Position numbers and translations under genes: made by a program. This document shows positions 1 through 64,000 of a stretch of DNA of 64,000 bases, in pieces. The stretch is taken from assembly GCF_003260975.1 (NCBI RefSeq), contig NZ_CP030041.1, positions 1,401,001-1,465,000 of the forward strand. Reading direction: 5' to 3'. The stretch comes from Echinicola strongylocentroti. GTDB taxonomy: Bacteria; Bacteroidota; Bacteroidia; Cytophagales; Cyclobacteriaceae. Numbering within the stretch: position 1 is the first letter of the stretch; the number at the start of each line of letters is the position of its first letter. Below the pieces are notes generated by a model. The model saw only the letters and a list, made by a program, of their open reading frames with translations, ran no database searches and had not been told where the DNA came from.

Positions 1-2
1 TT

Positions 3-1157
3 CCTCACCTCAAGCGGGCATGTCAGCTTACTGACTTTCAGTCTTCCTTGGTACAATCGGCCTTTTTCGGGGCATACTTCCTCATGGCTTTACCTGCTGG
101 CTGGTACATTCAAAAAAAGGGCTATCGCATGGGCATCATCACAGGGCTGTTCATTTCGGCACTTGGTGCTTTTCTATTCTTTCCGGCGGCAGAGACAAGG
201 ATCTATCCGCTCTTTCTGGTGGCACTGTTTGTCATGGCGGCTGGTTTTGCCATGTTGGAGGTGACCGCTTCGCCTTATATCACTAAGCTAGGTGACCCAG
301 AAGGGGCTTCAAGTCGATTGAGCATGGCAGCAGCCATTGGCTCACTTGGGGCCACCATCGCACCTTCACTGGCGGCATTGCTGCTCCTGCACGAAGTGGA
401 TGTACCACAGGCCACCATCGAGGCTTTTACCCCTGTTGAGCTGGAAGCCTTTTTGTCTTCTGAGGCCGATCTGGTGAAGCCACCGTACCTGGTACTTGGA
501 GGCATATTGGCTTTAACGGCCATCACGGTAGTTTTTATAAAACTGCCAAAAATCAAAGATGAGCAAGGGGGTGACAAAAAACCACTTATAGACATTTTAA
601 GGTTCCGGCATACGCTATATGGCATAGGTGCTGAATTCTTTTATATAGGTGCTGAAATAGGAATCGTGAGCTTCATCATCCGGTACGCCAAGTGGTTTAG
701 GATACCAGAGCTTACAGAGCAAAAATCAGCGCAGTTTATCACTGCATATATGGCCTTAGTGCTTATTGGCAGACTCTTAGGGGTGTATATTCTAAAACGA
801 TACAAACCCCAACAGGTATTGGTCTTTTCCTCAATCAGTGCATTTATCATGGTTACTGCAGCCATTTTTACCAATGGCTATTTTTCACTGGCCTGCTTAT
901 CCGCTGTCGGACTATTTACCTCCATCATTTACCCTATCATCTTCAGCCTAAGTATGCAGGACCTGAAGGAGTATACCAAGACAGGTTCATCAGTGTTCCT
1001 ATTGGGAATTGTGGGAGGAGCTATCGTTCCGCCCGTTATGGGCTACATATCTGACACAGCAGGGATCAAGTATGCATTTATTGTTCCATTGATCTGCTAT
1101 GTTTACCTATTGTTTTTTGCCGTGGAAGGTTATAAAGTGAAAATCAAAGAAGCTTAA
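3..1157 (+). CDS. FucP-like MFS sugar permease, 5' end outside window
   Basis: A major facilitator superfamily permease of the L-fucose:H+ symporter (FucP) type, which would bring a free deoxy- or neutral hexose across the inner membrane. The open frame runs to the window edge: before the first possible internal start (TTG at 48) it still codes for LKRACQLTDFQSSLVQSAFF, which matches the LTDFQS-lvQ-aFf region after the first helix of FucP proteins, so the true start is upstream and only about 30-40 residues are missing. The visible part has about 11 hydrophobic segments and the helix-2 ALPAG motif. The next gene begins 2 bp after the stop, so it is the head or an early gene of the fucose-type operon to 6791. 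Substrate is inferred: L-fucose or the chemically close L-galactose. Confidence 0.88.
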   Translation, partial: PHLKRACQLTDFQSSLVQSAFFGAYFLMALPAGWYIQKKGYRMGIITGLFISALGAFLFFPAAETRIYPLFLVALFVMAAGFAMLEVTASPYITKLGDPEGASSRLSMAAAIGSLGATIAPSLAALLLLHEVDVPQATIEAFTPVELEAFLSSEADLVKPPYLVLGGILALTAITVVFIKLPKIKDEQGGDKKPLIDILRFRHTLYGIGAEFFYIGAEIGIVSFIIRYAKWFRIPELTEQKSAQFITAYMALVLIGRLLGVYILKRYKPQQVLVFSSISAFIMVTAAIFTNGYFSLACLSAVGLFTSIIYPIIFSLSMQDLKEYTKTGSSVFLLGIVGGAIVPPVMGYISDTAGIKYAFIVPLICYVYLLFFAVEGYKVKIKEA

Positions 1158-1159
1158 TT

Positions 1160-1852
1160 ATGAACACCAAACAGTTCAGGAGATTTACCTATTTTATCCA
1201 GACCGCCCCCCGCAATATCAAGGCACTTTTTGAAAGTGCTGATTGGCAACGTCTTTTGGAGAAACCCGAAACGAAGGAAATACGCGACCTGAAAATCTAC
1301 AGAAAAGGGATGGATTATTTTATCCTTTTGGACACCTCAGCGACTTTGGACGATAAAGCCCTCCTAAAAGCCCTGAACCGTATAAAAGCGTTTCAATTAC
1401 TTCAAGAAAAATTGACCGCAAATGGCACCTCCTCTGCACAGTTGAGTAAGCCTCTTGAACGGATATTCGAACTGGAACAGCAAGACGTTTATTCTCCAGA
1501 AGAAGGCCAATTAAAAAATAGCATAGGAAAGCACAAAAGGTTTGTATGGACCTTGCTCTTGGAGCCAACCCTGATTGATGAATATAAAAGGGTGCATGCC
1601 ATGGGTATGGCCTGGCCGGAAATCACCAATAACTTAAAAACCATCGGTGTGAAGGACATGGAAATTTACTTACATGAAAATCGTGCGTTCCTGATTATGG
1701 ATACTGTGCCAGGTTTTGACCTTGAAAAGGTCAGCCCCACTTGGCAAAAAATGCCTCGTGAAAATGAATGGCAGGAATACGTGGCAAAATTCCAACAAAC
1801 CAGTCCGGGGAGCTCTATTCAAGAAAAATGGCAAAGTATGGTCAAAATTTAA
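1160..1852 (+). CDS. tandem-domain L-rhamnose/L-fucose mutarotase-like protein
   Basis: Protein of the RhaM/DUF718 mutarotase fold (dimeric alpha/beta barrel), which interconverts alpha and beta anomers of sugars such as L-rhamnose or L-fucose. The usual family member is about 105 residues, but this one is 230 and appears to hold two copies. The second (about residues 126-230) has the recognisable pattern KRFVWTLLLEP, then YKRVHAMGMAWPEI, with the His that is typical of the active site. The first (about 1-110) has the same layout (FRRFTYFIQT, IYRKGMDYFILLDT) but no equivalent YxxxH-WPE segment and looks catalytically degenerate. It lies between a FucP-like permease and two GH29 enzymes, so it probably conditions the released monosaccharide. 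Its stop is 5 bp before the next start. Confidence 0.82.
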   Translation: MNTKQFRRFTYFIQTAPRNIKALFESADWQRLLEKPETKEIRDLKIYRKGMDYFILLDTSATLDDKALLKALNRIKAFQLLQEKLTANGTSSAQLSKPLERIFELEQQDVYSPEEGQLKNSIGKHKRFVWTLLLEPTLIDEYKRVHAMGMAWPEITNNLKTIGVKDMEIYLHENRAFLIMDTVPGFDLEKVSPTWQKMPRENEWQEYVAKFQQTSPGSSIQEKWQSMVKI

Positions 1853-1857
1853 ACGTT

Positions 1858-3381
1858 ATGATCAAAAACACAAGTATCATCATCTTACTTTTTTTGTCGC
1901 TAAGTTGTACACAAAACGCAGCAAAAAAAGAAACAGAAAACGAAGACTTCCCCCTATATACTCCAACCTGGACTTCCCTCCAACGTCATCAAACACCACA
2001 ATGGCTTAAGGATGCAAAGTTTGGCATTTACACTCATTTTTCTTTGGAAAGTATGCAATTCAAAGAAGGGAATGGAAACAAATACAAGCATGAACTTATT
2101 GATGAATTCACATTTGAAAATTTTGATGCCAAAAAATGGGCAGAATTATTTGAAAGGTCGGGGGCCAAATTTGCCGGACCAGTAGCATGGCATGGCAGTG
2201 GGATGGTGCACTGGGACAGCGATATAACCAAACTTGATGTAGTTGATATCGGACCCAAACAGGACGTAACTGGTTTGTTAAAAAAAGAAATCACAAAAAG
2301 GAACATGAAATTTTTGATGTCGTTTCATCCTGGTTATTGGTATAATGCTCTTCTTGACAATGAGAACCCTGGAAGAGAAATGCCTGAATTCCAAGAACTA
2401 TATGGCCCAGCCCATGACCAAGCTATCACTAGGTTCACCCCATGGAAAGACCATGTAGAAAAACAGTCAAAGTATTCAGCATCATATAGGAATTTATGGC
2501 TGAAAAAAATGAAAGAAGCCGTCAATAAATATAGTCCGGATATTTCCTGGACGGATGTTTCCTTTGGGGGTACAGTATGGTCCCATAATGTCGGGAAATT
2601 CAAAAACGGAAAAGCCATTTCGGACAGTCTATATTTTAATGGTTTTGACGAAAGGAGACAAAGGCTTTATCTAAGCCATTTCTTTAACAATGCTCTTAAG
2701 CACAACAAAGAAGTAGCGTTCGTCTACAAAGAACATGATATTTCTCCCGGAATTGGCATGAGAAATTTTGAAAACGGGCTGATAGACAAACTGGCATATG
2801 ATACGTGGATGACAGACATCGATATATGTCATCCGGTAAGTTGGTGGTACAAGCCAAACATGGACATAAAAAAGGCTGATTTACTTATAGACATGTTAGT
2901 GGATGTAACGTCAAAAAACAGAATACTATTATTGAATGTCCCTCCTAAACCCGACGGTACTTTTGCGCAATTCATAAAAGATGAATTATATCAGGTTGGA
3001 GATTGGCTAAAGCTAAATGGAGAGGCCATTTATGGTACCATGCCATGGAGTATTTATGGTGAAGGTCCTTCTATTTTACCACAAACTGGACATTATTCAG
3101 AAAAGAAAGACAATGCCAGTTACAATGAACTGGATTTCAGGTTTACCCAAAAGGACAACCTATTATACGCTATCTGCTTGGGTATTCCCAAAGGGGAAGT
3201 TGTTATTCATTCACTGGGCAGCAATGCAAGATTATATCCAGGTGATATCCTATCAATAGAGCTCCTTGGTAGTGATGCTGCCATTCAATATGAACACAAC
3301 CCCTATGACCTAACGCTACAAATGCCAGATGATTATCATGGTAATTTTGCCTGCGTTTTCAAGATTCACCGAAAGCCCTGA
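1858..3381 (+). CDS. GH29 alpha-L-fucosidase-family lipoprotein with divergent subsite
   Basis: Glycoside hydrolase family 29 (retaining alpha-L-fucosidase/alpha-L-galactosidase family). The start at 1858 is chosen over the in-frame ATG at 1768 because it gives a lipoprotein signal (MIKNTSIIILLFLSLSC) and avoids overlap with the mutarotase gene. The catalytic nucleophile is most likely D233 in SPDISWTDVSFGG. The conserved GH29 sugar-binding segment, normally HHDGF, here reads WHGSGMVHWDS (about residues 111-121), so the first His and the Asp are lost; the KFGIxxHW segment is KFGIYTHFS. The C-terminal part is a beta-sandwich with GEGPS. The gene is followed after 33 bp by a second, more canonical GH29. 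The altered subsite suggests a substrate other than plain fucose, or weak activity. Expected location: outer membrane, facing either side. Confidence 0.88.
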   Translation: MIKNTSIIILLFLSLSCTQNAAKKETENEDFPLYTPTWTSLQRHQTPQWLKDAKFGIYTHFSLESMQFKEGNGNKYKHELIDEFTFENFDAKKWAELFERSGAKFAGPVAWHGSGMVHWDSDITKLDVVDIGPKQDVTGLLKKEITKRNMKFLMSFHPGYWYNALLDNENPGREMPEFQELYGPAHDQAITRFTPWKDHVEKQSKYSASYRNLWLKKMKEAVNKYSPDISWTDVSFGGTVWSHNVGKFKNGKAISDSLYFNGFDERRQRLYLSHFFNNALKHNKEVAFVYKEHDISPGIGMRNFENGLIDKLAYDTWMTDIDICHPVSWWYKPNMDIKKADLLIDMLVDVTSKNRILLLNVPPKPDGTFAQFIKDELYQVGDWLKLNGEAIYGTMPWSIYGEGPSILPQTGHYSEKKDNASYNELDFRFTQKDNLLYAICLGIPKGEVVIHSLGSNARLYPGDILSIELLGSDAAIQYEHNPYDLTLQMPDDYHGNFACVFKIHRKP

Positions 3382-3414
3382 ACTCCCCACTACATAACCT
3401 AAAATTGACATTAA

Positions 3415-4962
3415 ATGAAAAAAATAATTCCGCTCTTAATACTGTCCTTGACCCTAGCCTGTCAGTCTAAAAATCAAAACAACCTATCCAAAGAAGGCAC
3501 TCAAATGGAAATGTACGAGGAAAATTGGGAAAGCCTTAAAAATTACGAAATTCCACAATGGATGAAGGACGCTAAGTTTGGCATCTTTATTCACTGGGGT
3601 CCCAATTCAGTAGCAGAACGTTATACTGATTGGTATCCAAGATGGATGTACTTGGATTCTGGTATTGTGAACCCTCAAACCAATAAAGTGGTCAACAACA
3701 ACGCCCACCCGGCCGTGGCCTATCACAGGGAGAAGTTCGGTGACCAAAAGGATTTTGGCTTTAAAGACATGATCCCCCTTTGGACCATGGAAAACTTTGA
3801 TCCTAAAACGTGGGTAAATCTTTTCAAGCAATCAGGAGCGCAATATGTCATACCGGTAGCAGAGCATCATGATGGTTTTGCACTCTATGAATCTACCATT
3901 ACTCCTTACAATGCCGTGGATATGGGGCCCAAAAGAGATGTTTTAAAAGAGCTAACGGATGAGATCAAGAAACAAGGACTCATCTGTGGAGTAAGCTCAC
4001 ACCTAGCGTTCAACTACAACTACTATAATCAACAACCCTATTTTGACACGGGAAACCCACGATACGCAGACCTATATGGTCCTCCCCATACTATGGGGGA
4101 TTCGGTAAGTACCGAATGGCTGGCCGATGTATGGTGGCCCAGAACAAAGGAAATCATTGACAACTATCAACCGGATATTCTTTGGTTTGACTTTTACCTC
4201 GACCGGGCCGAATTTGCCCCATACCATAAAAAGCTGGCGACCTATTATTATAACTCCGGCATTGAAAGAAATAAATCAGTGGTTTTACAAACCAAGAACC
4301 TGCACTATAAATCTTATCCCGAAGGCACCCATATGCTGGACCTTGAACGCAGCAAAATGGACTCCTTGCGAAGGGACTATTGGCAGACTGATACATCCAT
4401 AGGCAAAAACTCGTGGTATTACTCAAAGAATTGGATACCAAAAGACGCGGGAAGCCTAATAGCAGACCTTATGGATATTGTAAGTAAGAACGGATGCCTT
4501 TTACTTAATATCGGGCCTAGAAAAGACGGTATCATCCCAGAAGATCAGAAAAAAACACTTTTGGAAATTGGTCAATGGCTGGAAATAAATGGAGAAGCGG
4601 TTTATGGTTCTACCTACTGGGAAGTTTATGGAGAAGGGCCGACCAGAACTGCGACCGGCCACCTATCAGAAAACAAAAACAAAGGCTTTACCCAAGAGGA
4701 TATCCGCTTTACTACCAATGAAGACGCACTTTACGCCACCGTACTTGTACCTCCTACAGAAGATGTGCAGATAAAATACCTAACAAATTCTAAAATTGAC
4801 ATCTCTTCCATCCAACTATTGGGCTATGATGGTAACATTGAGTTTGAGCAATCAGCAGGCGGGACATCCATCAAGTTACCTAAAGATACTGATTTGAAAC
4901 ATGCATTGGTTTTTAAAATCATTAAAGCAAAACCGCAGACCAATAACTTATCAGCGCATTAA
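3415..4962 (+). CDS. GH29 alpha-L-fucosidase/alpha-L-galactosidase lipoprotein
   Basis: Canonical GH29 enzyme, 515 residues, with a lipoprotein signal ending LTLAC (Cys16). It keeps the family landmarks: KFGIFIHWGPNS (about 54-65), EHHDGFALY (150-158) and the nucleophile D259 in PDILWFDFYLD. It is about one third identical in layout to the GH29 just upstream and is probably its paralogue. GH29 enzymes release terminal alpha-L-fucose; some members in porphyran loci release alpha-L-galactose, which differs only by the 6-hydroxyl. Given the GH117-rich locus that converges on this operon, L-galactose is a reasonable alternative. The sulfatase gene begins 11 bp downstream, so desulfation and glycosidic cleavage are likely co-expressed. 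Confidence 0.92.
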   Translation: MKKIIPLLILSLTLACQSKNQNNLSKEGTQMEMYEENWESLKNYEIPQWMKDAKFGIFIHWGPNSVAERYTDWYPRWMYLDSGIVNPQTNKVVNNNAHPAVAYHREKFGDQKDFGFKDMIPLWTMENFDPKTWVNLFKQSGAQYVIPVAEHHDGFALYESTITPYNAVDMGPKRDVLKELTDEIKKQGLICGVSSHLAFNYNYYNQQPYFDTGNPRYADLYGPPHTMGDSVSTEWLADVWWPRTKEIIDNYQPDILWFDFYLDRAEFAPYHKKLATYYYNSGIERNKSVVLQTKNLHYKSYPEGTHMLDLERSKMDSLRRDYWQTDTSIGKNSWYYSKNWIPKDAGSLIADLMDIVSKNGCLLLNIGPRKDGIIPEDQKKTLLEIGQWLEINGEAVYGSTYWEVYGEGPTRTATGHLSENKNKGFTQEDIRFTTNEDALYATVLVPPTEDVQIKYLTNSKIDISSIQLLGYDGNIEFEQSAGGTSIKLPKDTDLKHALVFKIIKAKPQTNNLSAH

Positions 4963-4973
4963 ACAAATATGAT

Positions 4974-6791
4974 ATGGAGAGTTTATGCTACGACACCTAC
5001 AAAAGCTTGTTAGCTATACTTCTATCCTTGACAATTGGCTCATGCTCCTCTAAATTACCGGATCCTAAACGTCCCAATGTTATTATCATCCTCACAGATG
5101 ACCAAGGATATGGAGACCTTAGTTGTCATGGCAATGAATACATTCAAACACCCCAATTGGATAAATTATATAATGAGTCCGTTCGGTTTACGGATTTTCA
5201 CGTTGATCCGACCTGTGCCCCTACCCGTGCCGCACTGATGACTGGTAAATACTCACATGGTGCAGGTGTATGGCATACCATCGCAGGGGGCAACCACCTG
5301 CGCGCAAAAGAAATGACCATGGCTGATGTTTTTAAATCCTCAGGATATCAAACTGCCCTATTTGGAAAATGGCATTTGGGATCCAACTACCCCTATCGTC
5401 CAATGGACAGAGGATTTGATGAATGGATCGGCCAGGGAGACGGTGGTACGGGCACTACTGATGACTGGTTTGACAATGATCGCGTAAACGATCATTATTG
5501 GCATAATGGCGAACGAGTACAAATAGACGGTTTTGCCCCGGATGTCTTTTACAATGCCGCAATTGATTTTATCAAAAAAAAGAAGAATACGGATGCCCCT
5601 TTCTTCGTGTACTTGCCCACTTACCTACCTCATGCCCCCCATACCCTGCCTGACACGTTATTAGCTGATAACTCCTCCCCGGACGTCTCAACCCACGTTT
5701 CTTACTTTTATAGTGGAATAGAAAGAATAGATGCCAATATCGGTCGCCTAAGAGAAATGCTAGAAGAAACCGGACAAGCGGACGACACCATTCTCATATT
5801 CATGAGTGACAATGGAGGAACAGCAGGCGTCCCATTGTTCAATGCTGGAATGCGAGGACACAAGGGGCAAGTATATGAGGGAGGCCATAGGGTTCCATTT
5901 TTTCTTCATTGGCCCAATGGACAAATAAGGCATGGCTCGGATGTAAAAGACCTTACTGCGCACATAGACCTATTCCCTACCCTGTTGGATCTTTGTCAAA
6001 TAGACTTGGAAAAACAACCTTCATTCGATGGCCGCAGTTTTAAGGAGCAGCTGTTTATCCCTGAAAAGCCTCTTTCCGATCGAACGGTTTTTGTAGAAAC
6101 CCAGCGGACAATTACATCGAAAAAATGGGTAAACACAGTAGGAATGAACGGCAAATGGAGATTGGTCAATAACCAAGAACTCTATGATATATCAAAAGAT
6201 CCAGCACAAACTAACAATACCATTGCTGACCACCCTGAAATTGTTAAAACAATCCAGGATGACCATGTGAATTATTGGAAAAACGTAAGTCCAGGCGATA
6301 GGGACAAACCAGTCTATATTGTAGGCCATGAAGCAGATCCTGAAACCTATTTAACATCCTCGGACTGGCACTTGTCAAAAACGCCTTGGACCCATGCTCA
6401 GGTTGCTTCCGGGCCATCAAATATAGGCACTTGGGAAATCAATGTTTCAAGGAAAGGAATCTACAGGTTTGAGGTTAGGAGATGGCCAAAAGAGGCCAAT
6501 GCGCCCATTTCCGGCATTCCAAGATTCCATAAAACCATTGATGCATGGGATAAGAATGGGGGAATTGACAAACTTATTTACGGAGACCAAATGAAGCCTT
6601 TACCTGTAAAAACCATTCAACTTGAAGTGGGTGGATACACTGAGGCGAAGGCCGTCGATTCAAAGGACACTAGTCTGACATTTGATGTCGAACTAATAAA
6701 AGGTAGAGCCACCGTAAAAGCCATTATGCTGGATAATGAAAATCAAGTCCTGGCTGGAGCTTATTACCTATACATTACACCCTATTTATAA
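4974..6791 (+). CDS. S1-family (arylsulfatase A-like) lipoprotein sulfatase
   Basis: Formylglycine-dependent sulfatase of the alkaline-phosphatase superfamily. Metal-binding DD is at 42-43 in ILTDDQGYGDLS; the formylglycine motif is CAPTRAALMTG with the modified residue C81 (Thr replaces the commoner Ser in CxPSR, a frequent variant). KWHLG (about 133) and the second metal site SDNGG (about 279) are present. A lipoprotein signal ends LTIGSC. The core is followed by a beta-rich C-terminal region (about 440-605) with no recognised domain, probably part of substrate binding. It ends the fucose-type operon. Likely role: removal of sulfate from the non-reducing end before the GH29 enzymes act, for example from L-galactose-6-sulfate or fucose sulfate; the target position cannot be read from sequence. 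Confidence 0.92.
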   Translation: MESLCYDTYKSLLAILLSLTIGSCSSKLPDPKRPNVIIILTDDQGYGDLSCHGNEYIQTPQLDKLYNESVRFTDFHVDPTCAPTRAALMTGKYSHGAGVWHTIAGGNHLRAKEMTMADVFKSSGYQTALFGKWHLGSNYPYRPMDRGFDEWIGQGDGGTGTTDDWFDNDRVNDHYWHNGERVQIDGFAPDVFYNAAIDFIKKKKNTDAPFFVYLPTYLPHAPHTLPDTLLADNSSPDVSTHVSYFYSGIERIDANIGRLREMLEETGQADDTILIFMSDNGGTAGVPLFNAGMRGHKGQVYEGGHRVPFFLHWPNGQIRHGSDVKDLTAHIDLFPTLLDLCQIDLEKQPSFDGRSFKEQLFIPEKPLSDRTVFVETQRTITSKKWVNTVGMNGKWRLVNNQELYDISKDPAQTNNTIADHPEIVKTIQDDHVNYWKNVSPGDRDKPVYIVGHEADPETYLTSSDWHLSKTPWTHAQVASGPSNIGTWEINVSRKGIYRFEVRRWPKEANAPISGIPRFHKTIDAWDKNGGIDKLIYGDQMKPLPVKTIQLEVGGYTEAKAVDSKDTSLTFDVELIKGRATVKAIMLDNENQVLAGAYYLYITPYL

Positions 6792-6820
6792 AACCCTGAC
6801 TGAGGATTTATGGGCTCTTA

Positions 6821-6938
6821 GCTCCTCACAGAAACCACGGGAATCTCAGAAAAGCGCTGTTTCATTCTGGGTTTTCTGTGCCTTCCGCGAGAAATAACAA
6901 CTACTGTCAAGAAAGCGTATAATCAAATTTCCTTTTAT
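6821..6938 (+). repeat. dispersed intergenic repeat, family A copy 1
   Basis: About 118 bp that match, with scattered changes, 47283-47400 and in part 55183-55246. Shared landmarks: CTCACAGAAA, TTTCATTCTGGG, TTCTGTGC, TTCCG-GAGAAATAA and AAGAAAGCG-ATAATC. Non-coding in all three places. The 404-bp gap 6792-7195 between the convergent sulfatase and GH16 genes is filled by this copy and family D copy 1. Confidence 0.75.
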
Positions 6939-7001
6939 CTTTTCAGTTAACAAAGCATTCCTAACCATTTCTTTACAGATCAATTGCCCGATCAACTACT
7001 A

Positions 7002-7195
7002 ACCTGAGCTCGACTTATTTTTAGCATTAAAAGCGTCATACGCGAACCCTTTTTAGGTGGATGTGGGTTGGAAAAGGGTATGGCAACTCGCCGCGGCGAG
7101 CTGCCACGGCTTCCACTCCCTCAAATCTCCCCTAAGCCTCGCAGTGCATGTTCCGACCACTGTACGGAAACGGTTTTCTAATCGAATTGAGGTTA
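7002..7195 (-). repeat. dispersed intergenic repeat, family D copy 1
   Basis: Reverse-complement match of 54280-54446: GAGCTCGACTTATT, AGCATTAAAAGCGTCAT, GAACCCTTTTTAGG, GGTTGGAAAAGGGT and CCTAAGCCTCGCAGTG all recur. Includes the widespread GTCATTGCGAGG-type motif seen in intergenic repeats of many Bacteroidota. This copy carries an extra GC-rich palindrome, CTCGCCGCGGCGAG (about 7086-7101), absent from copy 2. It ends exactly at the GH16 stop codon and may act as a shared 3' structure for the convergent operons. Confidence 0.72.
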
Positions 7196-7999
7196 CTATT
7201 TATTTTGCTGATAATACCTCACCCAATCGATTTTCATGCTGGTACCGTCTATGGCGTCCGTCACTGTTCCATGCCACTTGATGATTGCCAGGCTTAAAAA
7301 GATGGGTGCTTCACTAAAACTAAATTCATTGACTACCCTCCGAATTTCTTTTCCATCCAAATAGAATACCAGTTCCTTTTCATCCCATAACAATCCGAAT
7401 GTGTGATATTCACTCGAGAAATCGATATTTTCAAAAGTGAATGCTTCTGGGTTTCGCGTGCTTATTTTCTTACCACTTTCCGTCAGCACCAAATCGGTGT
7501 GATTATGTATATTCGTATTCACCATATTAGGATAATGACCTTCATTTATATCTAGCTCAAACCGCTTACCTTCAGTTGGAGAAGCTCCCTTTGTCATCAA
7601 CCAAAACGAGTTGTTTGTCGCTTCTGCTGCCGCATATTTATAGCGACATTCAAAATAGCCGTATTTAAACTTCCTTTTGGTCCAGATACTTGCTGAAGTC
7701 CATTCCTGTCCTGCCTTGTTCTCTTTCTTGTTTTTAAGATACAATACACCGTCCTTAACTTCGGCATTTTCACGCCACCTACTACAGAGTATATGTCCAC
7801 TTGGACCATTTTGGGCTTCCCAATTTTCATCTAGCCGTGCATCAGGATATTCAAAATCATCTTCCCATACCAGTTTGAATTTTTTCTTCACAACACGCGG
7901 CACCTGTGCGGATACACTCACAGTGATCAAGAAGAGCATAGAACTTAAAACCAAGATCAGCGGACCATTTTTGGGTCTATTATTTTTCATATTCATCAT
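7196..7999 (-). CDS. secreted GH16 endo-glycanase (agarase/porphyranase/carrageenase type)
   Basis: Glycoside hydrolase family 16, a retaining endo-acting beta-jelly-roll enzyme. The catalytic signature is ELDINE, with nucleophile E148, D150 and acid/base E153, i.e. the beta-bulge ExDxxE form shared by laminarinases, agarases, porphyranases and kappa-carrageenases. An N-terminal signal peptide ends around VSVSAQ (31-32). Upstream of the motif are SFWLMTKG and downstream the strand with YHTFGLLWDEKELVFYLDGK, typical of the family. At 267 residues it is a single catalytic domain without carbohydrate-binding module. It is the last gene of the long minus-strand locus, 185 bp after GH2. Likely job: first cut of the galactan backbone. 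The sequence alone does not separate agarase from porphyranase. Confidence 0.93.
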   Translation of the reverse strand: MMNMKNNRPKNGPLILVLSSMLFLITVSVSAQVPRVVKKKFKLVWEDDFEYPDARLDENWEAQNGPSGHILCSRWRENAEVKDGVLYLKNKKENKAGQEWTSASIWTKRKFKYGYFECRYKYAAAEATNNSFWLMTKGASPTEGKRFELDINEGHYPNMVNTNIHNHTDLVLTESGKKISTRNPEAFTFENIDFSSEYHTFGLLWDEKELVFYLDGKEIRRVVNEFSFSEAPIFLSLAIIKWHGTVTDAIDGTSMKIDWVRYYQQNK

Positions 8000-8184
8000 C
8001 TATTTAAGCAATTAATTATTCTTATAGCACTTTACCCAACATGCTGGGCGCGATCGCATAACGTCTTGTGCCTTCAAATTTGCACAGAAGCAACAGATCA
8101 AACCTGTATAAAATAAGAGTTTGAGAACCCCAACACTATATCTAATGGGGTATAAAATATAACCTAAAATGCTTTGCAACTTAT

Positions 8185-11100
8185 TCATAGATTCAAATCT
8201 GCTCTTACAAGCTCCGACCAATTGCTTTCGCCCATAGGCGTATTCCTTGAAACTTGTAAGTATTGTGTCCCTGGCTTATCCAGCTCAATAGACATCATCC
8301 CGCGGACATTAGATCTGAAAGTCTTATCCAGATTCTCAGGATCCTTGCCATACCTCACTGTGTACTCACCATCGGTAAAATCACTTGAATACCCTATCAC
8401 CAGCTGACCATCAGTAATAAATGCATCCCAAACTATCGGTGGCAATACCTTTTCCGTCATGGTTACTTTTACAGTCTTCGAAGGCTTGCTTTCTCCCTGA
8501 TCATTGATCGCCACAAGGGCTAGTTCATAAGTTTTCTCAGTACCAAGATCTCCGATATCTACAAAATCAGCAACCGTCTTCTCTGATTGCATTACCTTAG
8601 CACCATCAGTGTAAGTCACATAGTATTCTGTAGCGTTTGGCACCTGATCGAACAATACCCTAGCTGCATTTTTGCCCGCTATCACCTCACGAATCTTCGG
8701 TGCAATGGCACGCTTAAACGAAATGGTTTTTTCTAAACGTGTATATCCTGTTGGCGCCTTTAAGCGGAGCGTGAGGTCAAGAACAGCTGAAGGCAAACCA
8801 GTCCATGTAAGCTCTTCAGACCATTCCTTATCCTGCGGCGCAAGGTCGGGAAGCTGTAAGGCATTTTCAAAAACAACTTTACCAGTAGCATCTCTAAATG
8901 CATACTCCAATCGGTAGTCCCGCATGGTGTAACTTGGGTAGTCTTTGGCATCGCGAATAGACATGCTGACATTAGCCTTACCGTTGGTAAAGTCTACATC
9001 AGATACCTCTATACCTTTCACTGGTGAGTGCTCTCGCTGTATGCGATCAAAAAGCCGCCTTTTTTCCCTCCAGGTGGTGATGACTCCCCACACTCTGTTT
9101 TCTTCCGCTGTGGTACCCGCATAAGCACTTCGGTAGTCATTAAAGGTCCACATGGAGGTACCAATCACAAACTCATTTTTAAACCTAAAATGATCCATCC
9201 ATTCGGAAAACACCTCTTTATCACCGTCCAGCGCAGTGGAAGGAAAAGGATCAAATCCAAATTCTGATATAAAGATTGGTTTGTCTGGCCATTTGGTTCT
9301 CAGCGCATCCAATATCTCCTGAGGCTCTCCCTGCCACCGGTACATATTGTGCATGATCATGTCCACAAAGGTATTGGGATCTGTTTGAGGGGTATACTCT
9401 TCTTTTTGGCCAGAATTGCTCACGCAGGTCACCAATCGGTACGGATCCAACTCTTTTTTTACATATTCGATCATCTCCCGGCCATATTCATAGTGATTAT
9501 TGAGCTCATTGCCCACACTCCATCCGATAATGCTGGGGTGGTTGATATCGCGCTCGATCATTCCTTTGAGCCAGTATTTAGCAAGCAGGTAGTTTTTCTC
9601 GTTCACCTCCACCCCATGTGCTTCTCTCAACATCACATAAGGCTCGTCCAACATCAGGATTTCTTCTTCTGCCCAATTTAGGTTTATACCTTGTTCCTCT
9701 TCTAGTTTGGCTACCGGATAGTAGTTGGCACGGAATTCATCATTGTCCAGGTCACGTACATTGATCTCTTCAAAAAGCAGGATACCCTTTTGATCACAGA
9801 GCTCAATGAGTTTTTCGTTTTGTGTGCCATGCATGATGCGCATAAAGTTGGCTCCGGACTCTTTCATTAGATCCACGTCTCTCTCCAATACTTCCAGAGG
9901 CTCAGAAGATCCCCAATAGCGGCTCTCACTTACCCGATTAAATCCCGCCAGACGAACGGCCTCCCCATTAAGCAAAAGCTGTGAATCAGTCAGCTGAACC
10001 TTACGGATACCAAACTGATCGACTTGTGTACTCAGCACTTGGCCACTTTCAGAAATCACCGTTTGAACCTGATACAGCTTGGGATTATCAAAGTGCCATA
10101 GCTCTACCTCACTGGCATCTAAGGAAGCCGTGAGCGTTATTTGATCCGTGCTGTGAGGAGCAAGTAAAAGCTCTCCGCTCAAAGTAGCTAATTCATCAGC
10201 CCCACTCCTAACTGATGATTTCACAGGAATGGATCGCTCTTGGTTGGAATTATTCTCTACTTTTACCTTGAGAGTAAGCTCAGCAGTACCAGACTGTAAA
10301 TCTGGATCCGCATGCATGTACTGATGGTCGATTCGTACAGTATTGGCTTGCGTGAGGGTCACGTCCCGGATGATTCCACCCCAATTCCATGTAGCACCTA
10401 CAATGGCACTGTTGTCAGCTTGTACAGCGATAACATTTTTACCCTCAAAATTCAGCGCATCGGTCACGTCAAACTCAAAAGGCGTAAACCCTCCACGGTT
10501 CATTCCGATATACTGACCATTGAGATACACCTTTGACAGGTGATACACACCTCCAAATTTCAGGTAATAACGCTTACTATTTGCCTTTTGCCAGCCATCG
10601 GGCAAGTCGATATGCTTGCGGTACCAGCCAATCCCGGTATAGTTAGAAAAGTCATTGATCATGCCCCAGTGTCCCGGAACGGTGAGGTCATCCCACTCAG
10701 AATCATCAAAATCTTTCAAATGGACGCGATCAGGCTCTGACTTGGCTCTTAAGAACTCTTCCTCAGAAATTTCCCTAAACATCACAGCATCTGCCGCCAC
10801 AGCACCGCTCACAATAGCCGTAAGTTCCACATAATTGTCATCAGCCTGATTGAAATCATATATCCCTAGACTCACCCACTCACCACAAACGACACGCTGA
10901 CTTTGGTATTTGGTCGTGATGCCATCAGCATGCTGTATGTTGTATTGGGCAGTCAGGTGGGATGAAAAAGGAAATATGGTAAACACTTCGTAGTAACCGG
11001 ATTTTTTAAATTCAGGATAAAACCTAACATACGAGCTGTCCTGAACATTGCCGTTATTAAGGTCAGTCAGGGAAAAGTAATGCTGCACATAATCCTCTTG

Positions 11101-11349
11101 GTAAAACCCGGAATTCCGTTCACCTTTTTTTGAGACCTTCCAGCTCCCTTTCATTTCGACATTCTCATCTGCATTATCAATGACAATATCTGATTCGCGT
11201 TCTTCTATATTGAGGTAATTGGAACCCTCGCCATAAATCGTGTAAAACTTCCATTTGCCATTTAGTGAGATTTCTTGACTCCTCACCTCCTTAGGGATAA
11301 GGCAGGTAAAAAAGAATACAATGGGTAGATATAGAAATAGTTTTTTCAT
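8185..11349 (-). CDS. secreted multidomain GH2 glycosidase
   Basis: Glycoside hydrolase family 2 (beta-galactosidase/beta-glucuronidase superfamily), 1054 residues, signal peptide ending about residue 24. Domain order: an inserted beta-sandwich at about 115-195 resembling the golvesin/xanthan-lyase-type domain (SGYYEVFTIFPF to AVMFREI), GH2 sugar-binding domain (about 215-340, VYLNGQYIGMNRGGF), immunoglobulin-like domain (340-455), TIM barrel (455-770) and two fibronectin-III-like domains at the C-terminus. Catalytic residues: acid/base E615 in GNELNN and nucleophile E696 in FISEFGFDP. Probably exo-acting on terminal beta-D-galactose of the oligosaccharides. A 4-bp-overlap pair of GH117 genes lies upstream, separated by a repeat element (11364-11559), so its transcript may be uncoupled from them. 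Confidence 0.93.
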   Translation of the reverse strand: MKKLFLYLPIVFFFTCLIPKEVRSQEISLNGKWKFYTIYGEGSNYLNIEERESDIVIDNADENVEMKGSWKVSKKGERNSGFYQEDYVQHYFSLTDLNNGNVQDSSYVRFYPEFKKSGYYEVFTIFPFSSHLTAQYNIQHADGITTKYQSQRVVCGEWVSLGIYDFNQADDNYVELTAIVSGAVAADAVMFREISEEEFLRAKSEPDRVHLKDFDDSEWDDLTVPGHWGMINDFSNYTGIGWYRKHIDLPDGWQKANSKRYYLKFGGVYHLSKVYLNGQYIGMNRGGFTPFEFDVTDALNFEGKNVIAVQADNSAIVGATWNWGGIIRDVTLTQANTVRIDHQYMHADPDLQSGTAELTLKVKVENNSNQERSIPVKSSVRSGADELATLSGELLLAPHSTDQITLTASLDASEVELWHFDNPKLYQVQTVISESGQVLSTQVDQFGIRKVQLTDSQLLLNGEAVRLAGFNRVSESRYWGSSEPLEVLERDVDLMKESGANFMRIMHGTQNEKLIELCDQKGILLFEEINVRDLDNDEFRANYYPVAKLEEEQGINLNWAEEEILMLDEPYVMLREAHGVEVNEKNYLLAKYWLKGMIERDINHPSIIGWSVGNELNNHYEYGREMIEYVKKELDPYRLVTCVSNSGQKEEYTPQTDPNTFVDMIMHNMYRWQGEPQEILDALRTKWPDKPIFISEFGFDPFPSTALDGDKEVFSEWMDHFRFKNEFVIGTSMWTFNDYRSAYAGTTAEENRVWGVITTWREKRRLFDRIQREHSPVKGIEVSDVDFTNGKANVSMSIRDAKDYPSYTMRDYRLEYAFRDATGKVVFENALQLPDLAPQDKEWSEELTWTGLPSAVLDLTLRLKAPTGYTRLEKTISFKRAIAPKIREVIAGKNAARVLFDQVPNATEYYVTYTDGAKVMQSEKTVADFVDIGDLGTEKTYELALVAINDQGESKPSKTVKVTMTEKVLPPIVWDAFITDGQLVIGYSSDFTDGEYTVRYGKDPENLDKTFRSNVRGMMSIELDKPGTQYLQVSRNTPMGESNWSELVRADLNL

Positions 11350-11363
11350 GATTAGTAGTGGTT

Positions 11364-11559
11364 TAGTCCGGCTTATGCATTAAGAAACCGTGACAGCCTG
11401 TTCCTACTGATGTCCGGAAGGGCTGAAAGTGCAAGAAAATCAGTTAGTTTGGAGGCATTAGCGTAGCACCGCTACGGTTATGCCGAAAACTAAAGTGAAA
11501 CGGCTGATTTTGAAGCAGTTTAAGGTCGCAACAGATAGGCTAATGCATATTCCGGGTTT
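11364..11559 (+). repeat. structured repeat, family B (diverged copy)
   Basis: About 196 bp. Ends are near-inverted: AGTCCGGCTTATGCATTAAG at the left and GGCTAATGCATATTCCGGGT at the right. The middle holds the family hairpin GCGTAGC-ACC-GCTACGG. Other copies: 39341-39529, 40615-40785, 45692-45862, 53848-54062 (inverted) and a partial one at 57945-57984. It fills the 243-bp gap between GH2 and GH117 inside the PUL operon. Confidence 0.8.
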
Positions 11560-11592
11560 AAGTAATTGACTGGTGGATGGGCTTCCACAGGC

Positions 11593-12873
11593 CTATTCCT
11601 TTTGTAGTTTCAAATTTTGTTCTTCAATCCGCTTTCTTTGATCCTTGGACAATCCCTGACGGTAATAAACGTCCAAGTCATGACGGATACCCGTTTCCTT
11701 CATCTGCGGATCGTCCACATCCAAGCTCAGGTCACAATCAAACCGCGTAAGGATGGAATGGGGGTTCACGCCATAGGTTCCGGCATTTACAAAATGTGAA
11801 AGGCCCCAAGTGATTCCGCGACCATAGTCCGTATTGGTATAAGCACCCGGCACAAATGGCCCAGCCGCTACAGGCACCAATTCGCCAATTGAAGCAATTT
11901 CAAAATTGACCCAATCTTCAGCGTATTGGATGGTAAAGTGCTCGGTGCCGTCCTTTGCCACAATGGCGCCTAGGCCTTCTTTGAAGGGAAACATCGTCAC
12001 CTCATGTCCAGAGCTTGTCAATGGATTTAGAGGATGTTTTTCAAAGGGGCCAAGCGGATCTGTCCCAGTGACCAATCCCCCGCCAACCCAAACCGGATTC
12101 GGTCTGTTAAATGCGGATTTATAATAAATGTAAATTTTACCATCATGCACCAAAGGGTATGGATCGTGGATGGCATATTGATCCCAAGATCCTTCCGGGC
12201 CATTTTCGATCACCACTTTGCCCGAAGCCGTCCATGGACCATCTGGCGAATCCGCGTAGGAAACGGTCACGGGACAATAATCCCCCCGTTTTCCACTGGC
12301 CTCCATAAAACCTTGATAGTAGAGATAATATTTCCCCTTCCATTTAAGAATATCTGTAGTCGATACCGACCGCCAGCCCACCTCGGGCTTAGGAGGTCGC
12401 GGCACAGCTACTCCCTGCTCTTCCCAGTGAAACCCATCCTTACTGGTTGCATACCATATTTCAGCCAGGTCCCAATCAGTCGAAGGAATAGTATCATTGC
12501 TTTGATCGGCATTGCTTGCGCCCACAGGAATAACTGGAGTGTCCCTCTTGGTGTACCACACATAATATTGGCCATTCTCAAAGATCACCTTGGATGGATC
12601 CCGTCGAGAGATCGTTCCATCATGGCCGTTATAATCAAACCCCTTAAGCTCAGTATATTTGAACTGGGAGTATAATTCATTGTTTCGTGGATGGATAGCG
12701 CTATAATCATGAAAACTCCGCTCCATGGCCGCACTTAACTGCCGGTCTTTAGTATCTTCAGTGATGGTATAAGGAAATGGACTTTGTTCCCTATTTTGAC
12801 TTGCAGTATTTTTATCAGGAGATTGACAAGCGACCAAGGTCATCACACCCGCTATTAGCATATTTTTGATCAT
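11593..12873 (-). CDS. GH117 3,6-anhydro-alpha-L-galactosidase-like lipoprotein
   Basis: Five-bladed beta-propeller of family GH117, whose known members release 3,6-anhydro-L-galactose from the non-reducing end of neoagaro-oligosaccharides. The three positions important in characterised GH117 enzymes are all present: base D92 in RRDPS, D237 in IHDPYP and the unusual His acid H290 in SSGHE. It also keeps SEIWYATS-type, YLYY and DPLGPF blade motifs. Lipoprotein signal ends TLVAC (Cys16). The ATG overlaps the stop of the upstream double-propeller gene by 4 bp, so the two are translationally coupled. It is very similar to the second half of that neighbour and to 31305-32594. Confidence 0.93.
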   Translation of the reverse strand: MIKNMLIAGVMTLVACQSPDKNTASQNREQSPFPYTITEDTKDRQLSAAMERSFHDYSAIHPRNNELYSQFKYTELKGFDYNGHDGTISRRDPSKVIFENGQYYVWYTKRDTPVIPVGASNADQSNDTIPSTDWDLAEIWYATSKDGFHWEEQGVAVPRPPKPEVGWRSVSTTDILKWKGKYYLYYQGFMEASGKRGDYCPVTVSYADSPDGPWTASGKVVIENGPEGSWDQYAIHDPYPLVHDGKIYIYYKSAFNRPNPVWVGGGLVTGTDPLGPFEKHPLNPLTSSGHEVTMFPFKEGLGAIVAKDGTEHFTIQYAEDWVNFEIASIGELVPVAAGPFVPGAYTNTDYGRGITWGLSHFVNAGTYGVNPHSILTRFDCDLSLDVDDPQMKETGIRHDLDVYYRQGLSKDQRKRIEEQNLKLQKE

Positions 12874-15200
12874 TTATTCTGTCGTTTATTGGATTCTTCA
12901 ATGCGTTTTCTTTGTTTATCTGTCAGCCCAAACTGAAAATAAATTTCCGGAGACAATCGATAATTATGGTCTTTCATTTCGGGATCATGTACATCCAAAC
13001 TTAAATCACAATCAAACCGATACAGTTCTGAATGCCACCTGTCATTATTTTTGCCCCTAAAATTTATAAAGTGACCGATTCCCCAAGTAATCCCTCTTCC
13101 ATTTTTGTTGTCAGCAAAAGCATCGGGTATATAGGCATTTGGTCCCGTAGGCATAAACTCGGTTATGGACATTACTTCAAAATTGACCCAATCTTTAGCG
13201 TACTGAATGGTAAAATGCTCACTACCATCTCTTATGGTCAATGATGCCACTCCTTCTTTCCATGGGAAAAAGCAAATCTCGTGGCCTGAGTTTTGAACGG
13301 GATTTAATTCATGCTTTTGAAACGGCCCAAGTGGATCTTCCGCAATGGCCAAGCCTATGCCACTCCATACGGTATGTGGTCGGTTAAATGCTGCTTTGTA
13401 ATACACATAGATTTTTCCATCATGTATCAATGGCGTAGGTGCCTGAATAGCAAATTGGTCCCATTCTCCCTTTTTACCTGTAGGAATGACCACATCATCT
13501 ACATGAGTCCATGGCCCATCTATACTGTCAGCATAGGCCACTCCAACAGGACAATAGTCTCCCCTAACCCCACTGGGTTCCGTAAATGCTTGGTAATACA
13601 AATAATATTTCCCCTTGAACTTCAAAATATCCGGGGTGGCCACTGCCCTCCAACCCGGAGTGGGATACGTTGGACGAGCAACTGCCACCCCTTGCTCTTC
13701 CCAGTGAAAACCATCCTCACTGGTTGCATACCAAATTTCCCCCAAATCCCAATCGGTAGTGGGTATGGTATCATTCCAAACCAAACCGTCTGCCGAGGTT
13801 TCCATTATTTTATAATCATTTGAAAATCTTCCTACTGGAGGAATTGGTGTATCACGCTTCGTATACCACACATAATACTTCCCGTTTTCAAACAAAATCT
13901 TGGAAGGATCCCTCCTGGTAACGGTAGCATCGCCATCATTATAATCGAAACCTGTTAATTTGGTATACCGAAATTGGCTGTATAACTCATTTTCCGCATT
14001 TACATGGGAAGAGTACTGGTTAAAACTCCGATCGATTGCTGCACTTAACTCGTAATCATCTGAATACTCCGTCACCTGATAAGGGAATGCTTTAGTCTCT
14101 GGTAATGGGGCCTTCAAAGGAAGAACCACCGAATACGAATCCTCACTTTCTTCTGGCAATACAGCAACTATCATTGCCTTAGGTATCCCCCCTTCCATAT
14201 AAAACTTAGGCATATCTGCTGTACGTTTGGTATGCGTGACGGTTCCGTCCATCCAGTTTATCTTACCCGCTTTTATTGCCAAAAAATTCTGGGCAGGTTG
14301 CCAGTCCAATCCCATATCATCGGATTCAAACAACATCGTACTTCCCTCAGGATGGTCCGACCATACACCTCTTGAATCTTTTGCCAAACAATAATAATTC
14401 CCGTTATAGACCCACTCCAAGTGGTCATCAATTGCAAAAGAGGCTGTAGGGTGGGTGATAAATGGAATGTCGGTATCGACAAATGGACCTTCTGGTTCCC
14501 TGCTGACAGCTGTAACGTGTACTACCTTTCCCCCTCTCTCACTACCATCATCCTTAACATATTTATAGGTCATTAAAAATTGTCCATCAAGTCGTTTGGA
14601 AACTACTGGTGTGGAGACCATTCTCCTTCCCTCTACCACATTTATCAGTGGCTGATCAAAACGTTTCCATTCTCCATTCAGGTCATCTGCTATCGCAAGG
14701 CCAATACGCTGATTGTTTCTGTTGACCCACCATTCCTCATCCTCAGAGATGGATGGCATACGATCTGGTGAAGTATCATCCCAATAACCGCTGCCCTTGT
14801 TCCCCATATAATAAAGGTAATACTTCCCTTCATGTTCCATCACATGGGGATTATGCGTGCAATCGCCATCCCAATATTGCTTTCCCCGAGCAGGCAGCAC
14901 GACATTTCTAAACTCATAAGGACCTGTCAGTTTATCGGAAACAGCATGAGCAATCTCAGAGTGTGTCACCCAGCCATGGTGCCCTCTACTTTTCGGCCAA
15001 CGGGAATAGATGGCATGATACTTACCATCCTTGCCCTTGACGATATTGGTTCCCCAAACATTATAATTCTCCTCACTGATAATATTTGACTTGCTCCATT
15101 TTTCAGGTAACAGCTTGGTGAAATCCAAACCATCTTGTGCCATGGTACTGGTAGATAAAAATAGCGCTGCCAGCACGAATACCTCTCTCATTATTTTCAT
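12870..15200 (-). CDS. double beta-propeller fusion: GH43-like domain + GH117-like domain
   Basis: A 776-residue secreted protein (signal peptide ending STSTMAQ, about 22) made of two propellers. The first (about 23-365) matches the stand-alone 17046-18176 protein: WGTNIVKGKDGKYH, YWDGDCTHNP, RNNQRIGLAIAD, VVHVTAVS. The second (about 372-776) is a GH117 domain close to its downstream neighbour. In the GH117 half the base is kept (D431, RRDPS) and so is the acid His (H640, SGHE), but the middle motif IHDPYP has become IQAPTP (Q586, A587), so the conserved active-site Asp is missing; the codons CAG GCA are clear in the DNA. It also has an insertion SADGLVW (about 469-475) absent in the others. 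Either this half is a binding module or it uses a changed mechanism. Activity of the first half is unknown. Confidence 0.9.
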   Translation of the reverse strand: MKIMREVFVLAALFLSTSTMAQDGLDFTKLLPEKWSKSNIISEENYNVWGTNIVKGKDGKYHAIYSRWPKSRGHHGWVTHSEIAHAVSDKLTGPYEFRNVVLPARGKQYWDGDCTHNPHVMEHEGKYYLYYMGNKGSGYWDDTSPDRMPSISEDEEWWVNRNNQRIGLAIADDLNGEWKRFDQPLINVVEGRRMVSTPVVSKRLDGQFLMTYKYVKDDGSERGGKVVHVTAVSREPEGPFVDTDIPFITHPTASFAIDDHLEWVYNGNYYCLAKDSRGVWSDHPEGSTMLFESDDMGLDWQPAQNFLAIKAGKINWMDGTVTHTKRTADMPKFYMEGGIPKAMIVAVLPEESEDSYSVVLPLKAPLPETKAFPYQVTEYSDDYELSAAIDRSFNQYSSHVNAENELYSQFRYTKLTGFDYNDGDATVTRRDPSKILFENGKYYVWYTKRDTPIPPVGRFSNDYKIMETSADGLVWNDTIPTTDWDLGEIWYATSEDGFHWEEQGVAVARPTYPTPGWRAVATPDILKFKGKYYLYYQAFTEPSGVRGDYCPVGVAYADSIDGPWTHVDDVVIPTGKKGEWDQFAIQAPTPLIHDGKIYVYYKAAFNRPHTVWSGIGLAIAEDPLGPFQKHELNPVQNSGHEICFFPWKEGVASLTIRDGSEHFTIQYAKDWVNFEVMSITEFMPTGPNAYIPDAFADNKNGRGITWGIGHFINFRGKNNDRWHSELYRFDCDLSLDVHDPEMKDHNYRLSPEIYFQFGLTDKQRKRIEESNKRQNK

Positions 15201-15250
15201 TTTTCAACAATCTTCAACATTGTTTTTGACTATATTATCTGAAACAAAAC

Positions 15251-16978
15251 CTATTTCTCCCAAAATGAGAAAACCTCCTTAAGTTGTCCATAGGCTTTTT
15301 TCCTTTCTCTACGTTCATTGACCACGCCCCACTCCCTAAAGCCAGAGGCAGGGGTTCCTTTGTATTTGCTGCGGTAGTCATTATAACTCCAAATGGAAAA
15401 ACCCGTGACATACGGCAGGTCCTTTAAGCCTTTTAGTTCGGTGACTAGCTCTTCACTTAATTCCGCAGCAGGGGCAGGCCCTATTTGGCTTTTACCGATT
15501 TCTGAAATGAAGATGGGCTTACCCGGAAATTTCTCATGGGTCTTCTGTGCAAGCTTCACCGCCTCGCCGTAGGAATTCATGGAGATAAAATCCACTTTTT
15601 CATAAGGTTCTGTTCCCACCTCACCTTGGCGGTAGGAAGTAATCGTCACATAAGTCTTCAGTCTAGAAGCGTCAAGTTTTTCTACATAATCGAGCATGGA
15701 ATTGACATACTTATATTGGGCAGTGGTCATGGATTTTTCGGACCATTCTCCTTTAGGATCACGGAGCTCGTTGCCTACGCTCCAGGCAACTATACTAGGG
15801 TGGTTATAATCCCGTTCCACCATTTCTTTGAGCCAATGTTTGGTCAGTGGGTTATCAGGGAAAGCCTGAGGATCATCATCGCCCCACACAGGGATTTCCC
15901 CTACCAGAAGAAATCCAATACTATCGCAGAGGTCAAGCAGGTCTTCTGAATAGGGCGCATGCATCAGGCGGGCAAAATCTCCCCCAAGGTTATACTTGAT
16001 ATCCATCATGTCTTTACGCACCAAGGGATCCGGTTCGGTATTGCCATAAGCAGGGTGATCGTGCACACGGTTTACGCCATTCAGGCGTACCGGTTTATTG
16101 TTAAGGAAAAACTGTTCTTCCCTGACTTCAAACTTCCTAATCCCAAACTTATCTGTATCCAGGTCTACTGTTTTGCCATCCACGGTCACTTGACTGGTCA
16201 AGGAATAAAGGTTCGGCGCATCAATACCCCACAATTGGTAATCGGCCAAGCTCCTATTGAATTTTATTTCCGAAAAGACCTCCTCCCCAGGCGCCACATC
16301 TTTGGTCGCATAAACTGTATCCTGCTGCTGATCAATCGTGGTCCTTATATCAGCTGTGACGGTTTTGGAACTGTTATTTTCCAGTTTATACCTAATGGCA
16401 AATTGCACTTCATCACGCTCAAAATCCGGTATGGCAGAAATATGTTGGCTCACAAGCCTTATCGGTTCATGCGCCTCTAGGCTTACCTCTCGGCTTATGC
16501 CTCCCCATGGCCACCAAGCTCCGCGGTTATAGGAGTTATCTGCCATCACGACCAATGAATTGTTACCATCACGGTCTATAACATCCGTCACATTGAACCC
16601 AAAAGGGGTATAACCTCCCACATGCTCACCTAAGAATTGTCCATTTAGCCATACTTTGGCTGTTTGGTAAACAGCACCGAAATGTACCCTGACATGTTTG
16701 TCTGTCCAGTCTTCAGGGATGTTAAACTCCTTGCTATAATAGCCTTTCCCTACAAAATCAGCGTAACGGTCCCTGGTATCCCAGTTACCCGGTACATTTA
16801 ATGTGTCCCATGAAGAATAATCAGCAGTTAGCAATTGGTCTTTTCCTATCTCATTGGAAGCCAAAAAATGCCAAGTCCCATTTAATGAAATGACCTCTTG
16901 GTATTGCCCAAAGGGCAACTCCTTTTTCCCACAAGAAACAAAGGACAAAACTAGGAATAACAAACACAATTGTTTCAT
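15251..16978 (-). CDS. GH2 glycosidase lipoprotein
   Basis: Compact GH2 enzyme of 575 residues. The start at 16978 is chosen because it yields a clean lipoprotein signal (MKQLCLLFLVLSFVSC); the longer frame up to 17116 would overlap the upstream gene and add no known domain. Domains: sugar-binding (about 25-170), immunoglobulin-like (175-285) and TIM barrel (285-575). Acid/base E404 in WSVGNELRDP, nucleophile E493 in FISEIGKSQ. WSYNDYRSKYKGTP near the end resembles the WTFNDYRSAYAGTT of the larger GH2 at 8185-11349, so the two may share ancestry and specificity (probably beta-D-galactoside). It sits between the two genes for GH43-like propellers. Confidence 0.92.
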   Translation of the reverse strand: MKQLCLLFLVLSFVSCGKKELPFGQYQEVISLNGTWHFLASNEIGKDQLLTADYSSWDTLNVPGNWDTRDRYADFVGKGYYSKEFNIPEDWTDKHVRVHFGAVYQTAKVWLNGQFLGEHVGGYTPFGFNVTDVIDRDGNNSLVVMADNSYNRGAWWPWGGISREVSLEAHEPIRLVSQHISAIPDFERDEVQFAIRYKLENNSSKTVTADIRTTIDQQQDTVYATKDVAPGEEVFSEIKFNRSLADYQLWGIDAPNLYSLTSQVTVDGKTVDLDTDKFGIRKFEVREEQFFLNNKPVRLNGVNRVHDHPAYGNTEPDPLVRKDMMDIKYNLGGDFARLMHAPYSEDLLDLCDSIGFLLVGEIPVWGDDDPQAFPDNPLTKHWLKEMVERDYNHPSIVAWSVGNELRDPKGEWSEKSMTTAQYKYVNSMLDYVEKLDASRLKTYVTITSYRQGEVGTEPYEKVDFISMNSYGEAVKLAQKTHEKFPGKPIFISEIGKSQIGPAPAAELSEELVTELKGLKDLPYVTGFSIWSYNDYRSKYKGTPASGFREWGVVNERRERKKAYGQLKEVFSFWEK

Positions 16979-17045
16979 TTTTTTGATCGGTTTTAGCGTG
17001 ACGATAGCCTGTCTGTTCATGATGCTGAATGTTTCTTTAGTCCAC

Positions 17046-18176
17046 TCACGGAGCATGCTTGACAATGGACAATGGAAGCTGGACATTGAAGGAATGGCGG
17101 ACATTATTCGCATCAATGGTATCAGCGGCGCATAGCAACGCTACCGGTTCTCCTTTTTCCATAAACAACTGAGGGCGCTCCAAATGGTCCAGCTTGGTAG
17201 TCGAGCCATCTTCCCAAGTGACCGTACGGTCAGATACTTCAAAATACTTCCCTTTTTCCCACTTAATACCATCCTCCGAATCGTAATGAACCAATGAAAA
17301 AAGCCGTTCACTGCCTTTGAACTTTATGCGCTTGACAATAGCTCGGTATTTCCCATCTTGAAACCAGATGTACGGGTCCTCAGCGGGAAAGCGTTCTCCT
17401 TCGAAAGTAAACACAGGATCGGGATATTTCTTAAAAGGCCCTGTAGGCGAATCGGCAATGGCGACCATATGTACCACTGGTCCACCTCCCGGAAGTGGTT
17501 CTTTTTTCCCTACAGTTTTGTAAACCATCAAAATCCTGCCGTCCTCCATTTGACACACGGAAGGATTGGAAGTCATCAGTGCATCATGGGCAGTGCTGTC
17601 CGAAGCGATGTCCAACACAGGCTGGTCAAGTCGCTTCCATGGACCGTTTGGACTATCGGCCACGGCCACTCCTATTCGTTGGTTATTGCGGTGTACCCAG
17701 TTGATCTTCGGTTTTCCAGGAGTACTTACTATTTCTTTATCGCCCTTATTGCCCATATAGTACAGGTAGTACTTTTCACCTATCTTATATACAGTGGGAT
17801 TATGGGTACATGATCCATCCCAGTAATTCTCCCCTCGATCAGGAAGGGCTACCTCCCTATGTTCAAAAGGGCCAAATGGGGATTCGGAAACCGCATGGCC
17901 GATCTGGGAATAGTTGACCCATTCCCAGCCAATATTTTTGGGCCAAAACGAATACATCATATGGTATAAACCATCCTCACCTTTCACCAGTGAGCCACCC
18001 CAGATGCTTGCTGTATCACTGGAAAATGAAGAATGCGCCGCTATTTTGCCAAGCTTTATTTCGAAATCAGGTGCTTTTTGCTTGAGCTTACCATCCGACT
18101 GCCCACATCCATAAGCCAGCAGGATGATCGCTCCCATTAGCACCTTGATTGGTATAATTGTTATTTTACTATCCAT
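17046..18176 (-). CDS. GH43-like five-bladed beta-propeller lipoprotein
   Basis: Putative glycoside hydrolase with the GH43/GH32/GH117 propeller fold. Start at 18176 gives MDSKITIIPIKV and a lipoprotein signal ending LLAYGC. Blade motifs: MYSFWPK, YWDGSCTHNP, YYLYYMGNKGD, HRNNQRIGVAVADSPNGPW, TSNPSVCQ, HMVAIADSPTGPF and AEDPYIWFQDGKYR (a plausible acidic active-site segment). I know this as a common protein type in marine Bacteroidota and Planctomycetota sulfated-glycan loci, usually annotated only as glycoside hydrolase, and I cannot give an activity. Its close relative is fused to a GH117 domain two genes downstream (12870-15200), which argues for a step just before or after anhydrogalactose release. 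Confidence 0.82.
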   Translation of the reverse strand: MDSKITIIPIKVLMGAIILLAYGCGQSDGKLKQKAPDFEIKLGKIAAHSSFSSDTASIWGGSLVKGEDGLYHMMYSFWPKNIGWEWVNYSQIGHAVSESPFGPFEHREVALPDRGENYWDGSCTHNPTVYKIGEKYYLYYMGNKGDKEIVSTPGKPKINWVHRNNQRIGVAVADSPNGPWKRLDQPVLDIASDSTAHDALMTSNPSVCQMEDGRILMVYKTVGKKEPLPGGGPVVHMVAIADSPTGPFKKYPDPVFTFEGERFPAEDPYIWFQDGKYRAIVKRIKFKGSERLFSLVHYDSEDGIKWEKGKYFEVSDRTVTWEDGSTTKLDHLERPQLFMEKGEPVALLCAADTIDANNVRHSFNVQLPLSIVKHAP

Positions 18177-18236
18177 CTTTCTTCTATTTAATTGATTCTT
18201 TAAACAACGCATCTCCATGCGCTTTGCCCGCCTTGA

Positions 18237-19754
18237 TCAAAAAGGGTGTGGCTCGTCATTTTCCGTGCTTCTGAATACATATGGTTTCCACTGTTCATAT
18301 CGCTTTTGCCATTCTTCCAGTGTTCTTGTTGGGTAGGTGGAGGGTAATCCACCCATCCTAAATTCCTGCGATACTCCTTGGTCTTGGATGGACTTCCTCC
18401 ATGCATAAAGCTCGCCCAGCAGCTGGTCCTTGATCGCTCCATAGGCTTTGTCATAAGCAAGATTCTGGAGCTCATAGGGATCCTTGGAGATATGGTACAG
18501 TTCGAACTCTGGCTTAGTGGGAGCAAAGAATTTTGCCTGATCTTCGTTCAGTTTTCCCTCTAGGTACATGACACTCATCTCCGCCAGCATGGGATAGTTG
18601 TCTTCTTTATATCCGCTATACTGTAGCCAGGCTCTTTCAGGCATAAGGTTATGGATAAGTTTGTATTCCTTGGACCGGATGGTGCGCATAGCATCATGTG
18701 TGCTGCCCATCCTGTCCCTTGCTGCATAAATGTATTGGCGTGGTGACAGAGCATCTGAAAACAGGGACCTCCCCTGCAATTGGGTCTTGGGCCTCGCTCC
18801 TGCCACATCCAGTATGGAGGCGGTTACATCTATACTTTGTACCAAGTCGTCGCTCACCTGCCCAGTGCCGACCACACCGGGCCACCGCATGATCAGGGGC
18901 ACTTGAATCCCCGGGTCATATAAGAACTGTTTGCCGCGAATGTGGCACCTTCCATTGTCCCCTATCAAAATGACCAAGGTGTTTTCTACAAGACCTTCAT
19001 CCTCCAACCTGCTGAGTATCTCTCCAATTTCCCGATCGCAGAGCTGCATCTGCTCCAGACCGTTTGCCCAGTCACGTCTGGCAAATGGGGTGTCCGCATA
19101 GTACGGAGGAAGCACCACCTCTTCGGTGGCAATAGGATTTAAGGGATCCCTTTTCCATTCACGGTGGGTACCGGTAAGTGTTATTTGGGCAAAGAAGGGC
19201 TGCCCCTTCTTACGGTCTTTCCAGTCATCGCCCATAAACCCCAAGTCACCTTTAAAGTTGGCATCGGTTTTAGCAGACTTCATCAATGCGGTATAATAGC
19301 CCGCTTCTTTCAGTAATAGTGGCAGGGGCTTTATACCATGAGGCAATACTTCTTTATCCTTCTCGGCTGTTCGGTGTTGCTGGGCACCGATGTAATTTTG
19401 ATGAAACCCAGTAATCATCGCTGACCGGGACGTAGAGCATACAGGACTGGTGCAAAAGGCATTGGTATACCGTGCTCCTTGACTGGCCAAAGTATCCGTA
19501 AAGGGAGTCTGGATGCCCTCGGTCCCATAGCAGCCGAGATCAGTACTCCAATCCTCCAACATGATCCAAACGATATTGGGCCGAGGAGCGGCTTTTTCAC
19601 CCTGCGCCATACTTGCAGAAGCGGTCAGCATTAAAATGCTCCACAAAACAACCTGGATGACTACAAGCCCCTTGGTTACCTGATACTGAAGCCAGGAAGC
19701 AACTACTTGGTTATATAAATTAATTGTACCCATAAACTTATTATCCGGATTCAT
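18237..19754 (-). CDS. S1-family sulfatase with CSTSR formylglycine motif
   Basis: Formylglycine sulfatase of 505 residues. The N-terminus is long (about 30 residues before a hydrophobic stretch VVIQVVLWSILMLTASASMA), consistent with a signal peptide cleaved near 50; an internal ATG at 19733 is an alternative start. Active-site motif VCSTSRSAMITG with C106 as the residue to be modified: the usual Pro of CxPSR is Thr. Relatives of the S1_8-like group often have CSASR here, so the Pro-less motif is not by itself disabling. First metal site LEDWST (E67, D68), second GDNGRCHIRGK. It follows SusD by 33 bp. Likely target: a sulfate ester on imported or surface-bound galactan; position unknown. Confidence 0.92.
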   Translation of the reverse strand: MNPDNKFMGTINLYNQVVASWLQYQVTKGLVVIQVVLWSILMLTASASMAQGEKAAPRPNIVWIMLEDWSTDLGCYGTEGIQTPFTDTLASQGARYTNAFCTSPVCSTSRSAMITGFHQNYIGAQQHRTAEKDKEVLPHGIKPLPLLLKEAGYYTALMKSAKTDANFKGDLGFMGDDWKDRKKGQPFFAQITLTGTHREWKRDPLNPIATEEVVLPPYYADTPFARRDWANGLEQMQLCDREIGEILSRLEDEGLVENTLVILIGDNGRCHIRGKQFLYDPGIQVPLIMRWPGVVGTGQVSDDLVQSIDVTASILDVAGARPKTQLQGRSLFSDALSPRQYIYAARDRMGSTHDAMRTIRSKEYKLIHNLMPERAWLQYSGYKEDNYPMLAEMSVMYLEGKLNEDQAKFFAPTKPEFELYHISKDPYELQNLAYDKAYGAIKDQLLGELYAWRKSIQDQGVSQEFRMGGLPSTYPTRTLEEWQKRYEQWKPYVFRSTENDEPHPF

Positions 19755-19787
19755 TGGTAATTTAACTACTGATCATCCCAACACGCC

Positions 19788-21245
19788 TTATTTCCATGGT
19801 TCATTTTGGTCTAAATTGGCGTTAGTAAGCACTTCATTTTCTGGAATCGGAAAAAACCGGTGCTTGGGTTGGACCGGACGTGTTGGAAACCAATAATTGG
19901 TAACTTCTCCAATCTCCAAAAACTCCCCTGTCCTGGTCATATCAAACCAACGGTCCGCCTCAAATGCCAACTCCCATGATCGTTCTTGCATAATGGCCGC
20001 CAAGTACTCCTCCAAGGTGATCGCAGAAGGAAGTGGGCCTAGACCTGCCCGATCCCTTACCGCATTTACCATTTGAAGTCCTTCCCCTTGGACCTGACCA
20101 CTTGCTCTTGCGCTGGCTTCAGCATAAATGAGCAATATATCAGCATACCGTAATATCGGGAAATTGGTCTCGTTTCTAGCACCATTGGCCATAGGGTCGG
20201 CATATTTTGCGATGATCACCCTTTCTTTCAGGTTTGGGTCATTATCCATGGTATGGAGAACTCCTTGGCTGTCCACAAAAGAGGTATCCATTAACTGCTT
20301 CCGCAAATCTCCATCTGCATAAGAATGATAAAACTGCTCAAATGCAAAGCTGGATCCCCAAGCGGTAGCGGCATAGACGCCGTTTGACCCTGCTGGTGCC
20401 AAATAGGAGGTGAAATTCTGGGACTGGAGATTTGGACTACGCGAAAATTCTACCGCAAAGATATTTTCCACCCTATTGGCATTTTCACGGCTTACGTCCC
20501 AAAGTTCCCCTGGGCTGTCCACCAGCCGGTAAGTACCGTCATCCATCACCGTCTTGGCCATGTCCCTTGCCTCTGCATACTGTCCATTATAAAGATATAC
20601 TTTTGCCAATAATCCTTGGGCGGCTCCTTGTGAAGCCCTTCCGCTCACCTCCGGAATTCCTGGATTTAAAATATCCCCAGCTTCCTTTAAGTCTTGGATG
20701 ATCTGGGCATAAATCTCTGAAGAAGGGTTCTTTGGTGATTCAATATCAGCTAGGCTGGCAGTCGGAAGGACTTTAAGGGGCACTTCTCCAAAAGTCTTTA
20801 CCAAATTAAAGTAAAACAAGCCTCTCAGGAACTTGGCTTCTGCAACGATCTCTTCTCTACGTGCTTCATCCATGTCGATCAGCGGAACGTTCTGGATGAC
20901 CAGGTTGACATTATTGATACCATTATAGCTTTCGTTCCAAAACTGCTCTACTTGATCGTGGGTAGCATCGTAAGTGAATTCGGTCAGCAAATTCCGTCCC
21001 ACCACTGGCTTGGGAAACATTTGGTCTGCCGAATAATCACCAAGCATCCAAATGGACTGCCCGTACATGCCGGGTTTGGTAAGTGCTCCATAAGCAGCCG
21101 TGATGGCTGATTCAGCATCCTCCGCAGTATTATAATATTCATTGATCGTCAAAAAACTATAGGGTGTTTCTTCTAAATCACTGCAAGAAAACAGTGTCAT
21201 TGCCAAAATAATGGCGCTCACAATGCGTTTGGTATAGATATTCAT
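19788..21245 (-). CDS. SusD/RagB-family glycan-binding lipoprotein
   Basis: Outer-membrane surface lipoprotein that forms the lid of the neighbouring SusC transporter. Lipoprotein signal ending MTLFSC (Cys21), followed by the family start DLEETPYSFLTINEYYNT. Helical tetratricopeptide-like region includes AEAKFLRGLFYFNLVKTFG (about 137-155), a hallmark of SusD proteins, and the C-terminal RW-DM-RTG and FPIPENEVLTNANLDQN segments. Normal length (485). It begins 17 bp after the SusC stop. Selectivity for a red-algal galactan is inferred from the surrounding enzymes only. Confidence 0.97.
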   Translation of the reverse strand: MNIYTKRIVSAIILAMTLFSCSDLEETPYSFLTINEYYNTAEDAESAITAAYGALTKPGMYGQSIWMLGDYSADQMFPKPVVGRNLLTEFTYDATHDQVEQFWNESYNGINNVNLVIQNVPLIDMDEARREEIVAEAKFLRGLFYFNLVKTFGEVPLKVLPTASLADIESPKNPSSEIYAQIIQDLKEAGDILNPGIPEVSGRASQGAAQGLLAKVYLYNGQYAEARDMAKTVMDDGTYRLVDSPGELWDVSRENANRVENIFAVEFSRSPNLQSQNFTSYLAPAGSNGVYAATAWGSSFAFEQFYHSYADGDLRKQLMDTSFVDSQGVLHTMDNDPNLKERVIIAKYADPMANGARNETNFPILRYADILLIYAEASARASGQVQGEGLQMVNAVRDRAGLGPLPSAITLEEYLAAIMQERSWELAFEADRWFDMTRTGEFLEIGEVTNYWFPTRPVQPKHRFFPIPENEVLTNANLDQNEPWK

Positions 21246-21262
21246 GGCTTTTTGGGTTATGA

Positions 21263-24200
21263 TTAAAATGATACTTGAACACCGAGCAAATAAGATTTTG
21301 CCCTAGGGTAGGGATCTCTGTCAATCCCAAAATTGGTGACATTATTAACACCAGTGGTATTCAGCTCTGGGTCATATCCTGAGTAATCTGTCCAGGTGAC
21401 CAAGTTGGTGAGACTGGTATACAGTCGGAGTCTTGACAACCAATCTATTTGGGAAACTTCGAAGCTGTATCCCAACTGGATGTTCTTTAGCCGAACGAAC
21501 GACCCATCCTCAATATACCTACTGCTCTGCAATATCCTTCCACTTTGGGACGGCCTGATATATTCATTGCTGGGGTTTTCAGGTGACCAATGGTTGACCA
21601 CCGCTGCCAGTTGATTGGTTCCAAAAGTAGCTGACTCCAATCGCATTCTTCTGTTATAGAAGACGTCGTTGCCTATATTGCCTTGAAGAAAGACGGACAA
21701 GTCGAATCCCTTGTAGCGAAAGTTATTGGTGAACCCAAAAATATAGTCAGGATTGGGATCTCCAATGATCTTACGGTCAGCTGCACTAAAAGCCCCATCT
21801 CCATTAATATCGGCGTATTTTGCATCACCGGGCTGTGCTGAAGGCATGTGACTGTTGGCAATATCGTCGGTAGTCTGCCATACACCATCCCAAACATATC
21901 CATAAAAAGTCCCAACCGGATAGCCTACTTTCAGTAGACTGGCATTGGCAAAAGCCCCAACACCACCATCACCAGTAGGAATCACCTCATCTACTTCTCC
22001 GGTAATTTTAAGGATCTTGTTTCGATTGCGGGAATAGTTTGCCGATACCTCCCAAGTCAACGCCCTGTCTATGACCACGGCGTTCAGTCCCAGCTCAAAT
22101 CCTTTGTTCTCGATTTCGCCAAAATTCCCAAATACCGTATTGAAGCCGGAAGAAGCTGGAATCCTACGGGAAATCAACAAATCCTCAGTCCTCTTATGGT
22201 AATAATCAAATGTTAACATCAACCGGTTGTTCCAAAAACCTACATCCATGCCGACATCGGCTTGGTTGGTACGTTCCCACTTGATATCTGGATTGGCCAC
22301 TCCAGTGGGGCTTATTCCGATATTCAATTCGTTTCCGAAATTATAATTGCTCCCACTGGTCAATCTCGGAAAAGACTGGTAGAGAGGAATATTGGCATTT
22401 CCGGTGACCCCATAGCTCACCCTTAATTTCAGGTCACTGATCAGCTCACTATCTATTAAGAAGGCTTCTTCTTTTGCCCTCCACGCCAAGGCTGCAGAAG
22501 GGAAAAAGCCCCATTTGTTGTTTTGCCCAAACCTACTGGATCCATCAGCCCTTCCGGTCAAGGTAAGTAAATACTTGTCCAATAGGATATAGTTTACCCT
22601 ACCTGTCCAGGAGTCTAATCTCCAGCTGGATTTATTGGATGAAATGTTTCGGTTGGATACCAATCCCAAGTTGTTGTTCACCAAAAGGTCGGTGGACAGT
22701 TCGCTACCTCCTGCGAGGGAGTTGGTGCCTGTATACCGCTGTGTGGAGAACACCCCAGTGATATTGAAGTCATGTGCCTCACCGATTTTTTTGGAATAAT
22801 TCAGGACACTTTCGTGGATCAGGGAGTTTTGATCCAAGTTCCCTATTCCTGCCACTCCACTGTTGATCCTCCCTAGGGGCACGTCTGTGCCTGTATAGCT
22901 ATCCTTACGGTCGTGAAAAACATCCACCCCAATATTACCTCGGTAAGTCAGGCCTTCTGCTATTTCCACATTGACATAAAAATTGCTGAGCAGCCTGGTA
23001 TTGGTACTTCTATTGAGCACTTGCGTAAGTGCCAATGGGTTGGCTGACAATTCAAAGTTGGCATTGATATCACCAAAGTAGGTATAATCTCCCTGATCCG
23101 TATAAGGAGCAAAAATCGGTGGAGCAAAGAGGGCAGCAGTAACGGTCCCCGTATTTTCACTTTCGTAAGTAGTCCCTGTGATGGCACCATTGCTCACGAC
23201 GTAATTGTAATTAAGGTTTATGCCGATCTTCACCCGATCGTGCAATTCATTTTCCAGATTGAGCCGTGCGGAAATACGCTCAAAATCGGAATTTTTTATA
23301 ATCCCCTGCTGATCAAAATAATTAAAACTGAGATTATAAACTGTTTTTTCGCTCCCTCCAGCGAAAGACAGCTGATGGTTTTGGATGGGTGCATTCCTGA
23401 AAATCACATCCTGCCAATCTGTGTCGTGATAGGTAATACCATCTAAGGCCCCTGGATTGATTTCATTGTTGAGTGCGAGAAACTCCTCTGCATTCATCAT
23501 ATCCAGTTTTTTGGTCACCTCTTGGACACCGTAGTAAGCATTGTAATTGATCTTTGTCTTTCCCTTTTCTCCTTTTTTGGTAGTGATGAGGATCACGCCG
23601 TTCGCACCTCTGGCACCGTAAATGGAAGTGGCCGATGCATCTTTCAGCACTTCGATAGAGGCGATGTCATTGGGATTGATCGTTGACAAGGGATTTAACT
23701 GGCCGCCGGCAGAATTCTGGGCTGTGGTCGACCCGGGAGCCGATCCACCCGCCACGATAGGAAAGCCATCAATCACGTACAAGGGTTCGTTCGAAGTGCT
23801 CAAGGAATTACCTCCTCGAATCTTTACACTGGTAGCCCCTCCCGGAGCACCCGAGTTTTGGGTGATTTCCACTCCTGCTACACGCCCTTGTAGCCCCTGG
23901 TCCAAGGATGAAATAGGGGTTTTGTTCAATTCATCTGAAGAAACCGAAGCCACGGATCCAGTTAGGTCGGATTTTTTTACCGAACCATAGCCTACTACCA
24001 CTACTTCCTCCAAGGACTCGGTATCGGAAGTTAGGGTCACATTAAAATTGCTTTTTCCATTAAGAGGGATCTCTTTGGACTCGAATCCCACAAATGACAC
24101 GACAATGACCTGTTGGTCATCTTGGACAGTCAAGGAAAAGTTTCCATCCAAATCTGTTACCGTGCCGTTTGAGGTGTTTTTTTCCACTACAGTGGCGCCA

Positions 24201-24382
24201 GGAAGAGGAAGCCCTTCTTCATCCACTACTGTTCCGGTGACTTCAAAAGAAGTGGTCTTGACGGCTCCATGCCCATTAGCTTTCGATTCGAAGGGAGCGG
24301 TATTGGTTTTGCTCAGGGCATAACCGTCCTGGTAGGTTAAGCCTAAGGCTAAACCTATTAAAATTACATTAATTAATTTCAT
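21263..24382 (-). CDS. SusC/RagA-family TonB-dependent outer-membrane transporter
   Basis: TonB-dependent oligosaccharide importer, 1039 residues. Order: signal peptide, carboxypeptidase-D-regulatory-like domain (about 47-120, VTGTVVDEEGLPLPGATV), the SusC landmark EEVVVVGYG (about 125-133), plug domain (140-255, IRGGNSLSTSNEPLYVIDGFPI region) and a 22-strand barrel ending in a terminal aromatic (VSF). No N-terminal sigma-regulator (STN) domain, so control is by the LacI regulator or another factor rather than by a FecI-type anti-sigma. It lies 59 bp after the FAD-oxidoreductase gene, a position (third gene) less usual than first in PUL operons. Confidence 0.97.
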   Translation of the reverse strand: MKLINVILIGLALGLTYQDGYALSKTNTAPFESKANGHGAVKTTSFEVTGTVVDEEGLPLPGATVVEKNTSNGTVTDLDGNFSLTVQDDQQVIVVSFVGFESKEIPLNGKSNFNVTLTSDTESLEEVVVVGYGSVKKSDLTGSVASVSSDELNKTPISSLDQGLQGRVAGVEITQNSGAPGGATSVKIRGGNSLSTSNEPLYVIDGFPIVAGGSAPGSTTAQNSAGGQLNPLSTINPNDIASIEVLKDASATSIYGARGANGVILITTKKGEKGKTKINYNAYYGVQEVTKKLDMMNAEEFLALNNEINPGALDGITYHDTDWQDVIFRNAPIQNHQLSFAGGSEKTVYNLSFNYFDQQGIIKNSDFERISARLNLENELHDRVKIGINLNYNYVVSNGAITGTTYESENTGTVTAALFAPPIFAPYTDQGDYTYFGDINANFELSANPLALTQVLNRSTNTRLLSNFYVNVEIAEGLTYRGNIGVDVFHDRKDSYTGTDVPLGRINSGVAGIGNLDQNSLIHESVLNYSKKIGEAHDFNITGVFSTQRYTGTNSLAGGSELSTDLLVNNNLGLVSNRNISSNKSSWRLDSWTGRVNYILLDKYLLTLTGRADGSSRFGQNNKWGFFPSAALAWRAKEEAFLIDSELISDLKLRVSYGVTGNANIPLYQSFPRLTSGSNYNFGNELNIGISPTGVANPDIKWERTNQADVGMDVGFWNNRLMLTFDYYHKRTEDLLISRRIPASSGFNTVFGNFGEIENKGFELGLNAVVIDRALTWEVSANYSRNRNKILKITGEVDEVIPTGDGGVGAFANASLLKVGYPVGTFYGYVWDGVWQTTDDIANSHMPSAQPGDAKYADINGDGAFSAADRKIIGDPNPDYIFGFTNNFRYKGFDLSVFLQGNIGNDVFYNRRMRLESATFGTNQLAAVVNHWSPENPSNEYIRPSQSGRILQSSRYIEDGSFVRLKNIQLGYSFEVSQIDWLSRLRLYTSLTNLVTWTDYSGYDPELNTTGVNNVTNFGIDRDPYPRAKSYLLGVQVSF

Positions 24383-24441
24383 TATTTCGGGTTTTTTTAA
24401 GGTTGTTTAATCATAAAAACATCAATAGTTACAAACGTCCA

Positions 24442-26718
24442 TTAGGTAATACATATACCAAAAACAGCTAGAGGTACCTTATCGGAAGGATGCTCAAACT
24501 GAAGTTTAAGCATACCAGTGACCACTGGTTGGTCAAAGTCGACAGTTATGACCGCTTGATGGTTTTCGGAGATCGTGGCCAGGTGATTTTCATCATCATC
24601 CATCACTATCATATTCCTGGCAACAAATGGCATGACATGTTCATGGTGTTCCATTTGTACCGTTTCCATAGGATGATCGTAATCCGGATCAAGAAATATT
24701 TTGAGGCGACTTATCGAAACGGGATGAGACCATTGGAAATCAAGGGAAGGCTGGGTATCTGATGGGCTAGCCATCCAAGCGTTAGGCTGCGCTACAGGCC
24801 GGTACAATGGGCTAAGAATGTTATTGACTTCATAGGTATATACTGGTTCTGCAAATTCAATGGCCATATTTCCTCCCTTGGGCCGACGCTTTGGGCACCA
24901 AAACTCAAACTCATCCACTCCCGATCCTTCAGGCGGTTCTTGCTTGCCAAAATTGGAAACCGCCTTATTCACCTGATTATACACTGAGACCATGCCCGAT
25001 AGCAATTGGTCAGAAAGTAGAATATCCACGTCGTCGTTTTTCAAGACCGTAATAAATGCATATTGGTCTTGGAATCCTCCCAAGTCTCCCACCTCCACTG
25101 CCAGCTTTTGTTCTCCAACCTCCAATGAATAATCGGTTGACCACACCGTGATATCCGGCGTGTGGTTATATGGTTTGCTACTTTTCCTTACTTGTACCGT
25201 AAGTGCTGTCGCCTTTCTGACACGTAAGGACAGGGAAAATCCGGGTATTTTTTTTCGTACTGGAACCATTTGAGCCATCGAAAAGGAAAGGTTCTCCCAT
25301 GAGAATCCAGCTGACAGGGCTCCTAAACTGTATTCACTTGACGGATGGATGACGGCATCATCGGCCAAGTTATTTAAAGTGAATTGAAGCTGTGGGATAT
25401 AATGTCCCGTAGCCACCAGGTCCTGCTGGAGCTTTTTCAGCTTACTCTTCTCAAGTAGCTCACGAGGGGAGACATCGTATTTTATAACATGCGCTGCAGC
25501 CATCCCGACAGCCTGTCCTCCATGGGCACACGTCGCCATTACCCTCGTGGAACCAAAGGCCACGTGGGAGGCACTTATGATCCTTCCAGCCAGCAGCAGG
25601 TTATCAATGGACTTCGGGACATAGCACCTGTAAGGTATGGCGTAAACGCCCTTGGTATGCCACTGGGTGCAGCTGGGCTTATCACTGTACACCCCGTCAG
25701 CAGGGTGAAGGTCCATTGCCCATCCCCCAAAAGAAATCGCATCATCGTGGGCTTGCTGATGGACAAGGTCTTCCTGCTTTAGCATATACTCCCCTTCAAA
25801 TCTTCTGCTCTCACGTTTGCCGGGGATCAGGCCCACCCATTCCAAGGTATAGTGATCGGCTTCTGTAAAATTCCCTGAGTTCTTTATATAATTCCATATT
25901 CCGTAAGCTACTTTCCACAGCTCATGTTTGATTTCTTCAGTATCGTGGATGGTATCTTTCCTACCACCATACTCAAACCACCACAGCTTACACCCATGGT
26001 CGCCCACTTCCACATTTTTGACTCCTGGAATCTGGGAAGTGTCCTTTATCGCATAATCGGGTGCCACATACTTGACTGGCTTTTCTGTTTTCTTGGAATA
26101 AAAAAACAAGGTATGCCCAAGCAGTTCACCATAATCTTCCACATCAGGAGCCAATCCTTCTCCTAGCTCCTCGGGGCTTTCGGCTCCTATTCGGTAAGGC
26201 ACCCCGGCCATATAGGACACAATGCCATCACCCGATGCATCAATGAACTGCCGGGCAGCAAAATGATAGAGTGTAGAATTCTGGGAATTAAATGCGATGA
26301 CTTTTTCGATGGTGCGGTCGTCAGCTTTGGCAATATGGAAAACTGATGTATTGAGGTAAAGACTAATATTGGGCTCCGCCATTACCTTGTCAAGCACCAC
26401 CGTATCAAAAAGCACCGGATTGCCCTCTTTGTTTCGAAAGGTATTCTCCACCATGATTTCATCCACTATCCCCCCTTCTCTCGCCCATCGGTTGTTATTT
26501 CCCATGTGGGAGGTGGCTCCCAAGGCCCATAATCTCACTTCGCTGGAAGCGTTGCCTCCTAATACAGGCCGATCTTGGATCAAGGTCACTTTGCACCCCT
26601 GCCGTGCTGCGGTAATCGCCGCACAAACACCGGAAAGTCCTCCTCCCACGATTACGATATCCGAATATGCTGTGGATTCTTTAAGATTACGAAAACTCTT
26701 AAACGCTTCTTTGATCAT
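24442..26718 (-). CDS. FAD-dependent oxidoreductase (FAD_oxidored family) in PUL
   Basis: Large flavoprotein, 758 residues from the start at 26718 (MIKEAFKSFRNL), chosen because it begins 1 bp after the upstream stop; the frame continues to 26760 but would overlap. The Rossmann motif DIVIVGGGLSG (20-30) binds FAD; RPVLGGNASSEVR follows, and FIDASGDG and LLAGRIISASHVAFGSTRVMATCA are the conserved C-terminal parts of the FAD_oxidored family found widely in glycan loci. After the flavin domain (to about 450) there is a long beta-rich region with no recognised domain. No signal peptide, so probably cytoplasmic. The substrate is unknown; a role in oxidising a released sugar is only a guess from position between the symporter and SusC. 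Confidence 0.85.
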   Translation of the reverse strand: MIKEAFKSFRNLKESTAYSDIVIVGGGLSGVCAAITAARQGCKVTLIQDRPVLGGNASSEVRLWALGATSHMGNNNRWAREGGIVDEIMVENTFRNKEGNPVLFDTVVLDKVMAEPNISLYLNTSVFHIAKADDRTIEKVIAFNSQNSTLYHFAARQFIDASGDGIVSYMAGVPYRIGAESPEELGEGLAPDVEDYGELLGHTLFFYSKKTEKPVKYVAPDYAIKDTSQIPGVKNVEVGDHGCKLWWFEYGGRKDTIHDTEEIKHELWKVAYGIWNYIKNSGNFTEADHYTLEWVGLIPGKRESRRFEGEYMLKQEDLVHQQAHDDAISFGGWAMDLHPADGVYSDKPSCTQWHTKGVYAIPYRCYVPKSIDNLLLAGRIISASHVAFGSTRVMATCAHGGQAVGMAAAHVIKYDVSPRELLEKSKLKKLQQDLVATGHYIPQLQFTLNNLADDAVIHPSSEYSLGALSAGFSWENLSFSMAQMVPVRKKIPGFSLSLRVRKATALTVQVRKSSKPYNHTPDITVWSTDYSLEVGEQKLAVEVGDLGGFQDQYAFITVLKNDDVDILLSDQLLSGMVSVYNQVNKAVSNFGKQEPPEGSGVDEFEFWCPKRRPKGGNMAIEFAEPVYTYEVNNILSPLYRPVAQPNAWMASPSDTQPSLDFQWSHPVSISRLKIFLDPDYDHPMETVQMEHHEHVMPFVARNMIVMDDDENHLATISENHQAVITVDFDQPVVTGMLKLQFEHPSDKVPLAVFGICIT

Positions 26719-26719
26719 G

Positions 26720-28372
26720 CTAATTTTTTGATTTCTTTTTTCCAAAATATAATCCAGCACTTGCCATAAGTACCATGATAATACCGGCAGCTACCAGCAT
26801 CTCATTTCCTTTACTGGCGATTATACCAAGTCCTGTCATTATCAATCCAATCATGCCTGTGGCAATTGAGATGACTTTTATCCCGAAAGCGGTATCATCA
26901 CCCGACCGCTCTACTTCTTCCACTTCCTGGTCGGAGCCAATGGTTACCGGGGCTTTCTCCCCTGATAAAACAGGCCTATTCTTGATTTCAAATAGGATCA
27001 ACATACATACAGGCACTGCAACACCCAAGGTCATTTCCATACTTCTGGAAACTTCATAATCCAGCACGGAAGGCAAAATGAGTATTATCAATGCCAATCC
27101 GACGATACTCAGAATTGAGGTGATAATTACCGACCTGCTGTCCTGTCTCCTCGAATACAGACTCCAAAGTATCGGCGCAAACAACGGCGCTCCAGTCACT
27201 GCGGCTACTTTCAGCACTACATTGACGATTCCTCCCAAATAGGGAACCAGCATGGCTACGCCCATCACGCCAAGACCAAAAACTACGGTCACCCATCTGG
27301 CGACTTTAATCAATTGTTTTTCTGACGCTTGGGGATGGATAGACTTGTAAAGGTCATTAGTGGTGACAGCCGCCATCATATTGAGGGTTGTATTTACCGA
27401 GCTGGCCGTAGCAAAGACCATAGCTGCTATCATCAGGCCCAACATACCAATTGGCAAGGCCTTGGCACACATCATGAGGTAGGCTCCTTCCATCTGCTGG
27501 GTGGTCACCAGTCCGGGGTCGTACACCTTATAAATCATAGGTGGCAACATCCATATCAACGGAAAAACCAAGTAAAAGCCAGCGAATAACAGGGCTACTT
27601 TTTTTGCCTCTTTTGGAGATTTTACACTTGTATAGCGTTGTACATACGCCCAATTTCCTCCGATAAAAACAAAATTGTAAAGCATGAAAGCCACCAAGAA
27701 CATGGGGCTAAATTCACTGTTGATAAGACCAAAAAAACCTTCTGGGGACTGGGCAATAAAACCATCCATCCCCCCCACTTCATCCAATGCCAATGGGATA
27801 ACAATAAAAACTGCCGCTGTCAGTACCACAAACTGCAATACATCCGTGGCCAATACTGCCCAAAACCCACCCACAGCGGTATAAAGAACAATGGTAATTC
27901 CTAAAATCAGGATGATAAGGGTAATAGGCACCTGTGCCGAAACCGATACGATCTTTGCCACTGGATACAGGAAAGATCCGGCCGTAAAAAATGACACTGC
28001 AATAAACAAATAAGAATATATTTTCTGGGTTTTTACGCCAAACCTATGGGTAACATATTCAGCAGCGGTCAAGACGTTAGCCTCTTTCCATTTGCGGGCT
28101 ACCGTAAAATAAATGATCAGCCCTGCGATGGCCATCATACTCTGTATAGTAACTGCCACCATTCCTTGGTCATAGGCGATAGAACCCCAGACCACAAATG
28201 TCCCGGCAGAGAAAAAACTCATAAACAAGCTAAGCCCACTAATCCACCAAGGCACATTGCCTCCTCCGGCAAAAAAATTGGCCATCGAACGTCCTGTCCT
28301 GGCAAAAGCCAATCCAGCAGATAGGACAATTAGTGTAAACACTCCGATTAAAATGTAATCTTGCTCTTGCAT
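26720..28372 (-). CDS. sodium:solute symporter (SSS family)
   Basis: Inner-membrane Na+-coupled transporter of about 13 helices, 550 residues. Recognisable SSS features: FFAGGGNVPWWISGLSLFMSFFSAGTFV near the N-terminus, the central YTAVGGFWAVLATDVLQF segment, and ATASSVNTTLNMMAAVTTNDLYK, the helix that usually carries the sodium site. A charged cytoplasmic loop (about 465-490) precedes the last helices. It is the first gene of the 21-kb PUL transcript, directly downstream of paired LacI-type operators, and probably imports the mono- or disaccharide made in the periplasm. Which sugar is not visible. Confidence 0.94.
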   Translation of the reverse strand: MQEQDYILIGVFTLIVLSAGLAFARTGRSMANFFAGGGNVPWWISGLSLFMSFFSAGTFVVWGSIAYDQGMVAVTIQSMMAIAGLIIYFTVARKWKEANVLTAAEYVTHRFGVKTQKIYSYLFIAVSFFTAGSFLYPVAKIVSVSAQVPITLIILILGITIVLYTAVGGFWAVLATDVLQFVVLTAAVFIVIPLALDEVGGMDGFIAQSPEGFFGLINSEFSPMFLVAFMLYNFVFIGGNWAYVQRYTSVKSPKEAKKVALLFAGFYLVFPLIWMLPPMIYKVYDPGLVTTQQMEGAYLMMCAKALPIGMLGLMIAAMVFATASSVNTTLNMMAAVTTNDLYKSIHPQASEKQLIKVARWVTVVFGLGVMGVAMLVPYLGGIVNVVLKVAAVTGAPLFAPILWSLYSRRQDSRSVIITSILSIVGLALIILILPSVLDYEVSRSMEMTLGVAVPVCMLILFEIKNRPVLSGEKAPVTIGSDQEVEEVERSGDDTAFGIKVISIATGMIGLIMTGLGIIASKGNEMLVAAGIIMVLMASAGLYFGKKKSKN

Positions 28373-28450
28373 TGGGGTTATTTTGGTATTGCGATGATAA
28401 AAGTGAGCATAAGTCTCTTAAAAAAAAATGAAGAGGAGCCAATCCCGTTT

Positions 28451-28496
28451 ACGAAAAGGTTTTCGTGAATGATTTTTTTAACGAAAACCTTTTCGT
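28451..28496. promoter_or_regulatory. paired inverted-repeat operators for the LacI regulator
   Basis: Two 16-bp sites, ACGAAAAGGTTTTCGT (28451-28466) and ACGAAAACCTTTTCGT (28481-28496). Each has perfect 7-bp arms around a 2-bp centre, and the two are reverse complements of each other. Centre-to-centre distance is 30 bp, close to three helical turns, which would place two dimers on one face. They lie 79 and 109 bp upstream of the symporter start and 238 bp before the LacI start, in a 361-bp divergent gap (28373-28733) that otherwise shows nothing clear. Binding by the adjacent LacI protein is inference. Confidence 0.85.
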
Positions 28497-28733
28497 AAAT
28501 TCCCCCTTAACCTCCATGGAAAGTTTAAACCCGGTTTATCAATGTCGTTTAGTTAAGAAGATTTTCCAATACAGATCGTCCATTGAGAGAATTATGGTTT
28601 TAATCCATGGACTTTAAAAACATGTACAAAATGGATCCGCCTTGCAGGTATTGGACGTTAAGAAATTAAAAAGCGGGCGGGCAAGAAGGCAGGCTTGTTT
28701 GACGAAATACTAGCCAAAAAGAATATTTCCCCT

Positions 28734-29756
28734 ATGAAAGAGTATATAACCATAAAAGACTTGGCAGAAACCCTTCATCTCTCCGTAGGAACGGTCTCCA
28801 AGGCTTTCAACCCGAAGTACAAGGACATCAGTGATCGTACCCGGCAAAAAATCCTAAAAGCTGCTCGCCAAATGGGCTATGTACCTAATCCCTTTGCCCA
28901 AAAACTACTAAAGAAGCAAACCTTAAACATTGGGATAATCGTCCCGGAATTTAGCCACAGCTACTTTTCAGAGGTCATCTTCAGTGCCCAAGAAAAGCTA
29001 TTGGAGAGCGACTACCAGACCTTTATCATGTCTTCCCACGAAAATTCAGAATTGGAACGAAAAAATATAGAAACTTTGGTAAACCATATGGTGGATGGCC
29101 TTATCATTTCGCTTTGCAACGGCAGCCTTAATCATGAATACATTAACGACGTCATCAAATCGGGTATTCCCATTGTCCAATTTAATCGGGTATCCAAGAA
29201 AGTAAACTCTCCAAAAGTAGAGTTTAACGATTACAAATGGGCTGTATTCGGCACTGAGCACCTTATTTCACAAGGCTGCCAAAACCTCATCCACTTAGCC
29301 CTTCCAAGGCACCTCCCTCTTGGGCAACAGCGCATATTGGGATTTAAAAAGGCCTTGGAAAAACACCGGGTTACTTATCAAGACCATCAGGTCATTGAAG
29401 CAGGAATAACTGTACAGGATGGTGAGGTGGCCATGTCCAGGTATTTGGAAAAATATGGCCCCCCGGATGGCATATTGGCTGCAGGAGACCCCTTGGCTAT
29501 CGGGGCCATGAAAATCCTGAAGCGTAAAGGGATCGCTATACCAGAAAAAGTCAAAGTTATGGGCTTTACAGAATCAGCTATGGCCTTGGTTGTCGAGCCG
29601 GAGCTGTCCAGTATATCACAGCCTACGGACCAAATTGGCCATTTGATCTCCAAGTTTTTATTGGATCAAATCGCCGGTATCGATAAGTCCAATGAACATT
29701 ACCTCTTTGATGGAAAACTGAACATTAGGGAATCTACTTCCTGCACTGGCCAGTAA
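28734..29756 (+). CDS. LacI-family transcriptional regulator of the PUL
   Basis: LacI/GalR-type repressor, 340 residues. ATG at 28734 is preferred to the upstream in-frame TTG at 28695 because MKEYITIKDLAETLHLSVGT puts the DNA-binding helix-turn-helix at its normal position (about 5-24, followed by VSKAFN), with the hinge region NPFAQKLLKKQT near 55-65. The effector domain is periplasmic-binding-protein-like (INIGIIVPEF-type start at about 64, AAGDPLAIGAMKILKRKG at about 250, and VMGF). Divergent from the symporter-led operon with paired palindromes between, so it is the likely local repressor, relieved by a sugar derived from the polysaccharide. LacI control of a Bacteroidota PUL is less common than hybrid two-component or ECF-sigma control. 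Confidence 0.94.
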   Translation: MKEYITIKDLAETLHLSVGTVSKAFNPKYKDISDRTRQKILKAARQMGYVPNPFAQKLLKKQTLNIGIIVPEFSHSYFSEVIFSAQEKLLESDYQTFIMSSHENSELERKNIETLVNHMVDGLIISLCNGSLNHEYINDVIKSGIPIVQFNRVSKKVNSPKVEFNDYKWAVFGTEHLISQGCQNLIHLALPRHLPLGQQRILGFKKALEKHRVTYQDHQVIEAGITVQDGEVAMSRYLEKYGPPDGILAAGDPLAIGAMKILKRKGIAIPEKVKVMGFTESAMALVVEPELSSISQPTDQIGHLISKFLLDQIAGIDKSNEHYLFDGKLNIRESTSCTGQ

Positions 29757-29800
29757 AAATGCGGGCCTTCAATCGTTTTACGGCGACGGCATCCCAATAG

Positions 29801-30142
29801 TTATTTTTCAATTTCCTGGTTTCTTTCCATATGAATATACCCCCATTTCCTAATGGCCTTCACCAAAGGAAAAAGGGTATCACCATATGCTGTTAAGGAG
29901 TACTCAACTTTGGGAGGCACTTCTGGAAAAACCTTGCGTGCTATTATCCCATCCTCTTCGAGCTCATCCAGTTGCTTTGCGATCATTCGCTCACTAATGG
30001 TAGGCAAAGTCCGGTTCATTTCGCTGAACCGGTTTATCCCTTTCTTGATCAGCATGATCAAAGTGGTTTTGCATTTTCCTTTGATCACTTGCAAAAAAGC
30101 GTCCGATGGGCAATTGACTTCAATTTCTTTTAAATTATCCAT
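29801..30142 (-). CDS. HxlR-family winged-helix regulator
   Basis: 113-residue DNA-binding protein of the HxlR type: CPSDAFLQVIKGKCKTTLIM (11-30), then RFSEMNR, ISERMIAKQLDELEEDGII and KVEYSLTAYGDTLFPLVKAIRKWG, the standard winged-helix layout. Cys11 is the conserved N-terminal cysteine that in some family members senses electrophiles or quinones. Divergent from a YhdH/AcuI-type reductase with a perfect palindrome in between, which fits a stress or electrophile-responsive pair. Convergent with the LacI gene (44-bp gap). Confidence 0.93.
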   Translation of the reverse strand: MDNLKEIEVNCPSDAFLQVIKGKCKTTLIMLIKKGINRFSEMNRTLPTISERMIAKQLDELEEDGIIARKVFPEVPPKVEYSLTAYGDTLFPLVKAIRKWGYIHMERNQEIEK

Positions 30143-30180
30143 AATTTTATTTCCCTAATAACCAGTAAACATGTAGTCAA

Positions 30181-30195
30181 GTTCAGTAACTGAAC
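30181..30195. promoter_or_regulatory. 15-bp palindrome, probable HxlR operator
   Basis: GTTCAGTAACTGAAC: perfect 7-bp arms around one central base, 38 bp upstream of the HxlR start and 55 bp before the reductase start. HxlR regulators normally bind such palindromes in the divergent promoter of the gene they control. Assignment to this regulator is by position. Confidence 0.75.
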
Positions 30196-30250
30196 AAAAT
30201 GTAAGTCATTGATTATTTGATTTATCCAATATACCTTTAAAAGAAAAACT

Positions 30251-31243
30251 ATGAAAGAATCGTTCAACGCATTTCTGGTTTCCGAAAAAGAAGAAGGTAT
30301 CCATCAGGAGATTGCCCAGTTACCGTTTTCTGCATTGCCTTCCAAAGGGGTATTGATCAAAGTCAGTTATTCATCAGTCAATTTCAAGGACGCCCTATCT
30401 GCCACTGGTAACAAGGGGGTTACTAAAAAATTCCCCCATGTGCCAGGTATTGATGCTGTTGGAGAAGTGGTAGATCCTGACGATTCCCCATACCATAAAG
30501 GAGACAAAGTCCTGGTAACAGGCTATGACCTAGGCATGAATACCTGGGGCGGCTATGGAGAATACATCAAAGTCCCCGAGTCATGGATCCTGCCCTTACC
30601 CAAGGATTTATCAGAAAAAGAATCCATGTGTTACGGGACAGCAGGATTGACAGCAGGGTTATCAGTTTCAAAAATCCTTAAAGCCGGGATTGTTCCTAGC
30701 AATGGGCCAGTAATTGTAAGCGGTGCCAGTGGGGGTGTCGGCAGCATTTCTACAGCAATTCTGAGCAAATTGGGTTATGAAGTTCACGTAATCACTTCAA
30801 AAAACAGCCCTGATTATTTCCAGGATACGCTTGGAGCATCAGAAATCACCAGTCGGGAAGAGTTTATCGCTTCACACAATAAAAAACCAATGTCCCGTCC
30901 TACCTATGCTGCTGGAATCGATTGTACAGGAGGAGAAATCCTCTCCGGAATAGTCAAGTCCGTCAAATACAATGGAGTCGTCACTTGCTGTGGTATGGTG
31001 GCTTCCCCTGAGATTCACACCAGTATCTTTCCATTTATTCTAAGAGGAATCAGTTTGATCGGAATTGATTCTGTGGAAATCCCCTTGACTTCAAAGAAAG
31101 AAATCTGGCAAAAGTTGGCCAAAGAATGGAAGCCATCACAATTGACAAAATTGGCCAAGGAAATCTCTCTGGATCAACTTTCCGATGAAATCAGTACAAT
31201 CCTCAAAGGGAAGGCCAAAGGACGGGCTATCTTAACCCATTAA
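30251..31243 (+). CDS. YhdH/AcuI-type NADPH-dependent acrylyl-CoA reductase/quinone oxidoreductase
   Basis: Zinc-independent medium-chain dehydrogenase/reductase of 330 residues. YhdH/YhfP hallmarks: YSSVNFKDALSATG (36-49), PGIDAVGEV (60-68), the nucleotide-binding VSGASGGVGSISTAILSKLGY (156-176), and CCGMVASPEIHTSIFPFILRG near 255-275. Characterised AcuI enzymes reduce acrylyl-CoA, a toxic electrophile made from DMSP in marine bacteria. Divergent from an HxlR regulator; the pair is probably a stand-alone detoxification unit unrelated to glycan use. The exact substrate is not fixed by sequence. Confidence 0.92.
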   Translation: MKESFNAFLVSEKEEGIHQEIAQLPFSALPSKGVLIKVSYSSVNFKDALSATGNKGVTKKFPHVPGIDAVGEVVDPDDSPYHKGDKVLVTGYDLGMNTWGGYGEYIKVPESWILPLPKDLSEKESMCYGTAGLTAGLSVSKILKAGIVPSNGPVIVSGASGGVGSISTAILSKLGYEVHVITSKNSPDYFQDTLGASEITSREEFIASHNKKPMSRPTYAAGIDCTGGEILSGIVKSVKYNGVVTCCGMVASPEIHTSIFPFILRGISLIGIDSVEIPLTSKKEIWQKLAKEWKPSQLTKLAKEISLDQLSDEISTILKGKAKGRAILTH

Positions 31244-31304
31244 GGCCTCAATTATGCGTCGGGATAGGCTTCTGCGATTCTTAATGCACAAACCGGTGCA
31301 AAGG

Positions 31305-32594
31305 TCATTGTTTGGACTTTAGTTGGTGATGTTGATTTTCGATTCGCTGCCGTTGCTCTTTACTGAGTGACTGCTGGTAATGAAACTCAGGACTTAAGTT
31401 CATGTAATGTCCCTTCATCTCCTGGTCATCGACATCCTGACTCAAATCACAATCAAAGCGTGTCAATACCGTGTGGTTATGCTCCCAGTCTCCACCAGCA
31501 TTGATAAAATGGGAAAGCCCCCAAGTAATCCCTGTCCCGTCCTTGGTATCCGTAAAAGCATCAGGGACATAAGGTCCAGCAGCCACAGGTAATAATTCCG
31601 TGATCGCCGCTATCTCGAAATTCACCCAATCTTTTGCATATTGAATGGTATTATGCTCCTGTCCATCGCGCTGCACAATGGCCGCCACACCTTCCTTAAA
31701 GGGAAACAACGTGGTTTCGTGACCAGAATTGATCACTGGATTAAGTGAATGCTTCTTGAATGGCCCCAAAGGGTCGTCTGCTATGGCCAATCCTTGCATC
31801 CGCACCTTCGAAGGATTTAGCTCAGGGCGTTTGTCAAAATCCCCTTTGTAGTACAAGTAGATTTTGCCATTATGCACCAATGGATAAGGGTCATGAATGG
31901 AGTATTGGTCCCATGATCCTTCTGGACCATTGGGAATGACCACTTTATTGGTGTGGGTCCAAGGGCCATCAGGGGAATCCGCATAGGCCACTGACACTGG
32001 ACAAAAATCTCCACGAAGACCACTGGCTTCCATAAAGGCCTGAAAGTACAGGTAATATTTCCCCTTCCATTTCAGAATATCCGTAGTGGTTACGGATCGC
32101 CATCCAGGCTGGGGCTTTGGAGGACGGGGTACGGCCACCCCTTGCTCTTCCCAAGTAAAACCGTCTTCGGAAGTCGCATACCATATCTCGGACAAATCCC
32201 AATCGGCAGAAGGGATGGTGTCGTTTGCCTCTTTTGCTCGTGCCATTCCAACGGCCTTCACAGGAGTATTCCTATAGGTGTACCACACGTAGTATTTTCC
32301 GTTTTCAAAGATCACCTTGGAAGGATCCCTTCGGGTGACGGTTCCATCACCACCGTGGTAGTCAAACCCCTTTAATTCAGTGTATTTAAACTGGGAATAC
32401 AATTCGCTTTGCTCTGGTCGGATATTTTCATAGGCATCATAATTCCTTTCAACCGCTGCACTTAAGGGCCTGTTTGGTTTATCTGAGGGAATTAAAAAGG
32501 GGAAATCTTTATTTCCATCGCTTACCTGTTCCTGCTGGGAAGATTGGCACGCACCTAAACATAATGCGATTCCAACTATATAAATTATTTTCAT
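31305..32594 (-). CDS. GH117 3,6-anhydro-alpha-L-galactosidase-like lipoprotein (second locus)
   Basis: Third GH117 domain of the window, 429 residues, with a lipoprotein signal ending CLGAC (Cys16). All three key positions are kept: base D90 (RRDPS), D235 (IHDPYPL) and acid H292 (NSGHE). It is closest to 11593-12873, but one blade loop is longer and charged (KGDFDKRPELNPSKVRMQG, about 250-268, where the other has AFNRPNPVWVGG), which may alter the substrate pocket. It follows the GH2 gene after 26 bp and lies outside the main operon, separately controlled by the divergent regulator at 35601-36755 if the inferred link is right. Confidence 0.93.
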   Translation of the reverse strand: MKIIYIVGIALCLGACQSSQQEQVSDGNKDFPFLIPSDKPNRPLSAAVERNYDAYENIRPEQSELYSQFKYTELKGFDYHGGDGTVTRRDPSKVIFENGKYYVWYTYRNTPVKAVGMARAKEANDTIPSADWDLSEIWYATSEDGFTWEEQGVAVPRPPKPQPGWRSVTTTDILKWKGKYYLYFQAFMEASGLRGDFCPVSVAYADSPDGPWTHTNKVVIPNGPEGSWDQYSIHDPYPLVHNGKIYLYYKGDFDKRPELNPSKVRMQGLAIADDPLGPFKKHSLNPVINSGHETTLFPFKEGVAAIVQRDGQEHNTIQYAKDWVNFEIAAITELLPVAAGPYVPDAFTDTKDGTGITWGLSHFINAGGDWEHNHTVLTRFDCDLSQDVDDQEMKGHYMNLSPEFHYQQSLSKEQRQRIENQHHQLKSKQ

Positions 32595-32620
32595 GATATT
32601 ATAGCTGTTTGCTTATGCAA

Positions 32621-35461
32621 TTAAAATTTAAATGTGAGTTTAGTAACTATTGGCTCATCATCATTACCAAAATAATTTTCTGATTTCCCGTGCGGCCCCA
32701 TGGTGTCCGAATGTTGGAATTTGGTTCCTATGGCGGGGATGTTTTTGAGAAATGAAATATCCCCTTCCGGAAACTTCACGGTAACCCTACCATGCTGGTC
32801 TTCACTGGGAGCTTCTGGGGTCAACATCCTCATAAAAAGGTGAGGAGAATGGCTATAAACAGTAAAACCATTATTGTCTCTACCAACCACCTCTAACCAA
32901 TACAGACTGGAATAAAAACCTTTGAACTCGGGGTAATCATACGCTGTCTCTCCGGTAACGGTATTGTTATAGTCATTTTCCCAAACCTGAAACCTAGTGC
33001 CCTTCATCCGATTTCGCCATACTCGATAAGGCCCATCGCCCAACCACTTCATGCCTTCAACGTCTTTTTCGGGAAAGGAAAAAGTAAAGCCCTTAAAGCC
33101 CTTCACCCTTTTTTCACCCTTCATTTCTACCCACAAATCGAGTAAGCCGTTTGGATACACGGTCCATTTGACTATGTCCGAACTTAACTCCACATGGGTG
33201 GTCCATTCCGGGGTTTTGTCCCGCTCCTCGAAACGAACCGTAATCTCCACCTTATCTTCTGTGGCCTCTACCATTAGGGTATCCACTTTGTCATCATGAT
33301 CAAATAGTATAGGGCCATTTTTTAATGGAATTAGCTTACCTTCTTTCATCACTTCTACCAAGAGCCCGTTTTCTTTGGAAAAGCTGTAATCCATTTCATT
33401 GGTACTGACCTTTATAAGCTTCCCCGATGTAGTGGAAGTCAACTTCCCTTCTGCCCCATAGTCCAGCCGGTGTTGGTGGTATTCGGCGGGAGACTGTACA
33501 GGATAGGACCAAGTGTAAATTTCTTTTCCCTCTGGGTCAATAGCTGTTAAATGTAACGCATCGGCCTGTTGCCATCCATCAGGCCTGTCAACGGATAACT
33601 TTCCTTTTTCACCTGGAGCCATATCAGGAAATGTAATGGATTCCTCAAACAACACCTTACTTGGTTCGCTTGAACCTACCATTCCAAATCGCATCCATTT
33701 GGCCTCCAATGTACATTCTGCCAGGTTGGTAAAATGGTGCCTGTTTTCCACACGAAAAACACCATTGAACCCCTCTCGGATAGTTCGTTCTTCAATATAA
33801 ATGGGTGACCATATTTCTTTTATGGTATAATAGCTGGCTTCTTTTTCCCCATAAGGTCCTACGATACCGTCGGCGGCATGATTTCCATCTGTGTCCAGTT
33901 TGCCATTTTTATCAGTCCTGACCACTGCCTCATCGGCAAAATCCCATAAAAAACCTCCAGCGGACTGCGGCATGTCCCACATCAGCTCCCAGTAATCTTC
34001 CAATCCTGCCCCATGACCTCCATCATATAATCCATGCAAAAACTCCGTGGGAAACAATATCTTTTCTTTGGCATACCCGTCATTGGCAAGGGCATGGTAT
34101 TGGAAGTAATGTAGGGTATTGGTTTTATTGAAAATATTCCAAGGATGGATGACTTCCCTCTTTTGGATATCCCAAATGGCATAGTCTTCATCCAGCTCTG
34201 TATTCCACCCGGTTTCGTTGCCATTGGCCCATAACAATATGGAGGGGTGGTTCACATCCCTGACCACGGTCTCCTTTACGATCTTCTCCCCTACTTCCGT
34301 ATCCAAGTGGGGACTATGCCAGGTACATACCTCATCGATCACAAATAAGCCCAATGAATCACAAACATCTAAAAAATGTACGTCAGGAGGATAATGGGAC
34401 ATCCTGACCGCATTCATGTTCATGTCTTTCATCATCTGCACATGCTCAATGCTTAGTTCCTTGGACGTGGTACGGCCAGATGTGGGATAAAATGAATGGC
34501 GATTTACGCCTTTAAATTTAATTCGTTGCCCATTGACGTATATCCCGTCGCCTTCCAGCACTTCTACTGTACGGAATCCGATCCGCTCCTTGATTTCATG
34601 TAGGACATTTCCATTTTGATCTTCAATAGCCAAAGCCAACCAGTATAGATTGGGTTGCTCAGGATTCCAGGTTTCTATGTCCTCGGCTTGGGCATGGACC
34701 GACCATATTCCGGAAGATTTCTTTAGCTCTATATCGCCCAGCTTCTGCACCAAGTCACCATTCATACTATACAAGTGCGCATTCACATCAGACGCATTTG
34801 GAGCATTCAGGTACAAATCGGCCCTAATCTCACCATTGGCCCCAGCATCGATGGCCACACGGTCAATGTGTTCTCTTGGAAGTGCCTCTAGGTAAACCGG
34901 ACGAAAGATCCCTCCAAAAACCCAAAAATCAGCCTTGCGCTCTGCATAGTTAATGCTCTCATTGGAAGACACTTTATCCACCCTTACTTCCAAAAGGTTC
35001 TCTTGGCCATCAGGCTTCAGCAAATCCGTGATCGCGTAGTTGAACTCATAGAATGCCCCTTGATGTACCTCTCCAGCCAGCTCCCCATTGATCCTTACCT
35101 CGGCATCGGTCATGACTCCCTCAAAGACGATTTTCACCTCCTTCTCTTTCCAGTCCTTGGGCACAGAAAAGGTATGCTTGTAAAGGCCATACTCCTTGGC
35201 CCGTTCGTCCATAGGGTCTTGTCCATAGTTATATGCGCCAAAACCTTGTTGTTCCCAACACGACGGAACCCCTATCGTCGTCCACTTACCGCTATTTCTT
35301 CCTTCCGAACAAAAAAAGTCCCACTCCACCAAATCGTCTTTTCCTGTCCCCGACAGATACTGCTTTTCGGTAATTGCCCCACTACTGTCCTGCCCATATC
35401 CTTCATAGCCTATGGTCACCAGTAAACCGATCAAAATTAATTTTAAACCTATTTTATACAT
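32621..35461 (-). CDS. secreted GH2 beta-galactosidase-like enzyme
   Basis: GH2 enzyme of 946 residues, signal peptide ending GYGQ (about 24). Order: sugar-binding domain (about 50-195), immunoglobulin-like (200-300), TIM barrel (305-600), then two beta-rich C-terminal domains, the last resembling the Bgal small-chain region of long beta-galactosidases. Catalytic acid/base E416 in WANGNETGW and nucleophile E473 in FPTEFLHG. VWRNRMKG-type and DGPYRVW segments occur in the C-terminal half. It differs from the two GH2 enzymes of the main locus (shorter barrel loops, TEF rather than SEF/SEI at the nucleophile), so probably a distinct linkage or substitution pattern. Paired with a GH117 gene. Confidence 0.93.
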   Translation of the reverse strand: MYKIGLKLILIGLLVTIGYEGYGQDSSGAITEKQYLSGTGKDDLVEWDFFCSEGRNSGKWTTIGVPSCWEQQGFGAYNYGQDPMDERAKEYGLYKHTFSVPKDWKEKEVKIVFEGVMTDAEVRINGELAGEVHQGAFYEFNYAITDLLKPDGQENLLEVRVDKVSSNESINYAERKADFWVFGGIFRPVYLEALPREHIDRVAIDAGANGEIRADLYLNAPNASDVNAHLYSMNGDLVQKLGDIELKKSSGIWSVHAQAEDIETWNPEQPNLYWLALAIEDQNGNVLHEIKERIGFRTVEVLEGDGIYVNGQRIKFKGVNRHSFYPTSGRTTSKELSIEHVQMMKDMNMNAVRMSHYPPDVHFLDVCDSLGLFVIDEVCTWHSPHLDTEVGEKIVKETVVRDVNHPSILLWANGNETGWNTELDEDYAIWDIQKREVIHPWNIFNKTNTLHYFQYHALANDGYAKEKILFPTEFLHGLYDGGHGAGLEDYWELMWDMPQSAGGFLWDFADEAVVRTDKNGKLDTDGNHAADGIVGPYGEKEASYYTIKEIWSPIYIEERTIREGFNGVFRVENRHHFTNLAECTLEAKWMRFGMVGSSEPSKVLFEESITFPDMAPGEKGKLSVDRPDGWQQADALHLTAIDPEGKEIYTWSYPVQSPAEYHQHRLDYGAEGKLTSTTSGKLIKVSTNEMDYSFSKENGLLVEVMKEGKLIPLKNGPILFDHDDKVDTLMVEATEDKVEITVRFEERDKTPEWTTHVELSSDIVKWTVYPNGLLDLWVEMKGEKRVKGFKGFTFSFPEKDVEGMKWLGDGPYRVWRNRMKGTRFQVWENDYNNTVTGETAYDYPEFKGFYSSLYWLEVVGRDNNGFTVYSHSPHLFMRMLTPEAPSEDQHGRVTVKFPEGDISFLKNIPAIGTKFQHSDTMGPHGKSENYFGNDDEPIVTKLTFKF

Positions 35462-35530
35462 AACCTTTATTTGTTGACAGCCTTAATTCTTTTATGAAAA
35501 TTAGTGCATACAGCGATAAAAAATTAACTT

Positions 35531-35560
35531 TAACGGTGCTTTAACGGTACCTATAACGGT
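35531..35560. promoter_or_regulatory. three direct repeats TAACGGT in a divergent promoter
   Basis: TAACGGT at 35531-35537, 35542-35548 and 35554-35560, spaced 11 and 12 bp, about one helical turn. They lie in the 139-bp gap between the GH2 gene (start 35461, minus) and the membrane regulator (start 35601, plus). Direct rather than inverted repeats suit a winged-helix protein that binds as an array on one face of the helix. No -33/-7 promoter could be assigned with confidence. Confidence 0.7.
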
Positions 35561-35600
35561 TAATACCCGCCGCTAATCAACTGATAAATGCTTTAAACCC

Positions 35601-36755
35601 ATGAACCTTTCAAATGAGGCTAAACTTGAGATAGCCGAAAAGATCCTTAGGAGCGAAACGTTCAAAAATGCTCCAACAAGTACCGCACTTTTGCGTTACC
35701 TTGTTCAGGCTGAACTAAAAGACCAAGTACTAAAGGAAAGTATCATTGACGTAGAATTTTTTGGAGGAGACCCCGGAAGCGAAAAAAACAACCCTCGTGT
35801 CAGGGTAAACATCTTCAATTTAAGAAAAAAACTGGCTGACTATTACAAAATCGAAGGCGCTGGTGATCAATTCATCATCTTACTGGAGAAAGGCCAATAT
35901 CAACTAAAATACCAATCGGGGGCAAAGGCAAATAATGCTAAAAAAAGCTGGAAGCCATCATTGCACCAAGGTATATTGCTGCTTTTGTCCTTAACTATTT
36001 GTGGCTTGCTTTTTTTCTATTTGTCCAATACCAAACCAAAAGTATGGGAAGGCTTTATTAACAATGGCCATGCTACCAATTTATATATCGGTGATGCCTT
36101 TGGCTACAGCGGGAAGACCATTTCCGGCCTTAACGGTTGGACGAGGGATTTCGACATTAACAGCTTGGATGATTACTATAAAATGCTGGAAGACAAGCCA
36201 CAGTTAAAGCAATTGACCTCTCCTACAGACTACAATTACTCCACGCGAATGGCCGAAAATGCCACGCATGATTTGGCCAGGTTCTTTACTTTATTGGATA
36301 CTGATTTTGTCATAAAATACGCCACCCATGCTTCATTTGTGGATATAAAAAAAGAAAACACCATATACATTGGTAGGTTAAAAGATCAAAAAAACTTTCT
36401 CTACCTATTCAATGAAGGCAATCGGGACTTCCAGATATTAGACAACCAAGTTCATTTCTCAGGAAACGGCAACTTTTCGGACACTACCTTCATGACCAAT
36501 ATCGGCTATAAGGAAAATGACCTGGCACTGGTCTCCCGAATGCCCGGCCCAAATGACACTGAACAGTTCTTCTTTTTCTCCAATCACGATATTGGTGTAA
36601 TGGCCACCGTTGAATATTTCACCAACCTTGACTCCTTGGAGTCCTTTACCCAAAAACACCTAATGGACAATACGTATTTTACCGCAATATTCAAGGCCAA
36701 AGGCAAAGAAAGGACTAACTTAAGCTTAGAGGAAATTTTGGTAGTTCCATTTTAG
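35601..36755 (+). CDS. membrane-anchored one-component regulator (N-terminal winged-helix-like, one TM, periplasmic sensor)
   Basis: 384 residues. The N-terminal ~105 residues (STALLRYLVQAEL, ESIIDVEFFGGDPGSEKNN, PRVRVNIFNLRKKLADYY, FIILLEKGQYQLKY) resemble the N-terminal domain seen in many signalling ATP/TPR proteins, with its conserved pattern of DP-s-d-VRV-LR-kL--YY and pkG-Y; the shape is that of a DNA-binding winged helix. A single membrane helix follows (about 123-141), then a periplasmic region of about 240 residues with no recognised domain, rich in aromatic residues. This is the architecture of a CadC-like one-component sensor. Divergent from the GH2-GH117 unit, whose promoter holds three direct repeats. 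Sensing of a periplasmic oligosaccharide is inferred. Confidence 0.78.
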   Translation: MNLSNEAKLEIAEKILRSETFKNAPTSTALLRYLVQAELKDQVLKESIIDVEFFGGDPGSEKNNPRVRVNIFNLRKKLADYYKIEGAGDQFIILLEKGQYQLKYQSGAKANNAKKSWKPSLHQGILLLLSLTICGLLFFYLSNTKPKVWEGFINNGHATNLYIGDAFGYSGKTISGLNGWTRDFDINSLDDYYKMLEDKPQLKQLTSPTDYNYSTRMAENATHDLARFFTLLDTDFVIKYATHASFVDIKKENTIYIGRLKDQKNFLYLFNEGNRDFQILDNQVHFSGNGNFSDTTFMTNIGYKENDLALVSRMPGPNDTEQFFFFSNHDIGVMATVEYFTNLDSLESFTQKHLMDNTYFTAIFKAKGKERTNLSLEEILVVPF

Positions 36756-36762
36756 GCTTCTC

Positions 36763-37625
36763 CTACTGAGCTCCCTTATTTTGCTCATAAAAAGACGATA
36801 TTAAGGCCAAAGGAGAGTGATGTGGTCTTCCTACTACTTTTTCAAAATCAGCCTCCACTTCGAATGCTCCCATTTTAATTCCTTCGTAAATACCCGCAAT
36901 GATGTTCCCCATAAATTCCCCGAGTGCTGCCTTTCTTTCTTTTTGGTAAGCGCTAACGGTGACGGGCTTGTATTTTAGCTCAGTATTAAATACGTGGTTG
37001 ATAAGTTTTACCAATTCAGTTTGTGTTATGGCTTCTCCTGCCAAATTATTGGTCTGTCCATTGTACTTATCATTTACCAACATTTGGGCATAGGCATGCC
37101 CCAACTCCTCCCTACTGGTATATCCACACTTCCCTTCACCCGCACAATTCCTGACTTCACCTTCTTTTATATATGTATCTAAATACTCCATGTCCGGCTC
37201 GATATAGATCCCATTTCTCCCAATTTCCCACGCCAAGCCTGATTGTTGAATATCCTTCTCTGTCTGCCGATTACTTTTTACAATTCCACTGAAGGAAGTC
37301 CTTGCTTCATCACCAACAATGCTAGTGTAAACGATTTTTTTTACTCCATTTTGCTTCGCTGCCTCTATTACATTGCGATGTTGTTGTATCCTTTTATCAG
37401 GGGCATCCATGCCTGACACCAATAATACCCTGTCAACTCCTTTCAACGCTTCGTCAAATTGATCCCGATGATTATAATCTCCCTTTCTTATAGCTACTTT
37501 TAGGTGCTCTGCATTTTGCGGGGTCCGAGCGATACCTATAACGTTTTCTTTACCTACCACCTGAACTAGTTGACTGATAATAGCTCCCCCAACTGCCCAC
37601 TGGCTGATGTTACTGCGATTTTCAT
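36763..37625 (-). pseudogene. NmrA-like NAD(P)-binding oxidoreductase, frameshifted near the N-terminus
   Basis: Atypical short-chain dehydrogenase of the NmrA/QorB type. The intact downstream frame begins with a possible GTG at 37560 (VGKENVIGIARTPQNAEHL), but this start lacks the Rossmann glycine motif. The missing start is present in another frame: ATG at 37625 codes MKIAVTSASGQLG and then runs off-frame to a stop, while the main frame continues upstream of 37560 as GAIISQLVQ. The two join if one base is added to the run of five C on the plus strand at 37586-37590 (GGGGG in the gene). So a one-base loss in a homopolymer breaks the gene; it may be a real pseudogene, a phase-variable tract or a sequencing error. 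Downstream parts are complete (EIGRNGIYIEPDMEY, YTSREELGHAYAQML). Confidence 0.82.
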
Positions 37626-37656
37626 TTTTAGTTCTTTTTACACTGGGTTTAATATA

Positions 37657-39045
37657 TTAGTCCGATTCTTTTAACCTTTCTTTTAACTGAATGGCATAAC
37701 TGTTTATATAATTTCTGGCCGTAGCATTTACCATGGTCTCAGCAATTTCCATTAAAGCGGCTGCTTTCAGACGGATTATTTCCTGATCATTTTCATTTAA
37801 TGCAAGGAGATAATCAAACGCTTGAACCGCCCATTGAAAGTCTCCTGAATCAAAGGCCTCCAGTGCGTTTGCCCGAAGCTTGTCTTCCCCTCCTGCCATT
37901 GTTGCTATCTTTGTTGCTTCTGCCTTTGGTGATAGCTTGTTCAACGTGACCGGATTGCCATCAAACCATCCCAGATAACCATTAAATATGGACCGGACCG
38001 CCCAGTCAACCCTACCATAATATTCTGTCAAATAAGGCAGGGACGCCAGGTCTTCGGGCAGTTTCACGTACTCTACCAATTGGTCAGGGGTCATGCCTTC
38101 GTTTATGCCTTCTATGGTTTTGTCAAATACGAATTTTATGGCATCATGATAATTGCTTAAAGTCGCTTGTACCTCCTCTTTTCCGATCACGGGACGTGTG
38201 TGCCCGGGCAATAAATATTCCGCACCTTCACTTAGCATTTTTTCTATGCTTTGGTACCAACTCTGCACATCGCGGTATTGTGAACCACGGATGGTATATA
38301 GATTAGGAAACGATTTGTAATAACTGTCGCCACAAAAGAGAATTTTCTGTTCCGGCATCCATACATACATATTATCGTAGGTCTCGCCGGTGGCAGCCAC
38401 CAACTCAAATTTAACACCATCTATTTCTATTTGTTTTCGTTCCTCTGTTAAAAAATGCGTGGGTTCGAATGCCGCGGTTTCTTTTGCACGGGTAAACATG
38501 GTGCGTTGTTTATCTGGCCGGGCAGCAACACCATTGTTAATATGAATGGAGTCCGGGAGGATAATACCTGCCTGTCGTGCCCCACGGACATTGGTGTAAG
38601 TCAAACCTGCTTCTTTCCCTGCGTTCGCTTCGATATTAAACCCTGTATTGTCTCCTAATGCTGCCCTCCTTCCCCAAATCTCCGGATTGCTTCCTTCCGC
38701 TAGAAAAGCCTGAATGCCTCCAAAATGATCTCCGTGGCCATGAGTGATGATAATTCCCTTAATGGGCTTTTTCGTGATTTCTCGAAACCTTGACCGCAAC
38801 GCTTCCATCCGAACTGGGGACATCCCTGCGTCTATTAATATAATCCCAGTTTCCCCTTCAATCATAGCCACATTACTTACATCGTGACCAACGGCAAACC
38901 ATACCTTTTCTTCAATCCTATAAATCTCTGGAACAAACTCCTTGTTTTGTTCCAGTAGACGTCGCGTGGCTTCGGTTTCCTGCGCATGTGCAGTTACTGA
39001 AAAGCCAATTGTGACCATTAATATAGTATATACCCATCTTTGCAT
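37657..39045 (-). CDS. secreted MBL-fold alkyl-sulfatase-like metallo-hydrolase
   Basis: Metallo-beta-lactamase-fold hydrolase with an alkyl-sulfatase dimerization domain (SdsA/YjcS type in layout). Start at 39045 gives MQRWVYTILMVTIGFSVTAHAQ, a clean signal peptide, and avoids overlap with the upstream gene. The dizinc motif is ITHGHGDHFGG (about 100-110 from this start); further metal ligands lie in GETYDN, FCGDSYY and LLPGHTRPVIG. The helical dimerization domain follows (VEYVKLPEDLASLPYLTEYYGRVDWAVRSIFNGYLGWFDG region, about 325-370) and a short TPR-like tail. Known relatives hydrolyse primary alkyl sulfates such as dodecyl sulfate. At 462 residues it lacks the C-terminal sterol-carrier-like domain of SdsA1. 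Inorganic sulfate scavenging is a plausible role. Confidence 0.9.
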   Translation of the reverse strand: MQRWVYTILMVTIGFSVTAHAQETEATRRLLEQNKEFVPEIYRIEEKVWFAVGHDVSNVAMIEGETGIILIDAGMSPVRMEALRSRFREITKKPIKGIIITHGHGDHFGGIQAFLAEGSNPEIWGRRAALGDNTGFNIEANAGKEAGLTYTNVRGARQAGIILPDSIHINNGVAARPDKQRTMFTRAKETAAFEPTHFLTEERKQIEIDGVKFELVAATGETYDNMYVWMPEQKILFCGDSYYKSFPNLYTIRGSQYRDVQSWYQSIEKMLSEGAEYLLPGHTRPVIGKEEVQATLSNYHDAIKFVFDKTIEGINEGMTPDQLVEYVKLPEDLASLPYLTEYYGRVDWAVRSIFNGYLGWFDGNPVTLNKLSPKAEATKIATMAGGEDKLRANALEAFDSGDFQWAVQAFDYLLALNENDQEIIRLKAAALMEIAETMVNATARNYINSYAIQLKERLKESD

Positions 39046-39053
39046 TTGTATCT

Positions 39054-39260
39054 TCACTTTTCCTTCCATTTTAAATTTAGTTCCTCCAGTTCTTTTTCAA
39101 GCCGTTCTGACTTTGCCTTGAACTTTTCCATAGCCTTTTTAAGCTGGACTATTTTCTTAAAAGCTTCTTCATCCTGAACTGCCTGATACGATATATCTCC
39201 TTCTGATTCCTTTATTTTTGACTTGCCTCCACAAAGTGGACATAAGGCTACCTTGCTCAT
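39054..39260 (-). CDS. small zinc-ribbon/coiled-coil protein
   Basis: 68 residues from the ATG at 39260 (MSKVALCPLCGGKSKIKES); an upstream in-frame ATG at 39293 is possible. A single CPLCGG knuckle at 7-12 is followed by a charged helical tail (about 35-68, KKAMEKFKAKSERLEKELEEL) likely to form a coiled coil. Only one CxxC pair is visible, so metal binding would need two molecules. No known function. It ends 8 bp before the metallo-hydrolase start and is probably in one transcript with it. Confidence 0.65.
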   Translation of the reverse strand: MSKVALCPLCGGKSKIKESEGDISYQAVQDEEAFKKIVQLKKAMEKFKAKSERLEKELEELNLKWKEK

Positions 39261-39340
39261 AATTTTGACATTTTTAAGTGAATAAAATTCCAATCGAACA
39301 CAATAAGTAAACTAAAATGGTAAATACCATCCAGCAGTTT

Positions 39341-39529
39341 AACCCGGATTATGCGTTAGGAATCGTAGTGAGAGCTGAAATTGCAAGAAAATCAGTTAGT
39401 TTGGAGGCATTAGCGTAGCACCGCTACGGTTATGCCGAAAACTAATGTGAAACAGCTGATTTTGAAGCAGTTTAAGGTCGCAACACCTGTGCGCCGTGGC
39501 GTAGATAGGCTAATGCATATTCCGGGTTT
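39341..39529 (+). repeat. structured repeat, family B (with 18-bp insertion)
   Basis: 189 bp, beginning AACCCGGATTATGCGTTAGG and ending GGCTAATGCATATTCCGGGT, which form an imperfect terminal inverted repeat. Internally it can form a long hairpin: AATCAGTTAGTTT pairs with AAACTAA-CTGATT, GGCAT with ATGCC, and CGTAGC with GCTACG around ACC. This copy has an 18-bp insertion near the right end (CCTGTGCGCCGTGGCGTA) also seen in 53848-54062 and in part at 57945. Fills most of the 415-bp gap 39261-39675; the rest shows nothing. Confidence 0.88.
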
Positions 39530-39675
39530 AATAATTGGAAAATACCATCAAACTGCATTGTCGCTGGTTCCTATTGTATTACAGCATCAAAGTTAGGAAG
39601 AAGGAGTAGCTGTATAAAGGTAAAAGACGGCTAAAAAATGGTTAATATGAAACCTAAAGCAATATCTTCACTTAT

Positions 39676-40542
39676 TTACATACTGGATTTAAAGCTTTTT
39701 GGCGTCTGTCCTGTCTGTTTTTTAAAAAACTTCGTAAAATTCGTCACTTCATCAAACCCCATTCGATAAGCCACCTCTTTGAGGCTGTTATTTGCACAAA
39801 GAATCGTTCTCTTAATCTCCAATACCACATATTGATCAATAAAATGTTTGGCAGAGTATAACGTAAATCCCTTCACTATCAGGTTCAGATGCTTAGGAGA
39901 AATCGCCATGGTTTCGGCATAGTCTTTTACATTTCTGGTCCTTTGGAAATTCTTTTCCACCAAGTCTTTAAATTGGATGAATTGAGAATAGTGGACGCTA
40001 TCGACCTTGTTGGTCAAAGCAGGATTATTGGAAAACCGCTCCAACTTAAGCAAATAGAGTTCAAGTATTTTTGCCAATATTTCTTTATGTGCATAATGGC
40101 TATTATACTGAAGTTCTTCAAGTAACTGACCAATAAAGGAATCATTAATTGAACTCTTCCCCACTATGGGCTCAGAAAGATGGTAATTATAGAGGTGAGA
40201 GATAAATTCGATGGATGATTGGGAAAAGTACTTTAGCACAAAATCTTCCGTAAACACCACCAAATACCCGTCATAGGTCAGGTCTCCTTGAAAAGCATGA
40301 ACCTGATCTTTGGCTATTTTCACCACTGTCCCTTTTTGAATGGCATATTTTTGTAAATCAACCTGATGAAAACCTTCTCCTTCGGTAACGATCAATAAAG
40401 CAAAAAAACTTATGCGGTGTGGAGCTCTAGGATCATGGTTTGGGTCTTCTTCGATTCTTAAAAACAACTCCGACAAATTAAGCACTTCAATCTCCACCGA
40501 GTCTTTTTTACTCTTAAATGGTATTTGAGGAATATTGATCAT
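39676..40542 (-). CDS. AraC-family transcriptional regulator
   Basis: 288 residues: N-terminal cupin-like sensor (about 1-150; FALLIVTEGEGFHQVDL, KGTVVKIAKDQVHAF) and C-terminal AraC DNA-binding domain with two helix-turn-helix motifs (about 190-285; YAETMAISPKHLNLIVKGFT and LKEVAYRMGFDEVTNFTKFF, ending KKQTGQTPKSFK). Typical of one-component AraC activators that respond to small molecules. Both sides are flanked by family B repeats (39341-39529 and 40615-40785). No neighbour is an obvious target. Confidence 0.94.
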   Translation of the reverse strand: MINIPQIPFKSKKDSVEIEVLNLSELFLRIEEDPNHDPRAPHRISFFALLIVTEGEGFHQVDLQKYAIQKGTVVKIAKDQVHAFQGDLTYDGYLVVFTEDFVLKYFSQSSIEFISHLYNYHLSEPIVGKSSINDSFIGQLLEELQYNSHYAHKEILAKILELYLLKLERFSNNPALTNKVDSVHYSQFIQFKDLVEKNFQRTRNVKDYAETMAISPKHLNLIVKGFTLYSAKHFIDQYVVLEIKRTILCANNSLKEVAYRMGFDEVTNFTKFFKKQTGQTPKSFKSSM

Positions 40543-40614
40543 GCTTGAATAGTCACTTTTTCATAGTTATACGCAATTATGGCACAAAAGGCTTGGGTAT
40601 TTAGCTAATCTTTT

Positions 40615-40785
40615 AACCTGGATTATGCGTTGGGAATCGTAGTGAGAGCTGAAAGTGCAAGAAAATCAGTTAGTTTGGAGGCATTAGCGTAGCACCGCTA
40701 CGGTTATGCCGAAAACTAAAGTGAAACGACTGATTTTGAAGCAGTTTCAGGTCGCAACAGATAGGCTAATGCATATTCCGGGTTT
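40615..40785 (+). repeat. structured repeat, family B
   Basis: 171 bp, nearly identical to 45692-45862 and to 39341-39529 minus its insertion. Left end AACCTGGATTATGCGTTGGG, right end GGCTAATGCATATTCCGGGT. Lies in the 370-bp gap 40543-40912; the remaining bases show no gene or motif. Confidence 0.88.
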
Positions 40786-40912
40786 AATCCGGTTGATACA
40801 CTCATCCACGCCAATCAGCAGTACCTGCGGTTCATCATTCCAATCCATGGATTAGGCAGTCCAGCTAGTTATTTTATAGATCAAAAAACGGCTTTATCCA
40901 TGATTCTTCACA

Positions 40913-41872
40913 TCAATCACTAAACGGACGACTAGAAACCTTATCGTGAGTCGGAAAGTCTACAGGTACTTGCTGGGATACCTCACCAGTGGCAGCCCAC
41001 TCGGTACCACGTAAAAGCGTAGTGATAAAACCTACCCCCTCCATTGACCTTTGGTCGTGTCCCAAGGTGGTGTGAAAAACCCTGCCATCTCCGTAAGAAA
41101 GGGCCATTAGCACTGGCTCATGACGGCCTTCTCCTCCTTCACGTGTCAGGTCTTCACCCGTGGCGAGCACGATCATGTTTTTGGCAGGTCCACGCATATG
41201 GGCATAGCACTCGTCGGGCGCCCCGAGCCATTGACGGGGTAGGCCTTTAGTGATCGCATGTTCCTCTCTGAGTGTAATCTCAAAAGAGTGGCGTTTTCCA
41301 TGGCGACCTGCTGCCCCGGGTGAATGATCCTCTATCCGTTCACCTTCTTCGTTAAAGTACACATATGGGCCCCATTGCTCGTTCCTGCCACCCCAGCCAC
41401 CAATTCCAGTCATTTCATTATAGGCATCCCATCCGGGGAAACTATTATCCGCTGCATGCACAGACACAAAACCTCCCCCATTCTGCACGTATTCTTCAAA
41501 GGCTTTCTGGGTTTCCTCTGGCCAAGGGGCTGCTTTCCAACCAAAATTGGAGATGACCACATCATAATCTAAAAAGCGGGGAGCAAAATCGGGATCAGCT
41601 TTCGGCTCATCAAGGTGCTCACCCGAAACCACATCCACATGATCCAAATAAGCGGCTTGTGATTCCCCTTTCCACAAATATTTTGTACGGGCTACATCTA
41701 CCACAAACAACCCGGTATTCTCCAGGTAGGTTTTCATCATTACAGTGGTCTTAGGCCAAGACTGATGGTTATTTTGACCATCTACGATCAACACGTTGAT
41801 TTTATCTGGTACTTGAAAAGCACTTGACACATGGGCCAATATCAATAAAACAAGACAAAGAGTGTACTTCAT
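40913..41872 (-). CDS. secreted ThuA-domain protein
   Basis: ThuA/trehalose-utilization domain (glutamine-amidotransferase-like fold), 319 residues, signal peptide ending SSAFQ (about 19). Landmarks: INVLIVDGQNNHQSWPKTT (25-43), YVQNGGGFVSVHAADNSFPG (about 131-150, VSVHAA is the family signature), HSFEITLREEHAITKGLP and VFHTTLGHDQRSM. ThuA-type proteins are abundant in Bacteroidota glycan loci; their reaction is not settled, and a link to sugar oxidation/keto-sugar metabolism is only known for some relatives. It stands alone between the AraC gene and the sugar-acid module. Confidence 0.93.
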   Translation of the reverse strand: MKYTLCLVLLILAHVSSAFQVPDKINVLIVDGQNNHQSWPKTTVMMKTYLENTGLFVVDVARTKYLWKGESQAAYLDHVDVVSGEHLDEPKADPDFAPRFLDYDVVISNFGWKAAPWPEETQKAFEEYVQNGGGFVSVHAADNSFPGWDAYNEMTGIGGWGGRNEQWGPYVYFNEEGERIEDHSPGAAGRHGKRHSFEITLREEHAITKGLPRQWLGAPDECYAHMRGPAKNMIVLATGEDLTREGGEGRHEPVLMALSYGDGRVFHTTLGHDQRSMEGVGFITTLLRGTEWAATGEVSQQVPVDFPTHDKVSSRPFSD

Positions 41873-42064
41873 GTTATATGGGTGTTAATTTATCCAGTTA
41901 AACTTACAAAAATGAAAAGTACTTATCCCAATCTCTCCCGTTTTATAAACAGGTGTGATATACTTTTGAACATTTGACTTATTGGCTAAAAGAGATGGCA
42001 TGATTGCTTCATTTTACCGAAGTAGATACCTAAGTTGTAGATTACACAATAGTGCAAGCCCCGC

Positions 42065-43234
42065 TTACCAATTGGTAAAACTTCCATCCCTTCGTCTCAA
42101 ATGAGGCACTTCCAAAAAACGAAACTCTTCCTCCAGCAGCAATGCTTCATTTACTTCCACCCCTAAGCCGACCATCTCGGGAACCTCATACCGGTTTTTC
42201 TTTAATAATGGTTGTTGCGTATATATTCTTGGATCATTGGTCCCCATTTGTTCAGTCTGCGTATTGATTTCTTCCAGCCAATTAAAATTGGTACACGATG
42301 CCGCCAAATGAATGGAAGCTGCTGTGCAAATCGGCCCCAAAGGGTTGTGAGGCATCAGGTCTATATAATGCGCCTCCGCCATGGCCGCCACTTTTTTTGA
42401 CTCCGTCAGCCCACCGACGTTACACACATCCAACCTGATGAACTGGGTCAAATTGCTTTCGATATAAGGCAAAAATTGCCATTTACTGCTAAATTCTTCC
42501 CCAATGGCAAAAGGGACATTGATCAACTGCCTAAGTGAGTGATAGGCTTGTGGGCTTTCATCCCGAATGGGCTCTTCAATAAAATCCAGTGTCCCAGCTG
42601 GCATTTTATGGATGAATGATGCCGTCTCAGGCACTGACAACCTATGGTGGTAATCAATACCAATCACCACACTGTTCCCTACTTTTTTCCTTAGCGCTGT
42701 CACCCATTCCGATAGATGGCCAATGGATTCCCTTGGCTCAAAAGTCCGCCCATCCTCAGAACACTCATACTCTGCTGGTGCCAACCTGAGCACCTTCCAA
42801 CCCGCTTTCAATAATATATCCGCTTTTTCAAACAATTCGTCACGGGATTTAAACCGCAAGGACGCAAAACACTCCACATGCTCTCTTTGCTTGCCTCCCA
42901 AAAGCTCGAAAACGGGAACTTGTAAAAGCTTCCCCTTGATATCGTATAACGCTAGGTCGATTGCTGAGATAGCTGCGGTCAATACCCTACCGCCTTCAAA
43001 ATACTGGCTTCGGTACATCTCCTGCCATGCGGCCTCTATTCGCAAAGGATCTTTCCCCACAAGAAATTCCTTGTAATGGTTTATGGCTCCAATAACGGCT
43101 TGCTCTCGTGTAGAAAGGCCAGATGCTCCCCAACCATACACGCCATTGGTCAATTCGATTTTTACCAAAAGTTGGTTTCCACTACCAATTTTTACTGGAT
43201 AGCAAATGATATTCTCGATTTTCACGCTTTTCAT
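42065..43234 (-). CDS. enolase-superfamily sugar-acid dehydratase (galactonate dehydratase-like)
   Basis: Mandelate-racemase/muconate-lactonizing-enzyme family, 389 residues from the ATG at 43234 (MKSVKIENIICYPVKI), preferred to 43282 because residues before it are not family sequence. Metal and base positions: GIDYHHR (Asp plus His, as in galactonate dehydratase DgoD DFHGR), FIEEPI, IGEEFSSKWQF and MPHNPLGPICTAASIHLA (catalytic His of the barrel). These fit an acid-sugar dehydratase or a 3,6-anhydrogalactonate cycloisomerase, which belongs to the same superfamily. Divergent from the permease-aldolase pair; the products of either activity (2-keto-3-deoxy-galactonate) would feed the aldolase after phosphorylation. 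Confidence 0.88.
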   Translation of the reverse strand: MKSVKIENIICYPVKIGSGNQLLVKIELTNGVYGWGASGLSTREQAVIGAINHYKEFLVGKDPLRIEAAWQEMYRSQYFEGGRVLTAAISAIDLALYDIKGKLLQVPVFELLGGKQREHVECFASLRFKSRDELFEKADILLKAGWKVLRLAPAEYECSEDGRTFEPRESIGHLSEWVTALRKKVGNSVVIGIDYHHRLSVPETASFIHKMPAGTLDFIEEPIRDESPQAYHSLRQLINVPFAIGEEFSSKWQFLPYIESNLTQFIRLDVCNVGGLTESKKVAAMAEAHYIDLMPHNPLGPICTAASIHLAASCTNFNWLEEINTQTEQMGTNDPRIYTQQPLLKKNRYEVPEMVGLGVEVNEALLLEEEFRFLEVPHLRRRDGSFTNW

Positions 43235-43470
43235 GGCTCCGTCTCTTTTTTGATAAAAGTGCATAAAATGTACTGATACCACTAATACAGATTGTCATTT
43301 CTGTCTCACTTATCGCTAAAGTAATAAAATCCAAACTAGACAAAAACTCAACACACCACACCTCATCCGGAATAAACGGGGTTTTAAACGCTTAGCTACG
43401 CATCTTTGAACATATGTGGCAAAAGGATCACTCCGGATCACCTAACTTACTCTTTCATAACAATTCAACA

Positions 43471-44760
43471 ATGACCCATTATTCCAAAAAACGATACAGG
43501 ATATTGGCTATGGTTTTCATTACCGTAGTGATCAACTACCTGGACAGAAGTAATATTTCTGTTGCTGCTTTTGCCATTGCTGAGGACCTCGACATTACGT
43601 CCGTTCAGATGGGCTATATTTTTTCTGCATTTGCGGTTACCTATTCGGCCATGCAGATCCCAGGTGGCATCATTGTCGATTATATAAAACCAAGAGTACT
43701 CTATCCCAGCATCCTTACCTTGTGGTCGCTGGCTACATTGGTGCAGGGATTTTTGAGCTCCCTTGGTGGGTTTATTGCCTGTCGGGCAGCGATCGGGTTT
43801 TTTGAATCCCCTTCTTATCCGGAAAACAATAAAATAATCACGAAATGGTTTCCAGAAAATGAAAGGGCCACCGCCATTGCCATCTACACATCAGGGCAAT
43901 TTATTGGCCTGGCCTTTTTGACTCCAGCACTGGTACTCATACAGGATAAGCTCGGTTGGCGGGGCCTGTTTATCATATCAGGGATCATCGGTATAGTATG
44001 GGCCATTGTGTGGTTTTTCTTTTATAAAGACCCTCCAGAACAAGCCCCAAATGATACAGAAAAACCAGCTACTACTGAGAACAAAAGTGAAGAAAACGAC
44101 ATCACCCCGATAAACCCCTCATTTAAGTGGGACGACCTTAAAGAAGCTTTTATCCACAGGAAATTATGGGGAGTATATATCGGTCAGTTTTGCTTGGGCT
44201 CCCTATTTATTTTCTTCCTTACATGGTTTCCCACTTACTTGGTAAAATACCGGGGCTTGGACTTCATAGAGTCCGGTTTTCTGGCTTCTATTCCGTTTTT
44301 GGCAGCCTTTGCAGGGGTGTTAATATCAGGATTTTCGTCAGACTTCATGGTTAAAAAGGGCTTTTCCAATGAGTTTTCCAGAAAAGCTCCCATTATTTTG
44401 GGAATGGTGCTTTCTACTGGAATTATTGCTGCCAATTTCACGGATAACACCGCTTGGGTCATCACGTTCTTGGCCATAGCATTTTTTGGAAATGGCCTGG
44501 CCTCTATTTCTTGGGTATTTATATCACTACTCTCTCCCAAAAATCTGATCGGGTTAATTGGGGGCGTATTCAACTTCATTGGCGGCTCATCTGCCGCATT
44601 GACTCCGATAATTATAGGCTACTTGGTAGAAGATGGAGATTTCGAACCTGCCCTCTATTTTATAGGTTCCATGGCAACTGTGGGCTTTTTAAGTTATTTA
44701 TTCCTAGTAGGAAAAGTCGAGAGGATCAAACCGAAACTATCCTCTTCAGACTTCAACTAA
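43471..44760 (+). CDS. MFS anion:cation symporter-family sugar-acid permease
   Basis: Major facilitator protein of the ACS family (ExuT/DgoT/GarP-like), about 12 helices. ATG at 43471 (MTHYSKKRYRILAMVFI) gives the normal N-terminus; 43414 adds a non-conserved leader. Signature NYLDRSNISVAAFAIAEDL (27-45) corresponds to the NYxDRxxLS motif of hexuronate and galactonate transporters. A long hydrophilic loop (about 195-225) separates the halves. With the aldolase 24 bp downstream and the dehydratase divergent, import of galactonate, a hexuronate or anhydrogalactonate is the likely role. Confidence 0.92.
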   Translation: MTHYSKKRYRILAMVFITVVINYLDRSNISVAAFAIAEDLDITSVQMGYIFSAFAVTYSAMQIPGGIIVDYIKPRVLYPSILTLWSLATLVQGFLSSLGGFIACRAAIGFFESPSYPENNKIITKWFPENERATAIAIYTSGQFIGLAFLTPALVLIQDKLGWRGLFIISGIIGIVWAIVWFFFYKDPPEQAPNDTEKPATTENKSEENDITPINPSFKWDDLKEAFIHRKLWGVYIGQFCLGSLFIFFLTWFPTYLVKYRGLDFIESGFLASIPFLAAFAGVLISGFSSDFMVKKGFSNEFSRKAPIILGMVLSTGIIAANFTDNTAWVITFLAIAFFGNGLASISWVFISLLSPKNLIGLIGGVFNFIGGSSAALTPIIIGYLVEDGDFEPALYFIGSMATVGFLSYLFLVGKVERIKPKLSSSDFN

Positions 44761-44784
44761 TAATCAACCTAAACACGTTAAAAG

Positions 44785-45435
44785 ATGGAAAAAGAGTTTT
44801 CAGAAGAGAATTTCAAACGTTCGCCCATTATAGGAATATTAAGAGGATATACCTTGGATGACACCCTTCGGATAGCAGAAGTATATCAAAAATCCGGTTT
44901 GACCACATTAGAAATCACCTTAAATACGCCCAATGCACTGGAAATCATATCCAAGACCAGGCACCATTTCGGCTCGGAGTTAAATATTGGTGCAGGCACG
45001 GTCTGCAATCTCGGTGACGTGAACAATGCCCATCAGGCCGGGGCTCAGTTTATGGTCGCCCCGATCACTGATCAGGACGTTATTGCCCAATGTACCTCTA
45101 TCAACACCCCTATATTCCCAGGGGCACTGACTCCTACTGAAATCTACCAAGCATGGGCTGGTGGCGCCCGGATGGTCAAGCTTTTTCCCGGAGGAACATT
45201 CTCCCCCAACTTCATCAAGGATGTCTTGGCCCCACTTGACCAAATCGAAATAATGCCCACTGGTGGAGTGACCTATGAAAATATGAGGGAGTTTCACCAG
45301 GCAGGCGCCAAGGCATTCGGAATGGGAAACAACCTTTTTCTTCCCGACCTTATCAAAAGGAAAGAATGGCAGCTCCTTTCCGAACACTTCACCAAACACC
45401 ATAATCTCGTAAAAGAACTAATGCACCAAGAGTAA
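44785..45435 (+). CDS. KDPG/KDPGal aldolase (Eda/DgoA family)
   Basis: Class I aldolase of 216 residues that cleaves 2-keto-3-deoxy-6-phospho-gluconate or -galactonate to pyruvate and glyceraldehyde 3-phosphate. Conserved sites: GILRG (17-21), catalytic Glu43 in LEITLNTP, GAGTVCN (70-75), TPTEI, and the Schiff-base Lys132 in MVKLFPGG, followed by PTGGV. Complete length for the family. In a galactose-acid context the DgoA/DauD activity on KDPGal is more likely than Eda activity. No kinase for 2-keto-3-deoxygalactonate lies in the window. The 463-bp gap after it (45436-45898) holds a family B repeat and otherwise nothing recognised. Confidence 0.94.
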   Translation: MEKEFSEENFKRSPIIGILRGYTLDDTLRIAEVYQKSGLTTLEITLNTPNALEIISKTRHHFGSELNIGAGTVCNLGDVNNAHQAGAQFMVAPITDQDVIAQCTSINTPIFPGALTPTEIYQAWAGGARMVKLFPGGTFSPNFIKDVLAPLDQIEIMPTGGVTYENMREFHQAGAKAFGMGNNLFLPDLIKRKEWQLLSEHFTKHHNLVKELMHQE

Positions 45436-45691
45436 TCGTGGCTTTTGCTTTTAGTCATTACGGGGGAAAGGCCTTGACCACAATACGGCTATTTCACCTG
45501 CATTTATATGGTCTGTAATCATATAGAACCCATAAAAACACGGTTTATCATGCCGGTTTTCGGCAAAAACATGCCCAATCTTATAATTCTAACCAACTCT
45601 ATTGTTTCTTTTGATTCAATCCATCGTAGGTACTTGTATTTTTAAACCTTCCCGACCATATTATTAGGAACAAGTTGATCTTCTTCCATTT

Positions 45692-45862
45692 AACCCGGAT
45701 TATGCGTTAGGAATCGTAGTGAGAGCTGAAATTGCAAGAAAATCAGTTAGTTTGGAGGCATTAGCGTAGCACCGCTACGGTTATGCCGAAAACTAAAGTG
45801 AAACGGCTGATTTTGAAGCAGTTTCAGGTCGCAACAGATAGGCTAATGCATATTCCGGGTTT
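45692..45862 (+). repeat. structured repeat, family B
   Basis: 171 bp with left end AACCCGGATTATGCGTTAGG and right end GGCTAATGCATATTCCGGGT; same internal hairpin as the other copies. Differs from 40615-40785 at only a few positions. It ends 36 bp before the start of the next gene. Confidence 0.88.
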
Positions 45863-45898
45863 AATTGATCTGATGGGAATAATAAAGAAATATCACCT

Positions 45899-47155
45899 AT
45901 GAAAAAGAAAATCTTTAGCTTCTCTAGCATAGCCCTTTCATCACTTATTATTCTGATGTTAGGAACATCGGCTGTTTTTGGGCAGAAAAAGAAAAAGGAT
46001 AAAAATGCTCCACCCCAAAAAGGAAGTGTCTATCTTTCTCCCGTACCTGTTATTGGAGCCAATCCAGCATTTGGGTTTATCTATGGAGCCGGAGGATCGG
46101 CCAGCTGGTATATGGGAGACCCGTCCACTACTAAAATCTCCAACGCCCTCTTAGGGGTAGCTTTCACTACCAAAAAACAAACCATTATCACCCTAAAAAG
46201 CACCGTTTATGGTGAAGACAATGACTTCATACTGTTGGGCGACTGGCGATATTTGGACAGTTCTCAACCCACTTGGGGGCTAGGCACTGGACCTCAGTCA
46301 GCAAAACTAGCCAGTAACGATTTTGGCTTTGATGATGGAAGCATAGAAGGCAACTCAGAAGCAGACATGATGGAGTTTCGGTTCTTTCGGTTTTATGAAA
46401 CGTTTCTTAAAAGGGTCAATGATAAGGGGTTTTACGCAGGTTTGGGAATCCACTTGGATATGTTCAGTAATATCAGGGATCAATTACTGGACTTAGAATC
46501 AGCTCCTCAAGTAATCACTCCATATTATGCCTACAATGAGGCCTTCGGGTTTGACCAAGAGAAAAGCACCTTGGTTGGAATTTCCCTAAACGGTGTATAT
46601 GATACACGGGACAATGTCAACAATCCTTACACTGGAGGTTATGCTATGATCAACTTCAAGATCAATCCTGAATTTATCGGGAGTGACCAAAGTTCTACCC
46701 AATTGTGGATGGAGTACCGTGATTATTTTGACTTCACAGATGACCACCAAAACATCCTTGCCCTTTGGACATATGCTAATCTCACCGTTTCTGGAAACCT
46801 TCCCTATATGAATCTCCCGGCCATTGGTTGGGACCAATACTCCAAATCTGGAGAGCCTTACTCCCAAGGGAGATTTAGAGGAAGTAACCTAATGTTTGCT
46901 GGAGTAGAGTTCAGAAAGCATCTTTTAGCCACCAAAAACAACCCTGATTTCTTTGGCGCCATTTTGTATGCCAATGCTACCACTGCAAGTGGAAAAGCAA
47001 ATGGCATCAACCTTTTCGAATACATAGAGCCTGGGTACGGGCTAGGGCTACGGTTCAACATCAACAAAAAAGCCCGTACCAATGTAGGCATAGACTATGG
47101 TTGGGGCAATTATGGGACCTCTGGACTATTCTTGAGGCTTAACGAAAACTTCTAA
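45899..47155 (+). CDS. BamA/TamA (Omp85-like) outer-membrane beta-barrel protein
   Basis: 418-residue protein with a signal peptide ending AVFGQ (about 29) and a basic stretch KKKKDKNAPP, then a barrel of the bacterial surface antigen (D15) type. Features: GVYDTRDNVNNPYTGGY (about 227-243), a typical Omp85 barrel strand-turn, QGRFRGSNLMFAGVEFRKHL with the VRGF-like motif of the substrate-interacting loop, and a terminal strand ending in LNENF. No POTRA domains, so it belongs to the short patatin-/TamA-unlinked group whose role in Bacteroidota is not defined; membrane insertion or export of a lipoprotein are suggestions. Single-gene unit. Confidence 0.88.
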   Translation: MKKKIFSFSSIALSSLIILMLGTSAVFGQKKKKDKNAPPQKGSVYLSPVPVIGANPAFGFIYGAGGSASWYMGDPSTTKISNALLGVAFTTKKQTIITLKSTVYGEDNDFILLGDWRYLDSSQPTWGLGTGPQSAKLASNDFGFDDGSIEGNSEADMMEFRFFRFYETFLKRVNDKGFYAGLGIHLDMFSNIRDQLLDLESAPQVITPYYAYNEAFGFDQEKSTLVGISLNGVYDTRDNVNNPYTGGYAMINFKINPEFIGSDQSSTQLWMEYRDYFDFTDDHQNILALWTYANLTVSGNLPYMNLPAIGWDQYSKSGEPYSQGRFRGSNLMFAGVEFRKHLLATKNNPDFFGAILYANATTASGKANGINLFEYIEPGYGLGLRFNINKKARTNVGIDYGWGNYGTSGLFLRLNENF

Positions 47156-47282
47156 GCACCAAGAGAAAACCCAACCATCCAACTACAATCATATTAACCC
47201 AAATAAGCTAAACACCTAGACACCATATATAATAATTATGATTATCTGCAATGACACCAGTAATCACAGAAATAGTAAATAG

Positions 47283-47400
47283 GTGCTCACAGAAAACATG
47301 GAAATCTCAGAACAGCCTTATTTCATTCTAGGTGTTCTGTGCGTTCCGTGAGAAATAAAACCTACTGGCAAGAAAGCGCATAATCAAATTACCTTTTAAA
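47283..47400 (+). repeat. dispersed intergenic repeat, family A copy 2
   Basis: 118 bp matching 6821-6938: CTCACAGAAA, TTTCATTCTAGG, TTCTGTGCGTTCCG, GAGAAATAAAACCTACT, AAGAAAGCGCATAATCAAAT. The bases just before it (47247-47272, TGCAATGACACCAGTAATCA) also match those before copy 3. Sits 48 bp before the small secreted protein gene. Confidence 0.75.
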
Positions 47401-47447
47401 TATTACTTATTATTGGTAAATTACATTTAAACCAAACCAATTTCACC

Positions 47448-47852
47448 ATGAAATATGTATTCCTTATTACACTGATGTTTTTTGTAGTGGTGCAGGTAAA
47501 CGGCCAAGAAAAAGGCTGGGTCAAGCTGGGAGAAAAGACCGTGGCTTTTAAAACCGAAACCGATAAAGTATCCCTGATTGGCAACGACAACACTGTAGAC
47601 AAAATCAAACTAAAATGCATCCAAGGCACCTTAGAGCTCAACAAGGTCACTATAGTCATGAAAGGTGGAGAAAAGAAATCATATGATGCCAAAGCACTAG
47701 GTGTCATGACCAAAGGCATGTCTTCCTTGGCCTATGCCGTACCAGATAAGGACGGCAAAATAAGTTATATCGAATTAAACTATGATACCAAGGGAAAAGT
47801 CGCCCTGACCAAGATGGCCAAAGTGGAAATTTGGGGAAAACAAGAAAAATAA
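47448..47852 (+). CDS. small secreted beta-sandwich protein of unknown function (DUF2541-like)
   Basis: 134 residues with a clear signal peptide (MKYVFLITLMFFVVVQVNGQ). The mature part alternates short beta strands: KLGEKTVAF, DKIKLKCIQGTLELNKVTIVMKGG and KISYIELNYDT-K-KVALTKMAKVEIWGK. This pattern (a surface-tension-like row of strands with a terminal aTV-IwG) recalls DUF2541 proteins such as E. coli YaaI, but I am not sure of the family. No cysteine pair and no catalytic motif. Monocistronic, followed directly by a tandem repeat array. Confidence 0.8.
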   Translation: MKYVFLITLMFFVVVQVNGQEKGWVKLGEKTVAFKTETDKVSLIGNDNTVDKIKLKCIQGTLELNKVTIVMKGGEKKSYDAKALGVMTKGMSSLAYAVPDKDGKISYIELNYDTKGKVALTKMAKVEIWGKQEK

Positions 47853-47860
47853 AGGAGCAC

Positions 47861-48155
47861 CACATAGCCCAGCTAGCAACCCTATGTTTTCTATGTACCT
47901 ATGTTGTTCAAAACAAACTTGGCAAAGCCCATAAAACCTCAAAAGCTGATTTTTTAAAGAACCACATAGAAACATGAGGACACATAGCCCAGCTAGCAAC
48001 CCTATCTTTTCTATGTACCTATGTTGTTCAAAACAAACTTGGCAAAGCCCATAAAACCTCAAAAGCTAATTTTTAAAGAACCACATAGCAACATGAGGAC
48101 ACATAGCCCAGCTAGCAACCCTATGTTCTCTATGTGTCTATGTTGTTCAAAACAC
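47861..48155 (+). repeat. tandem repeat array, about 2.5 units of 119-120 bp
   Basis: Unit starts at 47861, 47981 and 48100, each with CACATAGCCCAGCTAGCAAC and then CTATGT-TCTATGT-CTATGTTGTTC and, in full units, AACTTGGCAAAGCCCATAAA and CCTCAAAAGCT. The third unit is truncated after TTCAAAAC. Contains further short direct repeats CTATGT and CACATAG. Non-coding; the frame is open for some length on both strands but codon use and position do not support a gene. Part of the 554-bp gap 47853-48406; the rest holds the promoter and operator of the next operon. Confidence 0.9.
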
Positions 48156-48279
48156 AATCACCCCTTAACTAAATCTCAAAATCAACTAGCACTTTTTACC
48201 AAAATCATAAAAAAAAGAACAGTTTCTGTTTTAAAACGGAACGCCCATAACATTTATTAAAAATTAATCTAAATAAGTA

Positions 48280-48310
48280 TTGCTTTAAACAGATTGGTGT
48301 CCTACTTTTG
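48280..48310 (+). promoter_or_regulatory. Bacteroidota-type promoter (TTG -33, TAnnTTTG -7)
   Basis: TACTTTTG at 48303-48310 matches TAnnTTTG, with TTG at 48280-48282, a 20-bp spacing as in the Bacteroidota primary sigma consensus (19-21 bp). The transcription start would be near 48317. It precedes the TonB-receptor operon by about 100 bp and directly abuts the palindrome at 48318-48332. Confidence 0.62.
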
Positions 48311-48317
48311 TATTCGA

Positions 48318-48332
48318 TTAGATTAAATCTAA
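48318..48332. promoter_or_regulatory. 15-bp palindrome, probable metal-repressor operator
   Basis: TTAGATTAAATCTAA: perfect 7-bp arms around one base, overlapping the predicted start of transcription. A matching half-site AATCTAA lies at 48266-48272 upstream of the -33 box. The shape and position fit a Fur- or DtxR/IdeR-type iron repressor controlling the siderophore operon; the protein is not in the window. Confidence 0.72.
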
Positions 48333-48406
48333 ATAGACGTAGCGTCCCGCCTACTCATTATTCTCCAAAAGAGAAACCTATGGTGTGGTCTTCTATTTGA
48401 TCTTTA

Positions 48407-50875
48407 ATGGGCATTAAAATGGTTAGCATCGTGAAATCTTTATTTTTTTCAAGAATACAATTGCTTGTTGTTATTCCATTGCTGCTATGTAGTCTTGTTT
48501 TACTGGGACACCCCTTACAAGCTGCAACAGTAAAAGGCCGGGTCTTCGATGCACAGTCTGAGCCTCTTCCGGGGGTAGTGGTCAGGATTAAGAACAGTCC
48601 ATTGACCGCTATTACTTCCTTGGACGGGAGCTATCAAATCATGAACATCCCGCAAGGAGACATCGAACTCCATCTCTCATGTTTGGGCTATGAAGCTCAT
48701 TCCAAGACAATTACTGTAAGCCACGAAAGCGCTGTCTTGAACCATGATTTCTCATTAGCAGAATCCACTACCGACCTGAATGGTGTGATCGTGGAGGGCC
48801 AATCGGTAAAGACAGAGATAGAAACCAAAGGTTTTGCAGTGGAAGTGGTAGAAACCGATAAGGCCGCTCTACAATCTGTCCAGACCAATGACTTGCTCAA
48901 CAGGACTGCCGGGATCCGTGTACGACAAAATGGGGGAATAGGGTCAAGGGTAGACTATAACCTTAACGGTATGTCAGGCAACTCCGTCCGCATATTCATC
49001 GATGGCCTTCCGATCTCTACTTATGGCTCCTCATTCAGCCTTAACAGCATCCCTCCTGCCCTGATCGAGCGTATTGAGATCTATAAGGGCGTCATTCCCG
49101 CTCACCTTGCGGACGACGCTTTGGGCGGAGCCATCAATGTGGTCCTGAAAAAAGGCGCTGTCAATAGCCTCATGGCATCAGTTTCATACGGCTCCTTTAA
49201 CACCTTACAAAGCAATCTCAACGCCGTTTACCGGGACGAAACTTCCGGTTTTACCACCAAGATATCAGGGTTCTATAATTATTCGGACAATGACTATGAG
49301 GTCTGGGGGAAATTTGTCAGGAATATCCTTCCCAATGGCCGGTATGATTACGTACGAGCCAAAAGGTTCAATGACAGCTATAGATCAGTGGGAGGGAAAT
49401 TCGACATAGGCTTCACCAATGTCAAATGGGCCGATCAGTTTTTTATCAGCTATACGGGATCTGACGATTACAATGAAATCCAGCACGGGACCTATATGTC
49501 CATTCCCTACAAGGGGCGCTTCACCACTTCCCAGTCAAATGTGTTTGGGCTAACCTACTCAAAGGAAGATCTCTTCACTAAGGGGCTTGAAGTCAACTTC
49601 AATGGATCATTCAGCAAACGGGCAGAAGTGGTCACCGATACAGTGAAGTGGAACTATAATTGGTTTGGGGAAATCAGTTTGGACTTGGACGGGGATCCTA
49701 TCTTGCGACCTGAAGGTGCCCAGCAAGGGGCTCCGACCATCAACCACATCGATAGGAATGTCAGCACTTTCCGTGCAGGCGCGCAATATGAAATCACCTC
49801 CCAACATAAGTTAATTTTCGGGCAATCATTCTTTAATATAGACCGTTTTCAACAAGACGAAATGCGAAATGCCGTGGAACGGCAATTTGTCGGCACTAGA
49901 GACCTCCAAAAACACATTACCTCCCTTGGTTACGAGTTTAACCTGATGCAGTCACGGCTCAAAGGCAACGTCTTCGGCAAGTACTATGTCCAAGATATCG
50001 AACGGATGGATCCCATACTGGTCGAAGGACCAAATGGATCAGAGCGCCAAGAAGACCGGGTTTCCAGCACTAGAAATACGACAGGCATGGGAATGGCCTA
50101 TTCGTTTAGGGCGTGGAAACAAATACTCTTCCTTGCTTCAGCAGAACAAGCCGTCAGAATGCCTTCCGAGGGAGAAATCTTCGGCAGTCCAGGTGAAAAT
50201 ATTGTCGAAAACCTGAGCATTCGGCCTGAGATCAGCAACAACCTCAATCTTGGCTTCAGACTGGGGGAATTCAAACAAAATGCCCATGAATTCTCGTTCT
50301 CGGGAACAGGGTTTATCCGGGATACCAAGGACAAGATCATCCAACAGATCAATCCCCGGATCAACGATGCGGTGCAGACAAATCCATATGAAAACCTGGG
50401 CCGGACCAAAGCCATTGGTTTTGAAGGTCAGGCATCCTATTCCTATAAAAAAGCATTACGGGCCACTGTTAATTTTTCACGGTTCAATTCGGTCTTCAAC
50501 ACCAAGTACGACCCCAATGGTAACCTCTACGAAAAATTCGGTCAGCAAATTCCCAACGAGCCCTATTTTACCATAAACAGCTCATTGGAATACACCCTCA
50601 AAAATCTTTTCCAACAGGGTTCATCCTTAAGACTATCGCACTATTTCAGCTTTGTGGAAAGGTTTTACACCACTTGGCTGGAAATTGAGGATTTCAGGAC
50701 CCCGAGGCAATATGTCCATGATCTGGGAGCCACCTACACCTTGCCAAACAAACGGTTGGCCATCAGTGCAGACCTAAGAAATGTATTTGACAAGCAGGTA
50801 TACGATAACTTCGCCGTCCAAAAACCCGGCAGAGCATTCTATCTCAAAGTCAATTATTCAATTCACAACTATTAA
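48407..50875 (+). CDS. XusA-like TonB-dependent siderophore receptor
   Basis: TonB-dependent outer-membrane receptor, 822 residues, with a signal peptide ending HPLQAA (about 40), a carboxypeptidase-regulatory-like domain (42-120, VKGRVFDAQSEPLPGVVV), a plug (about 130-235, LLNRTAGIRVRQNGGIGS to IERIEIYKGVIPAHL), and a barrel ending LKVNYSIHNY. Smaller than SusC proteins and lacking the EEVVVVGYG motif. It is followed by a DUF4374 lipoprotein and a PepSY membrane protein, the order of the XusABC xenosiderophore system described in Bacteroides thetaiotaomicron. Expected cargo: ferric siderophores made by other bacteria. Confidence 0.92.
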   Translation: MGIKMVSIVKSLFFSRIQLLVVIPLLLCSLVLLGHPLQAATVKGRVFDAQSEPLPGVVVRIKNSPLTAITSLDGSYQIMNIPQGDIELHLSCLGYEAHSKTITVSHESAVLNHDFSLAESTTDLNGVIVEGQSVKTEIETKGFAVEVVETDKAALQSVQTNDLLNRTAGIRVRQNGGIGSRVDYNLNGMSGNSVRIFIDGLPISTYGSSFSLNSIPPALIERIEIYKGVIPAHLADDALGGAINVVLKKGAVNSLMASVSYGSFNTLQSNLNAVYRDETSGFTTKISGFYNYSDNDYEVWGKFVRNILPNGRYDYVRAKRFNDSYRSVGGKFDIGFTNVKWADQFFISYTGSDDYNEIQHGTYMSIPYKGRFTTSQSNVFGLTYSKEDLFTKGLEVNFNGSFSKRAEVVTDTVKWNYNWFGEISLDLDGDPILRPEGAQQGAPTINHIDRNVSTFRAGAQYEITSQHKLIFGQSFFNIDRFQQDEMRNAVERQFVGTRDLQKHITSLGYEFNLMQSRLKGNVFGKYYVQDIERMDPILVEGPNGSERQEDRVSSTRNTTGMGMAYSFRAWKQILFLASAEQAVRMPSEGEIFGSPGENIVENLSIRPEISNNLNLGFRLGEFKQNAHEFSFSGTGFIRDTKDKIIQQINPRINDAVQTNPYENLGRTKAIGFEGQASYSYKKALRATVNFSRFNSVFNTKYDPNGNLYEKFGQQIPNEPYFTINSSLEYTLKNLFQQGSSLRLSHYFSFVERFYTTWLEIEDFRTPRQYVHDLGATYTLPNKRLAISADLRNVFDKQVYDNFAVQKPGRAFYLKVNYSIHNY

Positions 50876-50905
50876 ATAATTTTTAACCAATTAATCATAA
50901 GGAAG

Positions 50906-52240
50906 ATGTTCAGTACAAACATTCTAAAATCCAAAACTCTTCAGCTATGTGCCCTTGCAGCAACCCTGTCATTGGCCAGTTGTAACAACGAAGAAGACCC
51001 TACTCCCCAACCCGAGCAGGACGCGGACCGATGGGTGACCGTGGCCGGTGCATTGATGGGAGATAGTCCTGGTGATGGAAATGGCGGTACCAAGATCTAC
51101 GCGGTAAGCTATGAAGATGCCATCAATCCAGAAACAGAAATCGACGTGTTTGACAATGGTGAGCCTGTAAAGTCAAACCGTACAGCAAGAATCCAGGTAT
51201 CAGAAGACGGAAGCACCTTGTTCAATATTGCCTATGGAGGCGAAAATGGCGGGGAATTTTCCAAATTTGATGTAGCCGGCGGCTCGAGCTATGTTCAACA
51301 GGATGTCACCGTAAACATCTCCCAATATGTTGGATCAGGTCCTAGGTGGAGTAAATTGTACAACGGGGACAAGAATGGAATTGCGGTGAATGTGGACAAT
51401 ATTGCAGCAAACAATGCAGCAGAAAACGTCACTGAGCCTTTCCGCTACTATAGAGGTATCGCTACAGTGCTTGATGTGAACCTTCAAGATGTACTTATAA
51501 GAGCAAGTAAGGATTATGAAATCCCGCTATCCGAAGAGGAAGAGCTGGCAGGACACTGTATATTCAGATTGGATGCACCTGTACTGAACCAAGCAGGTGA
51601 CAAACTACTTATCGGTACTTGGATGCGTAAATACGATGTAGCTACTGGTGAGCGGGAAAGCGAATGGGAAAGACTGGGCACCAAAACAGTCGTGGTAGAC
51701 TATCCTTCGTTGGAAAATCCTACCATCATCACCTCTACCCAAGCCAATGGTGACTGCTCCGGATACCGCAGCAATGTAAACCAAATCGCTGAAGACGGCA
51801 GCATCTATCAATCTACTTCCCGTGACACCGATGGATCGCACATCCTAAGAATCACGCCTGACAATGAGTATGACAATACCTTTGCCATTAGCTTGGATGA
51901 AGCACTAGGCCTGACCGACGTGTACGTGGATGCATGGAGATATGTAAACAACGGGATTGGCTATGCCATGATCCGCCATGGTGAAGAAGACCAAGGCTAC
52001 ATCGCCAGATTGGACCTTAACCAGCAAACGGCATCTTTGGTAAACGAAATCCCCAACGATCCAGATGTAAGGTTTAACCAATACCAAGGATTTATGGTAA
52101 GTGGCAATGACCTGCTGGTTCCAGTATCCCCATTGGGCAAAGACGGAAACATCTATGTGCTGCACAGCCAGACCGGTGAAGTATCTGTCGGTGCCAAACT
52201 GATCAACAAACCAGGAAACCACTTTATCGGTGCCTTTTAA
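50906..52240 (+). CDS. XusB-like DUF4374 surface lipoprotein (siderophore-binding)
   Basis: 444-residue lipoprotein (signal ending LASC, Cys26) of the DUF4374 family, a beta-propeller. Segments of alternating strands recur (YAVSYEDAI, TLFNIAYGGENGGEF, KLLIGTWMRKYD, YQSTSRDTDGSHILRI, IYVLHSQTGEV). XusB of B. thetaiotaomicron belongs to this family and binds ferric enterobactin at the cell surface, delivering it to XusA. It starts 30 bp after the receptor gene. Not previously expected to be tied to carbohydrate use; I see no carbohydrate-binding motif. A strong hairpin with a T-run follows it. Confidence 0.88.
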   Translation: MFSTNILKSKTLQLCALAATLSLASCNNEEDPTPQPEQDADRWVTVAGALMGDSPGDGNGGTKIYAVSYEDAINPETEIDVFDNGEPVKSNRTARIQVSEDGSTLFNIAYGGENGGEFSKFDVAGGSSYVQQDVTVNISQYVGSGPRWSKLYNGDKNGIAVNVDNIAANNAAENVTEPFRYYRGIATVLDVNLQDVLIRASKDYEIPLSEEEELAGHCIFRLDAPVLNQAGDKLLIGTWMRKYDVATGERESEWERLGTKTVVVDYPSLENPTIITSTQANGDCSGYRSNVNQIAEDGSIYQSTSRDTDGSHILRITPDNEYDNTFAISLDEALGLTDVYVDAWRYVNNGIGYAMIRHGEEDQGYIARLDLNQQTASLVNEIPNDPDVRFNQYQGFMVSGNDLLVPVSPLGKDGNIYVLHSQTGEVSVGAKLINKPGNHFIGAF

Positions 52241-52285
52241 ATCAACAAACCGACATATTCAAAAGATGTTGGCCTAAGTTATTGA

Positions 52286-52325
52286 CCTTGCTTTCTCTAG
52301 GCATTTTAGAGAAAGCAAGGTTTTT
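52286..52325 (+). terminator. intrinsic terminator after the XusB-like gene
   Basis: 14-bp perfect stem CCTTGCTTTCTCTA/TAGAGAAAGCAAGG around a 7-base loop, followed by TTTTT. It lies between the second and third genes of the iron operon, so the last gene would be read through at lower level or from its own start. The 218 bp from here to 52543 show no further motif. Confidence 0.85.
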
Positions 52326-52543
52326 ATGCGTACTGGAAAATCAATTCCCAACCGCATCCATTTCAGCCAATAAAGCGGTGCATATGGGGATCATCAACCC
52401 CCTATCCATATACCGAGACAGTATGTGTCCGCACAGCTTGCTGCCTTCCAGCAGTACTCAAACAATTCAAGACAACACTTCCAAAAACGTGGGAGGTTTA
52501 TCCTATAAACACCCCTTCGGAGATAATACAAAATTTCAATAAA

Positions 52544-53806
52544 ATGAAGACGAAAAAGAAAAAAACCAATTGGCAAAAGGTCAGGAAATTTTTCAACGAC
52601 ATTCACCTTTGGGTAGGTTTGGGCAGTGCTTTGGTCCTTATTCCAGTCTGCTTGTCGGGAACAATCTATGTTTACAACACCGAGTTGCAGGAAATGTTCA
52701 GCGCACATCTTCATCATATTGAAAAAGAAGAAGGGGGGACAAAAATGTCCATTGAAGCACTTACTGAGGCGCTATCTCCAAAAGTAAATGGAGAAATCAC
52801 GGCTGTATCGGTACCGCATGACGAGGAAAGGACCTATGAATTTACCGTACGGCAAAAGGACAGTAGAAGCCGATTCGGGACGAGGTATTATATAAATCCC
52901 TATTCAGGGGAAATCGTCGGTACCTCCGAGGAAAAAAATGCCATTGCGGGATTTATGCGTGACATGTTCAGCCTGCATCGTTGGCTATTGCTTGACAAAA
53001 TAGAAGAACCCCTGATTGGGGAATTATCCAATAGAAAATTGGGCAGTTATATCTCTGGAACAGCGACCATACTCTTTACCATAGGCGTGCTCACCGGCAT
53101 CGTGATCTGGTTTCCCCAAAAGCTAAAAAGCTGGAAACAAGGACTCAAGCTTAAACTGAACGGCAGCTGGAAACGCACCAACCATGACCTCCACAACACC
53201 TTGGCCTTTTATTCATTTTTTATCCTACTGATCATGGGATTGACAGGTCCGCAGTGGTCTTTTCCTTGGTACCGTACCGGCTTGCAAAAAGCCCTGGGAA
53301 CCTATCAGGAATCTCCACAAGGTCGGGGTGGACACGGCAAACCATCCGCACCAAAGGGTAAAAAAGAAGAGGAAGTCACCAAAGCACTTATGCTTTTGCC
53401 CTATAAGGAATACATTGAAATGGCGGACAAGACCCTGCCGTACGACGGAGATTATCAAATCACCTTTCCAAAAGATGCCGCCAGCCAAGTGCAAATTTAT
53501 AAGACAAAAACGGGCTTCTTTGCTCCTGCAGCAGGTGACAGAATCCACCTAGACCCCAATACTGCCGCCGTCACGGACCTTCAGCTATTCAGCGACCAGC
53601 CCTTTAACCAGCGCGTGGCAAGATCGATTAAAGCGCTTCATATCGGCTCGGTTTACGGCGGATTTTCCAAGCTTTTGTACTTTATTTCCTGCTTGATCGC
53701 CACCAGCTTACCTATCACAGGCACCCTCATTTGGATCAACAAAATGAAGAAAAAGCCCAAAAGAAAAAAAGCGAAAGAAATGCCCGCAAAAAGCCTGGTG
53801 GCATAA
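52544..53806 (+). CDS. XusC-like PepSY-domain inner-membrane protein
   Basis: 420-residue membrane protein of the PepSY-associated TM type. Four main helices (about 22-45, 165-190, 220-240 and 375-395); HLWVGLGSALVLIPVCLSGT at 22-41, HRWLL at about 146, HNTLAFYSFFILLIMGLTG and KALHIGSVYGGFSKLL contain conserved histidines that may bind haem, as in bacterial PepSY ferric reductases. Long loops carry PepSY-like domains (about 60-125 and 280-355). The C-terminus is very basic (KMKKKPKRKKAKE). In XusABC the third gene is this type and is thought to reduce or release iron from the siderophore. Confidence 0.9.
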   Translation: MKTKKKKTNWQKVRKFFNDIHLWVGLGSALVLIPVCLSGTIYVYNTELQEMFSAHLHHIEKEEGGTKMSIEALTEALSPKVNGEITAVSVPHDEERTYEFTVRQKDSRSRFGTRYYINPYSGEIVGTSEEKNAIAGFMRDMFSLHRWLLLDKIEEPLIGELSNRKLGSYISGTATILFTIGVLTGIVIWFPQKLKSWKQGLKLKLNGSWKRTNHDLHNTLAFYSFFILLIMGLTGPQWSFPWYRTGLQKALGTYQESPQGRGGHGKPSAPKGKKEEEVTKALMLLPYKEYIEMADKTLPYDGDYQITFPKDAASQVQIYKTKTGFFAPAAGDRIHLDPNTAAVTDLQLFSDQPFNQRVARSIKALHIGSVYGGFSKLLYFISCLIATSLPITGTLIWINKMKKKPKRKKAKEMPAKSLVA

Positions 53807-53847
53807 CAGGTTACTTTAGGCCGGAAGCTTCTGTTGGGGAGGTGTTG

Positions 53848-54062
53848 AACCCGGAATATGCATTAGCCTATCTACGCCACGGCGCACAGGTATTGCGGTA
53901 TGAACCTACTTCAAAATCAGTCGCTTCGCTGCTGTTTGGAGATTAAGGCATCCGCCGCGGCGGATGCCTTAATCTCCAAACAGCCTGATTTCCTTGCAGT
54001 TTCAAACCTTCCCGATAGCTATCGGGACAGGCGATGACGAATCCTAGTGCATAAACCGGGTT
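53848..54062 (-). repeat. structured repeat, family B, inverted, with central 54-bp perfect palindrome
   Basis: Reverse-orientation member of family B: GAACCCGGAATATGCATTAGCC at its left (truncated statement of the outer 20 bases is AACCCGGAATATGCATTAGC) and CTAGTGCATAAACCGGGTT at its right, with the extra CTACGCCACGGCGCACAGG (compare 39341-39529). The centre (53931-53984) is replaced by a perfect 54-bp palindrome with two 27-base arms, GCTGTTTGGAGATTAAGGCA outward and CCGCGG at the axis. AATCAG and CTGATT flank it as in other copies. Also contains CCCGATAGCTATCGGG (about 54011-54026). Part of the 729-bp gap 53807-54535. Confidence 0.85.
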
Positions 54063-54279
54063 GAACTAGGCTTTCTGCCTGCCTGAGGGGAATGGTCTTC
54101 GACACTTCCCCCTATTATGCCCTTCTATGTGCCTAATGTGGTTGTCAAAGAAGTTGCCTACTTTACGTTACTCTTTTTCGATGTCTTGGAATTGGGATTA
54201 AATATATCAATGGGAAATCTTTTGGAAAGAAAATACTGTTACCCAAAAGCTATTTTTACCCCTCCCCTTTTTCTTTAAC

Positions 54280-54446
54280 CTCAGTTCGATTATAAAATCG
54301 TCACTGCGAGGCTTAGAGGGAGATATGAGGGGTGGAAGCCGTGGCAGTCTTCGTATTTAGGGATTGCCACACCCTTTTCCAACCCACATCCTCCTAAAAA
54401 GGGTTCGCAATGACGCTTTTAATGCTAATAATAAGTCGAGCTCAGG
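54280..54446 (+). repeat. dispersed intergenic repeat, family D copy 2
   Basis: Reverse complement of 7002-7195. Shares AACCTCAGTTCGATTATAAA, GTCACTGCGAGGCTTAG, GAAGCCGTGGCA, ACCCTTTTCCAACCCACATC and AAAAGGGTTCGCAATGACGC. Lacks the central GC palindrome of copy 1. Lies just upstream of the MerC-like gene. Confidence 0.72.
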
Positions 54447-54473
54447 TCTTTGATAAAAACCATCAAATAATTA

Positions 54474-54527
54474 TTGCAACAATATTGCATTTTATATTAT
54501 TTGACTATATTTGCAACACAATTGCAT
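54474..54527. promoter_or_regulatory. two matching 17-bp boxes upstream of the MerC-like gene
   Basis: TTGCAACAATATTGCAT (54474-54490) and TTGCAACACAATTGCAT (54511-54527), start to start 37 bp. Each contains the dyad TGCAA-5-TTGCA. The second ends 8 bp before the start codon, so a bound protein would block transcription or its early elongation. Such TTGCAA dyads are what a Fur/Zur-family metal repressor might bind; the regulator is not in the window. Confidence 0.72.
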
Positions 54528-54535
54528 AATATATC

Positions 54536-54910
54536 ATGAAAACACTCTTAAAAGATAGCCCACTGGATTTTATCGGTATATCAGCATCTTTGATATGTGG
54601 GGTCCACTGTGTCACATTACCTATATTATTGGCGCTGACGCCACTTTCTAGCCTCCATTTTTTGGCCAATCCTTGGATAGAATATTCTGTAATTGTCGGT
54701 AGTTTTTTTATCGCCACCTGCTCCTTGGTACATGGCTATCGCAAGCATCACCGTCGGATGCTCCCATTACATTTGGCTGGAGTTGGCTTTTTGGCTATCG
54801 GTACTGGTCAATTCATCCATGGTCATGATCTAGCTTATGTTTTGGTGTTTATAGGCGCTTGCATGGTCGCTCTGTCTCATTTTATCAATTGGAAATACAT
54901 TTTCGTCTAA
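54536..54910 (+). CDS. MerC-family small membrane protein
   Basis: 124 residues, four membrane helices, with the MerC-like N-terminal motif SLICGVHCVTLPIL: two cysteines (21 and 25) in CGVHC. Further histidines lie in HGYRKHHRRMLPLHL and FIHGHDLAY. MerC proteins of mercury-resistance operons import Hg(II); no merA, merR or merT is present here. In Bacteroidota stand-alone MerC-domain proteins often sit under zinc- or iron-type control and their role is open. Preceded by two matching palindromic boxes, so metal-responsive expression is likely. Confidence 0.85.
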   Translation: MKTLLKDSPLDFIGISASLICGVHCVTLPILLALTPLSSLHFLANPWIEYSVIVGSFFIATCSLVHGYRKHHRRMLPLHLAGVGFLAIGTGQFIHGHDLAYVLVFIGACMVALSHFINWKYIFV

Positions 54911-55182
54911 TCCCTTTTTGGAAGCTCAGGCAAGAATATGGCCTAAAGAACTCTATCAATCTTGCCAATTAATGCAAAACCTGCTGATATTTTTGGCAAC
55001 CTGATACCCTTTTCATTTCCATTAACTGCCACAATCTCCCAAATTTGATAAGTGGTCAAGTAAAGAGGAGAACATGAGGCTCCATGACAAACGGAAATTC
55101 AATATTGTTCTTAAATTTTTCGGACAGTCGAATAATGCCACTTTTCTTGAGTTAACATTACGTATATCCGCAATGAAACCAG
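54911..55182. other. gene-free stretch before the DUF1254 gene
   Basis: First part of the 371-bp gap 54911-55281. AT-rich with no ORF supported by family features, no hairpin plus T-run, and no promoter that matches the Bacteroidota consensus well. The last ~60 bp of the gap hold family A copy 3. Confidence 0.6.
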
Positions 55183-55246
55183 TCATCACAGAAAAGCCTT
55201 ACTTCATTCTGGGTGTTCTGTGCGTTCCGTGAGCAATAAAACCTAA
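55183..55246 (+). repeat. dispersed intergenic repeat, family A copy 3 (partial)
   Basis: 64 bp: CATCACAGAAAAGCCTTACT, TTCATTCTGGGTGTTCTGTG, CGTTCCGTGAGCAATAAAAC. Lacks the middle third and the right end of copies 1 and 2. It lies 36 bp upstream of the DUF1254 start and so may be part of its 5' region. Confidence 0.68.
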
Positions 55247-55281
55247 CATTATAAGGATCAAAATAAACAACCAAGCCAGAT

Positions 55282-56850
55282 ATGAAAATGAAAAATGTAA
55301 TAGGAGTATTGCTATCAGCGATGATGCTGGCCGCATGTAGTCAGCCCTCATCCAATGAGAAACAAGCGACGAACTCGGGATCCGATACAGATCATTTCGA
55401 AACATTGGCCAACCTTCCATTTGACGGTGGCTATCCTTCAGCAGAGACCTCCACAACGCTGGACGACGAACTCTACTTCCAACGGGCGACACAAGTCTAT
55501 TTATGGGCCTTGCCAGCAGTAAATATGTACGCTATGAAAGAAGGTCTGGGCAAAACATTCGGAGAAGGATATAATGTAGTATCGGTCTTTGAAAAAAGAC
55601 TAAAACCAAACTCCGTTATTACTACTCCTAATTCAGACGTGATTTATGCCCTTGGATTTGCGGACCTGAGCAAGACAGGTCCCTTGGTACTGGATGTACC
55701 ACCGATGCTACAAGGCTTATTGGATGATTTTTGGCACCGACCATTAACAGGCCCTGAAAAACCTGACGGCACACATTTTCTAGGTGATATTGGTTTTCCT
55801 GGCCCAGACCGAGGCAAAGGTGGGAAATACCTAATCGTCCCCGAGGGGTACGAAGGCGAGGTTCCTGACGGGTATTACCTATACACGAGCAAAACCAATG
55901 GTGTGTTTATTTTCCAGCGGGGCTTCTTCCAATCCGTGGATGACCTAACCCCCGGGGTAAAAGCAGTAGAAGGCATCAAAATCTATCCCTTGGAAGGAGA
56001 AAAAAAGCCCATGGACTTCCAGCATGCATCTGATGTAGATTCCTACGCCTTGTTCTCACATGATTTTTCCTATTATGAAATGCTAAACCGGCTCATCCAA
56101 AGCGAGCCATTAGATGCCGTAGATCCTTACATGCATGGAATGTTGGCCGCGCTGGGCATCAGCAAAGGAAAGGAATTTGCCCCTACTGCAAAGCAAAAAG
56201 CCTTGCTGGACAAAGCTGCCGAAACTGCTTGGAGAATGGCCAAAAACATTGCCGCTAACTTCGACGAGGAAGAAGACGGGCTATGGTGGGAAGATCGCCA
56301 GTGGGTCGCCCATGCACATACTGAGTTGGATGATTTTATGCATACCTTGATCGATGAAGAATACAGGAACAGGGAAACAGGCTATACTGATGTAAATGCC
56401 AAAGCCCACATGTACATCAACCACTACTCCATCAGTACGGGAATGATGTCGTCCATCGTTGGTTTAGGTGCCAAATATGGTAATGCCTACAAGGACAGTG
56501 ATGGTAACTACCTCATGGGAGGCAATACCTACCTGATTACTTTCCCTCCCAATATGCCTGCAAAACTTTTCTGGTCCTTGACACTGTATGATGCAGAAAC
56601 AGCTTCAGGAGTCGATGCAGAAGGCCAAGAGTACCCTTCGCTAAACTCCATGAATGACCTGACCAAAAACGACGACGGCTCCGTTACGTTCTTTATAGGC
56701 CCAGAAAATCCAGACAACAAACCTAACTTTATCAAAACCGTTCCGGGCAAAGGCTGGTTCAGCCTCTTCCGCTTCTATGGCCCCGAAAAAGGATTCTTTG
56801 ACAGGACCTACAAAGTGGGGGATTTTGAGTTGCTAAAGAAAGGTGAATAA
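55282..56850 (+). CDS. DUF1254/DUF1214-domain lipoprotein
   Basis: 522 residues with a lipoprotein signal ending MMLAAC (Cys19). The N-terminal DUF1254 domain (about 60-200: RATQVYLWALPAVNMYAMK, TTPNSDVIYALGFADLSKTGPLVLDVP) is followed by DUF1214 (about 370-510: NHYSISTGMMSSIVGLGAK, NTYLITFPPNMPAKLFWSLTLYDAETAS, WFSLFRFYGPEKGFFDRTYKVGDFELLK). Proteins of this layout are common, usually exported and of unknown reaction. A strong terminator follows at 56908. Confidence 0.92.
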   Translation: MKMKNVIGVLLSAMMLAACSQPSSNEKQATNSGSDTDHFETLANLPFDGGYPSAETSTTLDDELYFQRATQVYLWALPAVNMYAMKEGLGKTFGEGYNVVSVFEKRLKPNSVITTPNSDVIYALGFADLSKTGPLVLDVPPMLQGLLDDFWHRPLTGPEKPDGTHFLGDIGFPGPDRGKGGKYLIVPEGYEGEVPDGYYLYTSKTNGVFIFQRGFFQSVDDLTPGVKAVEGIKIYPLEGEKKPMDFQHASDVDSYALFSHDFSYYEMLNRLIQSEPLDAVDPYMHGMLAALGISKGKEFAPTAKQKALLDKAAETAWRMAKNIAANFDEEEDGLWWEDRQWVAHAHTELDDFMHTLIDEEYRNRETGYTDVNAKAHMYINHYSISTGMMSSIVGLGAKYGNAYKDSDGNYLMGGNTYLITFPPNMPAKLFWSLTLYDAETASGVDAEGQEYPSLNSMNDLTKNDDGSVTFFIGPENPDNKPNFIKTVPGKGWFSLFRFYGPEKGFFDRTYKVGDFELLKKGE

Positions 56851-56907
56851 TACGCCTGACATGAATGAGGTTTCCCCCTAATAAAAAAACATGGAGGGAA
56901 TGCTTAC

Positions 56908-56947
56908 ACTATTGCAGCCACAACGATGTGGCTGCAATAGTTGTTTT
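56908..56947 (+). terminator. intrinsic terminator after the DUF1254 gene
   Basis: 15-bp perfect stem ACTATTGCAGCCACA/TGTGGCTGCAATAGT with loop ACGA, then TGTTTT. Its presence inside the long frame from 56891 argues that the next gene starts later, at 56999. Confidence 0.85.
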
Positions 56948-56998
56948 CATGAGTCTATGAACCCCACAACTGCTTTTGTGAACCAATTTCTGTGTTAT

Positions 56999-57868
56999 AT
57001 GTCCCAGACCGTGACCGATAAGCTATTCTATTATGGCATTGCTTCTGTATTTTGCTACCTCCTGTGCTCAACTGCGCTTGCCCAGCAGGATTCTACACAG
57101 ATGACTGTCGAGGAAATGGCCAAAAAAAGACAGGATCCAGTAGCGGGATTAAGAAGTGTCTACCTTCAGGACGTTATGCTACCAGTGGGCGACGGCATGG
57201 CACATTCGTTCTCTATCCAGCCTGTTTTCCCTATAAAACTGGCTAAAAACCTTAAACTGATCACCTATACGATCATTCCTTTCCAAACGGTACCTGCCCT
57301 GGAAAACACTTCACACATCCCTCTCCATCCAGTCTCCTCTGTCGCCGATGGCTCTCCTCAATCCAATGCGGGTTTGGGCAATATCCTATTTAACGGCTAC
57401 CTGTCCTCCATCCAAAAGAAAGGGAGCATCAGCTGGGGAATTGGCCCTGCCATCCAGCTACCCACGCGAACAAATCCAGCCTTAGGCAGTAACCGCCTAA
57501 GCATGGGCCCATCAGCCCTCTTCAACCATAATGGTGACAAATTCTCCGGTGGCTTTGTCATCCAAAACTTTTGGTCCTTGGGAGGTGAAGGGAACAACAA
57601 AGTAAACTCCCTCAATTTCCAGTATTTTACTTATTATAATTTAAGAAAAGGATGGTTTATGGAAAGCAATGCCACCGTAATCACCAACTGGCTGGCAGAA
57701 ACGGGTCAAAAGACCTTACTACCGCTTGGAGGAGGAGGCGGAAAGACCTTCAAGATAGGTAACAGTCCTTTTTTCTATTGTGCGACAGGACAGCTTTTTT
57801 ATAACACCATCAAGCCTGACATCGTGGGTGATTGGCAAGCAGTAGTACAATTTCAGATCATCTTCTAA
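56999..57868 (+). CDS. outer-membrane beta-barrel protein (transporter/neuromedin U-annotated type)
   Basis: 289 residues from ATG 56999 (MSQTVTDKLFYYGIASVFCY), giving a signal peptide ending STALAQQ. The frame extends to 56891, but this would include the terminator. Mature barrel of alternating strands with Gly-rich turns: QPVFPIKLAKNLKLITYTIIP, GLGNILFNGYLS, SWGIGPAIQLPTRTNPALGSNRLSMGPSA, LLPLGGGGGKTF and a C-terminal strand AVVQFQIIF. Such proteins in Bacteroidota are annotated neuromedin U for no functional reason; a porin-like role is probable. Sits downstream of the DUF1254 gene with a terminator between, so separately transcribed. Confidence 0.85.
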   Translation: MSQTVTDKLFYYGIASVFCYLLCSTALAQQDSTQMTVEEMAKKRQDPVAGLRSVYLQDVMLPVGDGMAHSFSIQPVFPIKLAKNLKLITYTIIPFQTVPALENTSHIPLHPVSSVADGSPQSNAGLGNILFNGYLSSIQKKGSISWGIGPAIQLPTRTNPALGSNRLSMGPSALFNHNGDKFSGGFVIQNFWSLGGEGNNKVNSLNFQYFTYYNLRKGWFMESNATVITNWLAETGQKTLLPLGGGGGKTFKIGNSPFFYCATGQLFYNTIKPDIVGDWQAVVQFQIIF

Positions 57869-57906
57869 CCCTGGCCGCTACTGTTACACCTCCAATCAAA
57901 AGCAAA

Positions 57907-57984
57907 GCGGCCTGATCCGCCGTGGTGGATCAGGCCGCATTTCCTGTGCGCCGTGGCCATAGATAGGCTAATGCATATTCCGGA
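57907..57984 (-). repeat. partial family B repeat with GC-rich hairpin between convergent genes
   Basis: GCGGCCTGATCCGCC pairs with GGTGGATCAGGCCGC across GT (one mismatch; 57907-57938), followed at 57945-57984 by the right-end sequence of family B, TGTGCGCCGTGG then ATAGGCTAATGCATATTCCGG. The hairpin differs from that of other copies. It could end transcripts from both sides (57868 plus, 58051 minus). Confidence 0.65.
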
Positions 57985-58050
57985 TCAAAGGACAGCCTTT
58001 TTCTAAAATACACCTATCTCCTCAAAGCCACAAGTATCAATAAGCGTCAT

Positions 58051-59505
58051 TTAGCTATTATAAGCTGTGGAAACCGTATCGGCACCTTCACCGGTCCAGT
58101 TGGTATGGAAGAATTCCCCTCTTGTCTTATCGGTTCGCTCATACGTATGGGCGCCAAAATAATCCCGCTGAGCTTGCAGTAGGTTTGCCGGCAAACGCTT
58201 CGTTCTGAACCCATCAAAATAAGCTAAGGCAGCACTCAATGAAGGCACTGGGATGCCATTGGTCACGGCAACAGCACATACTTTTCTCCATCCTGTCTGG
58301 GCTTTCTGCACTTTTTCTTTGAAGAAATCATCCAGTAGCAAGTGAGGAAGTCCTGGGTTCTTGTCAAAAGCTTTTTTAATATCACTGAGAAAAGCCGATC
58401 TAATGATACATCCTCCACGCCACATCAAAGCTATATCACCATAATTCAACTCCCAGTCGTGCTCCTTCGAAGCTTCCATCAGGAGGTTATACCCTTGGGC
58501 ATAGGAAATGATCTTAGCGCCATAAACAGCCATCTTCAAGTCCTCCAACATCGCCTCTTTATCCCCGTCAAAAGTAATCGCAGGAGCCTCAAATACCTGA
58601 GAAGCTTGATCGCGCAGCTCCAGCTGAGCACTCAAGAAGCGGGAAAACACAGACTCTGCAATCAATGTCAACGGTACTCCCAAGTGCATGGCTTCTATGC
58701 CAGTCCATTTTCCTGTGCCTTTTTGGCCGGCAGTATCCAGGATTTTTTCCACCATAGGCTCCCCATCTTCGTCCTTATAGGCCAAAATGTCCGCCGTAAT
58801 TTCTATCAGATAAGAATCCAACTCTTCGCTGTTCCATTTTTTGAAGGTCTGGTGCATTTCGTCATAGCTCATTCCCAATACGTCTTTCATAAACTGGTAC
58901 GCCTCTGTGATAATTTGCATGTCACCGTATTCGATGCCATTATGGATCATTTTCACATAGTGGCCAGCTCCATTAGCACCTACCCAATCACAGCAGGGCA
59001 TGCCATCGTCTACTTTTGCAGACACTGCTTGGAATATTTCCTTTACATGAGGCCAAGCTGATTTACTTCCTCCGGGCATCATAGAAGGTCCTCGTAGCGC
59101 CCCAATTTCTCCTCCTGACACACCGGTTCCGATGAACTGGAAGCCTTTGCTTTCTACATATTCGGTCCGGCGAATGGTATCAGTAAAATTGGAATTACCA
59201 CCGTCGATGATAATATCACCTTCCTCCAAATGAGGGATAATCTGCTCGATAAAGCTGTCCACTGGATCACCTGCCTTTACCAGCATCATTACTTTTCGGG
59301 GCTTTTGCAGTGCTTCCACCAACTCTTTTACAGAATGGGTGCCTTTTATATTCTTTCCTGCTCCTCGTCCCTCAATAAATTTGTCCACCTTCTCCGTGGA
59401 CCTGTTATACACAGCTACGGAGAATCCCTTGCTTTCCATGTTCAACACCAGGTTTTCTCCCATTACTGCAAGCCCTATCAGGCCTATATCAGCCAGTTTG
59501 CTCAT
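58051..59505 (-). CDS. gnd: 6-phosphogluconate dehydrogenase, decarboxylating
   Basis: Oxidative pentose-phosphate enzyme: 6-phosphogluconate plus NADP+ gives ribulose 5-phosphate, CO2 and NADPH. 484 residues, complete. GLAVMGENLVLN (11-22) is the nucleotide-binding turn; DGGNSNFTDT, GTGVSGGEIGALRGPSMMPGG (about 127-147), HNGIEYGDMQ and the C-terminal RAQRDYFGAHTYER-type segment are all typical. NADP+ preference is suggested by NRS following the first beta strand (YNRSTEK). House-keeping; a long antisense ORF across it (58342-59061 on the plus strand) is a shadow. Confidence 0.97.
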   Translation of the reverse strand: MSKLADIGLIGLAVMGENLVLNMESKGFSVAVYNRSTEKVDKFIEGRGAGKNIKGTHSVKELVEALQKPRKVMMLVKAGDPVDSFIEQIIPHLEEGDIIIDGGNSNFTDTIRRTEYVESKGFQFIGTGVSGGEIGALRGPSMMPGGSKSAWPHVKEIFQAVSAKVDDGMPCCDWVGANGAGHYVKMIHNGIEYGDMQIITEAYQFMKDVLGMSYDEMHQTFKKWNSEELDSYLIEITADILAYKDEDGEPMVEKILDTAGQKGTGKWTGIEAMHLGVPLTLIAESVFSRFLSAQLELRDQASQVFEAPAITFDGDKEAMLEDLKMAVYGAKIISYAQGYNLLMEASKEHDWELNYGDIALMWRGGCIIRSAFLSDIKKAFDKNPGLPHLLLDDFFKEKVQKAQTGWRKVCAVAVTNGIPVPSLSAALAYFDGFRTKRLPANLLQAQRDYFGAHTYERTDKTRGEFFHTNWTGEGADTVSTAYNS

Positions 59506-59651
59506 AATTTTATCGTTGTCTTTGTTTAGTGATTTGTAAAGTTTGGGAAAGTTAACATAAATCCCGCTAATTTTTAAGTATTAGGGTAGTTCTCGCAAGG
59601 ATTTATGGCCATGAAACCCAAGTTGCCTATTGACCCCAGAATCAATGCCGT

Positions 59652-60287
59652 TTAGTCAAGGGTATCCCCTCTTTTATATGTACCTAAGGATCCCTTTTTT
59701 TGATTGACTTTGGCTGGGGAAACCTGATCATCTTGGTGGAATTTTCTTAATCCTGAAAACCAATTTTCTCCAAATGCAATTTTTCCCGATTCATCATAAG
59801 ATAAAGAAATTGACCTTACTAAATCATCCTGATCACCTGTCTTAATTGTTGCACCAATTCCTAATGCACCGCTTATACCAAAAACCTTTTCAGAGAAAGT
59901 AATTCCTGCTCCAAGCCCAAAACTAAATCCAACGTCTGTCGGGAAACTGACACCTAATGCTTCCTCTGCCTTTAAAAAAGGGGGGTCTCTAATAATCTCA
60001 AATCCTAATGACAATTCTGCTTCGGCTCCACTAATTACCTTAGGGTTGTCACTCGATTCTTCTAAATCTTGATCATGTAACAACAATAAAGTTTTTAACA
60101 CAAAACTAGTTTCACCAACCATATCCCAAGCTGTCCCCTTTTTTATTGCCATAGCTCCTCCATAACCAAGCCCAGCATTCGCCCCAAGTTCACTATAAGT
60201 TACTGTAGTAGAATTAAAGTATTCCAACCCGTCAAGATCGATCCCGTCGATAGGCCTGTTACTCGCAAACTGATACGGCGTCAGCAT
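59652..60287 (-). CDS. orphan Rhs C-terminal module (variable tip), second cassette
   Basis: 211 residues starting MLTPYQFASNRPIDGIDLDG, the conserved junction between the Rhs core and its variable C-terminal tip. Reading upstream in the same frame gives S-T-D-P-L-T-K-S-Y-P, then a TAG at 60318-60320 where a Leu (as in RFLSTDPLT) would be expected, so a nonsense change separates it from an Rhs core. The variable part (from about 24) is glycine-rich with alternating strands (LGFEIIRDPP, GFSFGLGAGITFSEKVFG) and matches no toxin I know. No immunity gene follows. Likely a silent, displaced toxin tip that could be recombined onto a full Rhs gene elsewhere. Confidence 0.72.
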   Translation of the reverse strand: MLTPYQFASNRPIDGIDLDGLEYFNSTTVTYSELGANAGLGYGGAMAIKKGTAWDMVGETSFVLKTLLLLHDQDLEESSDNPKVISGAEAELSLGFEIIRDPPFLKAEEALGVSFPTDVGFSFGLGAGITFSEKVFGISGALGIGATIKTGDQDDLVRSISLSYDESGKIAFGENWFSGLRKFHQDDQVSPAKVNQKKGSLGTYKRGDTLD

Positions 60288-60419
60288 CGGGTAGGACTTC
60301 GTCAGCGGATCGGTGCTCTAAAACCTCTGTGCGGTTTTTTACCCAGGACTCACTTTTCCCTACACGGCCTGCCAGTCAAAGAACGCTTCCAAAATGCCGT
60401 TATATTTAAAAATCAATTA

Positions 60420-60890
60420 TTACTGCTTTTTGTTTCCCAGATAGTATTTGATAATATCATCAGGGCTGGGAACCACATTTTTGAGATACACACTATTAAA
60501 CACTATAACGCTAGTTGGTTTAGATTTCTTACTAAGGCTTTTGAAATAGATTCCAAATCCAAATTTGGGGGATGTAAACCCTTCTTTATCTGCAATTAAC
60601 CCTAGATCCTCTTTTGAAATTTTTTCTTTTATTTCCAGAAAAGTTGAATTCAGCATATTCAATTCGTCAAAAAAAACATCTCCTTTAAATATTTCAATGC
60701 TTTCAATTTCATTACCACCGATATCTGAAAATACAATATGAATATCGTAAGCAGGCAAATATAAAGTCTTATTTCTTTTGCCTAGAACACTTGTGCTTCC
60801 TTCTTTGGAATTAGGATACCTAGATAAAATTTCTTGAAAATTATCTTTTAGCTTAAAATCACCAACAGAAAAATATGGAATTATCTTCAT
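60420..60890 (-). CDS. probable immunity protein of the orphan Rhs module
   Basis: 156 residues, no signal peptide, acidic/mixed, with a pattern of alternating strands and helices (IPYFSVGDFKL, YLPAYDIHIVFSDIGGNEIESIEIF, FGFGIYFKSL). Its ATG overlaps the stop of 60887-61663 by 4 bp, the arrangement expected for a toxin-immunity pair. I do not recognise the family. Function as an antidote is inferred from position only. Confidence 0.72.
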   Translation of the reverse strand: MKIIPYFSVGDFKLKDNFQEILSRYPNSKEGSTSVLGKRNKTLYLPAYDIHIVFSDIGGNEIESIEIFKGDVFFDELNMLNSTFLEIKEKISKEDLGLIADKEGFTSPKFGFGIYFKSLSKKSKPTSVIVFNSVYLKNVVPSPDDIIKYYLGNKKQ

Positions 60891-61663
60891 TGCTTATTTT
60901 TTTTTGATTGTTCTTCGAGAATAGGAATAACCTCTTTCACAAAATGATCCCTTGCATCGTCCAATCCTTCATTGTAGATATCCCCAAATTGTTCTCTGAT
61001 AGCATTTGCATTTAAATATCTCCCTTCACTAAGTAGATTAGCTTCCGCTTGTCTAAACATTTTTGCAACCTCTTTTCCACCTGTTGATATAAAATCCTTA
61101 TGATCTTGTATAGAAATTATGTTAGCACTGCCCATGTAACTAGAAATTTTAAATCCAGATAATTCATAGGATTTAAGCGTTGGTAAATGATTCTTATTCG
61201 TAAGGAGCTCACCTAAACTACCATAAAAATTCTTCATCCTTCCATATGCACCACCTAGTTTGAATCCCTTATTTATTAGCCTTCCAAATTCATCCCCACT
61301 CGTCCCAGGAATTTCACCATCAAACCCCATAGCTCCGGCAGCAAACCCAAGAGCTTCAGGACTATATTTTCCAGTGGCCAAGATCCCGCTTGCAGCGGAA
61401 CTATAAGCCCAAGGGAGCCAAACAGGCATGGTCTCCACAGCTGTAACGCCTACCAATGGAGCCAAGACTGTACCAAAAGCAATCACAGTATTAATCTTAT
61501 TTTTCCTATCTATTTCCGCAGCAACAGATTTCACGTCGCCGCCTTTAATAGCAGTTGTATTTAATCTGTGATAGTCTTGCCAGCCAGCATATTGACCCTC
61601 CAAACCGTCGATGTCAATATTTGCTATAGGATTGTTACTAGCAAATTGATAAGGAGTAAGCAT
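60887..61663 (-). CDS. orphan Rhs C-terminal toxin module, first cassette
   Basis: 258 residues beginning MLTPYQFASNNPIANIDIDG, the same junction sequence as 59652-60287. In the same frame just upstream are D-P-T-T-G-S-Y-P and a TGA at 61688-61690. The variable part has a hydrophobic stretch (about 63-100, VIAFGTVLAPLVGVTAVETM) and a helical C-terminal domain from about 170 (KDFISTGGKEVAKMF, IREQFGDIYNEGLDDARDHF) that probably holds the effector activity; the family is not recognised. The start codon is probably not the natural one, since the module would be fused to a Rhs core. Paired with the 156-residue protein it overlaps. Confidence 0.75.
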   Translation of the reverse strand: MLTPYQFASNNPIANIDIDGLEGQYAGWQDYHRLNTTAIKGGDVKSVAAEIDRKNKINTVIAFGTVLAPLVGVTAVETMPVWLPWAYSSAASGILATGKYSPEALGFAAGAMGFDGEIPGTSGDEFGRLINKGFKLGGAYGRMKNFYGSLGELLTNKNHLPTLKSYELSGFKISSYMGSANIISIQDHKDFISTGGKEVAKMFRQAEANLLSEGRYLNANAIREQFGDIYNEGLDDARDHFVKEVIPILEEQSKKNKQ

Positions 61664-61689
61664 TGGATAGGAACCGGTCGTCGGATCTC

Positions 61690-61809
61690 ACTCAGGAACT
61701 TCCCTATCCCCGGATTATAGATTCTGAACCCATAATCGTAATGGTTCCTGCTGCCCCATTCGCCCTTGCTGTCATTTTCCTTGCCTCCAAACCCATATCT
61801 ATAGAGAAG
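61690..61809 (-). pseudogene. Rhs core remnant, frameshifted from its C-terminal module
   Basis: 40 codons reading YRYGFGGKENDSKGEWGS, NHYDYGFRIYNPGIGKFLS, the conserved end of the Rhs core. It then runs off-frame: to continue as (V)DPTTGSYP-MLTPYQ a single base must be added between 61687 and 61690. The upstream Rhs core is absent; a stop lies right before and the TolC-like gene ends at 61836, 26 bp away. So only the last core repeat survived when the region was rearranged. Confidence 0.78.
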
Positions 61810-61835
61810 CTATCCTCTCCAGGTAATAACAACCG

Positions 61836-63254
61836 CTACTCTTCTCCTTCTGGAATATCCAGGGTGTTGGAAAAATAACCATATTTCAGTTTCTCAAGCT
61901 GCCATTTGGTGATAAGGTCCACTAGTTTCAACTGGCCTTCCAGGTATTTTTCCTGCCGCTTGTTCAGTAGAAACACAGAACTCTCTCCATAGTTGAATTT
62001 TTCGGATTCAGCCCATAGCAATCGTTCATAGCCAGCGACATTTTGTTGCTGGTTGGACACTTGGTTTTCAAGAAGGTCGATCTGCGCTATGCTGTTGATC
62101 ACTTTGTTCTTTAAGCCCAATGTTTTGTTGTCGAGCTCCAGTTGCTTTTGTTGCAATTTAATCTTACTGAGCTGTAAATTCCCACGTTCTCCCCTTAGCA
62201 ACAGTGGAAAACTAAAAGAAAAACCCCATTTATAGTCATTTTGATTGTACCCTGGCAACCCTTCCCCATCAGGAGTCAGTAAGGGCATATACTTTACCTT
62301 CAGCTTAGGGAGCAACTTTTCTTGCTTCATTCTCCTTTCTGCTTCCAATGCCGTGAGGTTTAACCTGGCCTTTTGTAACATGGGGTGTTGCTCTACCGAG
62401 TCGACAGGAATCATCGGAACAGGGACTTCTTCATGTATCGTCTCCAATTGCTCAGGTTTCCGGCCTTCCAAAAAGGCATTGCCATTTTCATCCCAAAGAA
62501 AATTTTCAAGATTTGTCATCGTGGACACATAGCTCGACTCTGCTGTCTGGAGAAGGTTTTTTCTGTCTTGCCAAACGGTATAAGCCTCCAAGGTATCCAT
62601 GGCGGTTTTTTCTCCATTCTCATAAGCCGTCCTGGTATTTTCAAAATAGTTTTCTGCCAAGACTACGCTTTCTTTTACAATGATCAGAGACTGGTGACTG
62701 TTAGCCCAATAGAAATACGCCTCTGCAGCACTAAAATACAAGTCATTGGTCTGTAAGACCTGTTCATTTTCTGCTATGGCAGCATAAGCCTTGGCCTGTC
62801 TCAATGCGGTCCTCCCCTCATCCATCAGGAGCCCTTGGAGCACATTCAGTTCTATCCCTGCATTCCAGAGCCCATCGTTACCTGCTGTATTGCTTTCGGG
62901 ATTAAGGTAGTTTCCTGAATTTTTCTCATAGCCAGCCACCAGGTCAAATCCCGCTACTGTAGGTATACGCAGTCCGGAAGCCAGTTTTCGGTAATAGATC
63001 TTGTCATCGTAATGCTTTTGGCTAAAATCTGCCCCCACCACTGGGTCAAAATTCCCTCGTGCAGCACGTACCGTAGCATCGGCCTTTTGGGCATTTAATC
63101 TGGCTTTTCGGGATAGAGGATGATAATCCAGCACATGCTGCATGTACTGATCAAACTCCAGTGCATTATCTCCGGTATCCTGGGCCGTGGCTTTCGGAAG
63201 CAAACCTCCCAGCACTACAAAGAGTAAAATGGTATAGATGCCCTCTCTGATCAT
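61836..63254 (-). CDS. TolC-family outer-membrane efflux protein
   Basis: 472 residues, signal peptide ending LLPKATAQ (about 25), followed by the long helical coiled coils of the OEP fold in two repeats (about 35-230 and 255-465). ALEFDQYMQHVLDYHPLSRKARLNAQKADATV at the start and LQLSKIKLQQKQLELDNK in the second repeat are typical. It would form a trimeric channel across the outer membrane. The HlyD gene is 8 bp upstream, so the pair exports a substrate with an ABC or other inner-membrane partner that lies outside the window. Confidence 0.92.
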   Translation of the reverse strand: MIREGIYTILLFVVLGGLLPKATAQDTGDNALEFDQYMQHVLDYHPLSRKARLNAQKADATVRAARGNFDPVVGADFSQKHYDDKIYYRKLASGLRIPTVAGFDLVAGYEKNSGNYLNPESNTAGNDGLWNAGIELNVLQGLLMDEGRTALRQAKAYAAIAENEQVLQTNDLYFSAAEAYFYWANSHQSLIIVKESVVLAENYFENTRTAYENGEKTAMDTLEAYTVWQDRKNLLQTAESSYVSTMTNLENFLWDENGNAFLEGRKPEQLETIHEEVPVPMIPVDSVEQHPMLQKARLNLTALEAERRMKQEKLLPKLKVKYMPLLTPDGEGLPGYNQNDYKWGFSFSFPLLLRGERGNLQLSKIKLQQKQLELDNKTLGLKNKVINSIAQIDLLENQVSNQQQNVAGYERLLWAESEKFNYGESSVFLLNKRQEKYLEGQLKLVDLITKWQLEKLKYGYFSNTLDIPEGEE

Positions 63255-63262
63255 GTTACTTT

Positions 63263-64000
63263 TTATTTTACTGATTTTAGCGGAGCTTTTAGCTTGATTT
63301 TTTGGGGACTTTCTTTTTCCTCACTGTAATAGTCCGTGGGAAAGCCATTCAGCTGGCGCCATAGTTCGTACCAAAGCGGCACATCGTTCAGCAATAGAAA
63401 TGCCCTGGCTCCAGTGCCGATACTGAGCCGCTCGGGCCATTGGCGGTCATCCGGATCAGGGGTCACCAATAATCGATAGTATCCATTATTGCTTATAAAA
63501 CGATCCATGGCCACCACATGACCAGAAAATATACCTGTGGAAGCTTCCGGCCACCCGCTGATAACGATCGCTGGCCAACCATCAAATCGGAGTCGTACTT
63601 TTTCATGTTGGTGGACTAGCGGAAGATCCTGAGGACGGACATATACTTCCACGGCCAGGTCATATTGATCAGGAACGATCGTCATGATATCCGTTCCTTC
63701 CTTGATTATCTCTCCGATTCCTTTGGTGACTGTCTTGGTGATATAGCCTGATTGAGGAGCGGTGATGTAGTAGCGTTCTTGCCGTTCTGTATAATTGCGA
63801 AGCTGATTCTGCAATTTGGAGGCGTCTGCCACAGTCCCCAATTTGGCAGACATGGCCGTTTGGATATCTGATTGAACCTTGGCCAGCTTATCACGGTACT
63901 CTCTTTCGGTAGAGGAAATCTCCAGATCCAGGTTCAGTAACTCATTCCGTTGATTGGTCAGTTTGTTTTGTTGGACGTTCACTTTGGCCTGCGTTTCCTG
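63263..64000 (-). CDS. HlyD-family periplasmic adaptor, 5' end outside window
   Basis: Membrane-fusion protein of a type I secretion or efflux system. The frame is open to the window edge (residues QETQAKVNVQQNKLTNQRN continue upstream of the first internal start), so at least the N-terminal helix is missing. Visible parts: coiled-coil hairpin (LNLDLEISSTEREYRDKLAKV, SKLQNQLRNYTERQERYYI), lipoyl/barrel-sandwich segment (ITAPQSGYITKTVTKGIGEIIKEGTDIMTIVP) and beta-barrel domain to LPLVHQHEKVRLRFDGWPA and the C-terminal PVPLWYELW part. Bridges the inner-membrane partner to the TolC-like protein. Confidence 0.93.
   Translation of the reverse strand, partial: QETQAKVNVQQNKLTNQRNELLNLDLEISSTEREYRDKLAKVQSDIQTAMSAKLGTVADASKLQNQLRNYTERQERYYITAPQSGYITKTVTKGIGEIIKEGTDIMTIVPDQYDLAVEVYVRPQDLPLVHQHEKVRLRFDGWPAIVISGWPEASTGIFSGHVVAMDRFISNNGYYRLLVTPDPDDRQWPERLSIGTGARAFLLLNDVPLWYELWRQLNGFPTDYYSEEKESPQKIKLKAPLKSVK

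Follow-up and report, generated by a model that had tools for sequence, protein, structure and literature searches.

Echinicola strongylocentroti encodes a 776-amino-acid protein (positions 12870-15200 of the window, minus strand; the window is the whole stretch of 64,000 nucleotides that we analyzed) in which two propeller domains are fused, and we tentatively propose that it is an enzyme with two active sites. The protein is predicted to be a secreted exo-enzyme that acts on red-algal agaran or porphyran oligosaccharides. Its second half would be an active GH117 with a retuned -1 pocket: Gln-Ala takes the place of His-Asp in the IHDPYP motif, and the base D431, the acid dyad His640/D658, E641, and K602 are retained. 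Because loss of the Asp side chain would free space and remove a negative charge, we expect the release of a modified L-sugar in alpha-1,3 linkage, namely L-galactose or 3,6-anhydro-L-galactose that carries a sulfate or an O-methyl group, and not of plain 3,6-anhydro-L-galactose, with inversion retained. The first half would be a separate GH117-like enzyme that acts on the same oligosaccharides. We infer the secretion, the activity, the substrate, the mechanism, and the coupling of the halves from sequence, conservation, phylogeny, the occurrence of the halves in unfused form, and the locus, and we put this reading as a whole at slightly below an even chance.

The first half (residues 1-366; 14103-15200, minus strand) has a start that looks by eye like a signal peptide and belongs to a subfamily of GH117-like propellers that we call FUSN. 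The second half (residues 367-776; 12873-14102, minus strand) is a GH117 domain of what we call the Q-x-P-T clade. An earlier note on this DNA had described the gene as a fusion of two propellers, each of which matches a single gene nearby, and BLASTP bears this out. A stand-alone propeller that we call PROP (17046-18176, minus strand) matches residues 42-362 with 39% identity (frame 17046-18218; 330 columns, E = 1e-70), and residues 368-776 are 60% identical, over 409 columns, to the stand-alone GH117 at 11593-12873 (minus strand). The stop of the fusion and the start of this GH117 overlap by 4 bases. Nevertheless, the halves are members of their own conserved subfamilies and not recent copies of the neighboring genes. 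Neither NCBIfam nor PHROGs offered a useful name for the fusion protein. Its predicted structure has a mean pLDDT of 83.2 and a pTM of 0.77.

In another genome of the same genus (G006), the orthologous fusion gene (L064:10292-14095) is broken by an insertion that carries a 411-amino-acid open reading frame, which by eye resembles an IS4-type transposase. A frame of 1268 amino acids in this genome is only apparent, as the IS4-like insertion lies between two pieces. The GH117 that adjoins the broken gene is 98% identical to the one in the window.

To map the active site of the second half, we counted along its alignment to 4ak5, in which the sequence index is the residue number + 2. In BpGH117, Asp90 is the base, His302 and Asp320 form the acid dyad, and single mutations of Glu303, Asp90, Asp245, Glu167, or His302 are described as inactivating (PMC11574756). 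Asp90 corresponds to D431 (13908-13910; mapped by hand), His302 and Glu303 to H640-E641 (13278-13283), Asp320 to D658 (13227-13229), and Lys260 to K602 (13395-13397), so by sequence alignment this whole set is matched. The position of Glu167 is taken by D524 (13629-13631), and Asp is also found there in 4u6d and 4u6b. At Asp245 of the HDP motif, the second half has A587 (codon 13440-13442) within IQAPTP (residues 585-590; 13431-13448; all of these features are on the minus strand), and the stand-alone GH117 at 11593-12873 has IHDPYP at 235. D431 lies in RRDPSK. These results agree with the earlier note, which had reported that D431 and H640 were kept while IHDPYP had become IQAPTP and had identified the lost residue as an active-site Asp of characterized GH117 enzymes. 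For the Zobellia enzyme, the machinery is given as Asp97, Asp252, and Glu310 (PMC13118177), and Asp252 is taken to be the same position as Asp245 of BpGH117.

The second half is thus a GH117 by sequence and by fold similarity to characterized members, but because Asp245 is replaced by A587, we do not file this relative as a neoagarooligosaccharide hydrolase. The solved structures nearest to it are 4u6d (Zg3615) and 4u6b (Zg3597), followed by BpGH117. The N-terminal helical segment, which is involved in dimer swapping in GH117, aligns in the second half, with low confidence at about residues 397-410 of a monomer model. BpGH117 (4ak5-7), ZgAhgA (3p2n), Zg3615, and Zg3597 are GH117 alpha-1,3-L-neoagarooligosaccharide hydrolases and relatives, and the fusion differs from all of them: Asp245/252 is Ala, the preceding His is Gln, and the domain lies behind a second propeller. 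In the open-licence literature, we found neither FUSN-GH117 fusions nor any natural loss of Asp245 described. To our knowledge, a single reaction is known for the GH117 family. GH117A of B. uniformis NP1, a gut paralogue, is described as having no activity on agarose (PMC5849685).

To see how widespread the replacement is, we compared homologues (the best 120 of 871, of 2152, and of 2946 matches). Among the listed proteins and the loci that we fetched, and with only domains that aligned over more than 250 columns included and identical copies counted once, 47 of 208 distinct GH117 domains have the Q-x-P-T motif, with Ala in 33 and Asp in 14. D431, D524, and K602 are kept in all 47, and H640, E641, and D658 are kept in 46; the exception (P0014) is a sequence that ends before that part. 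The Q-A-x-T state is neither chance nor a sequencing slip, as it is found in 33 of the 208 domains and as the Ala equivalent to A587 is encoded by four different codons across the fusion loci. With the motif columns excluded, the Q-x-P-T rows form one clade in each of two trees (32 of 110 rows, SH-aLRT 99; 46 of 66 rows, SH-aLRT 100; both from a short search without bootstrap). Within the clade, the residue changed between Ala and Asp at least five times, and at least two of these changes are forced by strong branches. In this clade, the change in the motif is an old one and is conserved.

The full FUSN-GH117 fusions (20 in the second tree) fall on one fork (SH-aLRT 94), which corresponds to one change. 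However, P0016, which is outside this fork, begins with 76 residues that match the end of the FUSN domain at 66% identity, so it is a cut fusion, and with it a single origin gives way to two changes. These could be two separate fusions, or an older fusion that was later split. Overall, the fusion arose once or twice, and the residue switched several times. We also considered whether the fusion had caused the loss of the Asp. Stand-alone genes have QAPTP and three distinct fusions retain the Asp (QDPTP), so the loss is independent of the fusion.

Three further GH117s have Gly at the same Asp (L023:26-1255, L024:9965-11209, and P0040; motifs HGPYP and HGPCM), which amounts to two changes in the first tree. 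These relatives are separate from the Q-x-P-T clade. Those of L023 and L024 adjoin a gene homologous to that of the FAD oxidoreductase at 24442-26760 in the window.

Outside of the motif, the GH117 half is strongly constrained. Of the columns that are conserved in at least 95% of the 105 rows with HD (138 near-invariant columns), 120 are unchanged in at least 95% of the 32 rows with Ala, and 15 drop under 90%. The sole columns to be wholly replaced, in all 32 Ala rows, are 586 and 587, the H and D of the HD motif. Position 587 alone has an acid that is common in the HD rows and lost in the Ala rows. As a compensating acid elsewhere, we found only E725, an incomplete gain whose distribution does not follow that of the Ala: it is present in 26 and missing in 6 of the 32 Ala rows and is also present in 6 of the 14 Asp rows. 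By the Nei-Gojobori method, comparison with G006 gives a dN/dS of 0.042 in one piece of the GH117 half and 0.063 in another; the first half has 0.078, and the stand-alone GH117 has 0.057. For most pairs between genera, dS is saturated. The clade has also gained a basic residue. Lys or Arg is found in the first four residues after HF in all 30 of the QAT loops that could be parsed (of 33 rows) and in all 7 parsed QDT loops (of 14 rows), versus 3 of 100 parsed HD loops (of 105 rows). This loop follows the end of a strand and may lie away from the active site. The strong constraint, the retained base and acid, the change from His-Asp to Gln-Ala, and the gain of the basic residue together suggest a site that is retuned rather than dead.

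The first half is a member of a highly conserved subfamily of GH117-like propellers that lacks the GH117 base. Where GH117 has the base Asp in the blade-1 RRDP motif, the first half has Gly; set on the shared GKY(Y/H), it reads VWGTNIVKGKDG versus RRDPSKILFENG in the second half. A FUSN signature of 27 positions is found in 20 of the 21 distinct fused first halves listed and in two unfused genes at one locus (L018). The PROP propeller, whose nearest solved folds are GH117, also lacks the base, as its profile has a gap opposite RRDP. Besides their 39% identity, PROP and the first half have THNP, RNNQR, K213, and D259 in common, but the first half has its own signature, with D258 for E266, T197 for N204, and M330 for R334. 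A PROP member from Formosa agariphila (P0189) is annotated as GH117, and the PROP query has 2152 protein matches with an E of at most 1e-3, among them perhaps some true GH117s. The match of the first half to a domain of BT_0996 (5mui, 5mt2), whose family we take to be GH137, is a fold match only (15% identity).

Each half is also found in chains that lack the other. Lutibacter citreus has two single FUSN genes, and its QAPTP GH117 is a third gene about 140 kb away; another genome (G058, 99% complete) has FUSN, and its only match to GH117 is a weak cross-hit on a propeller. Other chains combine two propellers of this superfamily, as the fusion does, but with other partners or in another order. 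Using hmmsearch with both domain profiles, we found GH117-GH117, with both domains complete, in all four long proteins tested (P0018, P0020, P0032, and P0035), PROP-like tandems in all three tested, PROP-GH117 in P0017, and GH117-PROP in P0037. Unlike the fusion, P0017 and P0037 keep HDPYP in their GH117 halves and have the PROP signature in their propeller halves. Similar lengths among P0018-P0050 suggest more tandem GH117-GH117 proteins.

The locus is a porphyran/agar one. On the minus strand, a run of genes encodes a GH16 (7196-7999), a GH2 with a Golvesin_C domain (8185-11349), the stand-alone GH117, the fusion, another GH2 (15251-17116), PROP, and a sulfatase (18237-19754; closest PDB entry 9bb9, S1_8A), along with SusD and SusC by the look of their sequences. 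A further stand-alone GH117 (31305-32594, minus strand) has the motif H-D-x-Y. There are two GH29 genes, one of which (3415-4962, plus strand) is closest to 7snk and to the exo-alpha-L-galactosidase 7ljj. Directly upstream of the window are a beta-porphyranase (presumably GH86), a sulfatase, a ferredoxin, a ferredoxin reductase, and a P450. Across 11 other loci (L009-L019; ten with the fusion, and L018 with unfused genes), a sulfatase is found in all 11, another GH117 in 9, a separate PROP-type gene in 6, and a GH16 in 6. Searching 14 stretches (L009-L019, L064, L065, and L082, with flanks of up to 10 kb), we found no match at E = 1e-15 to the GH86, P450, ferredoxin, or reductase of this genome. 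P450 is present in 8 of 10 genomes with the fusion and in 6 of 9 others (the L018 genome has one but is in neither count), so we rejected it as a marker of a methylated substrate. The P450 of E. strongylocentroti (L080:9321-10471, about 28 kb from the fusion), which lies beside the ferredoxin and the ferredoxin reductase, is split over two reading frames, and it is the only one found in this genome. A 384-amino-acid protein without a Pfam match (35601-36755 in the window) recurs near the GH117s of L009, L014, L016, and L020, at 27-44% identity.

The earlier note had offered two readings of the GH117 half, as a binding module or as a domain with a changed reaction; the changed reaction fits our results, and the binding module is disfavored. 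If the second half were non-catalytic, then it would be a GH117-fold module for binding or dimerization that keeps the oligosaccharide in place while the first half acts. Asp245, which is Ala here, is reported to be essential in BpGH117 (PMC11574756), and this also counts against a retuned site; furthermore, the domain shares its chain with a second propeller, pairs of propellers are found repeatedly in other combinations, and the switching between Ala and Asp could mean that the residue no longer matters and that the site is not catalytic. Yet pure binding would call for neither a general base nor a His/Asp proton pair, and the base, the acid dyad, the Glu, and the Lys are kept wherever the clade's sequences reach that far. 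Together with a dN/dS of about 0.04-0.06, the replacement of just two columns, and the retention of the Asp by 14 members of the same clade, this makes a binding module unlikely. That the second half is an ordinary 3,6-anhydro-L-galactosidase, with Gln586, a water, or another acid standing in for the Asp and the substrate unchanged, strikes us as quite unlikely. The switching within a clade that is otherwise constant fits such an enzyme, and E725 might be the acid, but its distribution does not track the loss, and two stand-alone GH117s that keep the Asp are already encoded in the window. (The ordinary GH117s of this genome also weigh against a retuned site.) Finally, it could be the +1 side that is retuned, so that 6-O-methyl-galactose or sulfated galactose is tolerated beside the ordinary anhydrosugar. 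We take the blade-3 Asp to bind the -1 sugar, by homology with GH32 and GH43, which counts against this explanation. The P450 demethylation set upstream and the agarobiose units of porphyran, which are described as methylated accordingly, with D-galactose (PMC12316285), speak for it, but the presence of P450 does not separate the fusion genomes from the others, and we regard a retuned +1 side as improbable.

For the preferred reading, in which the -1 pocket is retuned for a modified L-sugar, GH16 offers a precedent for opening a pocket via one small residue: a change from Ser/Thr to Gly correlates with room for a methyl group, as described in PMC12316285. P450 demethylation of porphyran has been described (PMC10033563), as have LA2M units in several agarans (PMC7511586). 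Against the preferred reading, the upstream GH86 and P450 set was not found in the flanks of the other fusion loci that we tested. A broader scenario, which is rather doubtful but deserves mention, is that the clade repeatedly dropped the catalytic Asp to accommodate an L-sugar that is charged or methylated, and that it became joined to a second GH117-like exo-enzyme, one with no GH117 base and with a different catalytic set. The result would be a bifunctional trimmer of native porphyran or agaran.

GH117 genes have multiplied in degraders of red algae; for example, Lutibacter citreus (G098) and Labilibacter marinus (G102) have nine each, with at least 54% identity to P0056. The Q-x-P-T clade, in which an Asp that is essential in BpGH117 is naturally swapped while the other catalytic residues are kept, offers a clean test of the role of Asp245. 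The clade also points to unassigned steps in how sulfated and methylated galactans are degraded, and the PROP and FUSN propellers would gain a first functional handle.
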